Positions 1 to 56,296 of a stretch of DNA of 56,296 nt are shown piece after piece. Source of the stretch: a virus. Both the position numbers and the translations under genes were made by a program. The notes under the pieces were generated by a model. It did not search any database, was not told where the DNA came from, and saw nothing but the letters and a program-made list of their open reading frames with translations. Each line of letters begins with the position of its first letter. Positions within the stretch are counted from its first letter, which is position 1. The stretch is from IMG/VR virus record IMGVR_UViG_3300020438_000049, positions 1 through 56,296 of that record. One strand, written 5' to 3'.

Positions 1-221
1 ATCTTATCTAACAGTCCTACATATATCTTCTTTGTTCTCATATCGAATAGGTGGATCTCTCCATTCCAATTCCTATTCCGATATTGTGGCATAAACTTTG
101 CACCCTCTACCTCAAAGGTAAAGTGGTCTCTCAACTCATACTCAATATGAGGTTCAGAATCAATTTTTAAAAATACTTCGTTAGACTTAGATATAACGAC
201 ATTAGCACTTGTATCAATCAC
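1..221 (-). CDS. uvsW: UvsW helicase, N-terminal part (runs off the left edge)
   Basis: About 73 residues are visible, ending at the window edge. The translation includes ELRDHFTFEVEG, then FMPQYRNRNWNGEI and HLFDMRTKKIYVG. This matches the N-terminal domain of T4 UvsW as I recall it (ELRDFFSFEADG, then GNWDGRIRLLD). UvsW is a superfamily 2 DNA/RNA helicase that unwinds R-loops and branched DNA, and moves phage replication from origin-dependent to recombination-dependent initiation. The helicase motifs lie outside the window. The start is GTG at 221, because TAG sits directly upstream in frame and no ATG is available. A CTAAATA motif lies 21 bases upstream. It is read after the 177-residue gene and uvsY. 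Confidence 0.85.
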   Translation of the reverse strand, partial: MIDTSANVVISKSNEVFLKIDSEPHIEYELRDHFTFEVEGAKFMPQYRNRNWNGEIHLFDMRTKKIYVGLLDK

Positions 222-241
222 CTAGTACATGCGTCTAGGAA

Positions 242-248
242 TATTTAG
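242..248 (-). promoter_or_regulatory. Late-promoter-like CTAAATA upstream of uvsW
   Basis: The minus strand reads CTAAATA 21 bases before the uvsW GTG start. It differs by one base from the T4 late core (TATAAATA) and belongs to the recurrent set described in the findings. Confidence 0.45.
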
Positions 249-257
249 GAACCTATG

Positions 258-791
258 TCAAGCTTGTAATAAATCCCATAACTTTTTATAATCCATTTTA
301 GCATATAGATAATTATCAATATGATGTTGGATATTAGAATTCTTTAAGTGAAACTGCCCCTCTCCAGTATTACCTCTATGCTGTTTATCTGAGTATTGTA
401 TATTGGGATCTTTACTAATGGTCTCACTTGGTATCTCAAAGACATAAATCATATCTTTAAAGAATATACCATACCAGAGTATATCAAAGCAACCAGTTTT
501 TACTTGCTGTATATTACAATCCCACCTTTGTTCTAATTTATTTTTATCTTCTATTAGTCTTACTGAGTTATCCTGCATCAATACTTCACAGATGTTTTGT
601 TCCGTAATTGGATTTGCTCTAGTGTATGCTCTTGATACTTTGACCTCACCTTTCTGATCACCTAGTTTTTTATCGTAAGATAGGTTGTCAGACTTCTCTA
701 GACCTTTGATGATTTTACTCATCAAGATCTCACCAACATCACCAAATTTTCGTGTGTTTAGATTGCAAATGGAAGATACTAAATTGTTCAT
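258..791 (-). CDS. Unknown 177-residue protein between uvsW and uvsY; possible restriction-endonuclease fold
   Basis: I do not recognise this protein. It begins MNNLVSSICN and contains GEVKVS near residues 48-53, then CFDILWYGIFF, a strand-like IYVFEIPSE, and a polar C-terminal part with KQHRGN, GEGQFHLKNSN and IQHHIDNYL. An acidic residue followed by E-x-K before hydrophobic strands would suit a PD-(D/E)XK nuclease core, but the match is weak and the acidic partner is uncertain. The ATG overlaps the uvsY stop (ATGA arrangement), so the two are translationally coupled. Sitting between uvsW and uvsY suggests a role in DNA recombination or processing. This is inference from position only. Confidence 0.7.
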   Translation of the reverse strand: MNNLVSSICNLNTRKFGDVGEILMSKIIKGLEKSDNLSYDKKLGDQKGEVKVSRAYTRANPITEQNICEVLMQDNSVRLIEDKNKLEQRWDCNIQQVKTGCFDILWYGIFFKDMIYVFEIPSETISKDPNIQYSDKQHRGNTGEGQFHLKNSNIQHHIDNYLYAKMDYKKLWDLLQA

Positions 792-1225
792 CCTAGTCCA
801 GAATTAAATCGCATGAACTCAATTGCATTCTTAATTTGGAACGTTCTGTTCTGTATCACCTTAAGAATGCTTTCAAGGTATACTAACATTGTATCATAAT
901 AATCGATCTTCAACGAAGTAGTGGACAGTTTCTCATCTGCATCCAAGTATTTCTGCATAGTATCCTTATCCCTTATCTTTTTAGGAAAGGGATTCTCTAT
1001 ATAAACGTCTGGATCTGCTTTCCCACTAAAGTACTCATACCGTTCATGACGGATATTTTTCCTTTGTTGCTCTGCTTTTTTTCTTAATAGAAAGATTGTA
1101 TTATAAAGTTCAAAGTATTTTGCATGAAGAGAGGGGATGTTCAATGATTCATCATGTAGATTATCTCTATCTATTGCTGCATCTTTTTCCCACATCTCTT
1201 GAAGTTTATCAAGAGTCACACTCAT
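788..1225 (-). CDS. uvsY: UvsY recombination mediator
   Basis: The 145 residues align along their length with T4 UvsY (137 residues) as I recall it: LQEMWEKDAAID at the start, YEYFSGKADPDVY in the middle (T4 YYSGRGDGDEF), YLDADEKLSTTSLKIDYY, and IQNRTFQIKNAIEFMR at the end (T4 IKSRGFAIKHIQDMR). UvsY forms a hexamer on single-stranded DNA, helps displace Gp32 and loads the UvsX recombinase. The gene overlaps gp3 upstream and the 177-residue gene downstream by four bases each, so the three are co-translated. No signal peptide or membrane segment is seen. Confidence 0.93.
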   Translation of the reverse strand: MSVTLDKLQEMWEKDAAIDRDNLHDESLNIPSLHAKYFELYNTIFLLRKKAEQQRKNIRHERYEYFSGKADPDVYIENPFPKKIRDKDTMQKYLDADEKLSTTSLKIDYYDTMLVYLESILKVIQNRTFQIKNAIEFMRFNSGLG

Positions 1226-1803
1226 AAAGGTTTTCCTTCCAGATCAGTTAGTTTGTATATAGTATACTTGAAAGATACGTCTGCTGTAAAGTATTCTACA
1301 TCTGTATCAGTTGCATCAAATGATAGTGTAGATAAGCTATATGGAAATAGGTCATCAAATAACACTTGAAATTTAGGTACTAGATTACTACTTAGAATTT
1401 GTAACGTACCATCGGAATATATTTGATCTCCTCTATTACTAAATCTTGCAGCACCAAACAAATAATCCTGCTCTTCTAATTTATCAAACTGTTTAAGTGT
1501 TTCTGGATAACCAAGTCCACGAATCCAGTTTTGAATCTCCATATAGTTACCTAGATCCTCATCAACAAGGAACCTTAAATTAAGATCACCAAAATCAATC
1601 TTATCACCAGGTATTGGTATGTCCTTAAAGTATGTTGGTTGTTCTGCTATTCCTAAAGTTATATCAGGAATGTTTGCCTGATTACAAAAGAAAGCAGTCT
1701 TAGGACTTCTTTTAAGTGCAAATTTAAAACCAACTGGAGACAAGAAATTCCTATTTTGTATGGGAGTTCCTGGTCTTGGTGCTGGTGAATTTCTAATCGC
1801 CAT
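1222..1803 (-). CDS. gp3: gp3 tail completion / tail tube terminator
   Basis: The 193-residue protein matches T4 gp3 (176 residues) as I recall it in two blocks. LNLRFLVDEDLGNYMEIQNW corresponds to T4 LIVRFIVDEELKSWIGMYEW. The C-terminal LFDDLFPYSLSTLSFDATD and SFKYTIYKL correspond to T4 INFYKPWVSDLSEVEFSYTE and PYTYFQV. Gp3 caps the head-proximal end of the tail tube and stabilises the finished tail before neck joining. The fold is related to tail tube proteins, which explains its similarity to gp19. It overlaps uvsY by four bases. CTAAATA lies 19 bases upstream, inside the stop codon of the preceding gene. Confidence 0.85.
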   Translation of the reverse strand: MAIRNSPAPRPGTPIQNRNFLSPVGFKFALKRSPKTAFFCNQANIPDITLGIAEQPTYFKDIPIPGDKIDFGDLNLRFLVDEDLGNYMEIQNWIRGLGYPETLKQFDKLEEQDYLFGAARFSNRGDQIYSDGTLQILSSNLVPKFQVLFDDLFPYSLSTLSFDATDTDVEYFTADVSFKYTIYKLTDLEGKPL

Positions 1804-1821
1804 TATAAGATACTTTTTAAA

Positions 1822-1828
1822 TATTTAG
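1822..1828 (-). promoter_or_regulatory. Late-promoter-like CTAAATA upstream of gp3, containing a stop codon
   Basis: The minus strand reads CTAAATA 19 bases before the gp3 start. Its TAA (1827-1825) is also the stop codon of the 354-residue gene. Confidence 0.5.
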
Positions 1829-2889
1829 TAAGCATCTACATCAACTAACTCTTTTGAATTCCACTCATCCTTATGATCCGCAATAAACTGAGGTATGCAA
1901 CCTTTAATTATATAATGCTTAGATGGATCAACATTCTTGAACTCCGTATCTCTTCTATTACCAACGGCTTTGTACATAAGTCTAGTATATGAACTAAGAT
2001 CTCTTAGAAAAATATCTTTTTTATTTCTTGCTTCTGACGGTAATCTTTTCTTAGTGTAGAGTATAATATCTACTGGATTTTTAGATCCATGCTCCAATAC
2101 TGCCTCACAAAAACAACGACATGTATATGTGTCGGCATCCATAGAGAATAGGAAAGTTGTTTTGTTATCAATTTTAATATGGAACTTTTTATCTAAAATG
2201 TCTACCCATGACTTTCTTTCTTTGATAAGAACTGCATTATCACCTTCAGCATGTCTTTTAATTATACCATCTACAATAAGAGTAACATTATTTTGAGTAA
2301 AGGATTTATGAATATATAATCTATTTTTTAACCAATCTCTGATATCAACTTCATTTGGTTGTAACTCTTTCTTATTGATTAGGGTTAAACCTCCTGTAAT
2401 AACATCTTCTCTAGTTCCTTTAGTAGCAGGATCATGCCTTAAGTTTTCTAAAATTCCTCCACTAATTCTAGCCATTTCGCCAGGTTCTATCTTCTTAAGA
2501 TTTATCCAAGGTAGCTTTTTCTCACTATTTCTTTTTCCTGCTAGAGCTCTACCTCTACCCTCTACTGGATTTTCTTTTCCAGTGGAATCTTTAGATCCCA
2601 TACCTGGTGTATATTTTGTTATATATCCTTTTATCGAAAAGTTATTTTCTAATGCTTGGATTCTTTCTTCAGTGTTACCTTCTTCTCTAACACCATCATT
2701 CGACCATATATCATCTAATTCATCTACTTCAGTATCTAGATCAAGAGAACCTAAAGATTCAAACTCATATCCTTTAGGTATCTCTATTTCCATCCCTATA
2801 AAGTATTCTAAGTTTATATCTCCAACTCCGTTAAAACCTGGTAGTTTAACTGGACCTACGATGTCCTGTCTGTTAATAGTAATTTTCAT
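1825..2889 (-). CDS. Unknown 354-residue protein between gp23 and gp3
   Basis: I do not recognise this protein. The N-terminus MKITINRQDIVGPVKLPGF is followed by an acidic stretch (residues about 40-70), a basic Gly/Arg stretch (VEGRGRALAGKRN) and a longer C-terminal part. That part contains DADTYTCRCFCEAV (a C-x-C-x-C cluster), IILYTKKRLPSEARNK and DLSSYTRLMYKAVGNRRDTEF. No transmembrane segment is evident. An in-frame TTG at 2952 would add 21 residues, but ATG at 2889 gives the more plausible N-terminus. Neither start has a clear ribosome binding site. In T4 the capsid vertex gene 24 follows gp23; this protein shows no gp23/gp24 resemblance. Late expression is likely from its surroundings. 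Confidence 0.75.
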   Translation of the reverse strand: MKITINRQDIVGPVKLPGFNGVGDINLEYFIGMEIEIPKGYEFESLGSLDLDTEVDELDDIWSNDGVREEGNTEERIQALENNFSIKGYITKYTPGMGSKDSTGKENPVEGRGRALAGKRNSEKKLPWINLKKIEPGEMARISGGILENLRHDPATKGTREDVITGGLTLINKKELQPNEVDIRDWLKNRLYIHKSFTQNNVTLIVDGIIKRHAEGDNAVLIKERKSWVDILDKKFHIKIDNKTTFLFSMDADTYTCRCFCEAVLEHGSKNPVDIILYTKKRLPSEARNKKDIFLRDLSSYTRLMYKAVGNRRDTEFKNVDPSKHYIIKGCIPQFIADHKDEWNSKELVDVDAY

Positions 2890-2981
2890 TTGCAAATACG
2901 GTTGCGTTAGCGATTGTCTTTTACTACACGGAGCCGAAGCGGTGTGGTTCAAAGATAATAATGTATATTATATATTAGAAT

Positions 2982-3015
2982 AAAAAAAAAGTCAACCCCC
3001 GAAGGAGCTGACTTT
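2982..3015 (-). terminator. Intrinsic terminator after gp23, UUCG loop
   Basis: On the minus strand, AAAGTCA, G, CTCC, a TTCG loop, GGGG, T, TGACTTT form a 12-bp stem with two wobble pairs. The stem is followed by an unbroken run of at least eight T. It begins 22 bases after the gp23 stop codon and is the strongest terminator in the window. Confidence 0.9.
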
Positions 3016-3036
3016 GAAGAAATATAAGCGTCTCGC

Positions 3037-4398
3037 TTACATGAGGTTCTTAACTGTAACACGTCTGTAGTACTTGTTGTTGTTAACTCCAACAGTACCA
3101 GCACCAGCAGTTGTACCTTCGGCAAATGGGTTCGCAACGATTCCGTAACGAGTCTTAAAGCCGATTTTTGGTTGGAAACTATTCTCTCCAACTGCACGAA
3201 CCATCTGTAGTGGAACGTATGGGCAGTAGAACAGACCAGCGTCGTAAGGTGAAGAACCTTTGTATCCAACAACATAGTACTGATTAGCAGCACTGTTTGC
3301 AGAATAAGGGTCAATGTATACCTTGTACTTACCGTTAAGAGTACCAGCAAATGTATTGCCAGTGTCATCAACGTTAAGGTTAGCGTTAAGAGCAGGTGTG
3401 TAATCAAGAACACCAGCCATTGTTAACGCAGAAGCAACGTCAGCAGATGTTAGGATAACGTTACCCTTTCCTCTACGAGTTTGCTGTGCGATAGCGTTAG
3501 CATCTCTTTCGATCTGGAAGATAAGTCCTTTGAACTTCTCAACTGACCAACGACCATTACTGTCGATGTCTAAGTCGAACTCTCCAGCAGTTGCTGTGTT
3601 AGCAGCAGCACCAGTTTCAGCAGACTTGTAGATTGTTCTAATAACTTCTCTGTTGATTTCCGCAAGGATCTCAGTAGAAAGGATATTAGCAAGTTCTGCT
3701 TCAGCATTCAATCCGTGGATTGCTTTCAAGTCCTGAGCAAGCTCTAGTGAGTACTCAGCTTTCAACGCACGAGATTTCGCAGTAACTGTTACTTTCTCAA
3801 TGCTGAATGCCATTTCGTTGAAGGCATCTGCACCAGTGCCATCAAGCTTTTCAGACTGGGCAGTGGTCATACCTTGACCAACGTCGTATGCCTTCTGAGT
3901 AGTAGAAGTTGATGGGTTCAACGCACCTGGATTTGAACCAGACTGTGATGTTGTACCTAAACCAACTGCACCGTTAACGAAACCAGTTTCAACATTGCTT
4001 CCTGCAGGTTGTCCTGAGAATGCAGAGTCTGCTTCGTTGTAGAATGCTTCTGTACCAGATTGATCCTTGTAACGAGATCTCATCGCAAAGATGAGTCCAG
4101 TAGGACCAGACATTGGTTGTACGCCAGCAAGATCATAAGCGATCAAGTTAGGCATTGCTCTTCTAATCAATGAGATTAGAACAGGATCAAAGTTATCAAC
4201 ACTAGAACCTGTAGAGTTCGTAGGTTGCTCTGTTAAAAGACCAGAATTGCCGAATGCATTCTGTTCTCTTTGGAATTTTTCTTGGTTTTCTAGCAGGACT
4301 GCGGTTACCGCTTTCTTGTGAGAATCTTGAATTTTATCAAGACCTTCGTGCTCAAGAACTGGTGCCCATTTTTCCTGCAACTGTTCTGAATGGAACAT
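3037..4398 (-). CDS. gp23: gp23 major capsid protein precursor
   Basis: The 453-residue protein carries hallmark gp23 blocks: LIRRAMPNLIAYDLAGVQPM, SGPTGLIFAMRSRY, KSRALKAEYSLELAQDLKAI, HGLNAEAELANILSTEI, and the C-terminal YVPLQMVRAVGENSFQPKIG and FKTRYGIVANPFAE. T4 gp23 is 521 residues; shorter forms are usual in cyanophages. It forms the HK97-fold hexamers of the capsid. A candidate prohead-protease site, L-T-E (residues 55-57), precedes QPTNST; gp21-type proteases cut after (L/I)-x-E. No perfect TATAAATA precedes the start. The nearest motif is CTAAACA 16 bases upstream. A strong terminator follows the gene. Confidence 0.98.
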   Translation of the reverse strand: MFHSEQLQEKWAPVLEHEGLDKIQDSHKKAVTAVLLENQEKFQREQNAFGNSGLLTEQPTNSTGSSVDNFDPVLISLIRRAMPNLIAYDLAGVQPMSGPTGLIFAMRSRYKDQSGTEAFYNEADSAFSGQPAGSNVETGFVNGAVGLGTTSQSGSNPGALNPSTSTTQKAYDVGQGMTTAQSEKLDGTGADAFNEMAFSIEKVTVTAKSRALKAEYSLELAQDLKAIHGLNAEAELANILSTEILAEINREVIRTIYKSAETGAAANTATAGEFDLDIDSNGRWSVEKFKGLIFQIERDANAIAQQTRRGKGNVILTSADVASALTMAGVLDYTPALNANLNVDDTGNTFAGTLNGKYKVYIDPYSANSAANQYYVVGYKGSSPYDAGLFYCPYVPLQMVRAVGENSFQPKIGFKTRYGIVANPFAEGTTAGAGTVGVNNNKYYRRVTVKNLM

Positions 4399-4441
4399 TT
4401 GCTTTAAAATAAGTGTTTAGTTTGTTTAATTTTAAATTCAG

Positions 4442-5617
4442 TTACTTGCTAAACTGAGATAGTGTTTTTAGATATCCAGCCATTGAACCTGAAACTGATT
4501 CAGGTGCAGAATCGACTCCTTCTGATAAACTCTCTCCTTTAGCAGCTGGTACGCCTTTATTAGGGAAATAAGATTCCTTAAGGGTCTCCAACTTTTCACG
4601 ATACTCTGATTCACTTTCAAACTCGACACTTTCAGCAAGTGAAGCGAGCTTCTCTTTCTGTGTGGACGCTAATCCGTCAGAAACAGATTCAAGAATACCG
4701 TCAGCAACAGACTCAGCGAGTCTACTGTTTAGTCCAACGTTCTTCTCAATTTGCTCATTGAGTTTGGATTCCATATCATCTAGTTTTTCTACCATACTCT
4801 GTAGTACATCATATTTTTCTTCAGGGATTGATACATAATGTTCTTCAAAAAGACCTTTTAGACCAGTCATAAAGGACTCAGTGAGTTCTTCTTTAAGACC
4901 TGCCTCTACTGCAAGTTGGTTCTCATTGAACCACTCGTCAGATACATATTCTAGGTAAGAGTCTACACGCTCATTAAGAGCAGACTTAAACTCTTCTGCC
5001 TCTTCGACGAGTTTTGTTTCATACTCAGTCTTAAGGTTTTCTTCGATTGCTGCAACTTTTCCGTTGATTGCTGCTTCAAGAATAGTTTTTGCTTTACTCT
5101 TAAAGTCTTCAGAAAGTTCTTCACCTTCTATGAGTGCTGCAACGTCTTCATCGATGCTGTACTCAGGTGCTTCAGCAACTACTGGTTCTTCAGTAGTTTC
5201 TTCCTCTGCAACAACTTCTTCTGTAGAAGTCTCTTCTTCTGCTACTACTTCATCAGTAGTAACTTCTTCTTCAGAGACAACTTCATCAGTTGCTTCAACT
5301 TCTTCAGGTACGGATACCTTAGTAGCACTAGTTGCTGCTGCATCTCCTGCAGAAGCTTTCTTGTTAACTACATCCTTAACTTGCTTAAGGGTGCCACCAG
5401 GAGTCTTCAGTTTTGCTGAATCGTCATCTGGTTTGTAGTTATCTGGTGTTGGGCCACCTAGATCTTCGACTGTTGCCGAATTTCCTGGAGTAGATACACC
5501 TGCTGCGTTACTACCAGCCGTTGGCAAAGCATCACCAGGTGATGCAGCTGCATTAGCCTTCGTTTTGGAGGGTGTAGTGCCTACTTCCATTTCCTGTAAT
5601 TCTTTGCCACTAGACAT
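4442..5617 (-). CDS. gp22: gp22 prohead core scaffolding protein
   Basis: The 391-residue protein is highly acidic and predicted mostly helical. Residues about 1-100 are Ala/Ser/Gly/Pro-rich, and about 105-150 are a low-complexity Glu/Thr/Val tract of TDEVVAEEE-type repeats. The remainder is heptad-like helix with blocks such as EEFKSALNERVDSYLEYVSD and LNEQIEKNVGLNSRLAESVA, characteristic of T4-type gp22 scaffolds. It would fill the prohead core, direct capsid assembly and be degraded by gp21. It is longer than T4 gp22 (269 residues), and the extra length is the low-complexity N-terminal part. A GGAGAG ribosome binding site lies about ten bases before the ATG, with TATAAATA 45 bases upstream. 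Confidence 0.92.
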   Translation of the reverse strand: MSSGKELQEMEVGTTPSKTKANAAASPGDALPTAGSNAAGVSTPGNSATVEDLGGPTPDNYKPDDDSAKLKTPGGTLKQVKDVVNKKASAGDAAATSATKVSVPEEVEATDEVVSEEEVTTDEVVAEEETSTEEVVAEEETTEEPVVAEAPEYSIDEDVAALIEGEELSEDFKSKAKTILEAAINGKVAAIEENLKTEYETKLVEEAEEFKSALNERVDSYLEYVSDEWFNENQLAVEAGLKEELTESFMTGLKGLFEEHYVSIPEEKYDVLQSMVEKLDDMESKLNEQIEKNVGLNSRLAESVADGILESVSDGLASTQKEKLASLAESVEFESESEYREKLETLKESYFPNKGVPAAKGESLSEGVDSAPESVSGSMAGYLKTLSQFSK

Positions 5618-5661
5618 TTGGGGTTCTCTCCGATTTCCTGTAAAAAGTTAAAATCTATATT

Positions 5662-5669
5662 TATTTATA
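5662..5669 (-). promoter_or_regulatory. Late promoter TATAAATA for gp22
   Basis: A perfect T4-type late core lies in the gp21-gp22 gap, 45 bases before the gp22 ATG, leaving room for a leader carrying the GGAGAG site. Confidence 0.75.
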
Positions 5670-5679
5670 AGTGCAGTAT

Positions 5680-6333
5680 TTACAATGACTTAATAAAGTC
5701 GTTGAAAAGACCTAACTTGTGTTCTTCGAGTGCTCTTTGGGTTGTTAAAGACTCGATTTTGTTTTTTGTATCATTAGCAAGTCTCTCTCTAAGGGAATTT
5801 CCCTCCCAGATCCACTCCTTTCCTTCCATAATTCCCTCAACAAATGCATCGGGTGCAGAAGGATCTGCTACGATATCTGCTGCTGTTGCTAACATAAAGT
5901 CATCTCCAACAACATTAAATCCTTCACGGGTTGGTTTCAATGAACCAATTCCTCTAGAAGATACACCTAGTTTTACACCTTCTCCTATAAGTGAAGATGC
6001 AATTTGACCCATTGGTGTACTAAGGATTTTTGCTTTTCCTATAAAATTAGATCCACTCTCTTTAAGTGAAACAATCTTATGGGATACTCTATCAAGGTTA
6101 ACAGTTGGACCATCGGGATGTCCCAATTCTCCAAGTGCTCTACCTGTAACTATATTTGATTCATTGTACCTACCAACTTCTCTCTGGAGAGTTTCCATAG
6201 GATACATTCTACCATTACGGTTTTTAATGTTACCTTGTAAAAAGATACCTTCAATATAAAGGTTCTGTTTACCAGACTTTAATTTCTCAGTAATAAATTT
6301 TACCGACTCAATTTCTTCTCTGATGAGTTTCAT
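5680..6333 (-). CDS. gp21: gp21 prohead core protease
   Basis: The 217 residues match the T4 gp21 family (serine protease of herpesvirus-assemblin type). Visible blocks are NIKNRNGRMYPMETLQREV, GRALGELGHPDGPTVNLDRV (catalytic His72 in GHP) and KLGVSSRGIGSLKP (nucleophile Ser125 or Ser126). It cleaves gp23, gp22 and other core proteins after (L/I)-x-E, clearing the scaffold and triggering capsid expansion. T4 gp21 is 212 residues, so this is full length. It starts two bases after the stop of the 85-residue gene and lies between the portal/core genes and scaffold, as in T4. Confidence 0.96.
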   Translation of the reverse strand: MKLIREEIESVKFITEKLKSGKQNLYIEGIFLQGNIKNRNGRMYPMETLQREVGRYNESNIVTGRALGELGHPDGPTVNLDRVSHKIVSLKESGSNFIGKAKILSTPMGQIASSLIGEGVKLGVSSRGIGSLKPTREGFNVVGDDFMLATAADIVADPSAPDAFVEGIMEGKEWIWEGNSLRERLANDTKNKIESLTTQRALEEHKLGLFNDFIKSL

Positions 6334-6335
6334 TT

Positions 6336-6593
6336 TTAGTTACCGTAAGCGATCTTTACAACCTTCATACTAGATCCTTGAGATGCTGCAGTTAGAGTAT
6401 CTGTTGCATCTTTTTCTAAGAGGACTGTATCCAATGTACCAACACTTAAACTACCGACTGTAGTACCACCAGAAGTTTTTCTAGTAATAACAACAGCAGC
6501 ACTATGGGCATTATAAAGCCGTACTACAGTAGCTAAGTCAACATTAGAAGCAGATGATAAATTACCCTCTGCTGCTAAAACCTTTATTAACAT
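6336..6593 (-). CDS. Unknown 85-residue protein, probable small virion or core protein
   Basis: MLIKVLAAEG starts a small protein rich in Ser, Thr, Val and Ala, with VVRLYNAHSAAVVITRKTSG, LDTVLLEKDATDTLTA and SSMKVVKIAYG. It looks like a compact all-beta domain. It occupies the place of T4 gene 68 but is not obviously homologous to gp68. A GAGG site lies about nine bases before the ATG. The gene ends two bases before gp21, so the two are co-translated from the late promoter at 6623-6630. A decoration or head role is inference from position. Confidence 0.8.
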   Translation of the reverse strand: MLIKVLAAEGNLSSASNVDLATVVRLYNAHSAAVVITRKTSGGTTVGSLSVGTLDTVLLEKDATDTLTAASQGSSMKVVKIAYGN

Positions 6594-6622
6594 TGTCTAA
6601 CCTCTAAATCCAGTTATTTAGT

Positions 6623-6630
6623 TATTTATA
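6623..6630 (-). promoter_or_regulatory. Late promoter TATAAATA for the 85-residue gene and gp21
   Basis: A perfect TATAAATA lies 30 bases upstream of the ATG, followed three bases later by a second copy-like CTAAATAA. The two variants occur in tandem here. Confidence 0.75.
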
Positions 6631-6634
6631 AACA

Positions 6635-6841
6635 CTATTCTTCGGATTCAGTTTCAACCTCTGTTTCTGCCTCTACAGGCTCAATTGTATCAAAAGTTTG
6701 TCCAGCAACACTAGGTCGATGTCCGTCAACCTTCTCTGCAGACTTTGCAAATAGGATATCTTTAATCTTATCGCTTATATTAGATGGTGATTCATCAGCA
6801 ATAATCATATCCATCAAATCATCATTAGTAACGTCAGGCAT
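6635..6841 (-). CDS. gp67: gp67-like prohead core protein
   Basis: The 68-residue protein has a short helical N-terminus (TNDDLMDMIIADESPSNISD), a middle with DILFAKSAEKVDGHRPSVAG, and an acidic tail (EPVEAETEVETESEE). T4 gp67, encoded between gene 20 and gene 21, is likewise small with a very acidic tail and is a core component degraded during maturation. The assignment rests on size, acidity and position, not on alignable sequence. An upstream in-frame TTG at 6853 would add four residues; ATG at 6841 is preferred. TATAAATA lies 33 bases upstream. Confidence 0.65.
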   Translation of the reverse strand: MPDVTNDDLMDMIIADESPSNISDKIKDILFAKSAEKVDGHRPSVAGQTFDTIEPVEAETEVETESEE

Positions 6842-6873
6842 AATTAAGTCCAAAAAATGTGTTTAATCCTTAA

Positions 6874-6881
6874 TATTTATA
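6874..6881 (-). promoter_or_regulatory. Late promoter TATAAATA for the gp67-like gene
   Basis: A perfect late core lies 33 bases before the ATG. It overlaps the end of the gp20 coding sequence, including its TAA stop. Confidence 0.7.
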
Positions 6882-8550
6882 TCTCTCCACCCTTGGGCAA
6901 TTCTGTCATACCACCATCCTTAGTGCCATCAAGGTTAGGTTCCATAACTGGTGCCCCTAAATCCATTCCTGCAGCACTTTGATCCATAGGTAATCCTGTT
7001 GCTGGATCTACTGGAATTGAAGGATCTGGTATAGTTCCATCTGCTATTTCCTTTTCAATTAACTTATCCTGTTCAATAATCTCATCATCTGTTTGATGTA
7101 GGATGTTACGTCTTACATAATCCTGAGAGAAGAACCTTCCAACATATGGTTCTGCTGTTGCAACACTATTCAATCTCTCATTTAATAGTTCTGAATTCTT
7201 TAATTCAGTGAAGTGATTATCATACAAGAAGTCATATTGTATATGTTCACTCATTATTTCCCAATCTTCTGGGGTGCATATATTCTTAAGAATCAATTGA
7301 GTCCTAAGCATATCATCAAACAATTTTGAGAATCTTTTTCTCAAACGTGCTACAAATTTAGTGAACTTAAGTTCATCTCTTAAGATTTCTGAGGATCTTC
7401 CGAGGTTAAATCCTCCTTCTCCGTCCATTCTTGATGGAGGTACGTTGAGGGATCTATATAATTTCTTTTTGAAGTACTCGATGTCCGTGATCTCACCCAG
7501 GTTTTGACCTCCAGGAAGAGTAGAAATCTCAGTACCACGTCCTCCTTCTCTCCGAGGGAGCCAGAAATCTTCCAGCATTGCCATGTACTTTTTGTCATCA
7601 CGGATCTCTCCTGTGTTAGCGTCGTATACAAGTTTGTTACGATATCGCATCATCACATCTCTGAGATATTGCTCTGCCTTTACCTTCGGTAGATTACCAA
7701 CATCAATATAGAAAATTCTACGTTCTGGAGCACGAGATAGTCTGTATATTACTAGAGAATCCTCAATCATCCTTAATTGATTGAGTGATTTGATTGATTT
7801 ATGCAAGTAAGAAAGGGTATTTCCTTTATTTCTATCTACCAGACCTGATGTACAATACGTTACTGCATCTTTTGCTAGCTTAATTCCCTGACTTGCACCT
7901 GTTGCATTTATATTTCCTGTTGGATATTGTTGCTTTGGATTGTATATAAAGTACTCTTCTAGTTCTGGCCATTTAAAACCCATTGGGTCTTGAGAATTAC
8001 CAGTACTATTGAGATTCAAATACTTATCTTTTTCTTGCTTCTTCTCTTGTCTAACATAACGCATTTTCATTGCGTCAATATAACGAAGATCTTGAATACC
8101 TGCTTGAGGATTCTTCAAATCAATGACTTTATGATAAAAAATCCTTCCATCAATATACCAGTTACGATAAATTTCGTGGGATTTCTTACCAAAATCTAAA
8201 AGATCAAGAATGTATTTAAATTCTGATCTAATTTTCTTCTTAATACCATCACTAGCACTAAGATTGGAAAGATCAATTTGAACAGGAACGTCGTTTGAGT
8301 CTGAAACAATTGCTTCATTTACGATATCTTCGATAGCACTATCCGCTTCGGGATGAAGTGACATCTCTCTATATCGTTTGATTAACTCATACTCAGTTCT
8401 GTAAACACCTTCGATGTCAACATAAGAACCAAAAAAACCACTACTCGCATAATGATCAACCCCGTCCTCGTCATTAGGAGCAACGGGGGAGACCGCATTG
8501 GGAGATAGTGGTTCTGTGTCCTCTATAGAGAACCCAAATAACTTCGACAT
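6877..8550 (-). CDS. gp20: gp20 portal protein
   Basis: The 557-residue protein matches T4 gp20 (524 residues). Blocks include RYREMSLHPEADSAIEDIVN, NEAIVSDSNDVPVQIDLSNL, YRNWYIDGRIFYHKVID, LRYIDAMKMRYVR, LSRAPERRIFYIDVGNLPK and LPGGQNLGEITDIEYFKKKL. Gp20 forms the twelve-subunit portal at the unique capsid vertex, nucleates prohead assembly, and is the docking site of the terminase and later the neck. The C-terminus is extended and Pro/Gly/Asp-rich. This gene family is the usual cyanomyovirus diversity marker. CATAAATA lies 25 bases upstream of the start. Confidence 0.98.
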   Translation of the reverse strand: MSKLFGFSIEDTEPLSPNAVSPVAPNDEDGVDHYASSGFFGSYVDIEGVYRTEYELIKRYREMSLHPEADSAIEDIVNEAIVSDSNDVPVQIDLSNLSASDGIKKKIRSEFKYILDLLDFGKKSHEIYRNWYIDGRIFYHKVIDLKNPQAGIQDLRYIDAMKMRYVRQEKKQEKDKYLNLNSTGNSQDPMGFKWPELEEYFIYNPKQQYPTGNINATGASQGIKLAKDAVTYCTSGLVDRNKGNTLSYLHKSIKSLNQLRMIEDSLVIYRLSRAPERRIFYIDVGNLPKVKAEQYLRDVMMRYRNKLVYDANTGEIRDDKKYMAMLEDFWLPRREGGRGTEISTLPGGQNLGEITDIEYFKKKLYRSLNVPPSRMDGEGGFNLGRSSEILRDELKFTKFVARLRKRFSKLFDDMLRTQLILKNICTPEDWEIMSEHIQYDFLYDNHFTELKNSELLNERLNSVATAEPYVGRFFSQDYVRRNILHQTDDEIIEQDKLIEKEIADGTIPDPSIPVDPATGLPMDQSAAGMDLGAPVMEPNLDGTKDGGMTELPKGGEI

Positions 8551-8574
8551 GATTTATTTAATTTTCCTTCTTAC

Positions 8575-8582
8575 TATTTATG
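8575..8582 (-). promoter_or_regulatory. Late promoter CATAAATA for gp20
   Basis: CATAAATA, a member of the NATAAATA late consensus, lies 25 bases before the gp20 ATG. It overlaps the boundary region of the gp19 3' end. Confidence 0.65.
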
Positions 8583-9170
8583 CTAGTCGGCAGAACCGTT
8601 TCCAGCAAGACTGAAGGATTGAACTTGGAATTCAACAGTGAATTCTTCTATAGTATCGCTTGATTCGTAAGATAAGTCAATAGCAGAGATATTTGTTGGG
8701 AAAATATCAACAAATTCATACTCTCTAAGAACTGTATTCTTATCACCAGAGTTGTCGTCGCTGCTTGTCTTAGATCCTCTACCAAGTTGATACACTTTAG
8801 CATTAGTCATATATGAAGCAGGATTAGTCGCTCCTAAGTTATTTTCTAACTTAGAAATCTGATTCATCCACTCTTCCATTGCAGTTCTAAGGATAAATCC
8901 TTCGTCATTGATAATGGTTACAGTCCATGTATCGAATGTTCTGTCTCCTGCAACTTTAAAAATACGACCTCTAAATGGTACATCAATTGCTGCTACATTA
9001 GATGCAGGTAAAGCTGCTGCCTTACACATATATCTAAAGTTATCAGCACTCCACTCAATTCCAGCAGGTAGAGTAGTTAACTCTACCTCGAACAGATTAG
9101 GTCTTGCACCGCCCCCAATAAGAGCACCTTTAAATTGAGAAATAGATTTGTTTTCTCTTGTCTTGGCCAT
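8583..9170 (-). CDS. gp19: gp19 tail tube protein
   Basis: The 195 residues match T4 gp19 (163 residues): RPNLFEVELTTLPAGIEW, FRYMCKAAALPASNVAAIDV, KVAGDRTFDTWTVTIINDEG, LREYEFVDIFPTNISAIDLS, and the closing IEEFTVEFQVQSFSL. Stacked hexameric rings of gp19 form the tail tube through which DNA passes. An ideal AGGAGG ribosome binding site (9181-9186) precedes the ATG, consistent with very high expression. CTAAATAA lies 22 bases upstream. The gene follows gp18, as in T4. Confidence 0.97.
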   Translation of the reverse strand: MAKTRENKSISQFKGALIGGGARPNLFEVELTTLPAGIEWSADNFRYMCKAAALPASNVAAIDVPFRGRIFKVAGDRTFDTWTVTIINDEGFILRTAMEEWMNQISKLENNLGATNPASYMTNAKVYQLGRGSKTSSDDNSGDKNTVLREYEFVDIFPTNISAIDLSYESSDTIEEFTVEFQVQSFSLAGNGSAD

Positions 9171-9191
9171 GGTTGGTTATCCTCCTGTGTT

Positions 9192-9198
9192 TATTTAG
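9192..9198 (-). promoter_or_regulatory. Late-promoter-like CTAAATA for gp19
   Basis: CTAAATAA lies 22 bases before the gp19 ATG and just upstream of the AGGAGG ribosome binding site, in the gp18-gp19 gap. It does not overlap a stop codon here. Confidence 0.55.
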
Positions 9199-9207
9199 AT
9201 AATGTGA

Positions 9208-11397
9208 TTAAACTCGACCTGCTACTTCCTCGAAACTAACACCAGTACGGGTAGCAACGAAAGTAAGAGTAACATAGTTGATTGACTTGGCAGGCTTCAG
9301 GAAGATGTCTGCTCTAAATTCATTATTATCGATAACATCAGGTGTGTTATTTGTGGTATCACAGATAACGAGGAATCCGTAAATACCTCTCTTTGCCTGA
9401 ATGTCACGTAGATAAGGTTCTACGATGTTCTTGAAGTTTGCTCTTGTTAACTCATCGTTGAGTTCAAAGAGTTGTGCTTCTGCTGCTTTCTCAAGTGCTT
9501 GCTCAACAGTTAAGAATAAACGACGAACGTTGATTCTATCGAAAGCAGATGCATAACCTAATCCAGTTTTGTCTCCGAATAATAGAGTACCAATTCCTGG
9601 TTGTGTTATGACTGAGTTAATCCTTTGAGGATAGAGTTGATCTCTTTGTGCCTTACTTGGATTATATGCAAGTTTAATTGCATTATTGATAATACCACGC
9701 TGTTGTCCAGCAGGTGAGAACCAAGGATAAGAATTGATTCCTGTACGACACATTAGACCAGCAACATCACCATTTGTTGGGATGTAGCGGAACTTATTGT
9801 TAAATCTGTCGTAAGTATACTTGTAACCACTATCAAATACTGCATATGATGAAGATGCAAGTGGTGAGAAGTACTTAACCAAGTTATCAGTTTGAGTATC
9901 AGTGTTAGTTAAACCAACAACGTCTGATCTATGTGGTCCAACAGTTGCCACGCAATCTTTTCTAAGATTAGCAATAGAAATTATAGAATTTGCTTTTGCT
10001 TGTGACTCTGCCTGTGTATCGCAGCCTGGTCCCATGATTAGGAAGTCTACTGCGGTTTCGTCTTTATTATTGAACTTATTGTATGCAGTTATTTGATCTG
10101 CAAGGTCTGCCTTCATTCCACCAGTAGCAGAATAATCAACACCACCAGCAAATGTATAAGTTACATTGCCTAATGCACTGTACTTAATACCTTGAGCATT
10201 TTGTCCCCAAACACCTGCACCAGTTGTAACTGGAGTATACCCAGAAGAGAATCCAGTTGCTAATGGAGTTGTACCCCAATAAGAATCTGCAGCAGCAGAT
10301 GGGTTCTTACCTGCATAGATGTTTGATGAATAATCTGCTAAGAACTGGTTGTACCAGATCTTTTGTGGAGCATTTACAGAAGAAACTGCGTCTTTTGCCT
10401 TTGAGATGCTTATGTGCTTCTCAAGAAGATTGCCTTTTATTCCACTAATTGTTCCTTTGTCATCAACTACAACAACGTGTAGACCATCACCTTTACCTTG
10501 TCTATCTGTTACGTAGACGTTAGATGTTGGTTTTGGAGCAATTTGCTTCCAAAAAATTGTTGAGTTTGTTAAACCTAATGTTTGCTGATTGTACCAGTCA
10601 ACAGAAGCACTAATAGTTGCTGTTGTTCCAACAAGAGCACCTGCAGCATTGATAACACTAAGTGTATTAAATCCAGCACCAGTTGTTAATGATGCATAGG
10701 TTGTTCCCTCTGCATAATCGATTGCTGTTTCTGTACCGTCAGTAGCAACTCTTGATGTAAGTTTGACATCAACTTTCTTTGTACCAGCATCAATACCAGT
10801 AATAATACCTTTAATATGTCCACTAAATGCGGATGTAGTTCCTGTACCAGGAATTACTGTATTATTTGGAACTGAAACTGAAACACCTTGTCCAACAGTA
10901 GAACCTGTTGGTATTGCACTTAGTGTTACAGTTTGATCTGCTGCGTCATCAATGAAACAAACTTTTAATCCGTCTGCCCATGTACCTGAGTTTTTCGCTG
11001 CATATGTAAAACTATTGTCTGTATCCTGATGATTATTTGTATAATCGTCATAGTTGTCAATTCTTGCTGCACCAGTCATAGTAGCACTGGCAGCATTAGA
11101 ACCAGCATTAGCATTTGCAAGTGTAGAACCTGCTGCTCTGGTTACTTTTAAAACTCCACCATATGAAAGGTAGGATGCTGCACTCATCCAGTACTCATAT
11201 TGAGCATCTGTTGAGATGGGCTTACCAAATACATTGATAAGATCTTGTTCTGTGGTTATATCAATTGGGTCATTTACTGGTCCAATTGGGAATGGTCCCG
11301 CAATTGCACCGATGTTGTCCAATACATTATCAGCTCTTCCTACTGTTAAGTCAACCTCCCTTACCAGTACTCCAGGAGATAATTGAGGAGTAGCCAT
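9208..11397 (-). CDS. gp18: gp18 contractile tail sheath protein
   Basis: The 729-residue protein starts MATPQLSPGVLVREVDLT, the typical sheath N-terminus, and ends TFVATRTGVSFEEVAGRV, the typical C-terminus. The C-terminal domain includes GIINNAIKLAYNPSKAQRDQ, LYPQRINSVITQPGIGTLLF and RINVRRLFLTVEQALEKAAE. Six subunits per ring surround the gp19 tube and contract to drive it through the host envelope. T4 gp18 is 659 residues. The extra length lies in the middle (about residues 90-330), a Gly/Thr/Ala-rich stretch expected to protrude from the sheath. AATAAATA lies 36 bases upstream, with a CGGAGAA-type ribosome binding site before the ATG. Confidence 0.97.
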   Translation of the reverse strand: MATPQLSPGVLVREVDLTVGRADNVLDNIGAIAGPFPIGPVNDPIDITTEQDLINVFGKPISTDAQYEYWMSAASYLSYGGVLKVTRAAGSTLANANAGSNAASATMTGAARIDNYDDYTNNHQDTDNSFTYAAKNSGTWADGLKVCFIDDAADQTVTLSAIPTGSTVGQGVSVSVPNNTVIPGTGTTSAFSGHIKGIITGIDAGTKKVDVKLTSRVATDGTETAIDYAEGTTYASLTTGAGFNTLSVINAAGALVGTTATISASVDWYNQQTLGLTNSTIFWKQIAPKPTSNVYVTDRQGKGDGLHVVVVDDKGTISGIKGNLLEKHISISKAKDAVSSVNAPQKIWYNQFLADYSSNIYAGKNPSAAADSYWGTTPLATGFSSGYTPVTTGAGVWGQNAQGIKYSALGNVTYTFAGGVDYSATGGMKADLADQITAYNKFNNKDETAVDFLIMGPGCDTQAESQAKANSIISIANLRKDCVATVGPHRSDVVGLTNTDTQTDNLVKYFSPLASSSYAVFDSGYKYTYDRFNNKFRYIPTNGDVAGLMCRTGINSYPWFSPAGQQRGIINNAIKLAYNPSKAQRDQLYPQRINSVITQPGIGTLLFGDKTGLGYASAFDRINVRRLFLTVEQALEKAAEAQLFELNDELTRANFKNIVEPYLRDIQAKRGIYGFLVICDTTNNTPDVIDNNEFRADIFLKPAKSINYVTLTFVATRTGVSFEEVAGRV

Positions 11398-11432
11398 GCT
11401 TTTTGTTCTCCGATTCTCAGTTAATCTGAAAA

Positions 11433-11440
11433 TATTTATT
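11433..11440 (-). promoter_or_regulatory. Late promoter AATAAATA for gp18
   Basis: AATAAATA lies 36 bases before the gp18 ATG, in the 84-base gp17-gp18 gap. It fits the NATAAATA late consensus. Confidence 0.65.
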
Positions 11441-11481
11441 CAAAGGAACATTTTCGTGTGCTATGAACAATGCATGAACAT

Positions 11482-13134
11482 TTACCTGTATTCCCACATG
11501 AATGACCTATCCCCATACTCATCTGCTTTTTTCCAGTGATCTCCATCTGCATCAACAAAACTATCTTCATCTAATCCATCAGACATAAACCCAAATGGAG
11601 CCATATCTTGTTCAATCTGATTCTTTTGTTCTTCGTATAATCTTTTTCTTACGTCCTGATCTGTAAGTTCTTTAAAGTAATCCTGAGCTACTAACCATGC
11701 ATATATGACAAGACACATAGCAAGGTCATCATTACATCCTTCTTCTGCCTCAAATGAATTGTTTTTCTGAATGAATGTGGTCAATTCACTCATAATCTCA
11801 TAATCAGTAAATAAGAGTTTATTCTCTTCTATCAATGTCTTTAAGTTAAGAGCACCAACCTTCTTGACGGTTTTTGACATCTTAACACCGAGTTGAGTCT
11901 TTTTACCTGAGAATCCCTGACCGACAACTTGCCCTGCTCTACCTCTCATAGAACACATAAGGAGATTTTCATACTCCATATCAAAGTTTAATATGGATGC
12001 AACCTGATCTCCAACATCATTTACTTCACATAAAACAAATGCATTATTATAATTTCTACCAACTTCCTCAATAATAGTTGGGAAAAGCATAGGTTTAATT
12101 TCATTATTTCTATACTTTGCTACTACTGCATGAGGAAACTCTGTAATATCAATGACTACAAATGCAGAATAATCCTTTGCTACTCCTCTTGCTACATCAA
12201 CCGTTATAGCATATTCATGCCCTTTCTGTGGATCAACATATACATCTAATCCAGCACTTGTCTTTTCTGGTTGTTGATATACTAATGCTCTCAATTTACT
12301 AGGAGCAATCAATGTATCGACAGATCCTAAGAACTCACATTCAAACTCAACTCTAAACTGTTGATCTGATGTGTTTGCAATTGTTTGTGCTTTCCATTTA
12401 TCATCCCTACCAGGCACTTCCGACCAGTGGACATCAGTCGGTACATATTCATTTTTACTTCTTTCCGCATCGTGCCACATACGGTAGAAGTGATTCATTC
12501 CGTGGGGGGTCGAGACAATAATGACTTTAGTACTTTTACCAGAAGTAATAGTAGGATAAACAGAGGCAAAAAACGAATCAGCAATATGATTTGGAACGAA
12601 TGCAAACTCATCCAAAAACAAGATATTGAATGACATTCCTCGAACAGCTGAGGCAGATGTTGAAGCAGCCAAGATTTTGGAACCATTTTCTAACTCTAGT
12701 GAACCTCTATTCCATGCTAATACACCTTGCTGCATCCACTTAGGAACATTCTCATATGCAGTTTGTAGTCTGCCAAGAAGTTCCCTTGCGGTTGCTGCCT
12801 TGTTAGCAAGAATACCAATATTTACACTATCATTGAATAGTAGATAATGCAACAGATAAGATATAACAGTTGTAGACTTACCTGTCTGACGAGGCATCTT
12901 ACAAATGTTGAATCTATTTCCATGAAAATTCTCAATTAACTTTTGCTGGAAGTCATAAGGTTCAAATGGCATCAAACCTTTATCAAGAGTAACGATCTTG
13001 ACATGATTCTGTGCAAAGTAAACGGGGTCTTCCCTACATGCCATAAACTCAAGAATCTGTTCTTGAGTAAACTCTATAGTAGTATTTGCCCGTTTTAGAT
13101 TGGGGTTACCTAAGTATATTTCGTCTCTTTTCAT
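11482..13134 (-). CDS. gp17: gp17 terminase large subunit
   Basis: The 550-residue packaging motor matches T4 gp17 (610 residues). The N-terminal ATPase has Walker A PRQTGKST (residues 81-88), Walker B ILFLDE (171-176, with Asp175 and Glu176) and coupling motif STP (208-210). The C-terminal RNase-H-like nuclease has TVDVARG (Asp313) followed by DYSAFVVIDI (Asp322). Gp17 docks on the gp20 portal, pumps DNA into the prohead and cuts the concatemer, stimulated by gp16. It follows the DUF192 gene by 15 bases and has no clear late promoter of its own, so it is probably read from gp15/gp16 transcripts. Confidence 0.98.
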   Translation of the reverse strand: MKRDEIYLGNPNLKRANTTIEFTQEQILEFMACREDPVYFAQNHVKIVTLDKGLMPFEPYDFQQKLIENFHGNRFNICKMPRQTGKSTTVISYLLHYLLFNDSVNIGILANKAATARELLGRLQTAYENVPKWMQQGVLAWNRGSLELENGSKILAASTSASAVRGMSFNILFLDEFAFVPNHIADSFFASVYPTITSGKSTKVIIVSTPHGMNHFYRMWHDAERSKNEYVPTDVHWSEVPGRDDKWKAQTIANTSDQQFRVEFECEFLGSVDTLIAPSKLRALVYQQPEKTSAGLDVYVDPQKGHEYAITVDVARGVAKDYSAFVVIDITEFPHAVVAKYRNNEIKPMLFPTIIEEVGRNYNNAFVLCEVNDVGDQVASILNFDMEYENLLMCSMRGRAGQVVGQGFSGKKTQLGVKMSKTVKKVGALNLKTLIEENKLLFTDYEIMSELTTFIQKNNSFEAEEGCNDDLAMCLVIYAWLVAQDYFKELTDQDVRKRLYEEQKNQIEQDMAPFGFMSDGLDEDSFVDADGDHWKKADEYGDRSFMWEYR

Positions 13135-13149
13135 AATAAAAAATAATAA

Positions 13150-13785
13150 TTACGTTCCTATTCGCAAGAACGGTTGACCAGGAACATAGTCTGTACGTTC
13201 ATAGTTCCAAACCTTACAACCAGGATAAACCTTACTCACTTGTGTTATTACTTCTTTTTTAGATGGTTTTGATACTTGAGGGAAGAACATCTTAATCATA
13301 TAGTTTCTTCCTCTCCATGCCAAATAAACATCTATAAGATTACCTATTTCAGTTGGTATTCTTGTAGACTCATCAAGTACACCTACTAATGGTTCTGGTT
13401 TAATAAGATCAATTGATTCAATCTCTGTTGGTTTATAGTCATTTCTCCAATCATCTACAAAAATATTATACCCTACATCAATATTATTCTCAACAAACCA
13501 TCCTCTATTTACTTCCAATGCATAACGAATATTGCCTTCTGGATAGACAGGAGAAGATCTTAAAGGTTCTAATTGTTTAATACTTTCTATAACTCCTTCT
13601 TCAGTAACGAATGCAATATCAAGAGGAATAGTAGTATGTCTCATATGAAAAGAATGCTCACCATCCTCTGCAAATGCAAAAAGCATTCCAGTATCTTGTT
13701 CCAGACTTTCCCTAAACATCAAACCCAAATCAAATTCTGCTTGGGTATTAGGGATTTCTATTTTTAAAGGTAAGTTAATCTTCAT
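13150..13785 (-). CDS. DUF192 protein with C-terminal extension, next to terminase
   Basis: Residues about 15-110 form a DUF192 domain: FDLGLMFRESLEQDTGMLF, HSFHMRHTTIPLDIAFVTEE, then IRYALEVNRGWFVENNIDVG. DUF192 proteins are small beta-rich proteins of unknown activity in bacteria and archaea. Copies near the terminase genes are, from memory, common in T4-like cyanophages. Residues about 125-211 form an extra domain with YLAWRGRNYMIKMFFPQ and VYPGCKVWNYERTDYVPGQP, which I do not recognise. The usual N-terminal signal peptide of cellular DUF192 proteins is absent, so it should be cytoplasmic. It overlaps the upstream 173-residue gene by four bases. A packaging or assembly role is inference from context. 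Confidence 0.85.
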   Translation of the reverse strand: MKINLPLKIEIPNTQAEFDLGLMFRESLEQDTGMLFAFAEDGEHSFHMRHTTIPLDIAFVTEEGVIESIKQLEPLRSSPVYPEGNIRYALEVNRGWFVENNIDVGYNIFVDDWRNDYKPTEIESIDLIKPEPLVGVLDESTRIPTEIGNLIDVYLAWRGRNYMIKMFFPQVSKPSKKEVITQVSKVYPGCKVWNYERTDYVPGQPFLRIGT

Positions 13786-14303
13786 GATCCTCCCCCATTA
13801 GAGCCGCCACCGTTCCCACCACCATTACTACTGCTGCTGCCATTACCACCGTCCACACCGCTATTACCATTAGTTGTGTTTCCATTAGTTTTAGTCTCTC
13901 CTTCTTCTGAGTCGTTTTCTAATCTTCCTCTCGCACCAACATAATATCCACGAGGAATAGGTTTACATTTTTTATCCGTGAAACACCAATATTTACCAGA
14001 AGGACAAGTTTTAAACTTGGTTTCTTCCATGAATTGTGAATAATTCTTCATAGTTCGTTGCCTAGCACTCTCGTCTTGCATGTTGACATACTTCTTAGAA
14101 GCATCTGTCATAGTATCTATATCCTGAAGGGTTAGTTTCTCTACAGGAAAGATATTAGACAATCTATAATTCAACCCATAGGGTGTTTGATAGTCCTGAG
14201 TTAATGTATCATCATCAATAGGAAACAGATACTTATCAAATTTAGCAACACCACCAGAAACGTTGGTGGGTTGTTCTTTAAGAAAGTCTCTGAATTTCTT
14301 CAT
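13782..14303 (-). CDS. Unknown 173-residue protein with Cys motif and Gly/Ser/Asn-rich tail
   Basis: The N-terminal half (MKKFRDFLKEQPTNV...) is folded in appearance. Residues about 100-130 hold CPSGKYWCFTDKKCKPIP, a three-Cys cluster spaced like a small disulphide or metal knuckle. The final 40 residues are low-complexity Gly/Asn/Ser (GGNGSSSSNGGG-type). It sits between gp16 and the DUF192 gene with four-base overlaps on both sides, so it is co-translated with the packaging proteins. I recall related proteins at this position in cyanophages but no established function. Confidence 0.82.
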   Translation of the reverse strand: MKKFRDFLKEQPTNVSGGVAKFDKYLFPIDDDTLTQDYQTPYGLNYRLSNIFPVEKLTLQDIDTMTDASKKYVNMQDESARQRTMKNYSQFMEETKFKTCPSGKYWCFTDKKCKPIPRGYYVGARGRLENDSEEGETKTNGNTTNGNSGVDGGNGSSSSNGGGNGGGSNGGGS

Positions 14304-14698
14304 TGATTTTGCTGTTTGATTAACTTAGCTAAGTCTGAAGTAGACCCAACAAACAATGCATTATTAGTAACATTGGTTGTTTTAGTCTTCTCTTCTTCAA
14401 CATCCTTCAGTTTCTTCTGAAGATCCATTAACTTATCAGTTGCATCAGATACACTCTTAATCAACTGACCAGCAACTTCATATGCTCTTGGTTGCTCAGT
14501 TTCTTGAGCAAGTTCGAGAATACCATCAATTGCTTCTTGACCTTTTTCGATAATACTATAAAGATTACCTCTTGTATAGTCATAATCTTTCTCAACATCA
14601 TTCTTAGTCAACCTATCTGGTTTTTCTTTAACCACAGGTTTAGGTTCTTCTGAAACCACTTCAGGAGTGATGTTAAATGCTTTATCTAATTGTTTCAT
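14300..14698 (-). CDS. gp16: gp16 terminase small subunit
   Basis: The 132-residue protein has the T4-type small terminase arrangement: a flexible N-terminus rich in Glu, Lys and Pro, then a central helical region (LYSIIEKGQEAIDGILELAQ, YEVAGQLIKSVSDATDKLMD, LQKKLKDVEEEK) expected to form the oligomeric coiled coil, and a short C-terminal tail. T4 gp16 is 164 residues. It recognises concatemer DNA and stimulates gp17 ATPase. It overlaps gp15 by one base and the downstream Cys-motif gene by four. Position between gp15 and gp17 supports the call. Confidence 0.9.
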   Translation of the reverse strand: MKQLDKAFNITPEVVSEEPKPVVKEKPDRLTKNDVEKDYDYTRGNLYSIIEKGQEAIDGILELAQETEQPRAYEVAGQLIKSVSDATDKLMDLQKKLKDVEEEKTKTTNVTNNALFVGSTSDLAKLIKQQNQ

Positions 14699-15699
14699 TA
14701 GAATGTATTCCCGTCGAATCCGAAGTCGTCACCTTCTTCGATAAGAACGCTATCTGCCTCAGTAATAGACTTAATAGCATCTCCTCTTAAGTGACCAACT
14801 GCAGTTGTACTATCTTGTCCTCTTTCTATTGTTATATCATTACCATCCTTAGACTTAATCCATATCTCTTCACCACCAAGATCTGCATATAACTTACCAC
14901 TTGATGGGATAGTTATCTTAGAAGAATCCTCAACAGTAATCATCGTATCTGTTAGAGAAATATCATTTGCAAGGTTTGCTATGATAGCAACATCACCTGT
15001 ATAGTTCTTAACTGCTCTTGGTTTTACAGAGTAAGTAACATCTCTTGCTGCTGTACCTCTCTTCTCTCCAGATAGATATGTAACAGTAGACTTCTTGATG
15101 ATATCCTTGGTAGCAGATGTAACAGGACCAAACATATAAGTCTTAGCAGTAAATCTTAAAGTATAAAGAAGTACTCTTCTCTGAGTAAAGTCTCCTTCAT
15201 AATCATCCTGCATTGTAATATTTTCTAATATAATCGGAACATCTCTCTTTTCGTTAATAGCACCAACCAAATTTACTGATACGTTATATGCTGGTTGGAA
15301 ATAAGGTAATATTTGTTCTGTAATCTGTAATGCATCATCATTCAACTTACACATAATAGCAAGTTCAAATTGCATATTATATGGTACAGGCATAAAAACT
15401 TTAGTTGTTTCTTTACCATCAGTCGGATCTTTTACAGTATATCTTTGTGTCGTTGTAACCTTTCTAGCAGGATCATATGTAAGACCTGTAAACTCAAATG
15501 ACATTCTAGGTAATGTCATTGCAGTGGACTTATTGAGATCTGGTGATTGTTCTAATCTTGCCAAGAATTTTTGAGTAGGACCGTATGCCAATGGCACTTT
15601 GATACTAGAATTTTCTTGCTTAACGGTTATCCCATTAAACAAAGTACCAAAGGAAATAATAGTCCTCCTAAGAATTTCGTTATAAAAATACTCAAACAT
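14698..15699 (-). CDS. gp15: gp15 tail completion / sheath terminator
   Basis: The 333 residues match T4 gp15 (272 residues): MFEYFYNEILRRTIISFGTL (T4 MFGYFYNSSFRRYATLMGDL), IKVPLAYGPTQKFLARLEQS, TLPRMSFEFTGLTYDPARK and LQITEQILPYFQPAYNVSV (T4 FQIVEQILPYFQPHFN). Gp15 forms the ring that caps the sheath and links the tail to gp13/gp14 of the neck. The last 70-80 residues are an acidic extension (TMITVEDSSKITIPSSGKLY and following) absent from T4. CTAAATA lies 20 bases upstream, containing the gp14 stop. Confidence 0.95.
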   Translation of the reverse strand: MFEYFYNEILRRTIISFGTLFNGITVKQENSSIKVPLAYGPTQKFLARLEQSPDLNKSTAMTLPRMSFEFTGLTYDPARKVTTTQRYTVKDPTDGKETTKVFMPVPYNMQFELAIMCKLNDDALQITEQILPYFQPAYNVSVNLVGAINEKRDVPIILENITMQDDYEGDFTQRRVLLYTLRFTAKTYMFGPVTSATKDIIKKSTVTYLSGEKRGTAARDVTYSVKPRAVKNYTGDVAIIANLANDISLTDTMITVEDSSKITIPSSGKLYADLGGEEIWIKSKDGNDITIERGQDSTTAVGHLRGDAIKSITEADSVLIEEGDDFGFDGNTF

Positions 15700-15718
15700 T
15701 GTTATAGTCCTGGTATAT

Positions 15719-15725
15719 TATTTAG
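15719..15725 (-). promoter_or_regulatory. Late-promoter-like CTAAATA for gp15, containing the gp14 stop
   Basis: CTAAATA lies 20 bases before the gp15 ATG. Its TAA (15724-15722) is the gp14 stop codon. Confidence 0.55.
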
Positions 15726-17158
15726 GGAATACCGAATGGATTGGTTTCTGAGAAGTCTAAAATCTTATCTGCTTCCGTTTCTATATCGAAATTATCTGCA
15801 AATTCATCACTATCTGGCATATCATCTGCCCTCCTTAATGCATGAGATGCACCTGATATTGCTCCAACAATCTTCTCTCCAATAGAGAATGTTCCACTAA
15901 CTGAAGCAACTTCCAATTCGTTCTTAACAGTATTCCAAGATCTTACTCTTCCAGTAGCACCACTGACAGCACCTGTTACCATTTCATTGAAGTTATAGTC
16001 ACCAGTAGAATCTAATGATGGATCACCAATAGTAATATTTGGTGCTAATGTATATCCTGCACCAGCATTAGTTATATTGATAGCGATTAGACTTCCTGCA
16101 GCATTTAGCACACCAACACCTGTAGCAGTGGTTCCTACGCCTATAGGAGCACTAAAGGTGATTGTAGGTGCTGTAGTGAACCCTGAACCGCCTGTAGTAA
16201 GTGTAACTACTCCAACAGTCCCATCTCCAATATATGCTGTTCCAGCAGCACCTGTACCACTAGTGCTAGTGATAGCAATACCTGGAGCAGTAGTATATCC
16301 AAAACCTGGATTAACTATATCTACTCTCTGTACTGATTTCTGATTAGCATTTACATTCAAGTTGCATACTTGTATACCACCAATCATTGCTGCAGTTAAT
16401 ATACCTGTTATTCCTCCACTAGGTGCAGATGATAATCCAACAACAGGTGTGTCAAGATACCCACCTCCCCTATTAGATAGAGTGATGTATGTGATACCAC
16501 CTGTAGGTATAACTCCTGTAAATGCAGATGCAGTTGCACCTGTTCCCACTAATGAAAGTGTTTGTGTTACTCCAAGTATTGTAGAAATACCATCTTCCGA
16601 TTCACCATCTGCTAGATTATCTCCAACTAATTCATTATCAATCTCCTCAACACCAGTTGCAATAATCTCATCCTCGTAACGGAAGAGTTCACAACGCAGT
16701 TCATAAACATAAGTGTTCTGTAACTGATAGAATGGTTTTTCATGCTCTACAAACTTAATCTCAAATAATCTATCTCCCAATGGGAAGTAAATTAGATCCC
16801 CTTCTTTAGGTCTAGTTGTGAGTTTTACATTCTCCTCTCCTTTCATCAATGGAGAAATATAAGTCTCAAATCTTTCCTTTGATATAATCAGAGTTACTTC
16901 ATTGGTCTGTTGGATACCAAACTTAGATAGTAAAACTGGGTTATCTCCATATCCATCAAAGTTATCAATATATGCTTCTATAGGATATGCATCATCAAAT
17001 TTGGAATTAACAACTTCTTTAATAACACTTTTTTCTCCCATATATTTTCTAGGAAGATAATGTATGTCAACACCATACATCTTCAACTGTTCGTTGATTA
17101 TATCCTGTATCAGATTTTGCTCTGATTTAGCTCCTTGTTGGAAGTATGGATTAAGCAC
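15722..17158 (-). CDS. gp14: gp14 neck protein with beta-repeat insertion
   Basis: The first 165 or so residues (MLNPYFQQGAKSEQNLIQDI, MYGVDIHYLPRKYMGEKSV, KEGDLIYFPLGDRLFEIKFV) and the acidic C-terminus (EADKILDFSETNPFGIP) are gp14-like. T4 gp14 is 256 residues; this is 478. The extra block (about residues 200-440) is Gly/Thr/Ala-rich with repeats ending GGGYLDTPVV, GFGYTTAPGI, GSGFTTAPTI and GAGYTLAPNI at roughly 20-60 residue spacing. A second motif (VTGAVSGATGRVRSW, then IVGAISGASHALRR) follows. Gp14 with gp13 forms the neck between portal and tail. The insertion probably protrudes and resembles repeats in gp8 and both giant proteins. Confidence 0.9.
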   Translation of the reverse strand: MLNPYFQQGAKSEQNLIQDIINEQLKMYGVDIHYLPRKYMGEKSVIKEVVNSKFDDAYPIEAYIDNFDGYGDNPVLLSKFGIQQTNEVTLIISKERFETYISPLMKGEENVKLTTRPKEGDLIYFPLGDRLFEIKFVEHEKPFYQLQNTYVYELRCELFRYEDEIIATGVEEIDNELVGDNLADGESEDGISTILGVTQTLSLVGTGATASAFTGVIPTGGITYITLSNRGGGYLDTPVVGLSSAPSGGITGILTAAMIGGIQVCNLNVNANQKSVQRVDIVNPGFGYTTAPGIAITSTSGTGAAGTAYIGDGTVGVVTLTTGGSGFTTAPTITFSAPIGVGTTATGVGVLNAAGSLIAINITNAGAGYTLAPNITIGDPSLDSTGDYNFNEMVTGAVSGATGRVRSWNTVKNELEVASVSGTFSIGEKIVGAISGASHALRRADDMPDSDEFADNFDIETEADKILDFSETNPFGIP

Positions 17159-17162
17159 TATA

Positions 17163-18014
17163 TTAACCTACCATGTCTAATGGTGGTAATTCGTATGTAT
17201 TGGACATCTGTTCTCTGATGTTATCAAGCTCTTTCTGAGCATCATCATAGATTTGCCGTCCATTCAACTCTACCCCACCAGGTAATTTAACTCCTTGGAA
17301 CTTAAGTAAATTTTGACCCCATTGACGTTTCACTAATTGAGTCAAGTATCTTTTTAGGAATGAATCATTCCAAACTCGTACATAATCATTTGGATTTGCT
17401 GCTCTATAACAATCCATAACAATATAATCACCCACTCCAACATTACTCCAATCAACATCCATATACAATCTATCCATTCTTTGATTAAATCTTATCTGTT
17501 TCTGTGTTGTTAATAAGAAATCAATGTCTGACAAATATGTCTTTGTCATTGCATAAGTTAATAATTCTGTTGCACCCCAATAGTAAATATCATTTAAAAA
17601 CATCTGATACTTAATACTGAACATACCACTTGACATGGCATTTGTTCCATCGTAGTGGAATATCTTAGTAACACCAATAATCTCTGGTGGAACTTGTAAA
17701 TAATTACTATTTTCTTCCCAATCAAACTGCATTGCAGCACCGTCAATAGTTGCGGTTGCTGTAGTTGTTGTTATACCTGCTGTTGGATCATTGATTCCTC
17801 CTCTTGCTCTTCCCCTATCAACATCATTCTGTGTTAATTTGTATTTTAAAAATGATTGTGATACACCATCAAAATGCCTTTCCTGAAAATACTGAACAGC
17901 ATCATCAACCAAGTCATTGACTTGTTCATCAGCAACGTTAATCTCCAATACAGGAGCACCAAGTTGCCTCTTGCAATAATCTATTAGTTGTTGTCTACTT
18001 GCTGGTTGTGCCAT
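17163..18014 (-). CDS. gp13: gp13 neck protein
   Basis: The 283-residue protein has gp13 blocks: MAQPASRQQLIDYCKRQLGA, VLEINVADEQVNDLVDDAVQ, YFQERHFDGV, MFLNDIYYWGATELLTYAMT and VDWSNVGVGDYIVMDCYRA. T4 gp13 is 309 residues. Gp13 completes the portal after packaging and binds gp14 and gp15 to join head and tail. It lies four bases before gp14, so the two are co-translated. CTAAATA lies 24 bases upstream of the ATG, with AAGGAG as ribosome binding site about 11 bases before it. Confidence 0.94.
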   Translation of the reverse strand: MAQPASRQQLIDYCKRQLGAPVLEINVADEQVNDLVDDAVQYFQERHFDGVSQSFLKYKLTQNDVDRGRARGGINDPTAGITTTTATATIDGAAMQFDWEENSNYLQVPPEIIGVTKIFHYDGTNAMSSGMFSIKYQMFLNDIYYWGATELLTYAMTKTYLSDIDFLLTTQKQIRFNQRMDRLYMDVDWSNVGVGDYIVMDCYRAANPNDYVRVWNDSFLKRYLTQLVKRQWGQNLLKFQGVKLPGGVELNGRQIYDDAQKELDNIREQMSNTYELPPLDMVG

Positions 18015-18037
18015 TTACACAGATGCTCCTTATATAA

Positions 18038-18044
18038 TATTTAG
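18038..18044 (-). promoter_or_regulatory. Late-promoter-like CTAAATA for gp13, containing a stop codon
   Basis: CTAAATA lies 24 bases before the gp13 ATG. Its TAA (18043-18041) is the stop of the 128-residue gene. Confidence 0.55.
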
Positions 18045-18427
18045 GGTGTAGAAGAAATACCTGCATAAACCAGGATATTTCCATTGACTAACTTACTAAT
18101 AGTACTCCCAGTTTTCACATTTACATCATAAACATGCCTACCTTCTGATAATGTTCTGGTATCTTCTTCAGACATTGAGATCTTTATTTTACCTCCCAAT
18201 GCACTGGTAACACCAACGGTGAATGTCCCAACAGCACCGAACGTTGCACCCACTGCGACGCTCTTTGCCATTTGAGAAGTTCCAGTATATCCAGTAAAAT
18301 CAAAAGCAGTATTACTAGTATCAACAACAGTGAATGTTGTTTCAAAACTAGAACCAGTAGTTATTACTAGATTTGCTGCTGCAGGAACACCTGCGTCAGT
18401 ATTAAAGGTTATATTCTTATTTGACAT
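18041..18427 (-). CDS. Small beta-rich virion protein, Ig-like (128 residues)
   Basis: The protein has the pattern of small phage baseplate/fibre-attachment domains: GSSFETTFTVVDTSNTAFDF, TGYTGTSQMAKSV, then TRTLSEGRHVYDVNVKTGST and LVNGNILVYAGISS. The 'Y-D-V-x-V ... G-x-I-x-V-x-x-G' ending occurs in N-terminal domains of BppU-like baseplate proteins. A virion role is inference from this similarity and from lying between the DUF4815 giant and gp13. It overlaps the upstream coiled-coil gene by 11 bases. Confidence 0.8.
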   Translation of the reverse strand: MSNKNITFNTDAGVPAAANLVITTGSSFETTFTVVDTSNTAFDFTGYTGTSQMAKSVAVGATFGAVGTFTVGVTSALGGKIKISMSEEDTRTLSEGRHVYDVNVKTGSTISKLVNGNILVYAGISSTP

Positions 18428-18638
18428 TGATGACTATCTCCTTTAATAGTGATTTAATTTCGTTAATTTCACTTTTTAAATCTGACAAATTCTTTTCAAT
18501 AACATCAACTCTTTCATCTTTTTCGACACCAACACTACGCCTAGCGATGTATTTGTCATACTCTAAGGTATTTGTGTTGATGATAGCATTGCTATTAGGA
18601 TCTCTAGAGAGATCCGCATGTCCTTTTACTTTAAACAT
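18417..18638 (-). CDS. Small coiled-coil protein (73 residues)
   Basis: MFKVKGHADLSRDPNSNAII begins a short N-terminal peptide containing NTNTLEYDKYIARRS. Residues about 40-73 are a strong helical heptad stretch (VDVIEKNLSDLKSEINEIKS then LLKEIVINV) expected to trimerise or dimerise. The start overlaps the stop of the DUF4815 giant (TAATG), indicating translational coupling, and the end overlaps the 128-residue gene. It could be an attachment or whisker-like component. I do not recognise a family. Confidence 0.8.
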   Translation of the reverse strand: MFKVKGHADLSRDPNSNAIINTNTLEYDKYIARRSVGVEKDERVDVIEKNLSDLKSEINEIKSLLKEIVINVK

Positions 18639-21600
18639 TATGCTAAAGCGATGACCCTTAGATTAGATAATCTAGGTGCATGAACTTGACTGGTAGATGT
18701 TAATACAAACTTAAGTCTGTATGATCTGAATGAAGGTAAGTTGTCAATAGTAAACGAATAAGAACTGAACTCAGATTCATCTGGAGTAAAGTTGTATTCA
18801 TTTTGACTAGGAATTAAAGTATCAGATCTACCATCACTCTTCTCTTTATCAATAATCTGACCTGAACCACTTAGGTTGTTATAACCAGGGAAAGGTGTAA
18901 AGATAGGAGTAAATCCTTCTTTTTCACTAATAGCATAGAATGCTCTTATGTCAGAGAAGTTATTAAGATAACCATCAACAATAACTTTCAAGGAAGTAGC
19001 AGAATTAGTCATTGCAACTTCTTTAGAGATATATTTAAATGCAGATGGATCACTTCCTAAAGTATTTACTCTAAAGTCATTTGCAAAATCACTAATAGCA
19101 TTATTGATTCTATTAGAAGTCGTAACTAAACTCATTCTTTGGGTATCAATAATTGGACTTACTCTACTATCAACAGTATTAAGAGTTAGTTTCATATTAA
19201 CTGATTTGTTACCCTCAACTACAGTATTCAATTTAGCATCTTCATTTATTTTGGATGCAATCAATCTAGGAGTATCTAAGTAATTTGCCTCATTCAATGT
19301 TACTGGTTCTACACCAAAGTTAACCCAAGGAGTCTCAGTACCATCAATACTCTGACCAGTAACTGTTCTAATTGTAGACTTAATAGCAGTTCCTTCAGGT
19401 GTCACGTTTTGAACCATTGGAGTAACAATTTCAAATGGTATGTTCTGTGTAGCGAATGACTCCCATCCACCAGCAGATTGATTTCTGTCAAGGTATAGAG
19501 CACGATAACCATTGTTATCACTTCTATCATCATTATCTACATTAAACTTCTCAGACATATCAAGTTTAATATGATATGAATCAAAAGTAATAGGATCTGA
19601 TTTAGTTACATCAGATAAATTATGTGTCTTGTTAATTCTATGTAAATTAACTCCACCAAGTTCATACTTATAAATTTCTGTTCCTGTTGAATAGTTCTGC
19701 TTAACTACATTAGATCCTCTAGCAATAAATCCACCTATTACATTACCAGTAACATTAGTATATTCAATAACTTCATCTCCAATTTTTGCATATCCTCTAT
19801 TAGTCGTTCCAACTCCAACTCCTTCAAAGGTTGAGAATATAGTTCCATCTTCTACTGATATACCATCTGTAGAATCAACTACATATGCTGCTGTTAATCT
19901 ACTTGGTTTAATATCAGACGTTACATTGCTGATACCTACCAAGTTATTTTGGAAGTACATTCCATGATTTCTATGATTAACTTTAACATGTAAACCATCT
20001 TCACCAATATCAAGAGCATCGATTTGAACATCTCCACCATTGAAATCATTAAATCCTGTAGTAATTCCATTACTACGTGTAACCATAACAGTATTACCTG
20101 CACCAGTTACGAAGTCTCCTTGAACACCATCAACAATTAACTGACTAGCAGCACCAATAGTAGTGATAGTTGCTCTAAAGTTTCTACCAGCTCCTTGTGT
20201 TCCTAGAGAACTAATACCAATTACATCACCTACCACATAACCATTTCCACCTAAAGCACCAGCACCATTTATTGTAACAGCAGTTACAGCACCAGAATTT
20301 ACAGTAACAACTGCTTTAGCACCCTTACCTTGTCCAGTAATAGTTTCTAGTGAAATGTTACTATAATTTAAAGCAGAACCACTAAGTGGTGTATATCCAA
20401 TACCAGCATTTGTTATCTGTAAAGCAGTAGCACTTCCTGCTGATCCAACATAGTTACCAGTTGCCTGAGATCCTTGTTGAGATATTGTATTTCCAAATTC
20501 AATAGTAGCATCTGCAGTAGTTGTACCAAGACCAACTCTTATCTGTCTAGATTTGAGTGATAATGAATCTGGTTGCAATCTTGCAATTTGATCATTTCCT
20601 TTTCCAAGAGTAGGACTGTAAATATCAACTGATCCAGACTCTACGAAATCTGCTCTGTAAAGAGTAAATTTAAGATCTTCCCATTGACTTGGTTCCCATG
20701 TAGAAGCATTTTGAGACTTAAACAGAGATCCTAGATAAGGTTGCTGTGAAACGAATGTTTTTGTAACTAGATCTTCTTCACCAACTCTAGAAATAAATAC
20801 GCTATATTTTGTAGAGTTTGATAATAAACATGCTGCATACTCTACTCCACCTTCAAGATATAATGGTGACTTGAATTGGAATGAAGTTGCAACAGATCCA
20901 TCATCAGACAGAACAACATCTTCTGGATTTAAAGATATCTCTGAGAAAGGAATAACCTTTTGTGTTGGATATCCATTGGTCGTTGACCTAATTTGTAAGG
21001 TAACGGGAACACCCATATCATCCTTACTCTTAAAGAAGCAATCAAATCTGGTTAAGTAAATACCAGTTTCATCTTCAACTATGAAAGATTCTGCAAGAGG
21101 ATCACTATTATTATTCCATGCAAGAGTTCTTTCTGTTGTATTACTACCGATAGCACGAGTACCTACTACTTGAGCAGTACCAATTGCTGTCCTAGTTACT
21201 CTATCTTCTTGCTGTCTTCTATGCTCTATTCTTGCATTTCTAACAGAAATAATAGTTTCCTGAACAGTATTAACAAATCCTCTAGCAATATAATCTTCTT
21301 CACCTCTTGTATCTGCACCTTTAGCTGAGTTACTTGGATTGTCTATTAGACTAAAGACCTTAGTTCCAACCTCAAATTTTGGATGATTTGTTTCACTTGG
21401 ATTTGGAATAAAGTAACTTCCTTGTAGAATACCATGTCTATCAGGAATCAATCTAACATTAGTAATTGTTGCTTGTGCTCCACTGCTTTGACCACGAAGA
21501 ACCATTCCACTTTCTATCCAACCAGAGTAATCTCCTTGTGGTTCATTTGATAATGAATATAAGTCAATATTGAGTATAGTCGATGCTCCAGTATATGAAG

Positions 21601-24600
21601 AGGATAAAGTACCATCATTATATGGATTTGTTCCATATACTTCAGTAGGAGAACTGAATACACCTTCTCTATGATTTGCTGAAGCAACTCTGAAAGATAT
21701 TGATGGAGTAGTTGTACTTGGCCAAGTTCCTGAAGATCCTGATCTAAGTGATTCTCCAATAACATTTTCACCAACTTGGAATACCCCAGATGACATACTA
21801 ATTTCTAGTAGTTTAGGGAATACATATCTATTAACATCCTGACCATCGAAGAATGCATACAACCTCTTCTTAGGTTTAAATCTCTTACCATCAACAGTAA
21901 TATTTCTAGATCTTACTGCTGGTGAAAGTTCTCTACTTATCAGTCTTGTACCTTGTGAAGTATTGTTTATATCTTCAACAACAAGAGTTCTTACTCCACT
22001 TCTAGAAGAATCTGTGCGACTTATTTGCTGATTTAGTGTTTCTTCATTTACTGTTCTTCTTGTTCTTTGAACTAATCTACGTCCTTGCCATTGAGTAGTA
22101 ACTCCTTCTACTCCTCCAGTTACTCTACGAGTGCTAACATCAGTTTCGGTTCCTGTCCATGTTGTCTGCCAAGAATTCCATACAGTAGGTGCAAATCCAG
22201 ATTGAGGATCTACATTAAACCTCCTTTGAGCATTTGCCATAGTAGAAGCAAAGTTACCCTGTCTGTTAATAATTCTTGGTTCAATATTGACTGTATCAAC
22301 CCATGTATCTCCAGCAGGTGTTAATTCAATACTTCCTTGCCAGAAAGGTACTAAGAAAGGAGTAACACTTTCAGTTCTTGTTCCGAAAGATTGTTTCAAC
22401 CACTCAACTTCAGAATATCCTAAAGTTAAAGCATCACCAGTTTTCTTAACGTTAATACCACCAGCTTCTGCAAACGCTAGATCTTCATTAGGATCAACAT
22501 TGGTCACAGGACCAAATATCATATCAACTGAAGCGGTAAAGTGCTTTGGTCTTAATTGCTTATTTGCTCTATCAATACTATTTTGGAATTCAATATTATC
22601 TTCTTGAGAATCGAATGAATTGAAATTGTCAACAAAGAAACCTGCCTTATACCTATTAGCACCATCTCTATCAGCAATAAACATATTATTGGTATTAGAT
22701 TCCAATAATGAAAGTGCTGTATAGTATTCTAGATTGTTAATTCTATTTTCTAATTTCCTTATATCAGAATTCTTATATCCTTTATGTGTTAAGAAGTTAA
22801 TTTTTACTTCTGATACATCATAAACATATGGAGGAAGAGTTGCTTGACATACTTCTAAAGAATCATCAACTCTGTTAGGAAAATCTGGTAGATCAGCAGG
22901 TTCTCCATAATTTATTTGGAATGTACCATCTTTATTCAAGAATATTCTATCAATTCTACCAAGATAATATGAGAATGATACTAGAAGTTGTTCATTAGAT
23001 GCTAGAATATTTGGAGCAGTATTACCTGTTTGTGCAAATGTTCTACCATAAAATTCTAAAGGAGATCTAGTAGCAGCAGAAGTTACTGTATAATTATCAA
23101 CTCTTGGTCTGATATCAATAATATCAGTGTTTCTATGACCGTCTATTGACTTAATTTCTTTAGAGAAGTTAAAGTTCTTATAAGAATCTACTGTAGTAAT
23201 ATCTCCAGTATCAGTGGAATTAAATGATGCTGTAGAGAAATATATTTTTATTTTTCTATCAGGTGCTTCATTTTCATCTTTTCTAGTTATAAATCCATAA
23301 TCATAGAAAGTGGATTGTTGACCACTATTGTAAGTATAATTATCAGAAATATCAAAACTTGGATTTTCTAGTTTTTGAATAGATGAGTATATGTTTGACT
23401 CACTAGTTAATATTCTTTCACCTTCTTTAAATATTTCATCATTCCTATAAAGTAAGCAAATTTTTGAATCATCAACTATCTCAGCAACAATAGCAACTGC
23501 ACCACTTGATTCTCCAGTAAAGATTTCTCCTAATAAGAAATCAGCAGTTGTAGTTGATGGGCTAGCAATATTAGTTAGAGTTAACTTAGGAGCAGATGGA
23601 TCAGTTGTATCTGAAGATTCAAATACACCATATAGATTGATAATATCTGGATTATTAAGAGATATTAGATCATCCTGAACTCTTGTTCCATATGGATAAG
23701 TACCAAATGTTAATCCATCATTGGCAGTAGTTGCACCTATACCAGATTCAGCATTAGAAGACTTATCTACAACAATACTATTAACAGCATTTCTTATTTT
23801 TAATTTTGATTTTGGATTTTTCTTTTGTAATGTAGCAATTACTTGCTTTTCAGTACCATCTTCACTTGGATTAAATCCTTTAAACTTAAGAGCACTTCTA
23901 CCATTATTGTCAGTATAAATCTCTATGTTATCTTCATTCAATTCATACTGTTGACCTGTACTACTAAAGTAACTATATCTTTCTGATTTAAATGGTAAGA
24001 AGAACTCACCCTCTGCACCTGTTGGGATAGTAGAAGAAGCAGTTTCTCCATTTGTCTGAGTAATATCAAATTTCTTACGTATAGTAATATATGCATCAGT
24101 AAGATCAATATCAGATATATGTTTTTTAGGTAATACGGTATAAAGACTATTATCAGCAGAATCTGTTAATGTAGAATTTATCTTTGCAAAATCTTGAGAA
24201 ACTACATCAGTTGTAGGTAAAGCACCAGCAACACCAGGGTTAACTGTTACATTCTTAATGAGTAAATCATTTGTTGAAATAGCACCAGTAGCATTTGTGG
24301 CAAAATTAACAGAAGTAACAACACCAACTACTGGAGTATCTTGCTTATCTGGATTAGTAAATTGAACCAAATCTCCAGATTTAAAGAAATCATTAACTGG
24401 GAATTTTACAGGTAATGAAACTGTAGATAATCCAGTATGAATCTGTTCACTTCCTACTGTCTTAGGATCAGCATCCCAGAAGAATGATTTAGTAATACTA
24501 GCAATACCAACATTCAATACAGGTCTTTGTACTATATCCGCACTAAAAGTACTAAAACCAGTAGAAGAACCTCCTGTTACAAATAATCCTTTAACATCTG

Positions 24601-26254
24601 ATACTCCATATGCAGTGATTCCTGTAGATATTCTACCGTTTGGTATTCCATTGAATATTAAAGATTCACTTGGTATAAAAGTACCTTCTGTTTCATAAAG
24701 ATTAAGAGTAGATCCATCAGTAACACTATCTTTCAAAAATCCTGTTGCACCACTATTAGAACCTTTAACATAGGTTGGAGTGGAAAGTGTAACTGCTTGG
24801 TTAACACTTAATTCAGTTACTGTTTGTATATCATAGAGACTAACATCCCACTGAGATACACCAGAATAAGTTCCAGATACATACCCAGACTTTAGTTTAA
24901 AATCATATACTCTAGCAACACCAATTTCTTTACCATAGTTATATGTTGGATCTGCTCCTACAACAAAAGTTCTATCATCTCTTAAACTTACAGTATAAGT
25001 ATTACCTAATCCAATTGCAGGTGTTCCATGTACGTTATTTAAAGTAAAGGTTGTTCCTGTATTATACTCAATAGGTTCATCCTTAATTTCTTTTGTAGTA
25101 CGTGTTTTAGGAGCATCTAAGAAAACACTTTCTGGTATCTCAACATCATATCCACGGACATATGCCTTACCAGGAGACATCTTGTAGACTATCTTATCAT
25201 CTGCAGCAGGTTGTCCACCATATGTAAACTCACCCTCTTTAAATATTCCATTGTTACCTAATCCATCATCTAGAGATTCTGCAACAACACTATCAAAATC
25301 CTTTACAGTAAAATCTCCATCAGTATCAAATATCTTTTCTGCTACAGTATCATCAAAAGCAGTTGCTCCAGATGAACCTGTTTTTGTTTTACTTCTAAGG
25401 TCACCATTTTTTACAGTTCCTAATTCTATGAAATTATTATCATCAAAATCATCTAATGACTTTTTAAATAGACTTGCAGTTATCTTTAATCTATCAGCAC
25501 CAGGTGCACCATAGTTATTATATCCTTGTGAATTATCATTCAGCGATTCATCTAAATCTGCATTGACAATTTCTTCTACTATGTTTAGACCAATTCTATA
25601 ATTAGGTGTATTTGAATACTGATCTAAAATTAAAGTCTCTTTATCTACAGTTATAAATTGCCCTCTAATAAAATAAACACCTTCATTTATCATGAAAGAT
25701 GATCCAGTAGCTGCATTATTACTGGATAGAGTTAATCCAAAAGAAGTTCCTGAAGTAATAGTAGTATTACCTAATAATCCAGATACTAATGTAGTGTTGC
25801 AGAATAACTCTTCTCCATCATTAAATTGTTGAGTAGAATTATTAGTGGTATTAGCACCGATATAATTCACATATAAGGTTAAAGTATTTTCTTCAGAATC
25901 TGCAGGAAGCAATACCTTATCAACCGCAGCACTAACACCAGATACAAGTCCTGTAACTTGTGTTCCTACTAATTGCTCTGCAAATGCAGAAACAGGTACT
26001 CCTTGATAAGTATTATTTAATTTTACAGCGTAATAGGATCTACTATAAGAAATATTTCCAGGTATTACTTTCTGACCTTCTTTAAAGAAGTGTTGACCAA
26101 ACTTCTCAACTTGGTTTTGAAGTATAGATTGTAGCGTTGTTAATTCTCTCGCCTGTACTGGATACCCAGGTTTAAATAAAACCTTATGGTAATCATTAGA
26201 CGAATCAAAGTCATCAAAATATGGTGCTACATTTAAGTTAGTTTGCTGTGGCAT
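18638..26254 (-). CDS. DUF4815 giant virion protein (2538 residues)
   Basis: The N-terminus (MPQQTNLNVAPYFDDFDSSN, YHKVLFKPGYPVQARELTTL, QSILQNQVEKFGQHFFKEG) is the DUF4815 signature of large T4-like cyanophage virion proteins. The body is an array of beta domains. One around residues 1715-1840 (NSDPLAESFIVEDETGIYLT, RFDCFFKSKDDMGVPVTLQI, EYAACLLSNSTKYSVFISRV) looks like a carbohydrate-binding-type sandwich. Near residues 1930-2020 are Gly-Tyr repeats (NAGIGYTPLSG, LGGNGYVVGD) like those in gp14. A terminal beta domain ends in SFRSYRLKFVLTSTSQVHAP. It occupies the T4 gene 9-12 position between gp8 and gp13, so a peripheral baseplate or fibre role is likely. No proteolytic or lytic motif was seen. 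Confidence 0.92.
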   Translation of the reverse strand: MPQQTNLNVAPYFDDFDSSNDYHKVLFKPGYPVQARELTTLQSILQNQVEKFGQHFFKEGQKVIPGNISYSRSYYAVKLNNTYQGVPVSAFAEQLVGTQVTGLVSGVSAAVDKVLLPADSEENTLTLYVNYIGANTTNNSTQQFNDGEELFCNTTLVSGLLGNTTITSGTSFGLTLSSNNAATGSSFMINEGVYFIRGQFITVDKETLILDQYSNTPNYRIGLNIVEEIVNADLDESLNDNSQGYNNYGAPGADRLKITASLFKKSLDDFDDNNFIELGTVKNGDLRSKTKTGSSGATAFDDTVAEKIFDTDGDFTVKDFDSVVAESLDDGLGNNGIFKEGEFTYGGQPAADDKIVYKMSPGKAYVRGYDVEIPESVFLDAPKTRTTKEIKDEPIEYNTGTTFTLNNVHGTPAIGLGNTYTVSLRDDRTFVVGADPTYNYGKEIGVARVYDFKLKSGYVSGTYSGVSQWDVSLYDIQTVTELSVNQAVTLSTPTYVKGSNSGATGFLKDSVTDGSTLNLYETEGTFIPSESLIFNGIPNGRISTGITAYGVSDVKGLFVTGGSSTGFSTFSADIVQRPVLNVGIASITKSFFWDADPKTVGSEQIHTGLSTVSLPVKFPVNDFFKSGDLVQFTNPDKQDTPVVGVVTSVNFATNATGAISTNDLLIKNVTVNPGVAGALPTTDVVSQDFAKINSTLTDSADNSLYTVLPKKHISDIDLTDAYITIRKKFDITQTNGETASSTIPTGAEGEFFLPFKSERYSYFSSTGQQYELNEDNIEIYTDNNGRSALKFKGFNPSEDGTEKQVIATLQKKNPKSKLKIRNAVNSIVVDKSSNAESGIGATTANDGLTFGTYPYGTRVQDDLISLNNPDIINLYGVFESSDTTDPSAPKLTLTNIASPSTTTADFLLGEIFTGESSGAVAIVAEIVDDSKICLLYRNDEIFKEGERILTSESNIYSSIQKLENPSFDISDNYTYNSGQQSTFYDYGFITRKDENEAPDRKIKIYFSTASFNSTDTGDITTVDSYKNFNFSKEIKSIDGHRNTDIIDIRPRVDNYTVTSAATRSPLEFYGRTFAQTGNTAPNILASNEQLLVSFSYYLGRIDRIFLNKDGTFQINYGEPADLPDFPNRVDDSLEVCQATLPPYVYDVSEVKINFLTHKGYKNSDIRKLENRINNLEYYTALSLLESNTNNMFIADRDGANRYKAGFFVDNFNSFDSQEDNIEFQNSIDRANKQLRPKHFTASVDMIFGPVTNVDPNEDLAFAEAGGINVKKTGDALTLGYSEVEWLKQSFGTRTESVTPFLVPFWQGSIELTPAGDTWVDTVNIEPRIINRQGNFASTMANAQRRFNVDPQSGFAPTVWNSWQTTWTGTETDVSTRRVTGGVEGVTTQWQGRRLVQRTRRTVNEETLNQQISRTDSSRSGVRTLVVEDINNTSQGTRLISRELSPAVRSRNITVDGKRFKPKKRLYAFFDGQDVNRYVFPKLLEISMSSGVFQVGENVIGESLRSGSSGTWPSTTTPSISFRVASANHREGVFSSPTEVYGTNPYNDGTLSSSYTGASTILNIDLYSLSNEPQGDYSGWIESGMVLRGQSSGAQATITNVRLIPDRHGILQGSYFIPNPSETNHPKFEVGTKVFSLIDNPSNSAKGADTRGEEDYIARGFVNTVQETIISVRNARIEHRRQQEDRVTRTAIGTAQVVGTRAIGSNTTERTLAWNNNSDPLAESFIVEDETGIYLTRFDCFFKSKDDMGVPVTLQIRSTTNGYPTQKVIPFSEISLNPEDVVLSDDGSVATSFQFKSPLYLEGGVEYAACLLSNSTKYSVFISRVGEEDLVTKTFVSQQPYLGSLFKSQNASTWEPSQWEDLKFTLYRADFVESGSVDIYSPTLGKGNDQIARLQPDSLSLKSRQIRVGLGTTTADATIEFGNTISQQGSQATGNYVGSAGSATALQITNAGIGYTPLSGSALNYSNISLETITGQGKGAKAVVTVNSGAVTAVTINGAGALGGNGYVVGDVIGISSLGTQGAGRNFRATITTIGAASQLIVDGVQGDFVTGAGNTVMVTRSNGITTGFNDFNGGDVQIDALDIGEDGLHVKVNHRNHGMYFQNNLVGISNVTSDIKPSRLTAAYVVDSTDGISVEDGTIFSTFEGVGVGTTNRGYAKIGDEVIEYTNVTGNVIGGFIARGSNVVKQNYSTGTEIYKYELGGVNLHRINKTHNLSDVTKSDPITFDSYHIKLDMSEKFNVDNDDRSDNNGYRALYLDRNQSAGGWESFATQNIPFEIVTPMVQNVTPEGTAIKSTIRTVTGQSIDGTETPWVNFGVEPVTLNEANYLDTPRLIASKINEDAKLNTVVEGNKSVNMKLTLNTVDSRVSPIIDTQRMSLVTTSNRINNAISDFANDFRVNTLGSDPSAFKYISKEVAMTNSATSLKVIVDGYLNNFSDIRAFYAISEKEGFTPIFTPFPGYNNLSGSGQIIDKEKSDGRSDTLIPSQNEYNFTPDESEFSSYSFTIDNLPSFRSYRLKFVLTSTSQVHAPRLSNLRVIALA

Positions 26255-26270
26255 AATACTTTATAATCCT

Positions 26271-27818
26271 TTAGAATTGCAAGATGACTTTAATATCTTC
26301 TTTTTGGTTTACAGATCTGTTTACAGATGGTCTGTTGTCAACGTAAATAATGTTTCCTGAATATCTTTTAACTTCAGGGGCAGAAATACCGTCGGTAAAA
26401 TCTTGACCAAGATTATATGTCCTATTATTTATAGAGGTGCTGAAACCGCTAAAGGAGGAGTCTATCTGTAAATTTGATCCAGTTGATGGAGTTATTACCA
26501 GAGTACCACCAGTAGAAGGACTGCTAGTAAATTCTAGTTGTTCATAACCATATGGTGCATCTGTTACAGCAGAACCAACTGTATTAAATCCAACCCTATC
26601 CTGCCAATACTTTAACACTCCTGTTGTTTGATCGTAATTAACTACTCTACCAGCAGCAGTAAGACCTGTACCTATTGTTTGAATAAAGGTGGCATCTGGA
26701 GTGAATGTAGCAGAACTATATCCAATACCAGTCAATCTAATTGCATTCAATGCACTTGCTTTATCTAATGTTAAAGGGAGTGTGCTGTTAGGTGCAAGAG
26801 GATTCTCTACTACACCAATTCTAGCAAACTGGTTATTAGTAATGAAATCAGGGTTTTCTGTATCATTCTCTAGTCTTGAATACATTAAAATATTAAATGC
26901 ACCAAGTTCACGATATATATCTGCACCATGACCACCTGATGGTGGAATAATAACATTAAATTCTGCAGGAGTAGTCGCAATAGGAACTCCACCTGCTGCT
27001 AAATCTAATGTACCGTAAGTATATCCAGAACCTTGACTAGATATCGTAACAGAATCTATTTTTAAATCATTATTGACAACAACTGTTGCTTCTGCACCAT
27101 TTCCATCACCATTGATAGGAACTCTTGTATATGATGTTGATATTGCTCCAACATTAACACCAGCATTTTGAACAGTAACTATCTTAACAGAACCGTCAAT
27201 TGCATTGTCTCTAACAGGAGCATTATCTGCAGAAGTACTCCATTCCTGTGGAACTGGAATAAAATCAGAAGTTTCAAATTTTATAATTTCATTCGGTTTA
27301 ATAGTAAAAAGATATTTCCAAATATATCCATCATTACTAGTTCCTGCGGATCTTGGTTCTAAATCAGTAAATGTTGGTTGATCTAATGAAATTTGTCCAT
27401 TTGGATAGTCTGGACTTGTGCCATTTTGTAGACACATATAGACTCGGTAATCATCATTTATAACATAATATGATGCATTATATAAATTAGTTGCCTTAGA
27501 TATTGCCGATGTATTTGACCTACTATAGTCATGACGATACATGTCATATTTTGTACCAGACTTCCAAATTCTTTTGGTTACAACCTGTCTAATATCTGCA
27601 TTGTTAATTTTCTTCATTGCAATCATAGTGTCATAATATGACCTCTCTTGATCGAATGAATCTTTTGGAGTAGGTGGATCAGTGTCCCAATTATTCTGAA
27701 CATCAGACGGATTAGGTAGACCTATAAAAGAATAGTAAGAATTTTCGCTACTAGCTACACCAGCAACAAAATTCTTTGCGTTTAATATTCTAATCTGATC
27801 GGTTATAATTGCAGACAT
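26271..27818 (-). CDS. gp8: gp8 baseplate wedge protein
   Basis: The 515 residues match T4 gp8 (334 residues) at both ends. The N-terminal part has SYYSFIGLPNPSD, TKRIWKSGTKYDMYRHDYS, YRVYMCLQNGTSPDYPNG and TSNDGYIWKYLFTIKPNEII (T4 DGYVWEYLFEIPPD). The last strand GNIIYVDNRPSVNRSVNQKE followed by DIKVILQF matches T4 GEMIYMENRPPIIMAMDQTE and INILFTF. The extra 180 residues lie in the middle and include a Gly-Tyr repeat (ISSQGSGYTYGTLDLA). Gp8 is a wedge component linking gp6, gp7 and gp10 in T4. CTAAATA lies 23 bases upstream, containing the stop of the protease gene. Confidence 0.93.
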   Translation of the reverse strand: MSAIITDQIRILNAKNFVAGVASSENSYYSFIGLPNPSDVQNNWDTDPPTPKDSFDQERSYYDTMIAMKKINNADIRQVVTKRIWKSGTKYDMYRHDYSRSNTSAISKATNLYNASYYVINDDYRVYMCLQNGTSPDYPNGQISLDQPTFTDLEPRSAGTSNDGYIWKYLFTIKPNEIIKFETSDFIPVPQEWSTSADNAPVRDNAIDGSVKIVTVQNAGVNVGAISTSYTRVPINGDGNGAEATVVVNNDLKIDSVTISSQGSGYTYGTLDLAAGGVPIATTPAEFNVIIPPSGGHGADIYRELGAFNILMYSRLENDTENPDFITNNQFARIGVVENPLAPNSTLPLTLDKASALNAIRLTGIGYSSATFTPDATFIQTIGTGLTAAGRVVNYDQTTGVLKYWQDRVGFNTVGSAVTDAPYGYEQLEFTSSPSTGGTLVITPSTGSNLQIDSSFSGFSTSINNRTYNLGQDFTDGISAPEVKRYSGNIIYVDNRPSVNRSVNQKEDIKVILQF

Positions 27819-27840
27819 TTTGACCGAGTTTTTATTTATT

Positions 27841-27847
27841 TATTTAG
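27841..27847 (-). promoter_or_regulatory. Late-promoter-like CTAAATA(AATAAATA) for gp8, containing a stop codon
   Basis: CTAAATA lies 23 bases before the gp8 ATG and extends into a tandem AATAAATAAA run. Its TAA (27846-27844) is the stop codon of the upstream protease-cupredoxin gene. Confidence 0.6.
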
Positions 27848-30800
27848 GAAGTTATAACGATGTTACCACGCATAGAGGCATGGTATTGGCAGTTATACCA
27901 ATAAGTACCTGGAGTGACACCTGCGGTATCCCAAACTACTACAGCATTTTGAGTGCCGTTATTAGTAAGTCCACTTGGAACTTCGGAAGGTGATGGTTGC
28001 CCAGTACCTTCCCTATTACTAATATAGAAAGGATGACCACTAGCAATTATGGTTAATTGCAACACATCTCCTGTCTTTATAGTAATCGTTGCATTATTTG
28101 CTTCTTGTACTGTTCCATTTCTATCATAACCTTCCTCTACGTGATACCAACCAGAACCACCATGTCCAATAGTAAAGTTCCACTGATAGGAATCAGGGAA
28201 TTGTTCTGTCTTAGTTATTACCTTTCTTGGTCTTGGATATGTAAGACCTCCATCAGTAATTGTAATAGTTCCAACCATTCCACCATGATATTGGCAGATA
28301 TAATAATAAGTTCCAGGAGAAGATGGAGTCCAAGTAACAGTTCCAGATTCAATACCATTGTTAGTTACACCATCTGCACCACTACCAGTACCAGTAGTAT
28401 TTGCTGTCTTAATCCAGAATGGATGTCCAGTAACACTAACATTGAATGTTAATGTATCTCCAACTCTAGCTTGTACTGATACATTATTTCCACTAATATT
28501 TCCACTACCATCAGTTCCATTAAGTACATATGCAGATGCACCAGAATTAGTTACTCCAATAGTATAATTCTTAGCATTCTTAGTTCTATTCTTCCAATTT
28601 TCATGTGGATATACTATAGCAGAATCAGGTCGTTTTTTCTCAAAGTAAAGATATCTATTATTACTATTAGCTAGATCTTTGTAATTTTGCGACCACAACG
28701 TCATTTTTGATACATTGGTTGAAGGGAAAGTCCTTGCAGTTGATGGATCAGACCACCATAAAATACGAACAGCACCACCACCTCCTCTACAAGATTGGTA
28801 ACCACCAGCTGTATATGTTCCTGCTCCACCACCATATAATCCACCAGCTCTACCATTTGGAGCACTTGCACTAACACTTGGAGTAGTACCACCAGAACCA
28901 CCGCCACCACCTGCTTGACTATTACCACCAACACCATTAGTTCCTTCACCATATATTCCTACTCCACCACCACCAGCACCTTGAGCAACTCCAGTTGACC
29001 ATCCACCGCCGCCACCGCCGCCACCTCCAGTACCATCTGCTCCCTGAGTGTTGCCATAATATCCACCCATTCCACCATTTCCTGAATATCCACCAGCACC
29101 ACCGCCTCCACCATTATCATTCGTGTTACCACTACCACCATTACCACCACCATCTCCTACATAAGTTCCACCAGTTCCACCATTGGCAGTATTTCTTCCA
29201 CCTTCACCATTAACAGTAGTCGAATTTATAAAATATGAATCTCCACCAGATAAATTGGCACTTCCTGCTCCAACTTCTACGGTATATGTCTGACCTGCTG
29301 TTACTGGGATATTATTTTTCCATCCCAATCCACCTCCACCAGCATTTCTATCCCCTCCACCAGCACCAATTACTACAGCAGACACCTGAGTTACGCCAGC
29401 AGGACACGTCCATGTATAGGTTCCTGCTGTTGTCCATTCTGCTTCACCATAACCTGCTGCAGAACCATCTGAAGAAACTTGATCTGCTTTTGCAAAATCT
29501 TTTATATGTTGTATTGCATCTTCCTGAGTCATATTTGGTTCTTGTTCTGCAAGACATGCAAGATATCCAGCAACTTGGGGACCAGACATACTAGTTCCAT
29601 CAATATCTGCTAGTTTAAAATTAGCATCTCTTGGATCATTTACTAGAGTTCCATATCCTTCTGTAGATGCAGTAGTATCAAAAACGGAAGAAATGATATT
29701 TGACCCTGGAGCGAAGATATCAACTCTTGCACCTATATTACTAAAACTGGATTTATATTCATCTTTAACATCACCAACAGAACCTACACATATTGCATTA
29801 GCATCTGCACCTGGACTTGATCCTTTAGAATGATAATATGTTGATGCACCAATTTGATAATAATTGTTAAAATCAGAACCAGTAGGTAAATCACACATCC
29901 AATAAGAGTTACCAGCAGAACTGACAACAATAATACCGTCATTTATAGCATCTTGTACATCAGCCCCAACAGAACTAACTCTTACAGGAACTCTGTACAA
30001 GGTAGTATTATATGGACAAGGAACTCCATTTGCTTCTAATATAACTTTTCTTTCAGCATCTGTTCCACTTACTGACGTACTAGTTCCTCTATAAACAACA
30101 TTCGTAATGCTATTAAGATCTGGACTACCTTGACTATAACCCCAACTGTGATTTGTTATGGTTGGATTTTTTCTTCCAGTTTTTGGATTAACACCCTTCC
30201 ATTTATGAAATTCTCTTAGATAATCAAAAAGATAAACTGCAAAAGAAGAATATGATGTACCAGATCGATTATTAACTAGGTCTGTACTAAATGCTATATT
30301 ATAAAGATTAGCGTCTCTTGCCCATCCTTGCGTATTACCTCCAGCAGTACCAGCAACGTGAGTTCCGTGATTACTTTGACCTGGATTACCATACCCAGTA
30401 GCACTGTAAGTATAAGTTTTTCCAGCAGCGTTACTATCACCTATATTAGCTGAATATTGAAACCAATCGATCTGATTCATTCTAGAACCAGTATTACTAA
30501 GAGGATTTACCCAAAACTCTGGGTGTTCATGATTTACATGACTATCTACGATTACAAGATCAACATTCTTTCCAGAAGAACCTGTTTGTATTGTATCATT
30601 GAGAACCATTTGCCCATCAACTCCCCAATTGGCAGTTTGGACACCATCAACAACTCTTTTTAATCCCCAGTTAAGATCACCACTAGAAAAAGTCGTGTTC
30701 TTTTGGAAATCACCACTTTGTGGACCCCAAAGAGGAGTTTCTTCTAAACCTCTTTCATTAGGTGCTAATTCTATATTGATTACATTTGGATGATCTTTTA

Positions 30801-30990
30801 ATTTACTTACGTCTAATTCACTTAACTTATAGTGTGTATTTCTACTAACATTTCTTCTGGCAAGACATTCTACTTCCCTATCTGGACAATATCCATCACT
30901 TCCAGAAGTTTCCATCTCATCATAAAAATTTCCCAAATCGCCATGCTCTCTAACAGTGACGATATATTCTCTCTTTATATCACTGAGCAT
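27844..30990 (-). CDS. Subtilisin-like (S8) protease fused to Gly-rich region and two cupredoxin domains
   Basis: The 1048-residue protein has four parts. Residues 1-80 resemble an I9-type propeptide (REYIVTVREHG, VSKLKDHPNVINIELAP). Residues about 105-510 are a peptidase S8 domain: VIVDSH (Asp149), NHGTHVAGTAGG (His208), VVSSAGNS (Asn361) and DGTSMSGPQVAGY (Ser467), a complete catalytic set. Residues about 518-743 form a Gly-rich adhesin-like domain opening TAGTYTWTCPAGVTQVSAVV. Residues about 815-912 and 930-1048 are two cupredoxin domains with ligand sets His856, Cys899, His902, Met905 and His986, Cys1034, His1037, Met1040. No signal peptide or membrane segment is seen. It sits among baseplate genes between a fibre-like gene and gp8, so it is probably virion-borne; that location is inference. 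Host-surface proteolysis, self-maturation and copper binding are possible roles. Confidence 0.9.
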   Translation of the reverse strand: MLSDIKREYIVTVREHGDLGNFYDEMETSGSDGYCPDREVECLARRNVSRNTHYKLSELDVSKLKDHPNVINIELAPNERGLEETPLWGPQSGDFQKNTTFSSGDLNWGLKRVVDGVQTANWGVDGQMVLNDTIQTGSSGKNVDLVIVDSHVNHEHPEFWVNPLSNTGSRMNQIDWFQYSANIGDSNAAGKTYTYSATGYGNPGQSNHGTHVAGTAGGNTQGWARDANLYNIAFSTDLVNNRSGTSYSSFAVYLFDYLREFHKWKGVNPKTGRKNPTITNHSWGYSQGSPDLNSITNVVYRGTSTSVSGTDAERKVILEANGVPCPYNTTLYRVPVRVSSVGADVQDAINDGIIVVSSAGNSYWMCDLPTGSDFNNYYQIGASTYYHSKGSSPGADANAICVGSVGDVKDEYKSSFSNIGARVDIFAPGSNIISSVFDTTASTEGYGTLVNDPRDANFKLADIDGTSMSGPQVAGYLACLAEQEPNMTQEDAIQHIKDFAKADQVSSDGSAAGYGEAEWTTAGTYTWTCPAGVTQVSAVVIGAGGGDRNAGGGGLGWKNNIPVTAGQTYTVEVGAGSANLSGGDSYFINSTTVNGEGGRNTANGGTGGTYVGDGGGNGGSGNTNDNGGGGGAGGYSGNGGMGGYYGNTQGADGTGGGGGGGGGWSTGVAQGAGGGGVGIYGEGTNGVGGNSQAGGGGGSGGTTPSVSASAPNGRAGGLYGGGAGTYTAGGYQSCRGGGGAVRILWWSDPSTARTFPSTNVSKMTLWSQNYKDLANSNNRYLYFEKKRPDSAIVYPHENWKNRTKNAKNYTIGVTNSGASAYVLNGTDGSGNISGNNVSVQARVGDTLTFNVSVTGHPFWIKTANTTGTGSGADGVTNNGIESGTVTWTPSSPGTYYYICQYHGGMVGTITITDGGLTYPRPRKVITKTEQFPDSYQWNFTIGHGGSGWYHVEEGYDRNGTVQEANNATITIKTGDVLQLTIIASGHPFYISNREGTGQPSPSEVPSGLTNNGTQNAVVVWDTAGVTPGTYWYNCQYHASMRGNIVITS

Positions 30991-30993
30991 CTA

Positions 30994-32421
30994 TCAAGCC
31001 TCCAACTGAACGATTGTTAGAGATACTGTAATGTTTGCTGTGGATGTCTCATTATTGCAAACCTTAACATATATTTTGTCTGATGGTGATACATCATTGT
31101 TCCATCCCATTATACCTGGACTCATTATGAACGTACTAACACCTGCTGTACTTGTATTAACTTCTGCAATTACACCAGAACCAGGTAGTGGGTCTGTTGT
31201 TACTTTTCGATCTGCGTCTGCTGTCATTGCTGCTTGATCAGTGTAAAGGACTACCCATGCAGCACTTGAAATACCTACTTTCTGCAACATCCAAGATTTC
31301 CTACCATCTAAGAACATAGTGTTTACAGTTGCACCAATACCAAGACCAGTTACTTGTTTGTTTATTGTTGCTCTTGTTGATAATCCAATACCAGAACTTG
31401 CAACACCTTCTAGATTTGATCCATCACCATAGAAAGAAGTACCAGTGATAGAACCAGAAGCACCTACATGCCCATTAACATCTATTCCTCCAGAAGTAGT
31501 TGTTAATCGTACATCATTCGCCTCATTTCCAGTATATCCATAATAAAGTTGTATATTTTGATCACTAGTATTTGTATTTTCTTTACACCTCAAATACCAG
31601 GAAGTTCCTCCTGCTGAATTACTAATATTGATATCTTTACCAGACATCAAATTAAGATCACTACTGTCTCCTGCTGATATTTGTAGGTTTTGGTGACGAG
31701 TACCGATTATTGCTGGACCACCTTGAGCCATGTATATCGAAAGGTTGCCAAAACTGGGACTATCTCCCCACCACGCTTTGGAAGATTCTCCCCCAACCAC
31801 ATTTGTTCTAAACCAAAGAACATTGTCTGATTTATCCCATTCTATGTTTCGCCCTTGACCTAAGAAAGTAACATCATCTGAAAGAGTTGTTATCCCACCC
31901 AAATAAGTAGGACCATTAACTGTTAATGCAATACCAGCAGAAGAACTAATAGTATTGATACCAACTATTTTCGATGTACTAATACCTGTAGCATCACCTG
32001 TCCATCTACCAGCACCACCTAGACCAGTAAGACTTGAACCATCACCAAAGTAAGTAACAACACCAGTACCAGCAGTTACGATACCAGCATGAATATAAAC
32101 GTTTCCATGAACAACCGCATCTGACTTAACTGTTGCAATTCCTGTTATAGACGCACCACCACCAACTCTTATATCTCCACCATTTACATTAACTGATCCA
32201 TTAAATGTTGCAATATTAACATCACCCGTACTTTCTCCAGCACCAACCTGCAATTTACCAGCAACTAACTGACTAGTTCCTGTAGAACCCAAATTAGTTC
32301 CATCGCCAAGATAGGTATAAACCTCATCAAAATTGGCATTCGATTTAGTACCAGCTTGATTCAGGGTATCACCAGTACCATCATTCGCACTTGTTCCTGT
32401 TGATATACCTAGTTTGGCCAT
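30994..32421 (-). CDS. Fibre-like virion protein (475 residues)
   Basis: The N-terminus MAKLGISTGTSANDGTGDTL followed by GTKSNANFDEVYTYLGDG is the short attachment motif found at the start of many T4-like short fibre and fibre-head proteins. Two YFGDGSSLTGL / FYGDGSNLEGV elements and repeated short Gly/Val/Asn beta segments (residues about 50-350) suggest a trimeric fibrous shaft. The C-terminal 120 residues (RKSWMLQKVGISSAAWVVLY, DPLPGSGVIAEVNTSTAGVS, IMGWNNDVSPSDKIYVKVCN) form a distinct globular tip. It may be the short fibre or attachment protein. It lies three bases before the protease gene and is probably co-translated. CTAAATA lies 23 bases upstream. Confidence 0.83.
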   Translation of the reverse strand: MAKLGISTGTSANDGTGDTLNQAGTKSNANFDEVYTYLGDGTNLGSTGTSQLVAGKLQVGAGESTGDVNIATFNGSVNVNGGDIRVGGGASITGIATVKSDAVVHGNVYIHAGIVTAGTGVVTYFGDGSSLTGLGGAGRWTGDATGISTSKIVGINTISSSAGIALTVNGPTYLGGITTLSDDVTFLGQGRNIEWDKSDNVLWFRTNVVGGESSKAWWGDSPSFGNLSIYMAQGGPAIIGTRHQNLQISAGDSSDLNLMSGKDINISNSAGGTSWYLRCKENTNTSDQNIQLYYGYTGNEANDVRLTTTSGGIDVNGHVGASGSITGTSFYGDGSNLEGVASSGIGLSTRATINKQVTGLGIGATVNTMFLDGRKSWMLQKVGISSAAWVVLYTDQAAMTADADRKVTTDPLPGSGVIAEVNTSTAGVSTFIMSPGIMGWNNDVSPSDKIYVKVCNNETSTANITVSLTIVQLEA

Positions 32422-32443
32422 CCTTATTCCCTAGTTTATAAAG

Positions 32444-32450
32444 TATTTAG
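32444..32450 (-). promoter_or_regulatory. Late-promoter-like CTAAATA for the fibre gene, containing a stop codon
   Basis: CTAAATA lies 23 bases before the ATG. Its TAA (32449-32447) is the stop codon of the 5150-residue gene. Confidence 0.55.
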
Positions 32451-35400
32451 ACTATGTAATTGATTGATCTCAAAGGTTCAAATCTTCTTACGATAGAAGA
32501 AGTGTGAATACCTGTAGCAGATGTAGAAGTCTCTCCCACACCAATACCATTGCCACCATAGAATTTGTAACTGTTTTGTAATTTAGATTTGGTTTGTAAC
32601 TTACCCCAACTATAATCACCAATTCCTATAGGAGTCTCGATAGTACCAACATAGGAATTACCAGACCCAACTACAGAGTTGTCCATAGTATATATCTCAC
32701 TATCAAATGTGATTCCTGTAGAGTCAAAGGTAATTGTAGATAATCCAGTAATTCTAGAACCTACTCTTCTTACCATTGTTACTCCAACACCAGGAATATT
32801 AACTGTCTTATTCTCAACACTACCTACAACGTAGATGTTATTGACAAATTCAGTTCCTATTGCAACCACAGTATCATTAAGATCATATGATCTTATTAGA
32901 GTATGTGCTACACCAACTGTAGAGTTCTTAACAACAAAGAAATCACCTTGCTGTATCTGACTCAATGTAATAGCAGATCCTACTATGGATGCATCACGTA
33001 AATCAGAACCGTATGGAATATGGAAGTCAAATAACATAGTATCACTGTTAGCAATAGTTGTAGTACCAAATCCAACAATTACTCCAGAATCACCTGCGAA
33101 CCAGTTAATTGGTTTTGTTTCTTCAGTTAATGTTGGTGGAGAAATAAGAACCTGTGGTATAGAAGTATATCCTTCACCATTGTAAGTAATAGAAACAGCA
33201 GAAATAGATCCTGTGTTGTTTACCGTTGCAGTAGCAAGAGCAGTAGATCCAATTCCAATAGGATTTTGAATAGAAACTGTAGGAGCAGTAGTATATCCTA
33301 CACCACCATCAGTAACTGTAATTGAAATTATTCCATCACCAGAAACTGTTGCTGTAGCACTTGCACCAACTTGAGTTTCCATATCAACGAAAGTAACTTT
33401 CTTCTGGAATAGCAAGTATGGATCAACATTATTCTCATTCTTACCATCAAACAATGGTCTTAAGTTGTCAACATATATTTCAGTAGATCCAGCAGAAATT
33501 GCTTTAGTTATGTAAGCAGTTGGTGAAATAACTGGTTCATACAATTCTCTTGCCTTACCTACCTCAGTTTCATCAATAATCATATCAGCAGTTTGACGAC
33601 ACCAAGTAACTGGACGTAGTAAATTAGAATCACTAACGTTTCCTGGACCTGTATATGGATCTGTTTCAGCAGTGTCTATTGATAAGATGTTAGTAGCAAT
33701 CCTTTCGTCTTCTTCTAGACTCCAATGCTGACCTCTTTCAACATCGTTATCAATTTCTAATGTGTCTCCACGTTTTACAGTATCAATTATGTTTCTAAAG
33801 ACAACATCAACATCACCACTTCCCTTATAGAATAGGATCTTAGACGTATCACCTTTCTTAGGTGCTTCACCAAAGGTAATTACACTACCACCGTCAAATC
33901 TAAATCCTTTACCAGGAACCTGTAATATATCATTGACAAATACTAATAGTGTATCTTCAACATTGATATTAGATCCTTCTGAAGATTTAATAGCAATGAG
34001 GTTACCACCAACTTTTATTGGGAAGTTAATTCTATTAGCATCAAATAGATGATCAACATTGTCTAAGGTTTGTAACATACCCATAGACCAACCATTAAAT
34101 TCGTCAGTGAATATATCTTGAACAGTAAGTTGGAATTCTTCAAAGTTAGATGTTGTTGGAATACCTAAAGTACCACCAGAGGAAACAGTCAATTTCTCAC
34201 CAACACCATAGCGATATCCACTATTTTTAATAGAGAAGCTAATAATACTAGAACCTTGTCCGACAATAATATCAGCAGTAGCATATGTTCCAACACCTGC
34301 AGCAGCAGATCCACTGTAAACCAATGGAATATTAGAATACGAAAGTGGTTGGTCGATTACAACATCTAAGAATGGATCAACCTTACCACCTCTTGCATAG
34401 TTGTGATGTCTGGTTGATAATCCACTATTAACTTCAAATGTAGTACTATCAAGTACCTTAACAACCACACTACCGTCAATAGCAGGATCAGCACCACTAG
34501 GTGAAAGGTTCTTTGCTCTAGGAGCAACAATTGCTTGCTGAACTTTACCACCTGAACTATAGAATGTTGGTACTGTAGAAACTCCGATATTAACAGAAAT
34601 AACAGTTGATCCAACACTAACTGCATTTGCTACAGTTCCACCAACATATGTGTGATTATAGTTACCACCACTCTTAACAGCACCAGCAGTTGCACTGATG
34701 AATGTATGTGGATAGTTATGACTAATAGGACCAGGATTTACTGGATCATTAACATTGATTAGAATAGTAGTTGTAGTAACTGATAGAATCTTTATCGAAG
34801 TATTGTATACGTAATCAGCACCACTACTAGTATTAGCACCAGATGCACGAGGATATGTTCTATTCTGTACCCCACCATTATTGCATGAGAAGTTTAATGA
34901 ATTAGCAGCAAGTCTAATACTTGTACCTGCAGTTAGAGTATGGAGACCAATTGTTAGTTCCATTTCTCCTGATTCGGGATTATATGTTGCAGCACTCACA
35001 TTATGAGCAACTTCTGGAGTTGTTCCAACATTTAATGTAATTGTACCAGCAGATTGATTAGAACTACTAATTTTAACAAACTTATCATGTATAGGATCAG
35101 TTAGTCTTGGATAAGGATGGTTAGTAGCATTACTATCCATCGCACAAGTGAATACTAATGAATTAGTTTTAATCTTGACCGAATCATCTATTTTTAATCC
35201 ATGATTAGCACCAATTGTTAAAACTAAGTTACCATTAGATGGTATGTAAGTTGCATTAGTGACGTTATGTTGAACTAAAGTTCCAATACCGATAACATCT
35301 ACACCATTGTAATTCTTATCTGGTTTTCTTGGATACTTATGTTGTGTAGCATTTCCATCCTTAGTACATGTGAATGTTAAGGACTCTTTTGCTATCTTAA

Positions 35401-38400
35401 TGTTTCTACCAGCAACTAGTGAATGAGGTTCACTAAGAGTCATGGTCATAATACCAGTAGAAGCAGTATAATCTGCATTAGTTACACTGTAATTAACAGA
35501 AGTACTTAAACCAACATCTAATGTAATTGTATTGTTGGTTGTTGCAGCAACTGATACTGATGTCTGATAGATTGGATCAGTTCCTCTTGGATAAGTATGA
35601 GGACTTACATAATCATCCATTGAACAAGTGAATGTCAAACTATCATCTGAAATTCTGATAGATTCACCTGCTTTGGTTAGTCCATTAGCAGTTGCTGATA
35701 CAAATGTATGTGGAGTTACGTTAGTAGAAGGAATTCTATCTACAACTCTAACAGTAAAGGTATTTGCTGTTACCTTACTGATTGGTAACCACTTATTACT
35801 TGCAGGATCTGGTTCTACAACACCATTACCTTTATGAACTGCTGCTCTTGGATATGAGTGGTTTGAATTATTACCATCTTGACCGCATGTGAATACTATA
35901 GCATTATCTGCAATCTTAATCTTATCACCATCTGACATGTTATGAGCAGATGCAGTTGTCATGGTCATGATACCAGATACACCATCATAAGTTACATTAT
36001 TGACACTGAATGTAGATGATCCACGTAATGCATGATCTCCAATTGTCAATACTAACTTACCAGTAGATCCTAAGTAAGATGCATCAGTAACATCATACTT
36101 AACTAGAGGTGATTTACCTACAAGAAGTGTAATAGTATTCTGACTTGTTCCTACAATTGCAGTTGCTATTCCTGCTACTGGATCTGTTGCTCTTGGATAT
36201 GAGTGGTTGGTTGTATTACCATCCTGCTTACATGTAAATGTTACTGCATTTGCATTAACTGTAGCAGTATCATCAACTGTATAAGGATGATTTGGAATAG
36301 TAAGTACTAATTCACCTTTTGCAGCATCATAAGTTGCGTCAATTGGTGTTGTGGTTCCTATTCCTGTTACACTAACTCCACCATCAACAGCACTTGCAAA
36401 TGTATGATTATAATCACCGCCAGTAACTACCGCACCAGTTGATGCACTAACGAATCTATGTGTGTGATCTCCACCAGTTAATAACGCATCAGCAGATGTT
36501 CCTCCAGCCCAAGTATGTGTATATTGATCTGAAGGACCAGCAGCACCAACATCAACTGTTATTTTGCCATTATTGTAAACTAATCCATTTTGAAGTGCAG
36601 AATGGAATGCATGAATAGTAGTATTTGATGAAGGTCTTTGAGTGAAATCTAAAACATTAACTTTGAATGTATTGACTGTTACATCATAAACTTTCAACCA
36701 TCTATCAATTGAATGATCACCTTTTCTTGGATATGCATGAACTGTTTCATAATTATCCTTATCACATGTAAATGATATTGAATCTTCTAGTAGTTTAACA
36801 AATTTTCCATTACCAAATCCATGATTGTTGATAGTGATAGTCATCACACCTTCATATGGATCATAAACAGCATTAGTTACTGTATAATGTGCTCCATCAT
36901 CTAGGATATTGATTGGTCTATCATATGCAATATCTTTTCCTCTTGGATATACGTGTGTTGTAGCACCATTATCCAATCCACATGTCATTGCAAGTCCAGT
37001 AAATATAACTTGCTTATCGCTTCCAATTCCATGAGAAGTGGAAGTCATTACAGTCATTATACCAGATACATTGTCATATTGTGCATCATATATGCTAACA
37101 GCAGGAGCATAATCACAAGTGAATGCTATTCCAGAAAGAATAACCATTTCAGTTTCTGACAACCCGTGAGGATTGATTGTGGTTATTGTAGTAATACCAT
37201 TAGTTCTTGTATAATCTACATGCTGAATCTCACTTGGTGCATTGAATACTTGAGGATTAGTAACAGCGATTCCTGTAACATGTCCACCAGATACTGATGC
37301 AGTACCAATATCAACAACTTTACTTGTAATGTTAGGTGTTGTTCTAACTCCTACATTAACAACTGTCTGAACTCCAGATCTATATCCAGATCCACTATTA
37401 CCAACACTAACTGAACCAATTGTTCCTGCAATAGAAACATTAGGGGATCCACCAGCATCAACTAATGGTTGATATCCTAAACCTTCTTCAGATCCAACGG
37501 AAACAATTACACCACCTCTTGGGAAAGAAGAAATACCAACATCATTAGTAATTGTTCTTGCAGTACCAACAAAAGTAACAGATGTAATACCAGCACTCTG
37601 CTCTAAGAAGTAATCACCAACTAATCCTGGTTCTTGGAAGATGTCGTTAATTAAAACAACTGCATTATCTTGTTCAACACCAGTAAAGTTACCGCCTTCT
37701 GTTTTTAATGTAAATGTGCTGTTAATCGCATCAAATTCAGAAGAAATGTCATCAAAGATATAGTTGTTGCTATAAGCTTCTGTTGATGTATCGGGAATAC
37801 CTGAACGCATAAAGGATCTTCCTTGGAAACTTGATCCAGTCTCGATACCTACCCAATCTCTCTCATCAGGTTCATTTGTTGTAGAACTGAATGGTACATT
37901 ACCATAAGGTGCTTCTACAAAGTTAAGAACGTTATCAACAATATTATAATTACCTTGAACTTTAGTAACTAATGCACTAGTTGCAGCATATCCAACTTTA
38001 GTACCTAACCAAGGTCTACGTACTCTTATTCCATTAGCGGTTCCAATACCAACTCCTTCAACCTTCATTATCTCATCACCAATCTTAATCAAATCTCCAC
38101 CAAATATAGAAGTAATACTTCCAACTTGTACTAAGTTGTCTGTAGTGAATAATTGTTGATCTAGATGAGTTGTTAGTGCTGTAGATACAACTGGAGACTG
38201 AATAATATTATCAAGAGCAACAATAACCTTTGTATTCTGTCTATCGGCAACAAATCTCATTGTTGTACCAATACCAACACTAGAAATGTCTAGGATTTCA
38301 GGTGTTCCTAATAATGCATCTTCTGCAGATCCTGCAAGTTTAATCTTCTCCTCATCAACTTTAACAGCATAAACTGTACGAGGAAGTTTGTCAGTCTGAC

Positions 38401-41400
38401 CAATACCTGAAATAGTTGTAGTAACAATACCAATATTAGTGCTACTTCCTAATCCTATTGGTTCGTATGTAAGTTTTTCACCAGTAACAAAGTAATGGTT
38501 TGGTAACTTAATTGTATTATCTAAAATACTAATAATTTCAGTATCACTTCCATCAAATTCTCTATCAAAAATAGGATAGTTGTTATGTGTTAAATTAAAT
38601 GCTCTCTTAATATCACTATGAGTACCTTCATAAGTACCAGATTCAGATTGAATTAGTGCATTATCAAAAGTAATTTGATCTTGTAAATCATCCTGAACCT
38701 TAAGGGCATTCATGAAATATGTTACTCTCGATGCTTTATTAGCAGGAGCAGTAAATGTTACTTCTACAAATGAAGTTCCGCCTGGATTCTTAACAAGTTC
38801 ATAACCAAATGTACCTAATCCAGCAACATTATTATGACTTAGAACTCCCCATTCTGCTTCGTATACTTCACCAGTTTGTAATCCTTCATTATAATCATCA
38901 ATAATCATATGTTCACTGAAGTATCTTATGGCACTAGCAGTACCTTGAGCACCAGTTTCAACAAATGCTATGAAGTATGCACCATCAAAACCATCAGTAG
39001 TTGCATCCAATTGAGTTGGATACCTCATAATCACTTGTGGAGTTGGCATACCTGATGCAGATATCTGAACTGCATCGCTCTCTAAACGAGCATGTTTCAT
39101 ATTAACTTGTGTTCCAAAACCAACAAGACTTTCATTAAGTTCCTTATAGATGCAGTTAATTACTGTAAGTACTCTAAAGAACTGCTGCCCTGTTCCTGAA
39201 GTTGTAAGATCTATTGCAATATTTTCTTTTGCATTTTCTTCAGTTGTTGCTAATTGAATAATATCCGCACTTACATTGATAACATAATAAGTTGTACCGT
39301 CAGTAAGACCACCAATCGGTAATGCACCTTCTGTATACTTTAATCCAGATCCAGTTGATAACTTATGATTTACCATAGTAATGGTGTCATCAGTATCATT
39401 AACCTCAGAAGGTTCTACTGTAAATAATCTATTAGTTGCAGGATATGGAATAAAATCAATCTTAACTTTAACACCGTCATTATAAGCATGATATGTTCCC
39501 ATACCAGCACTAGCAACTTCCCCAACATCAGTGGTTATCTGAGGATATTCTATTATATCAATTTTACCAAATGCATCAACTATGAAATTGAGTTCATCCA
39601 TTTCATATTCATTACTCGATCCTGTAATTTCTACAAGAACCTTTCCACCCAGAGTATAATTAGCATGAAACTCAGCAATAGTAGTAGTTCCACCAGAAAT
39701 ATCAAAACTACCAGTATTGATAGTAGTACTACCGATAGTTGTTGTACCAATTCCTGCTAAATTATCATCGATATTGTAAGATAAGCATGTAATATCAAAA
39801 TCATTTACAGTACTTCTTGTTGGATAGAATAATAACTGTCCATCAGTTCCTTGTACTGTGAAATCAAATGTTCCAAGATCATATTCAGTTTCTACTCTTG
39901 CATATTGACTGATATAAGCATTGTAGTTGTCGTTGATAATATCAACAATCATAATCTGTCTTTCACCAAGATATCTCTTATCTCTAACGTAAGTAATGTA
40001 CTTCTGAGCTCTTACATCTGCTAATGTAAAGTTACTTACTACACTGAATGGAGTAGGTCTAGGATTACTGTTGAATGTTGGACTTATATCATCAATAGAA
40101 AGAACCCTGTTACCAATAGACTCAAAATAGTCAGTAAGTGTCTTACTTGTAAATCTTATTTCGTTTGATAGAGTGTTATTACCAATCTGTAATGCATTTT
40201 CACTAACCAAATCAAAGTCAGCAACACAATTAAGATTACCTACACCAATATTCTCAGATACAACATCAGAGAATGTTAAAGAAGTAGTAACACCAACTAC
40301 CATAGATGCAGGTACATGGTTTTCAACACCTGTACCACCACCTTTGATATAATAACCAGAACCACCTTCAGGAAGTGAAGAATCGGAAACTAAATCATAA
40401 TCAGAGTATTTCTTAAATCCTAGAGTATGGTTTAAGGTAGATACAACATCTTGCCAAGTATCATATGCAATTCTAGACTTAAGTGCATATGAGAAGTTTT
40501 GATAATAGAGACTATCTTGTATTCTTTGCTGATTATCATCTAAGAAACCAGAATTTGTTTCCCATCCACTAGATACCTTCGATGATACATCTAATACCAT
40601 ATTAGAATCAAAGGTTTTTATAGAAGAAGTTATTCCACTAGCTGCAGAAGATGATCCAATAATTTGCTCATTAACTATAAAGTTATCATTAGAAATAACT
40701 TTTAATTCACCAGTAACTGGATTCCAAGATTGCACAACACCAGTTGCACTATTAGATACTATAGTTTCTTTTGTAGCAAAAATATTATTTTTTAAAGAAA
40801 TATCAAATATTGGGAAATCTCTTTCAGGTATTACTCTACCAACAGAATTAACTACATCATATTCACCAGGTTGTTCACCAGATGGTAAATATCCATCAAG
40901 ATTGTAGAATATAGAACCAATACCACCAAGATTAGGAGTTGTCTTACTAACAACAAACATCTTATACTCATATTCTGATGAATTGAATCCAAATCCAGTG
41001 GAACCAACTCCAACACTAACGTTTTCAACTAAGAACTTATCACCAATACTTAATGGGAATTCTTGACTGAATCCAGTGTTAAATCCAATTACTACTTCTT
41101 TAGTTGCTGTAGTAAATCCTATCGTAGCAATACCAATTCCATTAGTATTATTAACTGGTAAAATTGTAGGAATAATAGAATTTAAATTCTCCTTATTCTT
41201 GATTATTGATACTTGATCATCACCTAACTTATACTTTATCTCAATACCATCAATTCTCTTCTTAGTTCTTCCATCAAAGACAAGTAAAGTCGGTGCTTTA
41301 ATGTATCCACGACCTGCAGATGAAATACCAACAGAATCTAATCTAGAAAGAGCATCTAAGGTTAATACTTGAGGTAAATTTGTAGTTGGTCTTAATGTTG

Positions 41401-44400
41401 GGTCTGAAGGGAAATCAAATCCAATATCATTGATTTTAGTATTTTTGATACATCCAACTGAAGTACTAAAAGGTTTAACAATTGCATCTTTACCAGTAAA
41501 TGAAGCAACAGAAGTAATACCTGGTAATGAGTAGTAATTTGCCCCACCATTTACAATACTGATACTGCAAATAGAACCATTAGCACTTCTTGATGATGTT
41601 TTATAACTTAATGCTGGATTTCCATTCTTATATGAAGTAGATTCAGGTAATTGAGCAACAGTAAAGTCGAATTTATTAGTATCACCAATAGCAACTATTC
41701 TACTTCCACTAAATTCACTTTCAGTAACTGCTATTTTATTATTATCAAATACTTCAGTATCAAAAGCAACTTGTTCTTTAACTGGAGGAAGATCAGTTTC
41801 ATATAACGGAGATAAGTTATAGAAAAGTGAATCGGGAGCATGTCTGTCTATTGTTATACTAACAGTAGCAGTAGAATTTATACCAGCAAGACCATTTCTA
41901 ACAATATCACTAACTCTATTGTTCCAAGGTTCTGTAAAGTTAGTATCAGTATAGAAATCAAGTTCAAATGCTGAGTATGGTTGTGAATCTCTTATAAATG
42001 CTAAACTAGCATCACCTACATTAAATACAACTGTAGAATCTTTAAACGCAGAAATTGGTGGGTTTACTGGTCCCAAGTTTCCATCAGAAGCACTAGTAAT
42101 ATTAGCAAAATTGGGTTTAAATTGTTCAGTTTCCCAAAGAGTTGTACATAATTTAATAATATTATGATCTTGAACATAGATGTAATATATTCTATTATTT
42201 TGCAATCCACCAGAAGGTGAAATAGCAGTATAAACAACCTTTTGACCAGTTACAAGTCCATGATTGTCTATTCTAATTGAATCATTTGCTATATCAACAT
42301 TAACCTCTGTAAATGATAATTCGTTAAGAATTAGTTTTCTATTAAAATCATTATATTTGACAACATATGTTGAAGCAACACCAGGATTTACACTAACTAC
42401 TACATTATCCCCATTTGTCAATCCATGCTCTTCAGTTAGATTGGCAGTTGCTAAATGTCTAGTTACAGTTGCAGTAATTTGCTCATAATTTGTTTTAAGG
42501 CTATGTCCTTCTCCAGTACCAGCACCATTGAATAGTAGTGTTGTAGAGTCCCTAAATTCGCTTGCAAGACCCACAAAAGCACCAGTGGTTCCCATACCTA
42601 CTCTGACAGTAGATAACCCAATTAAGTTAGAGTTTATCTTTGCAACAAATAGTTTTTGACCAACCGCTATAGGACCAGGAGTTGATACAGTATTGCCAAT
42701 AATAGTAGCAATACCTATACTCTCATCACCTGAATAAACAGGATCTACATCAGGAGAGTAAGTTACTTCATCTCCAGTATTTAAATTATGATTTGGTAAA
42801 TATATTCCTCTTGTGTTGATATGTATTATTGATAGTCCTGCACCAGGATTTGTGATACTAGCAACATATGCCATTCCAACAGTAAGTCCAAATCCTACTT
42901 GTTCTATAGGGTCAAAATAGTATTGAGTATTTCTTTTACCACTAAATGTAGTACTAAAACCTGCTGGTATAGTAAATTTCTTTGAATCTTCTACAATAGC
43001 ACTATCAGCAGCAAGATTTGCACCAGTACTAATACCAACATCTCCTCCTACATTTCTTAATACCCGTATTCTAGAAGATCTTTCATCTTTATTAAGAACT
43101 TTAATTTTTTCTGGTAGATTATCAAATCCTCCTGGCTCACCAACTTCAAATTCGTCATTTATGTTTACCCAACTAAAATCACCACTTGTATTAAAGTAAG
43201 TAATAATTCCAGTAACTTCTGGATTGCCAGCAGCAACATCTGTACCAAGACCAACTAAAGTAAATGATCCTTGCTCAACTGTTATAGGATATACACCTTC
43301 AAGACCAGATGATGTGGTAGATATACCAGAAACAGTAACTAAATTACCATTCAAGAAATTATGAGCAGCAGGAGCGAGTACTTCATACGAATTTGATGGA
43401 TAAATTTCACAATTAGTGATAATAGAAGAAGCAACACTAATAGTATCAAATGTTTTACCATCTACCATAGAAACCCTGGCAGATGCACCACTTCCCTTTG
43501 AATCAGCATTATCAAAGATAACTTTATCACCTACACTGTATCCTGTACCACCAGTTTCAATTCCTATAGATTCTATCTTACCTGGACCAACACCTGTTAT
43601 ATCTGCAGTCTGTTTTAGTTCATTTGGTAAAGAAATATACTTATAATCTATACCATTTTCATGTAAATTGTATGGAGTAGTATTTCTTGCCCAATCAGTC
43701 CCCATTAAACTATAATCATCTTGATTTGAATCTTGATTAAAGTTAAAGCTATTTGGAGATGACTTAAATTTATCACCAATTAAATATGGGAATACTGGTT
43801 GCTTATATCCAACAAATTGACCTGAACTTGCAATATCTTCATCAATAGTCGCAAAATATGCATATGTACCTTCTGGGAATTCTGGAGTTACGCAGAATCT
43901 GCCATTATTCTGATCAAGAACAGTTTCATCAGAAACTTTTTGATATTTGTAATCTTCTACAAAGAATCCTTCAGGAAATCCTACAGGTCTATTTGCTAAT
44001 GATACTGAATCTTTACTACTATACCCAGTTTTCATCTGAGCAATAATACCACCTGCTTTTGTTATGTAACCATAAGGTCCATAAATTGGATTTCCATCAT
44101 ATGCCCAACCAATAATAGGTGAGTGTTGAGAAGAAGTTGTTTCATTACCACCAAGGTCTTTTCCTAAGTCGTAATTGCCATACATTGTTCTACCAACTTG
44201 ATCAACCGAGAATATTCTTTCTCTTAATTGTCTAGGGGCATATAAGTGAGAATATTGAAGACTAAAGTTAGAATTTATACCATCTACTAGATATCCATCA
44301 TCAACAGTAAATTTATTGATATTTCTACTAACTAAGTTGATATTCCATGACTGTAAATTAGTTTTAAATTTAGCACCAGTACCAGAAGAGATTGCATTTA

Positions 44401-47400
44401 TATAAGTGTTTCCAGAAGTGTAATTTGCACCACCCTGAATTATTTTAATAGAAGTTATCCCTCCATTAGTAATAATTGGTGTTAAAACTGCTCCAGAACC
44501 AGTTCCTATAATATCTAAATTAACAGAACTGTAATCTTTACCTGGACTCTTAATTAAAACATCAACAATAGTTCCATTATCAACAATTGCTTCAATTTGA
44601 GCATTAACTCCACTGACTAAGGTTACTAAAGGTTGTTTTTCTAAATTGATAACATCAGACGATCCATATCCTACTCCATTATCAGATAGTCTAACAGAAG
44701 TAAGTTCTCCTCTAACTATTGGTTGTAATTCTGCTTCATATGCTGTAGTGGTGAATCCAGAAGTAACTAACTTAAGTTTAATCTCTGGATAGTTAAATGA
44801 ATGAGCACCAACACCAACACTTATCAAATCTAAGAACTGATTAGTATTATAGTAGTAATTACTATAAATTTCACCAGAACCGACTTGAGATAACCTAAAA
44901 CTATCATTATTGACCTTTGTGACGTAATACTCATTTCCGCTTGTTAGACCGTCTACAGGGGTCTCCTGAGAGGTGTATACGATCAATTCACCAGACTCAT
45001 AACCATGATCGGGAATATTGATAGTATTAAGTGAAGTGCTTATTCCAATGGTTCCTACTACTCTCTTCTTATTCTCATATCCTGAACCAGCATTTATTAC
45101 ATTTACTGATTCTACTACATTCTTATTAGTAAATGACTTGATTACTTGATTACCAGTTCCATATGATGTAAATGTAACTGTATTGATACCTGCAACTGCT
45201 TCCCATGACTTATTATGGAGTCTAATCTTATAATCATTGATAACATCAACATAATATGATGTAGAAGTAGATAATCCACCTACACCAGTTTCATTATCAC
45301 TAATATAGATGACTTTTTCACCAGTTATGAATTTATGAACCTCAGTAAAGTTAATAAGAGAGTTTGCTTGCCCTAATATAATTCTTTCACCTTTTTGGGT
45401 AGCATTAAACTTAACCTGATGAGGTACAGTCTTCATATTTGGAGTTACTAATGCTCCGAACCCATTACCACCAGAAATAGTGATAATTGGTTTCTCATGG
45501 TAATCAAAACCGCTATCTATGACTCTAACTTCTTCTATAGAACCAGATACTGATACATGTCCAGTTGCACCAGTTCCTACATTATCATCAATCTTTAAAT
45601 CTGGTGGATTTATTACATCATAACCAGATCCAGTTGCAAGAAGGTCAATACTCTTAACTTCTCCATTATATAAAAAGTCTCTTGACTTATAATTGAGAAT
45701 TTCTACACCATTTATCAAAATTCCAGTAAATCCAGACTTAGTTTTAGATTCTGTTCCCTCATTATTTGCAGGACATACTTCTCTTAGTATTTTTTGTGTT
45801 TCTAAGGTTTTATTGTTATATTCAGTCTTTTGAATCTTGTTATCAGTTACTGTTATTGGATATTCAGTAGATATACTAATAAATCTACCACTTAAAATAT
45901 CAGCTTTTGATTTTGAAAGTTTTATTGTATTAAGATTGACTCTATAAACAAAATATATGCCTTCATCTACTAAAGCAGGACCATCTACAATTCTACTAGT
46001 AGGTTGTCCTGCAGAGTTGATAAAATTCTGGGTTATTTTGTTTGGAGAGTAGTATATTGAATCTCCTGTATAGAATGAATGGTCTTGTGTTGATACTTCC
46101 CAATCTTCTCCACTAAAAGTGCCACTAAAGGTAACAGAATGATCATATGCATCTAATGGTTGTGTACCATAAGAAGGTATAGATGATGATGCGACTAATA
46201 ACTTATTACTACTTACATAAGTGTTTTGAACATCAGTAGAGAATACAGATATTCCTACACCAATTGCATTACTACCACTAGGTACTGCTTTTGATATACT
46301 TCTTCTAATGTTATAAACATCAGAAGCACTAAGTGCTCCTTGTCCACTTATAACAAAGGATTTATCTGAAGAAACAGATGCTATTTCGCAATTTTTAGGA
46401 AAACTGTCTCTACCGTTAAGTATTGCAGAATCACCTTTTCTGAAAAAATGATTTGAATCTAATACAATCTCCCAAGTTTGGTCAGATGCATCAACTAATG
46501 AGAAACTCTTTACATTATAGACAGGACAACCATTATAAAACCAATTATGAGATTTAAATCCAGTAGCACCGATACCTAATGTATTGATCTTAACTTTATC
46601 ACCAGCACTATATCCATATGCAGAACTATCAAAGTCTATAGAGTTAATAACAGAATTTATTCTTATCTTAATAACTTTAGACTGATCTTGTGAAGAATAT
46701 CCATATGCATACGTGTTTATACCAACGTCAGTACCATCAAGTATAGTTCCATTTAAATTTGTGCATCCATAGAACTGAGTTAATGATTTTGAACTGTAAG
46801 ATACTATACCAACAGATAGATTTTTGTATTGTATTGATAGTTCACCATTTTTTGGGAAACCTACAGTAGAATCAACATCTAAAGTGGTAGTTCCTACACC
46901 AACATTACCTATTACTCTAGTTTTAGAGTGAACTGAAAACTCACCGTAGATTGCACCATCGGTCATTCCACTTCTACTATAACCAGAATCTACTGCAAGT
47001 TTATAAAAAGTTTTAGCAACACCAGCAGTTCCTGTAGATACTTTCTCAACATAGGTGATCGGAGCATATGCTTTAGTGATAGTATCACTATAAGTATCTT
47101 GGAATAAGGTAGCAGTGCTTAATTCTGAAGGATCTCCAGAAACACTTTCAACTATAAAGTGATCTGCAACCTTATATTGAGCATTTGATGGTGTGAGAAG
47201 GTTATCTCTAGGTTTTATAACATCTACATCTTGATTATAAAGTGCTTTAAAGAGTATTTTAAATGACTTATCAGTACCTTTTGATGAATAAAAGTCACTT
47301 GCTTGCTTAATAAAGACATTTTGATTAACTTCAGGTGTTAAATCTCTCTCACCAATACCAGGAAGTATCTGTTGCTTTGTCTTAATTAAGAATTGTTTTA

Positions 47401-47899
47401 AGAATAATGCACTTAAATTCTGTATTTCAGTTCCTTTTGAATGTGCCTGTCTATCAGAAGTATTAAAAACTAAATTTTCTGCATCTAATTCATTAACATA
47501 TGAAGTAACTCCAGAAAATCCTCTATGACAATTCTCAAAAGTTGTTATTGTTTTGCTTTCGTATGTTATAATTTCATCGTCAATCTTAAGTAAACCCCAT
47601 GAATCAGGGAATCCATTGGTTCCTTCAGGTGTTTCCAGTAAATCTATAACAATATTAGTATCAGTAATTGATACATCAACACCTAAACTAGCAGTATATA
47701 CGCAATTTGTATTATTATCGAGTTGAATATACCTATCAATATTCTGAATCAAGTCAACAGGAGCACCATCAAACTCCTGAGCAACATAATATTGCTTTAA
47801 AAAATCATTTATTAAAGGATAATCTTCCTTGACGTAAGAAGGAAGTTGATTTTCAACTATATTACTAAACTGTATTCTTTTATCTGTGGTGGATATCAT
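32447..47899 (-). CDS. gp7: Giant gp7-like baseplate wedge protein with YHYH domain and repeat arrays (5150 residues)
   Basis: One open frame of 15.45 kb. Residues about 1-290 resemble the C-terminal domain of T4 gp7: DFYSSKGTDKSFKILFKALY against T4 DFYSTKGIEASYKFLFKVLY as I recall it. Position between gp6 and gp8 also fits gene 7. T4 gp7 is 1032 residues, so most of this protein is extra. About residues 1255-1355 hold a YHYH domain (QHSPIIGWAYDGNPIYGPYG, then DQNNGRFCVTPEF). At least six NH-x-x-x-TG-x-x-(V/L)-x-Y ... YYV units are scattered between about residues 850 and 3150. Residues about 3590-4350 carry nine FTC...H-x-YPR-type repeats. Gly-Tyr repeats recur throughout. The C-terminal part has LVFVNDILQVPGKGFRFDGG. 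It is probably a wedge anchored by its N-terminus with a long external beta extension. Confidence 0.88.
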   Translation of the reverse strand: MISTTDKRIQFSNIVENQLPSYVKEDYPLINDFLKQYYVAQEFDGAPVDLIQNIDRYIQLDNNTNCVYTASLGVDVSITDTNIVIDLLETPEGTNGFPDSWGLLKIDDEIITYESKTITTFENCHRGFSGVTSYVNELDAENLVFNTSDRQAHSKGTEIQNLSALFLKQFLIKTKQQILPGIGERDLTPEVNQNVFIKQASDFYSSKGTDKSFKILFKALYNQDVDVIKPRDNLLTPSNAQYKVADHFIVESVSGDPSELSTATLFQDTYSDTITKAYAPITYVEKVSTGTAGVAKTFYKLAVDSGYSRSGMTDGAIYGEFSVHSKTRVIGNVGVGTTTLDVDSTVGFPKNGELSIQYKNLSVGIVSYSSKSLTQFYGCTNLNGTILDGTDVGINTYAYGYSSQDQSKVIKIRINSVINSIDFDSSAYGYSAGDKVKINTLGIGATGFKSHNWFYNGCPVYNVKSFSLVDASDQTWEIVLDSNHFFRKGDSAILNGRDSFPKNCEIASVSSDKSFVISGQGALSASDVYNIRRSISKAVPSGSNAIGVGISVFSTDVQNTYVSSNKLLVASSSIPSYGTQPLDAYDHSVTFSGTFSGEDWEVSTQDHSFYTGDSIYYSPNKITQNFINSAGQPTSRIVDGPALVDEGIYFVYRVNLNTIKLSKSKADILSGRFISISTEYPITVTDNKIQKTEYNNKTLETQKILREVCPANNEGTESKTKSGFTGILINGVEILNYKSRDFLYNGEVKSIDLLATGSGYDVINPPDLKIDDNVGTGATGHVSVSGSIEEVRVIDSGFDYHEKPIITISGGNGFGALVTPNMKTVPHQVKFNATQKGERIILGQANSLINFTEVHKFITGEKVIYISDNETGVGGLSTSTSYYVDVINDYKIRLHNKSWEAVAGINTVTFTSYGTGNQVIKSFTNKNVVESVNVINAGSGYENKKRVVGTIGISTSLNTINIPDHGYESGELIVYTSQETPVDGLTSGNEYYVTKVNNDSFRLSQVGSGEIYSNYYYNTNQFLDLISVGVGAHSFNYPEIKLKLVTSGFTTTAYEAELQPIVRGELTSVRLSDNGVGYGSSDVINLEKQPLVTLVSGVNAQIEAIVDNGTIVDVLIKSPGKDYSSVNLDIIGTGSGAVLTPIITNGGITSIKIIQGGANYTSGNTYINAISSGTGAKFKTNLQSWNINLVSRNINKFTVDDGYLVDGINSNFSLQYSHLYAPRQLRERIFSVDQVGRTMYGNYDLGKDLGGNETTSSQHSPIIGWAYDGNPIYGPYGYITKAGGIIAQMKTGYSSKDSVSLANRPVGFPEGFFVEDYKYQKVSDETVLDQNNGRFCVTPEFPEGTYAYFATIDEDIASSGQFVGYKQPVFPYLIGDKFKSSPNSFNFNQDSNQDDYSLMGTDWARNTTPYNLHENGIDYKYISLPNELKQTADITGVGPGKIESIGIETGGTGYSVGDKVIFDNADSKGSGASARVSMVDGKTFDTISVASSIITNCEIYPSNSYEVLAPAAHNFLNGNLVTVSGISTTSSGLEGVYPITVEQGSFTLVGLGTDVAAGNPEVTGIITYFNTSGDFSWVNINDEFEVGEPGGFDNLPEKIKVLNKDERSSRIRVLRNVGGDVGISTGANLAADSAIVEDSKKFTIPAGFSTTFSGKRNTQYYFDPIEQVGFGLTVGMAYVASITNPGAGLSIIHINTRGIYLPNHNLNTGDEVTYSPDVDPVYSGDESIGIATIIGNTVSTPGPIAVGQKLFVAKINSNLIGLSTVRVGMGTTGAFVGLASEFRDSTTLLFNGAGTGEGHSLKTNYEQITATVTRHLATANLTEEHGLTNGDNVVVSVNPGVASTYVVKYNDFNRKLILNELSFTEVNVDIANDSIRIDNHGLVTGQKVVYTAISPSGGLQNNRIYYIYVQDHNIIKLCTTLWETEQFKPNFANITSASDGNLGPVNPPISAFKDSTVVFNVGDASLAFIRDSQPYSAFELDFYTDTNFTEPWNNRVSDIVRNGLAGINSTATVSITIDRHAPDSLFYNLSPLYETDLPPVKEQVAFDTEVFDNNKIAVTESEFSGSRIVAIGDTNKFDFTVAQLPESTSYKNGNPALSYKTSSRSANGSICSISIVNGGANYYSLPGITSVASFTGKDAIVKPFSTSVGCIKNTKINDIGFDFPSDPTLRPTTNLPQVLTLDALSRLDSVGISSAGRGYIKAPTLLVFDGRTKKRIDGIEIKYKLGDDQVSIIKNKENLNSIIPTILPVNNTNGIGIATIGFTTATKEVVIGFNTGFSQEFPLSIGDKFLVENVSVGVGSTGFGFNSSEYEYKMFVVSKTTPNLGGIGSIFYNLDGYLPSGEQPGEYDVVNSVGRVIPERDFPIFDISLKNNIFATKETIVSNSATGVVQSWNPVTGELKVISNDNFIVNEQIIGSSSAASGITSSIKTFDSNMVLDVSSKVSSGWETNSGFLDDNQQRIQDSLYYQNFSYALKSRIAYDTWQDVVSTLNHTLGFKKYSDYDLVSDSSLPEGGSGYYIKGGGTGVENHVPASMVVGVTTSLTFSDVVSENIGVGNLNCVADFDLVSENALQIGNNTLSNEIRFTSKTLTDYFESIGNRVLSIDDISPTFNSNPRPTPFSVVSNFTLADVRAQKYITYVRDKRYLGERQIMIVDIINDNYNAYISQYARVETEYDLGTFDFTVQGTDGQLLFYPTRSTVNDFDITCLSYNIDDNLAGIGTTTIGSTTINTGSFDISGGTTTIAEFHANYTLGGKVLVEITGSSNEYEMDELNFIVDAFGKIDIIEYPQITTDVGEVASAGMGTYHAYNDGVKVKIDFIPYPATNRLFTVEPSEVNDTDDTITMVNHKLSTGSGLKYTEGALPIGGLTDGTTYYVINVSADIIQLATTEENAKENIAIDLTTSGTGQQFFRVLTVINCIYKELNESLVGFGTQVNMKHARLESDAVQISASGMPTPQVIMRYPTQLDATTDGFDGAYFIAFVETGAQGTASAIRYFSEHMIIDDYNEGLQTGEVYEAEWGVLSHNNVAGLGTFGYELVKNPGGTSFVEVTFTAPANKASRVTYFMNALKVQDDLQDQITFDNALIQSESGTYEGTHSDIKRAFNLTHNNYPIFDREFDGSDTEIISILDNTIKLPNHYFVTGEKLTYEPIGLGSSTNIGIVTTTISGIGQTDKLPRTVYAVKVDEEKIKLAGSAEDALLGTPEILDISSVGIGTTMRFVADRQNTKVIVALDNIIQSPVVSTALTTHLDQQLFTTDNLVQVGSITSIFGGDLIKIGDEIMKVEGVGIGTANGIRVRRPWLGTKVGYAATSALVTKVQGNYNIVDNVLNFVEAPYGNVPFSSTTNEPDERDWVGIETGSSFQGRSFMRSGIPDTSTEAYSNNYIFDDISSEFDAINSTFTLKTEGGNFTGVEQDNAVVLINDIFQEPGLVGDYFLEQSAGITSVTFVGTARTITNDVGISSFPRGGVIVSVGSEEGLGYQPLVDAGGSPNVSIAGTIGSVSVGNSGSGYRSGVQTVVNVGVRTTPNITSKVVDIGTASVSGGHVTGIAVTNPQVFNAPSEIQHVDYTRTNGITTITTINPHGLSETEMVILSGIAFTCDYAPAVSIYDAQYDNVSGIMTVMTSTSHGIGSDKQVIFTGLAMTCGLDNGATTHVYPRGKDIAYDRPINILDDGAHYTVTNAVYDPYEGVMTITINNHGFGNGKFVKLLEDSISFTCDKDNYETVHAYPRKGDHSIDRWLKVYDVTVNTFKVNVLDFTQRPSSNTTIHAFHSALQNGLVYNNGKITVDVGAAGPSDQYTHTWAGGTSADALLTGGDHTHRFVSASTGAVVTGGDYNHTFASAVDGGVSVTGIGTTTPIDATYDAAKGELVLTIPNHPYTVDDTATVNANAVTFTCKQDGNTTNHSYPRATDPVAGIATAIVGTSQNTITLLVGKSPLVKYDVTDASYLGSTGKLVLTIGDHALRGSSTFSVNNVTYDGVSGIMTMTTASAHNMSDGDKIKIADNAIVFTCGQDGNNSNHSYPRAAVHKGNGVVEPDPASNKWLPISKVTANTFTVRVVDRIPSTNVTPHTFVSATANGLTKAGESIRISDDSLTFTCSMDDYVSPHTYPRGTDPIYQTSVSVAATTNNTITLDVGLSTSVNYSVTNADYTASTGIMTMTLSEPHSLVAGRNIKIAKESLTFTCTKDGNATQHKYPRKPDKNYNGVDVIGIGTLVQHNVTNATYIPSNGNLVLTIGANHGLKIDDSVKIKTNSLVFTCAMDSNATNHPYPRLTDPIHDKFVKISSSNQSAGTITLNVGTTPEVAHNVSAATYNPESGEMELTIGLHTLTAGTSIRLAANSLNFSCNNGGVQNRTYPRASGANTSSGADYVYNTSIKILSVTTTTILINVNDPVNPGPISHNYPHTFISATAGAVKSGGNYNHTYVGGTVANAVSVGSTVISVNIGVSTVPTFYSSGGKVQQAIVAPRAKNLSPSGADPAIDGSVVVKVLDSTTFEVNSGLSTRHHNYARGGKVDPFLDVVIDQPLSYSNIPLVYSGSAAAGVGTYATADIIVGQGSSIISFSIKNSGYRYGVGEKLTVSSGGTLGIPTTSNFEEFQLTVQDIFTDEFNGWSMGMLQTLDNVDHLFDANRINFPIKVGGNLIAIKSSEGSNINVEDTLLVFVNDILQVPGKGFRFDGGSVITFGEAPKKGDTSKILFYKGSGDVDVVFRNIIDTVKRGDTLEIDNDVERGQHWSLEEDERIATNILSIDTAETDPYTGPGNVSDSNLLRPVTWCRQTADMIIDETEVGKARELYEPVISPTAYITKAISAGSTEIYVDNLRPLFDGKNENNVDPYLLFQKKVTFVDMETQVGASATATVSGDGIISITVTDGGVGYTTAPTVSIQNPIGIGSTALATATVNNTGSISAVSITYNGEGYTSIPQVLISPPTLTEETKPINWFAGDSGVIVGFGTTTIANSDTMLFDFHIPYGSDLRDASIVGSAITLSQIQQGDFFVVKNSTVGVAHTLIRSYDLNDTVVAIGTEFVNNIYVVGSVENKTVNIPGVGVTMVRRVGSRITGLSTITFDSTGITFDSEIYTMDNSVVGSGNSYVGTIETPIGIGDYSWGKLQTKSKLQNSYKFYGGNGIGVGETSTSATGIHTSSIVRRFEPLRSINYIV
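34850..37130 (-). repeat. Nine-copy protein repeat array (FTC-x-x-D ... H-x-YPR) inside the giant gene
   Basis: Within residues about 3590-4350 of the giant, an FTC-type motif followed in most copies by H-x-YPR recurs near nucleotides 37110, 36980, 36765, 36230, 35885, 35625, 35370, 35140 and 34885. Examples are TFTCKQDGNTTNHSYPR, TFTCTKDGNATQHKYPR and VFTCAMDSNATNHPYPR. The first copy lacks H-x-YPR and the last is degenerate (FSCNNGGVQNRTYPR). Copies are 130-535 bases apart and diverged in DNA, so this is an old protein-level duplication rather than a recent DNA repeat. Confidence 0.85.
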
Positions 47900-47904
47900 T
47901 TATT

Positions 47905-49959
47905 TTAGTATGATGGTGATGATGATGAAGAAGAAGTTGCTCCTGTAGAACCTGTGTTTATACTATTATTAGTAGTAGTCCCTGTAGTTTCTGTGGATGT
48001 TCTTGAAGTTCCTGTAGCTGTAGTAGTTACTGTTACAGCACCACCCTCTCTAACCAATGATCCATTATGATAACTAGAGGTTACAATGTAGTTCGATGCT
48101 GCTGGATCTAATCCTGATGATATTTCATCAACGATTGGTTCAAATGTGCTATTGCTTATGTCTAATTGTAGATATAAATCCTGTAATCCAATCACGTCAT
48201 TGGATTTAGGACAAGCAGAGATCTCAAGAATTGCCTGACCATCTTTAAGTTTGCCCGATGTTATGTTTATCGGGTTCAATGTAACTATTCCCTTAGTATA
48301 ATTTATAAACCCAACGTTACGCCTTATTATGGAAGGTGATGTTGAATTGAGAGATGGTATAGAAAATAGGAATAATGAACCAGTTTCTCTGTTTGAATCT
48401 GGAACATCCGACAAATATACGTCAAAATCAAGTCCTGCAACCCTAATTGGAGAAGATTTGATGTTATAACCATCCATACTCTTGATATAGAAGGCATTTC
48501 CAAACCCAACTGAGTACTCAGCAAAGGAATTTGTCACCAATCTAAGATCTCTTCTGATCTGAACTGTTGTAATATTAGATGTAATAGACTCTTGACTCTG
48601 ATCAAGGATGTTTAGGAACTTACTATACTTAAATCTTGCTCCATATTTGTTCAAATCTGACGAATCTGCATATTTTGCTGCATTATTTGAGACAACTGTA
48701 GAAACTTCTTCCGCATTTCCTACCAAATTACTGTTATAATAGAGTTTTGAATCAACTTCAAGGTAAAGGTACTTCAAATCAAGAATTTCTGGAACAATTC
48801 CTGCTACTGAATACTTCTTAAGCTTCAATTTGATCTGCTCTTTGACCAAATTAGGTAAAAAATCACCAAATCTTGGTTTTATACTGATAAAGACCTTACC
48901 ATACTGAGGTGGAACCAGTTCTTCACCTCCAAAAACAGAAATTGACTCTGTTTCGGGATAAATTTTTGCTGGAATTAGTGATTCATAGTCACTTGCAGTC
49001 AATGCACGGTTCTGAGATGCATAGATTCTAGGTGCAAACTTCTTAATAGAGTCAACTCCTTCAATCTCTTCACCACCAGACCCACTTGACCCTGTTGTTA
49101 ACAATGAAATACCATTAGTAACATTATGAACACCATCATTCTGTATATACGTTAACCTACCACTAAAGGTAAATTGATTAACACCATTCGCCATTTCGCC
49201 ATTAGAGACAATATAACTTATATCAATTTCTTCACCTTCTTGCAATTTTCTTCCAAAAACACCATCTCCGAAGAATATTTCATATCTTTCATCATTTACT
49301 TCTTGAATGTAGAAGACTTTTGAGTCACTAGTGATGTCAAAGAGGTTATCTTGGTAAGAATATCTGAATTTTTGGTTAGTAGTACCTGCTTCAACCTTAA
49401 TTAGAGTAGTATCAACCCCTATATTAGGTAAAATAAACCTTTGATTTGGGTTCTGAGAGGTAAATGTGTAATTTTGCTTTAAAAGTGTTCCTTCATAGAG
49501 TATAATATCGTCAAAATTAGCAATTCCATCAATTACAGGTCGTGTTACTGGGTTACAGATGGAAAAAACATAAGATTGGTTCCCAAAAGACCCCGATGTT
49601 GCTGCTACTGGACCTGGTTGAAGTGTTATAGTTGATGGTCTAGGGGTAATATTTGACGCATTTACGAAAAAACTAACCGATGCCCTTGATGCAGTCCTTG
49701 ATCTAGGTAAATATCCAATATTTCTTGCTAACGATACCACATTTTCCCGTAAAGTCGCACTATCAATGAATACTTCGTTCGTTACCATGTTGGCATTGTA
49801 CGAAGTGATGTAAGTATTATATGCCAGAAGGTCTATAATAGTAGATAAGTTAGAACCTTCAAAATCATAATCGGTAAACTTAGAGTTTGCCCTCAAATAA
49901 TCTTTAAGTGTTGTTTTAACCTGATCAAAATCAAGGTTAGAGAAATTTACTAGTGGCAT
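47905..49959 (-). CDS. gp6: gp6 baseplate wedge protein
   Basis: The 684 residues match T4 gp6 (660 residues) in size, position and N-terminus: VNFSNLDFDQVKTTLKDYLR, NLSTIIDLLAYNTYITSYNA, NMVTNEVFIDSATLRENVVS and ARNIGYLPRSRTASRASVSF. The body has the J-protein-like wedge core (VFYIQEVNDERYEIFFGDG, EIDISYIVSNGEMANGVNQF, ALTASDYESLIPAKIYPETE). Gp6 forms the inner ring joining wedges around the baseplate hub. The C-terminus is extended by a Ser/Thr/Gly low-complexity tail of about 45 residues. It starts one base after gp25 ends and lies five bases before the giant gene, so all three are probably co-translated. Confidence 0.95.
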   Translation of the reverse strand: MPLVNFSNLDFDQVKTTLKDYLRANSKFTDYDFEGSNLSTIIDLLAYNTYITSYNANMVTNEVFIDSATLRENVVSLARNIGYLPRSRTASRASVSFFVNASNITPRPSTITLQPGPVAATSGSFGNQSYVFSICNPVTRPVIDGIANFDDIILYEGTLLKQNYTFTSQNPNQRFILPNIGVDTTLIKVEAGTTNQKFRYSYQDNLFDITSDSKVFYIQEVNDERYEIFFGDGVFGRKLQEGEEIDISYIVSNGEMANGVNQFTFSGRLTYIQNDGVHNVTNGISLLTTGSSGSGGEEIEGVDSIKKFAPRIYASQNRALTASDYESLIPAKIYPETESISVFGGEELVPPQYGKVFISIKPRFGDFLPNLVKEQIKLKLKKYSVAGIVPEILDLKYLYLEVDSKLYYNSNLVGNAEEVSTVVSNNAAKYADSSDLNKYGARFKYSKFLNILDQSQESITSNITTVQIRRDLRLVTNSFAEYSVGFGNAFYIKSMDGYNIKSSPIRVAGLDFDVYLSDVPDSNRETGSLFLFSIPSLNSTSPSIIRRNVGFINYTKGIVTLNPINITSGKLKDGQAILEISACPKSNDVIGLQDLYLQLDISNSTFEPIVDEISSGLDPAASNYIVTSSYHNGSLVREGGAVTVTTTATGTSRTSTETTGTTTNNSINTGSTGATSSSSSSPSY

Positions 49960-49960
49960 T

Positions 49961-50362
49961 TTACCTAGTTGGTTGCAAAACGAATTGTAATTGTTGCTGC
50001 GGAACGTCTGCTCCTATGATTTCATATATTATGGTTACATCATATGAGTTTTCTTCAAAATTAGGATCTGCTTGAACATCGATTAACTCGACTCTGGGTT
50101 CATAGTTCCTAATTGACTGTTCTATTTCATCAACAATAGTCGATGCAGAAATATTATCAAGATTTTCAAAAAGTGTTTTATATATCCTTGACCCAAAATC
50201 AGGATCAAATGGTTTTTCACCAGGAAGAGTAAATACTATATTCCTTACGGATCTTGCAATAGCATTTTCATTTTTAATTCCAATAATATCACCATTCAGT
50301 GGATTAGACTGAAAAGTCATACTAATATCCTTAAAACCTTGACTGACTCTTTCTAGAGGCAT
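49961..50362 (-). CDS. gp25: gp25 baseplate wedge protein
   Basis: The 133 residues match T4 gp25 (132 residues): NENAIARSVRNIVFTLPGEK, PFDPDFGSRIYKTLFENLDN, then EQSIRNYEPRVELIDVQADP with the EPR motif (residues 88-90) conserved in gp25-like and type VI secretion TssE proteins. Gp25 anchors the first sheath ring to the baseplate wedge. It leads the gp25-gp6-gp7 block as in related phages. CTAAATA lies 25 bases upstream of the start. Confidence 0.95.
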   Translation of the reverse strand: MPLERVSQGFKDISMTFQSNPLNGDIIGIKNENAIARSVRNIVFTLPGEKPFDPDFGSRIYKTLFENLDNISASTIVDEIEQSIRNYEPRVELIDVQADPNFEENSYDVTIIYEIIGADVPQQQLQFVLQPTR

Positions 50363-50386
50363 TATAAAATACTCTTACTATCTTAT

Positions 50387-50393
50387 TATTTAG
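50387..50393 (-). promoter_or_regulatory. Late-promoter-like CTAAATA for gp25
   Basis: CTAAATAA lies 25 bases before the gp25 ATG and begins directly after the TGA stop of the 53-residue gene. Confidence 0.55.
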
Positions 50394-50555
50394 TCAAGAT
50401 TTATAAAGTTCATCATCATAATCCAATCCATCTGCCTCATATAGGTCATTATTTACCTTATGGTCAGTTTTTTTAGGTGTTATACCGTCATTTGCTATCT
50501 CACGGAGCATTTTTTGATGCTGATCATTACCCAAATTATCCAAAAAGTCGTTCAT
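50394..50555 (-). CDS. Small acidic protein upstream of gp25 (53 residues)
   Basis: MNDFLDNLGNDQHQKMLREI begins a short charged protein ending DLYEADGLDYDDELYKS. It is unrecognised. Its support is a clean frame filling the gap between gp25 and the 219-residue gene, GATAAATA 22 bases upstream, and late-promoter spacing to gp25. It could be a baseplate assembly factor, but this is inference from position. Confidence 0.7.
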   Translation of the reverse strand: MNDFLDNLGNDQHQKMLREIANDGITPKKTDHKVNNDLYEADGLDYDDELYKS

Positions 50556-50575
50556 AAGTATACTAAGAGCTCATT

Positions 50576-51235
50576 CTATTTATCTGCATCTCTTTCTTTT
50601 GCTGTTTTCCAGAAGTAGTTCTCTTCACTACCTAATCCATCCCTATCATGTCCATTCTCAACCTGATAGTATACAGTTGATACTTTAAAATCAGGATTCA
50701 ATGGTTCTTTAGGTGTTAGACTATTATCATAGATACGCATTCTATTATTTGGATATAATGCGAATTGACCATTATCTAGCTCAATAAGGTTATGTGATTT
50801 ATGTTCACTTGGATTCTCACTAGTAGAGTAATCAATAGCATCTACGTCTTGGTGATAGTTATCCAATGTACATATATACGTCCCTGTTTGGTTCCCGTAG
50901 TCCCTTGTATAGAGTTCAAAGTGCATTGACCCTATAAACTGCTTTTGGACTGCTACAACGCCATAATCCATACAATTCCAGAACTGTAGGTTATGTAGAG
51001 TCATATCGGGATCTGGTATCTCTGGTTCACTTAGAAAAGCAGATATAGGTAACTTGTCATACATTGCCCCATATTCGGGTAGGTAGGTCTCAAAATAAAA
51101 AGCACGTCCAGGTATCGATTTACACGACACCCAAACGCCTTTTACAAATTCGCCATGACCACTAGTATGATCTGTTAAGTACTCCTTTCTAACCCATACC
51201 TCATAAGAAGGTAGATTACAAATAAGTGCTGCCAT
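50576..51235 (-). CDS. Unknown 219-residue protein, probably cyanophage-conserved
   Basis: The N-terminal two thirds looks like a compact folded domain: MAALICNLPSYEVWVRKEYL, GVWVSCKSIPGRAFYFETYL, PEYGAMYDKLPISAFLSEPE and LQFWNCMDYGVVAVQKQFIG. The later part has YICTLDNYHQDVDAID and a polar C-terminus. I recall close relatives in cyanomyoviruses but no function. It does not match T4 gp53. The ATG directly follows the TAA of the 47-residue basic gene, so the two are coupled. Confidence 0.82.
   Translation of the reverse strand: MAALICNLPSYEVWVRKEYLTDHTSGHGEFVKGVWVSCKSIPGRAFYFETYLPEYGAMYDKLPISAFLSEPEIPDPDMTLHNLQFWNCMDYGVVAVQKQFIGSMHFELYTRDYGNQTGTYICTLDNYHQDVDAIDYSTSENPSEHKSHNLIELDNGQFALYPNNRMRIYDNSLTPKEPLNPDFKVSTVYYQVENGHDRDGLGSEENYFWKTAKERDADK
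50577..50584 (-). promoter_or_regulatory. Late promoter GATAAATA for the 53-residue gene
   Basis: GATAAATA, a NATAAATA late variant, lies 22 bases before the ATG. It overlaps the last codons and stop of the 219-residue gene. Confidence 0.6.
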
Positions 51236-51379
51236 TTACTTACCCTGCCCTCTTCTTCTTTTTGCGGCACTATTACGAGAGGAAGACGCATATTTGGTAT
51301 GCTTTCCATTTCCTTGACGAGTTTTTTTCGGTTTTGATTCTACTGTTTCAATACCATTAGCATTAAACATTTTTGCCAT
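51236..51379 (-). CDS. Tiny basic protein (47 residues)
   Basis: MAKMFNANGIETVESKPKKT is followed by RQGNGKHTKYASSSRNSAAK and RRRGQGK. It is strongly basic in its second half, which suggests nucleic-acid or ribosome association. Support comes from exact abutment with the genes on both sides (stop followed immediately by ATG at each junction) and my recollection of similar KTRQGx-type mini-proteins in cyanophages. The function is unknown. Confidence 0.75.
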   Translation of the reverse strand: MAKMFNANGIETVESKPKKTRQGNGKHTKYASSSRNSAAKRRRGQGK

Positions 51380-51598
51380 TTAACATCCCTCTGAATCGTG
51401 TACATTGTCATCGTCCCATTCTGAGACGTTATTATCGAGTTTCGCTCTGACCGAACTATCCGAGGCACGGACCCGATATGAAACCGAGTCACGCTTCGAG
51501 AGTTCAGTAAGAATCGCTGCTTGTAGATCCCAAAGATCATTAGTCTCTTTCTTATCTAAGTGGTGTTCTATCCACTCAACGATTGCTTTATCTGTCAT
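51380..51598 (-). CDS. Unknown small protein (72 residues)
   Basis: MTDKAIVEWIEHHLDKKETN, then DLWDLQAAILTELSKRDSVS form a helical N-terminal half. The C-terminal half is acidic (VSEWDDDNVHDSEGC). It is unrecognised. Its ATG overlaps the glycosyltransferase stop by one base, and its end abuts the tiny basic gene, so it is part of the same translational unit. Confidence 0.72.
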   Translation of the reverse strand: MTDKAIVEWIEHHLDKKETNDLWDLQAAILTELSKRDSVSYRVRASDSSVRAKLDNNVSEWDDDNVHDSEGC

Positions 51599-52401
51599 TA
51601 GATAATACGAGATTTTTCGTGCCCTACCCTAATACGAGGATCGCACCAGATTTCAAAACCTGCATCCATTGCATCTAAGCAGAACGATACGTCTTCGCCG
51701 CACATATCTTGAACACTACCAGACTCAAAGACTTGCATCTTAGGAGCGAACCAAGGATACTTAATCTTATCATCTTCAAAGACTCCCTTCTCTATCATCA
51801 ACCACCCAAAACCTGCATAGTCTACAGTAAATGGTTTCTTACGCTTACTGATTGACTCAATGGTTTCGTGATTCATAACTCCCCCATTCTTACGGAAGTC
51901 ATCTTCATCTAACCAGTGTGCGACAGATGTAGTCTTCCCATCCTCTGTGCAATACCATCCTGAGACGATTTGCTTCTTCTTAGTGTCATCTACTGTACCA
52001 TCTTCAGAGACAGCATCAGCAGGAATTGCCATATCACATAACTGCCAGAACTTGTTAGTATCAAAGACAATATCCGAGTCAATCCATAACTGATAGTCGT
52101 ATTCTAGTTTACCATCCCAAGGTATCTGATCTGGTCCACGTAATACATTTGCTCCGAGACACTTACATCTTGCGAAGTTTACCATAGAAGAGTAGTCCTG
52201 TGAGATCTGGATGGACATACCGTTCTGAACCATGTCAAAGCATAACTGCACAAAGTTCTTCAGATATATGTAAGATACTCCCCTACCTGGAAGACAAAAC
52301 ACAACGGTCTTCCCTTTCATTCTTTCTTTGATAGCTGCAATATCCCAGTCACCTGTTTTAGTCGCTGGTTTATTTGCTTTAACTGTAAATCCTTTTGCCA
52401 T
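51598..52401 (-). CDS. GT-A-like glycosyltransferase
   Basis: The 267-residue protein has a Rossmann-like start (GKTVVFCLPGRGVSYIYLKN), then YDYQLWIDSDIVF with D-S-D at residues 108-110, the metal-binding DxD motif of GT-A nucleotide-sugar transferases. Later come VDYAGFGWLMIEKGVF, GEDVSFCLDAMDAGFEIWCD and RIRVGHEKSRII, with the His-containing ending typical of the family. It probably modifies a sugar on a virion, host surface or DNA; the acceptor is unknown. It starts 23 bases after a perfect sigma70-type promoter with AGGA as ribosome binding site, so it could be expressed early. It is followed by four coupled small genes. Confidence 0.85.
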   Translation of the reverse strand: MAKGFTVKANKPATKTGDWDIAAIKERMKGKTVVFCLPGRGVSYIYLKNFVQLCFDMVQNGMSIQISQDYSSMVNFARCKCLGANVLRGPDQIPWDGKLEYDYQLWIDSDIVFDTNKFWQLCDMAIPADAVSEDGTVDDTKKKQIVSGWYCTEDGKTTSVAHWLDEDDFRKNGGVMNHETIESISKRKKPFTVDYAGFGWLMIEKGVFEDDKIKYPWFAPKMQVFESGSVQDMCGEDVSFCLDAMDAGFEIWCDPRIRVGHEKSRII

Positions 52402-52423
52402 AATTCCTAGTAGCTACACTTCA

Positions 52424-52452
52424 ATTATACTAGGTATGTAGCACAATGTCAA
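52424..52452 (-). promoter_or_regulatory. Perfect sigma70-type promoter for the glycosyltransferase
   Basis: On the minus strand TTGACA (52452-52447), a 17-base spacer, and TATAAT (52429-52424) match the bacterial consensus at all twelve positions. The -35 overlaps the TGA stop of the 81-residue gene (52451-52449). It probably recruits the host RNA polymerase holoenzyme. Confidence 0.85.
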
Positions 52453-52694
52453 TAAGAATCCTCTTCCCACATGGGGGTTTTCTGTACAATCTTTCCTGGT
52501 CCTCCCACACCACACTTTGGTCCTAACTTAATATATGATAAGTCTCTCTCTGTATAAGATGTTTTAAGTAGTCCCACCATCACTTGGAGTAGTTCCCACT
52601 TCTCTTCAAAATCTTCTTCATCTAGATTACAATACAATACCTTATCCTTTGCATAGATGTGATAAGTGGTATTGTCCAAAATCTTATAAGGCAA
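52449..52694 (-). CDS. Unknown 81-residue protein
   Basis: MPYKILDNTTYHIYAKDKVL and YCNLDEEDFEEKWELLQVMV form a compact N-terminal domain. The C-terminal part has LSYIKLGPKCGVGGPGKIVQ. I recall small proteins with a TTYHIYxKDK start in cyanophages, of unknown function. Its long AT-rich leader carries four T-rich repeats and a sigma70-type promoter about 190 bases upstream. Confidence 0.75.
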   Translation of the reverse strand: MPYKILDNTTYHIYAKDKVLYCNLDEEDFEEKWELLQVMVGLLKTSYTERDLSYIKLGPKCGVGGPGKIVQKTPMWEEDSY

Positions 52695-52820
52695 TTTTTT
52701 TATATAGTATCAAATCCACATGGCGTTTTTATATACCACGGAATTTTTTTTATATCTCTATATCTCTCTCTCGATTTGTCACCTCTGTAGGTTAGGGTCT
52801 CTATCGTTTTTTATATACGC
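52690..52820 (-). repeat. Four TTTTTTATATA-type repeats in the 81-residue gene leader
   Basis: On the plus strand GG or CG plus a few bases, then 5-8 T and ATATA/ATATC occur at about 52690-52706, 52722-52737, 52740-52758 and 52804-52820. On the transcribed strand they read (G/T)ATATA(A)5-8. The 277-base gap between the 81- and 42-residue genes contains these, a pair of GCAACG direct repeats (about 52820-52834), and a promoter, but no convincing gene. Confidence 0.6.
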
Positions 52821-52882
52821 AACGCCCGACGCAACGATAACAACGTAACCGCATATAACTGCCATTTGACTGTCTATAACTC

Positions 52883-52911
52883 ATCATAACATGCATTGAG
52901 GTTTGTGTCAA
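52883..52911 (-). promoter_or_regulatory. Sigma70-type promoter for the 81-residue gene
   Basis: TTGACA (52911-52906), a 17-base spacer and TATGAT (52888-52883) on the minus strand match 11 of 12 consensus bases. It would produce a leader of roughly 180 bases carrying the T-rich repeats. Confidence 0.8.
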
Positions 52912-52971
52912 CAACTGTGTAACCACTAAGTAACACAAACCCCTAACATATTATCACTGACTAACTGTTAC

Positions 52972-53100
52972 TTATAGCACTGTATCTGCACCCTCTACAA
53001 TATCATCGAGGACTGATAAGATTTCATTGCCATTGTTTGCATTTTCCAAGAGGAATTCCGCAAAGTTCACTGATACAAACTGTGTGGTACTGTTTGACAT
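52972..53100 (-). CDS. Tiny protein (42 residues)
   Basis: MSNSTTQFVSVNFAEFLLEN then ANNGNEILSVLDDIVEGADT form a mostly helical acidic peptide. I recall near-identical small proteins in cyanophages (MSNSTT...FVS.NFAEFLL). The function is unknown. The clean frame and family memory support it. No distinct promoter was found in the 101 bases upstream. Confidence 0.7.
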   Translation of the reverse strand: MSNSTTQFVSVNFAEFLLENANNGNEILSVLDDIVEGADTVL

Positions 53101-53201
53101 AATAAAGACTGTAATTAGGTTTACTTAAGTATCACTAACCTTTTAAAGACTTGAGTGAATTGGTCTCTACATTATAAGGACAATTTAGAGGTTCCCCATT
53201 G

Positions 53202-53375
53202 TTACCAACTGACAGGAGTGTTCAATTCTTCGATAACACTTTCTACGCTCTCATTGTCCTGCAAATCAAATACTTTCTCCCACGAAATATCTCTAGGGTT
53301 AAAGTCATCTAGCACGTCTAATTCCAGAGTTATTCTATACTTACTCTTCTGCCCGTAAATGTTAGAAACTGTCAT
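53202..53375 (-). CDS. Tiny protein (57 residues)
   Basis: MTVSNIYGQKSKYRITLELD then VLDDFNPRDISWEKVFDLQD form a compact, probably mixed alpha/beta domain, ending ESVIEELNTPVSW. I associate the pattern with small cyanophage proteins but know no function. A sigma70-type promoter at 53434-53406 and TATAAATA at 53453-53446 lie upstream. Confidence 0.75.
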   Translation of the reverse strand: MTVSNIYGQKSKYRITLELDVLDDFNPRDISWEKVFDLQDNESVESVIEELNTPVSW

Positions 53376-53405
53376 GGGATTAGAGGGTGGGGGGTGTTAC
53401 TTAGT

Positions 53406-53434
53406 ATTCTACATTACCTGAACGTTTTTGTCAA
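53406..53434 (-). promoter_or_regulatory. Sigma70-type promoter for the 57-residue gene
   Basis: TTGACA (53434-53429), a 17-base spacer and TAGAAT (53411-53406) on the minus strand match 11 of 12 consensus bases. It lies 31 bases before the ATG. Confidence 0.75.
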
Positions 53435-53445
53435 GTAGTATAGGA

Positions 53446-53453
53446 TATTTATA
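53446..53453 (-). promoter_or_regulatory. Late promoter TATAAATA beside an early-type promoter
   Basis: A perfect late core lies 12 bases upstream of the sigma70-type -35 box, so the 57-residue gene may be transcribed in both early and late phases. The TAA inside it would also stop a nine-codon frame (53478-53449) that has AGGAG eight bases before its ATG. Confidence 0.55.
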
Positions 53454-53510
53454 GTACATTTGTGTTATAAACTGCCATACGGACTTCTCCTACAAAATAT
53501 TACCGAGGGA

Positions 53511-53540
53511 TTGACAATTTGGGAGCGTTTGTGATATAAT
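53511..53540 (+). promoter_or_regulatory. Plus-strand sigma70-type promoter with no gene behind it
   Basis: TTGACA (53511-53516), an 18-base spacer and TATAAT (53535-53540) match the consensus hexamers fully. It points against all genes in the window. Downstream on the plus strand only frames of three and six codons occur in the first 60 bases (ATGs near 53562 and 53577), so the transcript would be noncoding or antisense to the 52-residue gene at 53723-53881. Confidence 0.75.
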
Positions 53541-53659
53541 GCTCGCTAAGATAACAACAAAATGAGTACTTAAAATGACTCTAATCCTCGCTTAATCTAA
53601 CACCTTTAAACACAATCTCTCAAACGATATAAACAACCCACCTATATTTAATTCACTAT

Positions 53660-53714
53660 TTATCAACAGGTTTAGCATAGTTTTCCACAGATTATTAACA
53701 CTTATTGTGGAAAA
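53660..53714. other. Cluster of three DnaA-box-like motifs
   Basis: TTATCAACA (53660-53668) and TTTTCCACA (53681-53689) on the plus strand and an inverted TTTTCCACA (53714-53706) lie within 55 AT-rich bases. TTTTCCACA is, as I recall, the box preferred by cyanobacterial DnaA. The two perfect copies also form a 10-bp inverted repeat (53680-53689 with 53706-53715) with a 16-base loop, just after the stop of the 52-residue gene, so a 3' hairpin is an alternative reading. The whole 53376-53722 gap holds only this and the promoters listed. Confidence 0.45.
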
Positions 53715-53722
53715 CCTACTAT

Positions 53723-53881
53723 TTAGAGTATATTTTTACCCCTCATTCTGTACCTCTCAAAGTGTGATTCAACTACATGGATTACGTCCTCTTCAATGTT
53801 ACTATCTTCACGTATGTTATCGAAGTAACTGTATAGATCTTTTACCATATTATCCCTTAATTGTTGTATATTTGTTTGCAT
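53723..53881 (-). CDS. Tiny helical protein (52 residues)
   Basis: MQTNIQQLRDNMVKDLYSYF then DNIREDSNIEEDVIHVVESH form a helical, charged peptide ending FERYRMRGKNIL. It is unrecognised. It starts one base after the stop of the 81-residue gene at 53883, so the two are coupled. Confidence 0.7.
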   Translation of the reverse strand: MQTNIQQLRDNMVKDLYSYFDNIREDSNIEEDVIHVVESHFERYRMRGKNIL

Positions 53882-53882
53882 A

Positions 53883-54128
53883 TTACCCCTCTGCTATGTT
53901 ATTATAGTATAGACGATTTACCTCGTTTATGTTCAAGTAATCAGGGTCAAATATGTCTGCTTCGTTATCATCTCCAACTGCAAATTCTTCATGTAAGTAT
54001 TCACAACTGGTTAGGTTTAATTCTTCACAATACCTTAGATATGTTCCAATTTGATTATCATTTAGTCCGAGGATATCAATGCAATAGCTAATATCCTTTT
54101 GGAGTGATTCTGTTTGTTGAGTGTTCAT
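53883..54128 (-). CDS. Unknown acidic protein (81 residues)
   Basis: MNTQQTESLQKDISYCIDIL is followed by GLNDNQIGTYLRYCEELNLT and an acidic end (VGDDNEADIFDPDYLNINEV). The NDNQI-GTYLRYCEEL part could be a small helix-turn-helix-like unit, but this is weak. The function is unknown. Its start lies inside the 3' end of the 52-residue gene at 54088, in another frame. Confidence 0.72.
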   Translation of the reverse strand: MNTQQTESLQKDISYCIDILGLNDNQIGTYLRYCEELNLTSCEYLHEEFAVGDDNEADIFDPDYLNINEVNRLYYNNIAEG

Positions 54129-54246
54129 TTTGAAATGGATAATTGATTGGGTTAAACTTACCGAAACTGAAATTATGATCCTTGATTATCTCTTTATAGA
54201 AATCTTCATTCCATTCATATACTGTCATCTGGTAATCGTCTTCCAT
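54088..54246 (-). CDS. Tiny protein (52 residues) overlapping its neighbour
   Basis: MEDDYQMTVYEWNEDFYKEI then IKDHNFSFGKFNPINYPFQN form an aromatic-rich peptide. It is unrecognised. It starts five bases after the upstream stop and overlaps the following gene by 41 bases in a different frame. It is supported by operon spacing; the overlap lowers confidence. Confidence 0.55.
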   Translation of the reverse strand: MEDDYQMTVYEWNEDFYKEIIKDHNFSFGKFNPINYPFQNEHSTNRITPKGY

Positions 54247-54251
54247 TGTTA

Positions 54252-54404
54252 TTAGTAATTGTTTAATGTTCTATATGGTTTATAACACTTACGGTAATCA
54301 TCTTGTGTTCTGGAAGTGTTAATCAGTACAGACAATCCTTGAGTTTCGTTTCTATCTATTACTGCTTGTTTTGCATAATAGGATTGTAATTCGTTTGTGT
54401 TCAT
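54252..54404 (-). CDS. Tiny protein (50 residues)
   Basis: MNTNELQSYYAKQAVIDRNE then TQGLSVLINTSRTQDDYRKC make a polar peptide ending YKPYRTLNNY. It is unrecognised. It starts two bases after the stop of the membrane-peptide gene upstream and ends five bases before the next ATG, a tight operon arrangement. Confidence 0.6.
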   Translation of the reverse strand: MNTNELQSYYAKQAVIDRNETQGLSVLINTSRTQDDYRKCYKPYRTLNNY

Positions 54405-54406
54405 TG

Positions 54407-54565
54407 TTATTCAGAATAAGGGATTACTGGTAATTGTTTGTATATAACTTCCGATTGTGTATATGCTTCTAATAACTTATGATCTCTCTTTGCTGCCCAT
54501 ACGTTCACACTTACTATGAATATTATACCAGTAAATGTGAATACTGTCCACTGTAATTTACTCAT
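54407..54565 (-). CDS. Small single-pass membrane protein (52 residues)
   Basis: MSKLQWTVFTFTGIIFIVSV then NVWAAKRDHKLLEAY: residues about 5-25 form one hydrophobic transmembrane helix, followed by a basic then polar cytoplasmic-type tail. Its ATG shares a base with the TGA of the upstream gene (TGATG), indicating coupled translation. The function is unknown; phage membrane peptides often act on host envelope or uptake, but nothing here shows that. Confidence 0.65.
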   Translation of the reverse strand: MSKLQWTVFTFTGIIFIVSVNVWAAKRDHKLLEAYTQSEVIYKQLPVIPYSE

Positions 54566-54801
54566 CAATACTGTGACCTATACTGAGGAATTGTATGATA
54601 ATCTGTTACTTTATATCCGTAATCTTCTACACGACTGTTAACATCATTTTCCATAATCTCTTTACTAACTATTCTCTTCGTCTGAGTTTCTCCTCTAAAT
54701 GTTAATATTCTTAGGAATTCATCTGGTATAATGTTATCATCCCACCCCTTAATCGGGTAGAAATCTAATACCATACTTCCTTTCTTTGCTGTAATTTGCA
54801 T
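54565..54801 (-). CDS. Unknown 78-residue protein
   Basis: MQITAKKGSMVLDFYPIKGW opens a small beta-rich domain, followed by IPDEFLRILTFRGETQTKRI and a polar tail ending VTDYHTIPQYRSQY. It is unrecognised. An in-frame GTG at 54855 would add 18 residues but lies inside the terminator hairpin at 54833-54859; ATG at 54801 is preferred. If the terminator acts, this gene depends on read-through or a promoter I could not see. Confidence 0.68.
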   Translation of the reverse strand: MQITAKKGSMVLDFYPIKGWDDNIIPDEFLRILTFRGETQTKRIVSKEIMENDVNSRVEDYGYKVTDYHTIPQYRSQY

Positions 54802-54832
54802 TAGTTTGTTACCGTAATTGTGAATTGTGCAT

Positions 54833-54859
54833 AAAAAAGGGAGTAAGATTATCACCCCC
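54833..54859 (-). terminator. Intrinsic terminator after the 47-residue gene
   Basis: On the minus strand GGGGGTGA, a TAATC loop and TTACTCCC form an eight-bp stem with two wobble pairs, followed by TTTTTT. It begins 12 bases after the stop at 54871. Confidence 0.7.
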
Positions 54860-54870
54860 TGAGTGTTATT

Positions 54871-55014
54871 TTAGTACCAGATTTCAGATCTGATAGTATC
54901 ACTTTGAGTGTAGTATTCAGGGGAGTAGTAAACAGAAATGGAATCAGATTGATGCACTTCGTTGTAATACTCTTTCTGTAATGCTTTGTACTCAGTGTTA
55001 GTTAGAGTTCTCAT
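54871..55014 (-). CDS. Tiny Tyr/Ser-rich protein (47 residues)
   Basis: MRTLTNTEYKALQKEYYNEV then HQSDSISVYYSPEYYTQSDT make an aromatic, polar peptide ending IRSEIWY. It is unrecognised. It is supported by a clean frame ending 12 bases before an intrinsic terminator and by the spacing of the module. Confidence 0.6.
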   Translation of the reverse strand: MRTLTNTEYKALQKEYYNEVHQSDSISVYYSPEYYTQSDTIRSEIWY

Positions 55015-55062
55015 AATAAGGAATGAATAGTAATGTGAAATACTGAAAGTGTTCTTACAATG

Positions 55063-55410
55063 TTATGCAGTAAGTAGTGAATCTGCGTTTAAAAGTATCA
55101 TCCCATCCCAGAAACTTTGAGTTTGATTGCGATAACTTACGAACCATTCCCAATTCTTTTGGAATACTTTTGCTCCGTAATTGACCTCTTCTAATAGTGC
55201 ATTAAGGCGACTCTTTGTTGTTACTGTTTGATAACCACAAGAGTCTAATTTAACGGCATTAGTAGAATGATCTACGGTTGCAATTAGATGACCATGTAAA
55301 CGAACTTGACTACAATCTGTCATTTCATTATAAGTAACTTGAGTATTTGATCCGCACCAGTTACATTTAGTGGCAACTGCACGATTCATTTGTCTTTCAA
55401 GTTTTCTCAT
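55063..55410 (-). CDS. Unknown 115-residue protein with Cys-x2-Cys
   Basis: The N-terminus MRKLERQMNRAVATKCNWCG holds a single C-x2-C. Then come VRLHGHLIATVDHSTNAVKL, DSCGYQTVTTKSRLNALLEE and VFQKNWEWFVSYRN. I recall this 'RLHG-x-LIA ... LDSCGxxTxTTKSRLNALL' pattern from cyanophage proteins of unknown function. A second Cys in DSCG could complete a metal site, but that is inference. It is one of the better conserved-looking genes of the right-hand module. Confidence 0.8.
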   Translation of the reverse strand: MRKLERQMNRAVATKCNWCGSNTQVTYNEMTDCSQVRLHGHLIATVDHSTNAVKLDSCGYQTVTTKSRLNALLEEVNYGAKVFQKNWEWFVSYRNQTQSFWDGMILLNADSLLTA

Positions 55411-55467
55411 TTAGAAAATAATCAGTGCTTACACTATAGGGACACTTTCGTGGTTCCCCCCCTGTTA

Positions 55468-55617
55468 TTATTTTTCCTCTTCTGGTAAGTTATACAAATA
55501 GACCCATATTACAGGTAACAACATTATAAACAATAACCTGATATTCTCTCCGTTAACTACTATCGTACCCACAACAATCCCTTTAAAGAAATATACAACT
55601 TCTCGAACAAACTGCAC
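55468..55617 (-). CDS. Small membrane peptide with GTG start (49 residues)
   Basis: The translation includes QFVREVVYFFKGIVVGTIVV then NGENIRLLFIMLLPVIWVYL and ends YNLPEEEK. Residues about 27-42 form a hydrophobic transmembrane segment, with a second hydrophobic stretch near 13-21. The only in-frame start is GTG at 55617, because TAA lies six codons upstream. I recall cyanophage peptides of similar composition. Confidence is limited by the start codon and length. Confidence 0.5.
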   Translation of the reverse strand: MQFVREVVYFFKGIVVGTIVVNGENIRLLFIMLLPVIWVYLYNLPEEEK

Positions 55618-55742
55618 AGAGTTAGTTATACTTTAGAGCATTTTGACTACAGAGTTCTTATTACATAGTGTGTCAAAAAAATCGCTTTCGCACCTCGTAT
55701 AAGAGAGAATCTCCCTGACTATGTTATACTATTGGAAGACAA

Positions 55743-55770
55743 TAAAAAGGGAGTAACTAATAGCTACTCC
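55743..55770 (-). terminator. Intrinsic terminator after the 68-residue gene
   Basis: On the minus strand GGAGTAGCT, ATT loop and AGTTACTCC form a nine-bp stem with one wobble pair, followed by CTTTTTAT. It begins 24 bases after the stop at 55795. The 55618-55794 gap otherwise shows nothing convincing except a lone TTGACA near 55670 without a matching -10. Confidence 0.8.
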
Positions 55771-55794
55771 GAGGATATTGTCTGACTGAGAGTA

Positions 55795-56001
55795 TTACTT
55801 TGCTGACTTTAATCTGTCTACTAGACTATCAACACACTCTGCATAATCTGATGATGGAGTATAATCGAGATCTGACAATTTGTTTTCAATTCTATAACAA
55901 ATGTCAACCAATCTATCGCATAATTCTTCATCATCATTTCCTTGAATGTATCCTTCCAAACTATAAAGAATGTCTTCTAAATCGACTCTTTTAAAGTTCA
56001 T
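55795..56001 (-). CDS. Unknown acidic helical protein (68 residues)
   Basis: MNFKRVDLEDILYSLEGYIQ, NDDEELCDRLVDICYRIENK and YAECVDSLVDRLKSAK give a three-helix-like acidic protein. It is unrecognised. It overlaps the upstream gene by four bases (ATGA) and is closed by an intrinsic terminator, so it is the last gene of its transcript. Confidence 0.75.
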   Translation of the reverse strand: MNFKRVDLEDILYSLEGYIQGNDDEELCDRLVDICYRIENKLSDLDYTPSSDYAECVDSLVDRLKSAK

Positions 56002-56168
56002 AGTTCTTCTCCTAGTTTGTTGAACTCTTTATCAAGAATAGGCACATATAATACACCACTCTCTGTTAGTTGATCTCTCATAGATTGAAACCATCTATTA
56101 TTCATATTGTGCTGGTCTGGTGTTAAGTTATCGAAGTAACTTTGTGACCATTGTTGATATGTTGCCAT
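55998..56168 (-). CDS. Tiny protein (56 residues)
   Basis: MATYQQWSQSYFDNLTPDQH then NMNNRWFQSMRDQLTESGVL make a polar peptide ending EFNKLGEEL. It is unrecognised. The start overlaps the upstream stop (TAATG) and the end overlaps the 68-residue gene by four bases, so three genes are translated in series. Confidence 0.7.
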   Translation of the reverse strand: MATYQQWSQSYFDNLTPDQHNMNNRWFQSMRDQLTESGVLYVPILDKEFNKLGEEL

Positions 56169-56296
56169 TAGGATTGCCCCTGAATGTTTTTAATTTGTTG
56201 AAAGATTTGGTATGCTTCGTATTCAGTTATGTCCTCTCTTATTTCATTTCCGTTCTCATCTTCAGTTGTAACTAGGTCACCTTCGATATACTCAAC
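56168..56296 (-). CDS. Partial acidic protein, N-terminus beyond the right edge
   Basis: At least 42 residues are visible (VEYIEGDLVTTEDENGNEIR and EDITEYEAYQIFQQIKNIQ), ending in TAA that overlaps the next ATG. The start lies outside the window or is the GTT/GAG region at its edge. It is unrecognised and strongly acidic. Confidence 0.6.
   Translation of the reverse strand, partial: VEYIEGDLVTTEDENGNEIREDITEYEAYQIFQQIKNIQGQS

Follow-up and report, generated by a model that had tools for sequence, protein, structure and literature searches.

A subtilisin-like protease fused to a Gly-rich domain and two cupredoxins, encoded beside a fibre gene in a virus related to Synechococcus T4-like phages

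Background

The phage tail enzymes known so far mostly digest sugars or peptidoglycan. In T4-type phages, the tip adhesin gp38 is encoded directly after the gp37 fibre gene and carries an exchangeable Gly-rich domain. Jumbo phages possess tail-associated YHYH and NlpC/P60 enzymes, in which enzymatic domains are fused to tail proteins as in the locus described here, but subtilisin and cupredoxin are unmentioned in the survey of these enzymes (PMC7824862). The proteinase K-like S8A subtilases, such as 2b6n, aqualysin I (4dzt) and proteinase K (1ic6), are secreted cellular enzymes, and the type-1 copper proteins, including auracyanin B, pseudoazurin, plastocyanin and amicyanin, have in common a His...Cys-x2-His-x2-Met ligand set.

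Kyanoviridae-type cyanophages encode a large protein family, PHROG 9158 ('unknown function') or T4-GC 292, which includes PSSM2_297 of P-SSM2. In GenBank the protein is named 'subtilisin-like serine protease' in S-H9-1, S-H38, S-WAM2 and Sf-FR1, and 'peptidase' in S-CREM1. No paper on the function of phage S8 tail proteases or on virion cupredoxins was found in the open-access literature, and the 'sheath subtilisin' of two papers is a tail-sheath domain unrelated to the S8 protease. Here we describe a fused member of this family, found in a stretch of 56,296 nucleotides (IMG/VR record IMGVR_UViG_3300020438_000049, positions 1 to 56,296; hereafter the window) whose nearest relatives by capsid protein and gp8 are Synechococcus T4-like phages.

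Results

The gene at 27844–30990 is an uninterrupted frame on the minus strand, as are all window features given below, and encodes a protein of 1048 amino acids with a propeptide-like domain, an S8 protease, a Gly-rich domain and two cupredoxins. As stated in the initial annotation, which did not give the strand, all of these domains lie in one frame between a fibre gene and gp8; the site is within the tail cluster, and the fibre gene is gp10-like. The fused form recurs at full length, with 64–77% identity, in other, independent metagenomes, which rules out an assembly artefact or a chance fusion; both cupredoxins are also present in the fused proteins of loci L004 and L013. For the full-length protein, AF2 gives a model with a mean pLDDT of 78 and low confidence in the tail region.

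Residues 86–515 (29446–30735) form the subtilisin catalytic domain (S8A, proteinase K-like). Peptidase_S8 of Pfam matches residues 140–515 (E 8.6e-27), the PDB profile and fold comparisons group the domain with proteinase K-like S8A enzymes, and the AF2 model has the subtilisin alpha/beta fold of these enzymes (TMt about 0.8; range 0.76–0.82). The four residues named in the initial annotation are exactly where it placed them: catalytic Asp149 (30544–30546), catalytic His208 (30367–30369), oxyanion Asn361 (29908–29910) and catalytic Ser467 (29590–29592, in GTSMSGP). Asp, His and Ser thus stand in the S8 order, with HGTH and GTSMS-type motifs and the oxyanion Asn, as in 2b6n, 4dzt and 1ic6, whereas the protein that carries them belongs to a phage tail cluster. 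In the family alignment and a wider census, all four residues are kept in 112 of the 112 ORFs in which the four positions are aligned, down to 29% identity, with a slight bias for Asp149, as one of the two census scan patterns contained the catalytic Asp; the His, Asn and Ser positions lie outside both patterns. On this conservation we reject a dead enzyme, and the 1048-residue protein carries, on the evidence of its sequence, a complete S8 enzyme.

The N-terminal domain (residues 1–85; 30736–30990; family motif SRNTHY), delimited in the family alignment, had been suggested to be a probable I9-like propeptide. It has no I9 match by sequence in Pfam or the PDB, where the best hit, T4 lysozyme (E 0.7), is a chance one. 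However, its AF2 model shows the order beta-alpha-beta-beta-alpha-beta, and several subtilisin propeptides stand among the nearest PDB folds; pro-subtilisins are among the top fold matches, and isolated propeptides are matched at TMt 0.67–0.73 and rmsd 2.5–3.2, with weak E-values (0.008–0.06). On this modelled fold we call the domain I9-like, and not I9.

The Gly-rich domain (residues 516–745; 28756–29445; 37% Gly) precedes the conserved C-terminal tail and is a mosaic, swapped among near-identical relatives. Its adhesin type, already noted in the initial annotation, is borne out: Gly_rich_2 at residues 520–745 stays below the Pfam cut-off in the window protein (20.3 versus 24.3 bits), but is matched by ten of 59 family members (E 0.01 or better, the best 5e-12). 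When the window protein is compared with those of L013 and L167, identity is mostly 88–100% in S8 and 90–98% after residue 751, and falls to about 55–85% across the Gly-rich region. Simple NG86 estimates of dN/dS are about 0.2–0.4 in S8 versus about 0.5–0.9 in the Gly-rich region. As read from these alignments, the domain is exchanged between otherwise near-identical proteins, and it diverges as a host-binding module would be expected to.

Relatives of the protease were found in at least 529 viral loci. The majority of family members are proteases without further domains, about 555 amino acids long, and their C-terminus is a conserved tail of some 50 amino acids (SNNRYLFY..RP...YPR.R). Trivial matches aside, this tail is confined to S8 ORFs of the protease family, and its use as a general virion tag was ruled out. 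Among the non-truncated ORFs examined, 86 consist of the protease alone, eight have one cupredoxin, and seven have the Gly-rich domain and one cupredoxin; rarer forms are the Gly-rich domain with two cupredoxins (two ORFs) and two cupredoxins without the Gly-rich domain (two ORFs). In the clade of the window protein, the conserved tail has received two inserts, the Gly-rich domain and a cupredoxin, and a further cupredoxin has been appended. The window protein accordingly has the Gly-rich domain before the first part of the tail (residues 770–805; 28576–28683; SNNRYLYFEKKRP...), then cupredoxin 1 (residues 806–914; 28249–28575), which splits the tail, its second part (residues 915–927; 28210–28248; YPRPR), and finally cupredoxin 2 as a C-terminal extension (residues 928–1048; 27847–28209). 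In L017, L018 and L045 the cupredoxin is placed within the S8 domain instead.

The window protein agrees with the PHROG 9158 cyanophage proteins in protease family, catalytic residues and coupling to a fibre gene, but those are mostly stand-alone, whereas it is fused to a Gly-rich domain and two cupredoxins. In the phage records examined, S8, a Gly-rich domain and two cupredoxins do not occur in one chain, and none of the records spans 80% of the 1048-residue query at one place. The earlier statement that no T4-type baseplate protein of such architecture is known therefore stands for the full chain, but not for the protease, which already had its family and, in several cyanophages, its subtilisin-like label. 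A host origin was rejected: in the one genome scan, no more than eight loci came up, and these look like phage contigs binned in MAGs. A second, distant S8 subfamily is represented by PHM2_106 of P-HM2 (L087:5973-11453), a protein of 1827 amino acids encoded just upstream of gp13, in which cupredoxins flank the protease.

Both C-terminal cupredoxins that had been annotated are present with complete His-Cys-His-Met ligand sets: His856, Cys899, His902 and Met905 in cupredoxin 1, and His986, Cys1034, His1037 and Met1040 in cupredoxin 2. Copper-bind matches residues 838–911 above the Pfam cut-off (23.9 versus 21.2 bits); cupredoxin 2 alone is below the cut-offs, and is about 40% identical to cupredoxin 1 with the ligands retained. 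A complete ligand set is present in 48 of 52 distinct cupredoxins. When the cupredoxin columns are ranked by conservation, all four ligand positions fall in the top five, and in 49 cupredoxins the Cys-x2-His-x2-Met spacing does not vary. A ligand-masked profile, which very decayed copies may escape, likewise recovers 48 complete sets, and this argues against a search artefact. It also rules out, for most of these domains, that they are decayed sandwich domains; the exception is an S8-plus-cupredoxin protein (L115:2415-4427) whose cupredoxin has none of the four copper ligands. The PDB sequence matches to cupredoxin 1 at E < 0.03 are blue-copper proteins without exception. The phage domains differ from such type-1 copper proteins in that they form part of tail proteins, and some of them occur in tandem or within a protease domain. 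Cupredoxins also occur in fibre connectors and proximal fibres, and their varied sites (tail, within S8, fibre proteins) therefore point to a mobile tail module. Outside the cyanophages, Actinomycetia phage DSL-LC01 (L081:7110-8495) has a full-ligand cupredoxin in a gene next to collagen-like genes.

The partner fibre gene (30994–32421), whose product carries a T4 gp9/10 N-terminal domain, encodes 475 amino acids with a gp10-like N-terminal anchor and ends 3 nt before the protease start. Its C-terminal domain of about 124 amino acids (30997–31368) is the proposed docking site of the protease. A fibre-type gene ends at most 57 nt upstream of the protease in all 99 resolvable loci, and in 95 of the 99 it ends in this common domain; the N-terminus varies, being a gp10-type anchor in 42 loci and something else in the rest. 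Four deep members (those of P-SSM2, S-SCSM1, Sf-CH8 and S-T4) have partner genes without the common domain. The domain also occurs in a second fibre gene in S-H9-1 (L076:3092-6884) and ACG-2014i (L186:2319-7654), followed there immediately by a gene for a protein of 767–776 amino acids; in these proteins, which were checked against PHROGs only, no S8 was detected and one has a cupredoxin, and they are possibly alternative tip proteins.

In the window, the pair lies between a gp7-position baseplate gene of 5150 amino acids (32447–47899) and the gp8 baseplate wedge gene downstream (26271–27818). This situation is different from that of the named isolates whose gp8 is most similar, S-SM2, SynMITS9220M01 and Bellamy, in which gp7 is followed directly by gp8 with 23–34 nt between them; isolates that are nearest when judged by gp8 and capsid have no fibre-protease pair at the gp7-gp8 site. 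S-SM2 and SynMITS9220M01 are absent among the matches listed for the window protein, and Bellamy is there only for the cupredoxin stretch. In S-CAM4, S-WAM2, S-RSM4 and others, the pair lies in a different region, at sites near talC and tRNAs. A core assembly protease would be present in all close relatives with like structural genes, and this one is not. Since gp7 runs straight into gp8 in the closest isolates, the pair is an accessory cassette, dispensable for core assembly in close relatives, and not part of the core assembly machinery.

The virion proteome of S-SCSM1 comprises 45 proteins by mass spectrometry (PMC9602691). Its homologue of the window protease (ORF 228), about 29% identical, is tagged 'virion protein', which agrees with the virion association proposed initially, at the level of annotation and for a distant homologue. 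We counted 48 S-SCSM1 genes with this tag versus the 45 published, and the named examples agree.

Discussion

The fibre-protease pair resembles gp37/gp38 of T4-type phages in layout and not by homology: a tip gene lies directly downstream of its fibre gene and includes an exchangeable Gly-rich domain. However, the window protein has no gp38 family match in Pfam or PHROGs, and the tip would here be an enzyme. What is new, as far as sequence comparison goes, is the fibre-protease pairing with its common fibre domain, the accessory cassette, the swapping of the Gly-rich domain and the conservation of the cupredoxin ligands.

The reading towards which we lean, with slightly better than even confidence, is that of a virion-borne protease at the fibre tip that acts on surface proteins of the cyanobacterial host. 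The gene for the complete S8 enzyme forms a two-gene cassette with the fibre gene immediately before it. The I9-like domain would fold and restrain the enzyme, with autocatalytic removal around residues 78–86. From gene order and co-conservation we infer that the conserved protease tail docks on the C-terminal domain of the partner fibre, which would bring the enzyme to the fibre tip. There, binding to the host surface may fall to the cupredoxins, presumably loaded with copper, together with the exchangeable Gly-rich domain, and the protease may cleave surface or outer-membrane proteins of the cyanobacterium during adsorption.

The initial annotation had proposed two functions, trimming of host-surface proteins and processing of neighbouring fibres during assembly. 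We favour the former and disfavour general processing in assembly, given that gp7, gp8 and the giant neighbour are present in the closest isolates although the protease pair is not. A role in maturation, with the enzyme trimming its partner fibre or other fibre or baseplate proteins nearby, would fit the I9-like propeptide, the late structural cluster and the strict coupling to one fibre gene, and serine proteases do serve assembly in other phages (PMC7824862, PMC13282480). However, the S-SCSM1 homologue appears to stay in the virion and a rapidly exchanged Gly-rich domain is unexpected on an assembly enzyme, and we regard maturation as an unlikely role.

Somewhat less probable still is a mainly structural or adhesin module in which proteolysis is limited to self-maturation (propeptide removal), like some autoprocessed proteins. 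Such a module would explain the adhesin-type Gly-rich domain and the cupredoxin inserts, which even break the S8 domain in three loci (L017, L018 and L045), but the roughly 86 stand-alone members have no adhesin module at all, so that the enzyme is the constant part, and its catalytic residues are retained everywhere. We consider it very improbable that an intracellular or lysis-stage protease merely co-purifies with virions: the 1048-residue sequence shows no apparent signal peptide, and the authors of the S-SCSM1 study warn that certain enzymes may just persist in the CsCl fraction (PMC9602691), yet the fixed place after a fibre gene and the fusion to tail-type domains speak against it. If the tail-tip reading is true, this widespread family would mean that cyanophages must also cut host-surface protein, and both the target protein on the host and resistance to its cleavage would become testable.

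We think it most likely that the cupredoxins bind copper, which would serve stability or binding; the redox role raised in the initial annotation is possible, but the analysis gave no support for it. That cyanophage tails carry proteases with copper-loaded blue-copper domains, whose copper centre helps the attack on the host surface by metal- or redox-assisted recognition or cleavage, would amount to a virion enzyme class not described before, a proposal that we hold to be distinctly doubtful. The conserved ligands in cyanophage tail proteins raise the question of whether virions carry copper, and whether copper in seawater is relevant to infection.

Two large genes close by contain recognizable domains. 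At 18638–26254, a protein of 2538 amino acids carries DUF4815 (E 5e-50), and the S-SM2 gene at the corresponding place after gp8 is annotated VrlC. Inside the 5150-residue ORF, a YHYH domain is found at 43832–44140 (Pfam E 3.9e-24); YHYH is predicted to be a tail-associated metal-dependent hydrolase (PMC7824862).

Follow-up and report, generated by a model that had tools for sequence, protein, structure and literature searches.

Two predicted cupredoxin domains with complete His-Cys-His-Met sets on a subtilase-like protein from the baseplate region of a T4-like cyanophage

Phage tail-type proteins carry, as a mobile module, a cupredoxin domain with an intact type-1-copper-like ligand set, and the viral DNA analyzed here (the window, positions 1 to 56,296 of IMG/VR record IMGVR_UViG_3300020438_000049) encodes a protein with two predicted domains of this kind. 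We consider it probable that these are separately acquired modules with sites selected to bind metal, most likely copper, and that a subtilase-like tail or baseplate protein displays them at its C-terminal end. The proposal of metal binding is based on conservation and fold, and that of copper on the closest relatives and on the axial Met; copper would then occupy the sites. Blue copper sites are usually regarded as free electron carriers or as parts of oxidases.

Gene product and genomic setting

The protein (Table 1) contains all of the S8 catalytic motifs (IVDS at residue 147, HGTHVAG at 208, AGN at 359, and GTSMSGP at 465), which, together with a PF00082 score well above the cut-off of 21.8 bits, place it in the Peptidase S8 family. 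It has only ten cysteines; the last 300 residues hold just two, both of them ligand cysteines, in the motifs CQYHGGM (residue 899) and CQYHASM (residue 1034), and GHPF begins at 855 in the first copy and at 985 in the second. Scanning all six frames of the window disclosed no further C-x2-H-x2-M occurrence, and when the record was searched with a profile, no cupredoxin domains other than these two were returned. The first-pass annotation, which had reported two type-1 copper sites at 27847-28548, was correct by translation in its coordinates, frame, and all eight residues (H856/C899/H902/M905 and H986/C1034/H1037/M1040). Two copper-type domains do lie in that interval, but it spans residues 815-1048, which are only the C-terminal part of an S8-containing protein; similarly, the proposal that the carrier is a probable structural protein agrees with its setting between gp8-like and gp9/10-like baseplate genes, but its subtilase nature had not been mentioned.

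Table 1. Coordinates in the window of the S8-cupredoxin gene, its predicted features, and its neighbors
Feature	Positions	Strand	Evidence
Neighbor of 515 aa, baseplate wedge protein resembling T4 gp8	26271..27818	-	PF09215 E 4.3e-15; phrog_438 E 4.4e-160
ORF of the S8-cupredoxin protein, 1048 aa (S8 peptidase, then glycine-rich stretch, then both cupredoxin domains)	27844..30990	-	phrog_9158 E 2.3e-147
Predicted cupredoxin domain 2, residues 939-1047	27850..28176	-	Profile E 3.0e-35; tandem AlphaFold model; VIA match to rusticyanin
Domain 2 ligand loop, Cys1034-x2-His1037-x2-Met1040	27871..27891	-	Residues seen; predicted ligands
Domain 2 first ligand, His986	28033..28035	-	Residue seen in translation; predicted ligand
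Predicted cupredoxin domain 1, residues 813-912	28255..28554	-	Profile E 4.2e-41; AlphaFold pLDDT 98.5; PDB fold matches
Domain 1 ligand loop, Cys899-x2-His902-x2-Met905	28276..28296	-	Residues seen; predicted ligands
Domain 1 first ligand, His856	28423..28425	-	Residue seen in translation; predicted ligand
Glycine-rich stretch, residues 520-745	28756..29433	-	PF21722 E 6.3e-4, 20.3 bits, under cut-off 24.3
Peptidase S8 (subtilase) domain, residues 140-515	29446..30573	-	PF00082 E 8.6e-27, 94.6 bits
Neighbor with T4 gp9/10-like N-terminus, 475 aa	30994..32421	-	PF07880 E 3.9e-6; N-terminal matches to phrog_677, phrog_6942, and phrog_958

On sequence grounds, the window represents part of the genome of a T4-like marine cyanophage. 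It encodes portal, gp23, scaffold, and neck proteins together with terminase and sheath families, and its DNA matches are mainly to Synechococcus phages, all at less than 90% identity. In phages S-CREM1 and S-H38, a related S8 gene likewise lies amid annotated baseplate genes. We tentatively place the S8-cupredoxin protein in the virion because of gene order, which, with the family names, points to a probable component of the tail or baseplate. Two ORFs in the baseplate region of the window are exceptionally long, one encoding 5150 aa (32447-47899) and the other 2538 aa (18638-26254); the latter contains DUF4815. Elsewhere, at 50576-51235, the window encodes a product that matches phrog_3704, named ferredoxin (E 1.2e-113), with no Pfam model at E 0.01, and the ferredoxin name of this family may be wrong.

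Predicted fold and relation to known copper proteins

Both domains are predicted to adopt the cupredoxin beta-sandwich fold, in line with the first-pass annotation, and this assignment draws on AlphaFold models and on fold matches in the PDB. The model of domain 1, built with 60 aligned relatives, reached a pLDDT of 98.5 and a pTM of 0.90, and among the Foldseek matches listed for it, all 50 were cupredoxin-fold proteins, including rusticyanin, pseudoazurin, plastocyanin, amicyanin, auracyanin, laccases, and CuNIR. VIA matched domain 1 to CuNIR 2dv6 (Z 10.5, rmsd 2.0, 87 aligned) and to rusticyanin 2cal (Z 10.4, rmsd 2.0, 89 aligned). The tandem model of both domains (pLDDT 87.8, pTM 0.49) is of low confidence at residues 917-927 and its two-domain matches have rmsd values of 15-22; domain 2 taken from it matched 2cal with Z 10.8 and rmsd 2.3 (96 aligned). 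In the AlphaFold models of both domains, the first His is placed between two strands, the Cys at a strand end, and the second His and the Met in the loop preceding the last strand.

The complete ligand set that had been read from both copies is present in the translation and corresponds to that of known copper proteins. With phmmer, the four residues of the domain 1 site pair up with the His, Cys, His, and Met ligands of pseudoazurin 3tu6 (E 7e-4), and the four of domain 2 with those of plastocyanin 1kdi, in a weak match (E 0.13); the domain 2 loop aligns without a gap to that of amicyanin 1sfd, so that the amicyanin-type C-x2-H-x2-M spacing is upheld, again by a weak match (E 0.31). Profile alignments to some plastocyanins and one CuNIR displace the first His by two positions because Pro is paired with Pro, the phage motif being His-Pro, whereas plastocyanin and CuNIR have His-Asn. 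The Copper-bind model, PF00127, matched residues 838-911 when the whole protein was searched (E 5.9e-5), with 23.9 bits where the cut-off is 21.2; domain 1 alone scored just under that cut-off (21.0 bits), and the genome search gave 19.6 bits. Scores for the plastocyanin model TIGR02656 (23.4 bits) and the amicyanin model TIGR02657 (19.9 bits) lay below the respective cut-offs of 87.85 and 110.2. Amicyanin, pseudoazurin, and plastocyanin, the PF00127 proteins, share a predicted fold and the His-Cys-His-Met set with the phage domains, and amicyanin also shares the loop spacing, but these type-1 copper proteins are free carriers, whereas the phage domains are fused to protease and tail-type proteins. 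Rusticyanin and auracyanin, which are among the best matches by fold and sequence, differ from the phage domains in having a longer ligand loop and in being free electron carriers.

This comparison bears on two other readings of the sites. It is quite unlikely that they hold a metal other than copper, such as zinc, as a purely structural ion: a zinc-bound cupredoxin-like domain (4hcg) is among the fold matches, and other metals would be favored if the protein is assembled in a cytoplasm where free copper is scarce, but the closest solved relatives by both sequence and fold are copper proteins, and an axial Met with a single Cys and two His residues is generally recognized as the blue copper set. 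Far less probable is an auxiliary gene of the plastocyanin type that has become fused to a phage protein and acts as an electron carrier in the photosynthetic electron flow of the host. Cyanophages do carry free petE, as mentioned in a comparison of T4-like cyanophages (PMC3037559), and petE is, like the sequence described here, a cupredoxin-type gene; its product is a free auxiliary protein, whereas the window domains are part of a tail-region gene product. The plastocyanin reading is disfavored by the low score with the plastocyanin model and by embedding in tail-type proteins, since most copies of the domain sit in long tail-type frames, and the ligand loop is shorter than that of plastocyanin. 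In addition, P-SSM2 has a separate plastocyanin-like frame of 131 aa, the loop of which is of the plastocyanin type and which is probably its petE, so both kinds of cupredoxin coexist in that phage.

Conservation of the ligands and origin of the two copies

In an alignment of 60 domains, the ligands were kept in 57, 57, 57, and 58 rows, and their columns ranked 1 to 4 of 100 in relative entropy, above all core residues, although these figures carry an ascertainment bias, since the loci had been fetched with patterns, some of which contained ligand residues. To counter it, phages found by tblastn were searched whole, and the ligand columns were masked in a profile that was then run against all frames of the loci already collected, by which the bias is lessened and not removed. 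The masked profile recovered 122 distinct pieces (that is, pieces not identical, near-identical rows being counted), 110 with His-Cys-His-Met, 6 variant, and 6 incomplete at the ligand columns. The variant rows read YNNM, HSDM, HCHQ, FAVM, LAVA, and HCHA, and four of the six have lost at least two ligands; when columns were shuffled over 116 rows, the 6 incomplete ones being dropped, a count of four rows with at least two losses was reached in 21 of 20,000 shuffles, a rough guide, as the rows are related and relatedness is ignored. Most copies from named phages have the full set even at profile matches of 1e-5 to 1e-10, the clear exceptions being S-B43 (FAVM) and S-CAM3 (HCHA), and several pieces are cut short. 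One further copy, from L139 (TCHM), looks like an alignment slip. Relatives mostly keep the ligands and do not lose them freely, in keeping with the first-pass annotation, and a ligand set that is retained complete in most cases, or else disappears jointly, fits the prediction of metal binding. A chance motif was ruled out by fold and conservation.

The ligand-poor copies are those at L066:4973-5272 (YNNM), the second copy of L054 (HSDM), L025:6805-7104 (LAVA), and L124 from S-B43 (FAVM). Each has lost two or more ligands, and the fold signal and profile match are still good, which means that the fold can serve without metal. The losses in L054 and L066 look related to each other; since L077 has an intact counterpart as its second copy, ligands were lost within one protein lineage. 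These copies speak for the view that the domains of the window might be metal-free decoration, Ig-like surface domains in which Cys, His, and Met are kept for packing or by ancestry, and a few members do match Ig-like or filamin Pfam models weakly. We nevertheless regard this account as unlikely, given that the ligand columns outrank every core residue, that the ligands tend to go together, and that the full set persists in copies with only distant profile matches. A different kind of variant was seen in L083, a 160-aa frame from an Acidobacteria MAG, in which Gln replaces the axial Met (HCHQ). Stellacyanin has an axial Gln.

The first-pass annotation described the copies as lying in tandem, but they are not tandem duplicates. 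In a tree of 117 distinct domains, domain 2 clusters with domains from the C-termini of further S8 proteins (support 1.0), whereas domain 1 clusters with a domain of a different phage protein, the 2193-aa non-S8 frame L008 (support 0.993; 84% identity). Local tandem duplication was ruled out by this tree together with the 37% identity between the copies, and the second site was, from the placement of the two domains, gained by module exchange and not by duplication in place. Because the copies are not duplicates, their agreement is stronger evidence than could be known from the window sequence at first reading. Cyanophage S8 peptidases (phrog_9158; ACG-2014e, S-H9-1, and S-CAM4) have the same order, S8 followed by a C-terminal cupredoxin; the S-H9-1 protein has one C-terminal copy, whereas the window protein has an additional copy of other origin.

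Spread of the module and its possible role

The domain was found at 36 places in 18 of 20 named phage records, which were hand-chosen from homology-search matches and searched whole; the P-SSM2 frame noted above is one of these places. A second set of 20 viral records that was searched consisted of the window record together with 19 selected among the pattern-fetched loci. No copy was found in the records of S-CREM1 and S-H38, the S8 proteins of which (52% and 49% identity, respectively) are the closest by identity among the named phages; since related S8 proteases thus occur in phages without it, the cupredoxin domain is an accessory module. Module-bearing proteins match tail fiber, baseplate, and virion families, and among the top fold matches in BFVD are cyanophage S8 proteins, a cyanophage baseplate connector, and what is annotated as a putative proximal tail fiber of a cyanophage. 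The module is also present in an Actinomycetia phage and, among bacteria, in Flavobacterium, PS1-clade/Rhodobiaceae, and Neomarinimicrobiota sequences, where the proteins bearing it look secreted or surface-bound. No cyanobacteria were represented among 12 cellular loci, which carries little weight, as these were obtained with two strict patterns. Widespread and sometimes ligand-dead, the module makes the window locus one case of a broad family.

In the reading that we favor, the His-Cys-His-Met sites of both domains are probably under selection to bind metal, most likely copper, and the two domains would form the displayed C-terminal end of a subtilase-like protein in the tail or baseplate of this cyanophage. 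The metal-loaded beta-sandwich would keep its shape outside the cell and touch the envelope of the host, on which the protease domain would act at the same time; an electron-transfer role would not be needed. More speculatively, the particles of many aquatic phages could be metalloproteins that carry on their tails type-1 copper acquired from the water or from the lysing host and use it in attachment, as a copper counterpart of the proposed iron Trojan horse, an extension to which we assign a small likelihood; virions would in that case also constitute a pool of organically bound copper. A similarly small likelihood is given to a Trojan horse in which virion-loaded copper is recognized by host surface receptors during attachment. 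The module does occur on tail-type proteins, and an iron version has been published (PMC11705849), but some related phages are without the domain, and it has cellular relatives outside phages, so attachment cannot be its sole use.

In the open-licence PMC papers searched, we found no description of virion proteins of phages that have cupredoxin-type or plastocyanin-like domains, and the literature yielded no virion proteomics for the S8-cupredoxin protein. The closest published idea is that of iron held by HxH motifs in phage tail fibers; such fibers (T4 gp37; alterophage R22Y) likewise have conserved metal-ligand residues on tail proteins (PMC11705849), but the fold, ligands, and metal differ from those of the phage cupredoxin domains. 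The 2010 comparison of T4-like cyanophages recorded an S8 peptidase only in P-HM1 and P-HM2, and the portion of it available contains no mention of a copper domain (PMC3037559). If the explanation that we favor is correct, a mobile cupredoxin module with an intact site on the tail proteins of marine and freshwater phages would bring copper into the infection apparatus, and the debate over phages as oceanic metal ligands, so far centered on iron, would have to include copper.

The cellular loci have architectures of their own. Sequences of the PS1 clade, Rhodobiaceae, and similar bacteria (L084-L087, L090, L092, and L093) encode proteins of about 430-450 aa with two cupredoxin-like stretches, one of them diverged, and Flavobacterium sequences (L089, L091, and L094) encode proteins of about 516-639 aa in which repeated HPAHIH-type stretches are followed by a C-terminal cupredoxin domain of the phage type. 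BFVD matches of the same fold include "beta-sandwich proteins" of Pithovirus and Marseillevirus and a "blue type 1 copper protein" of Fadolivirus; giant viruses may therefore carry related domains.
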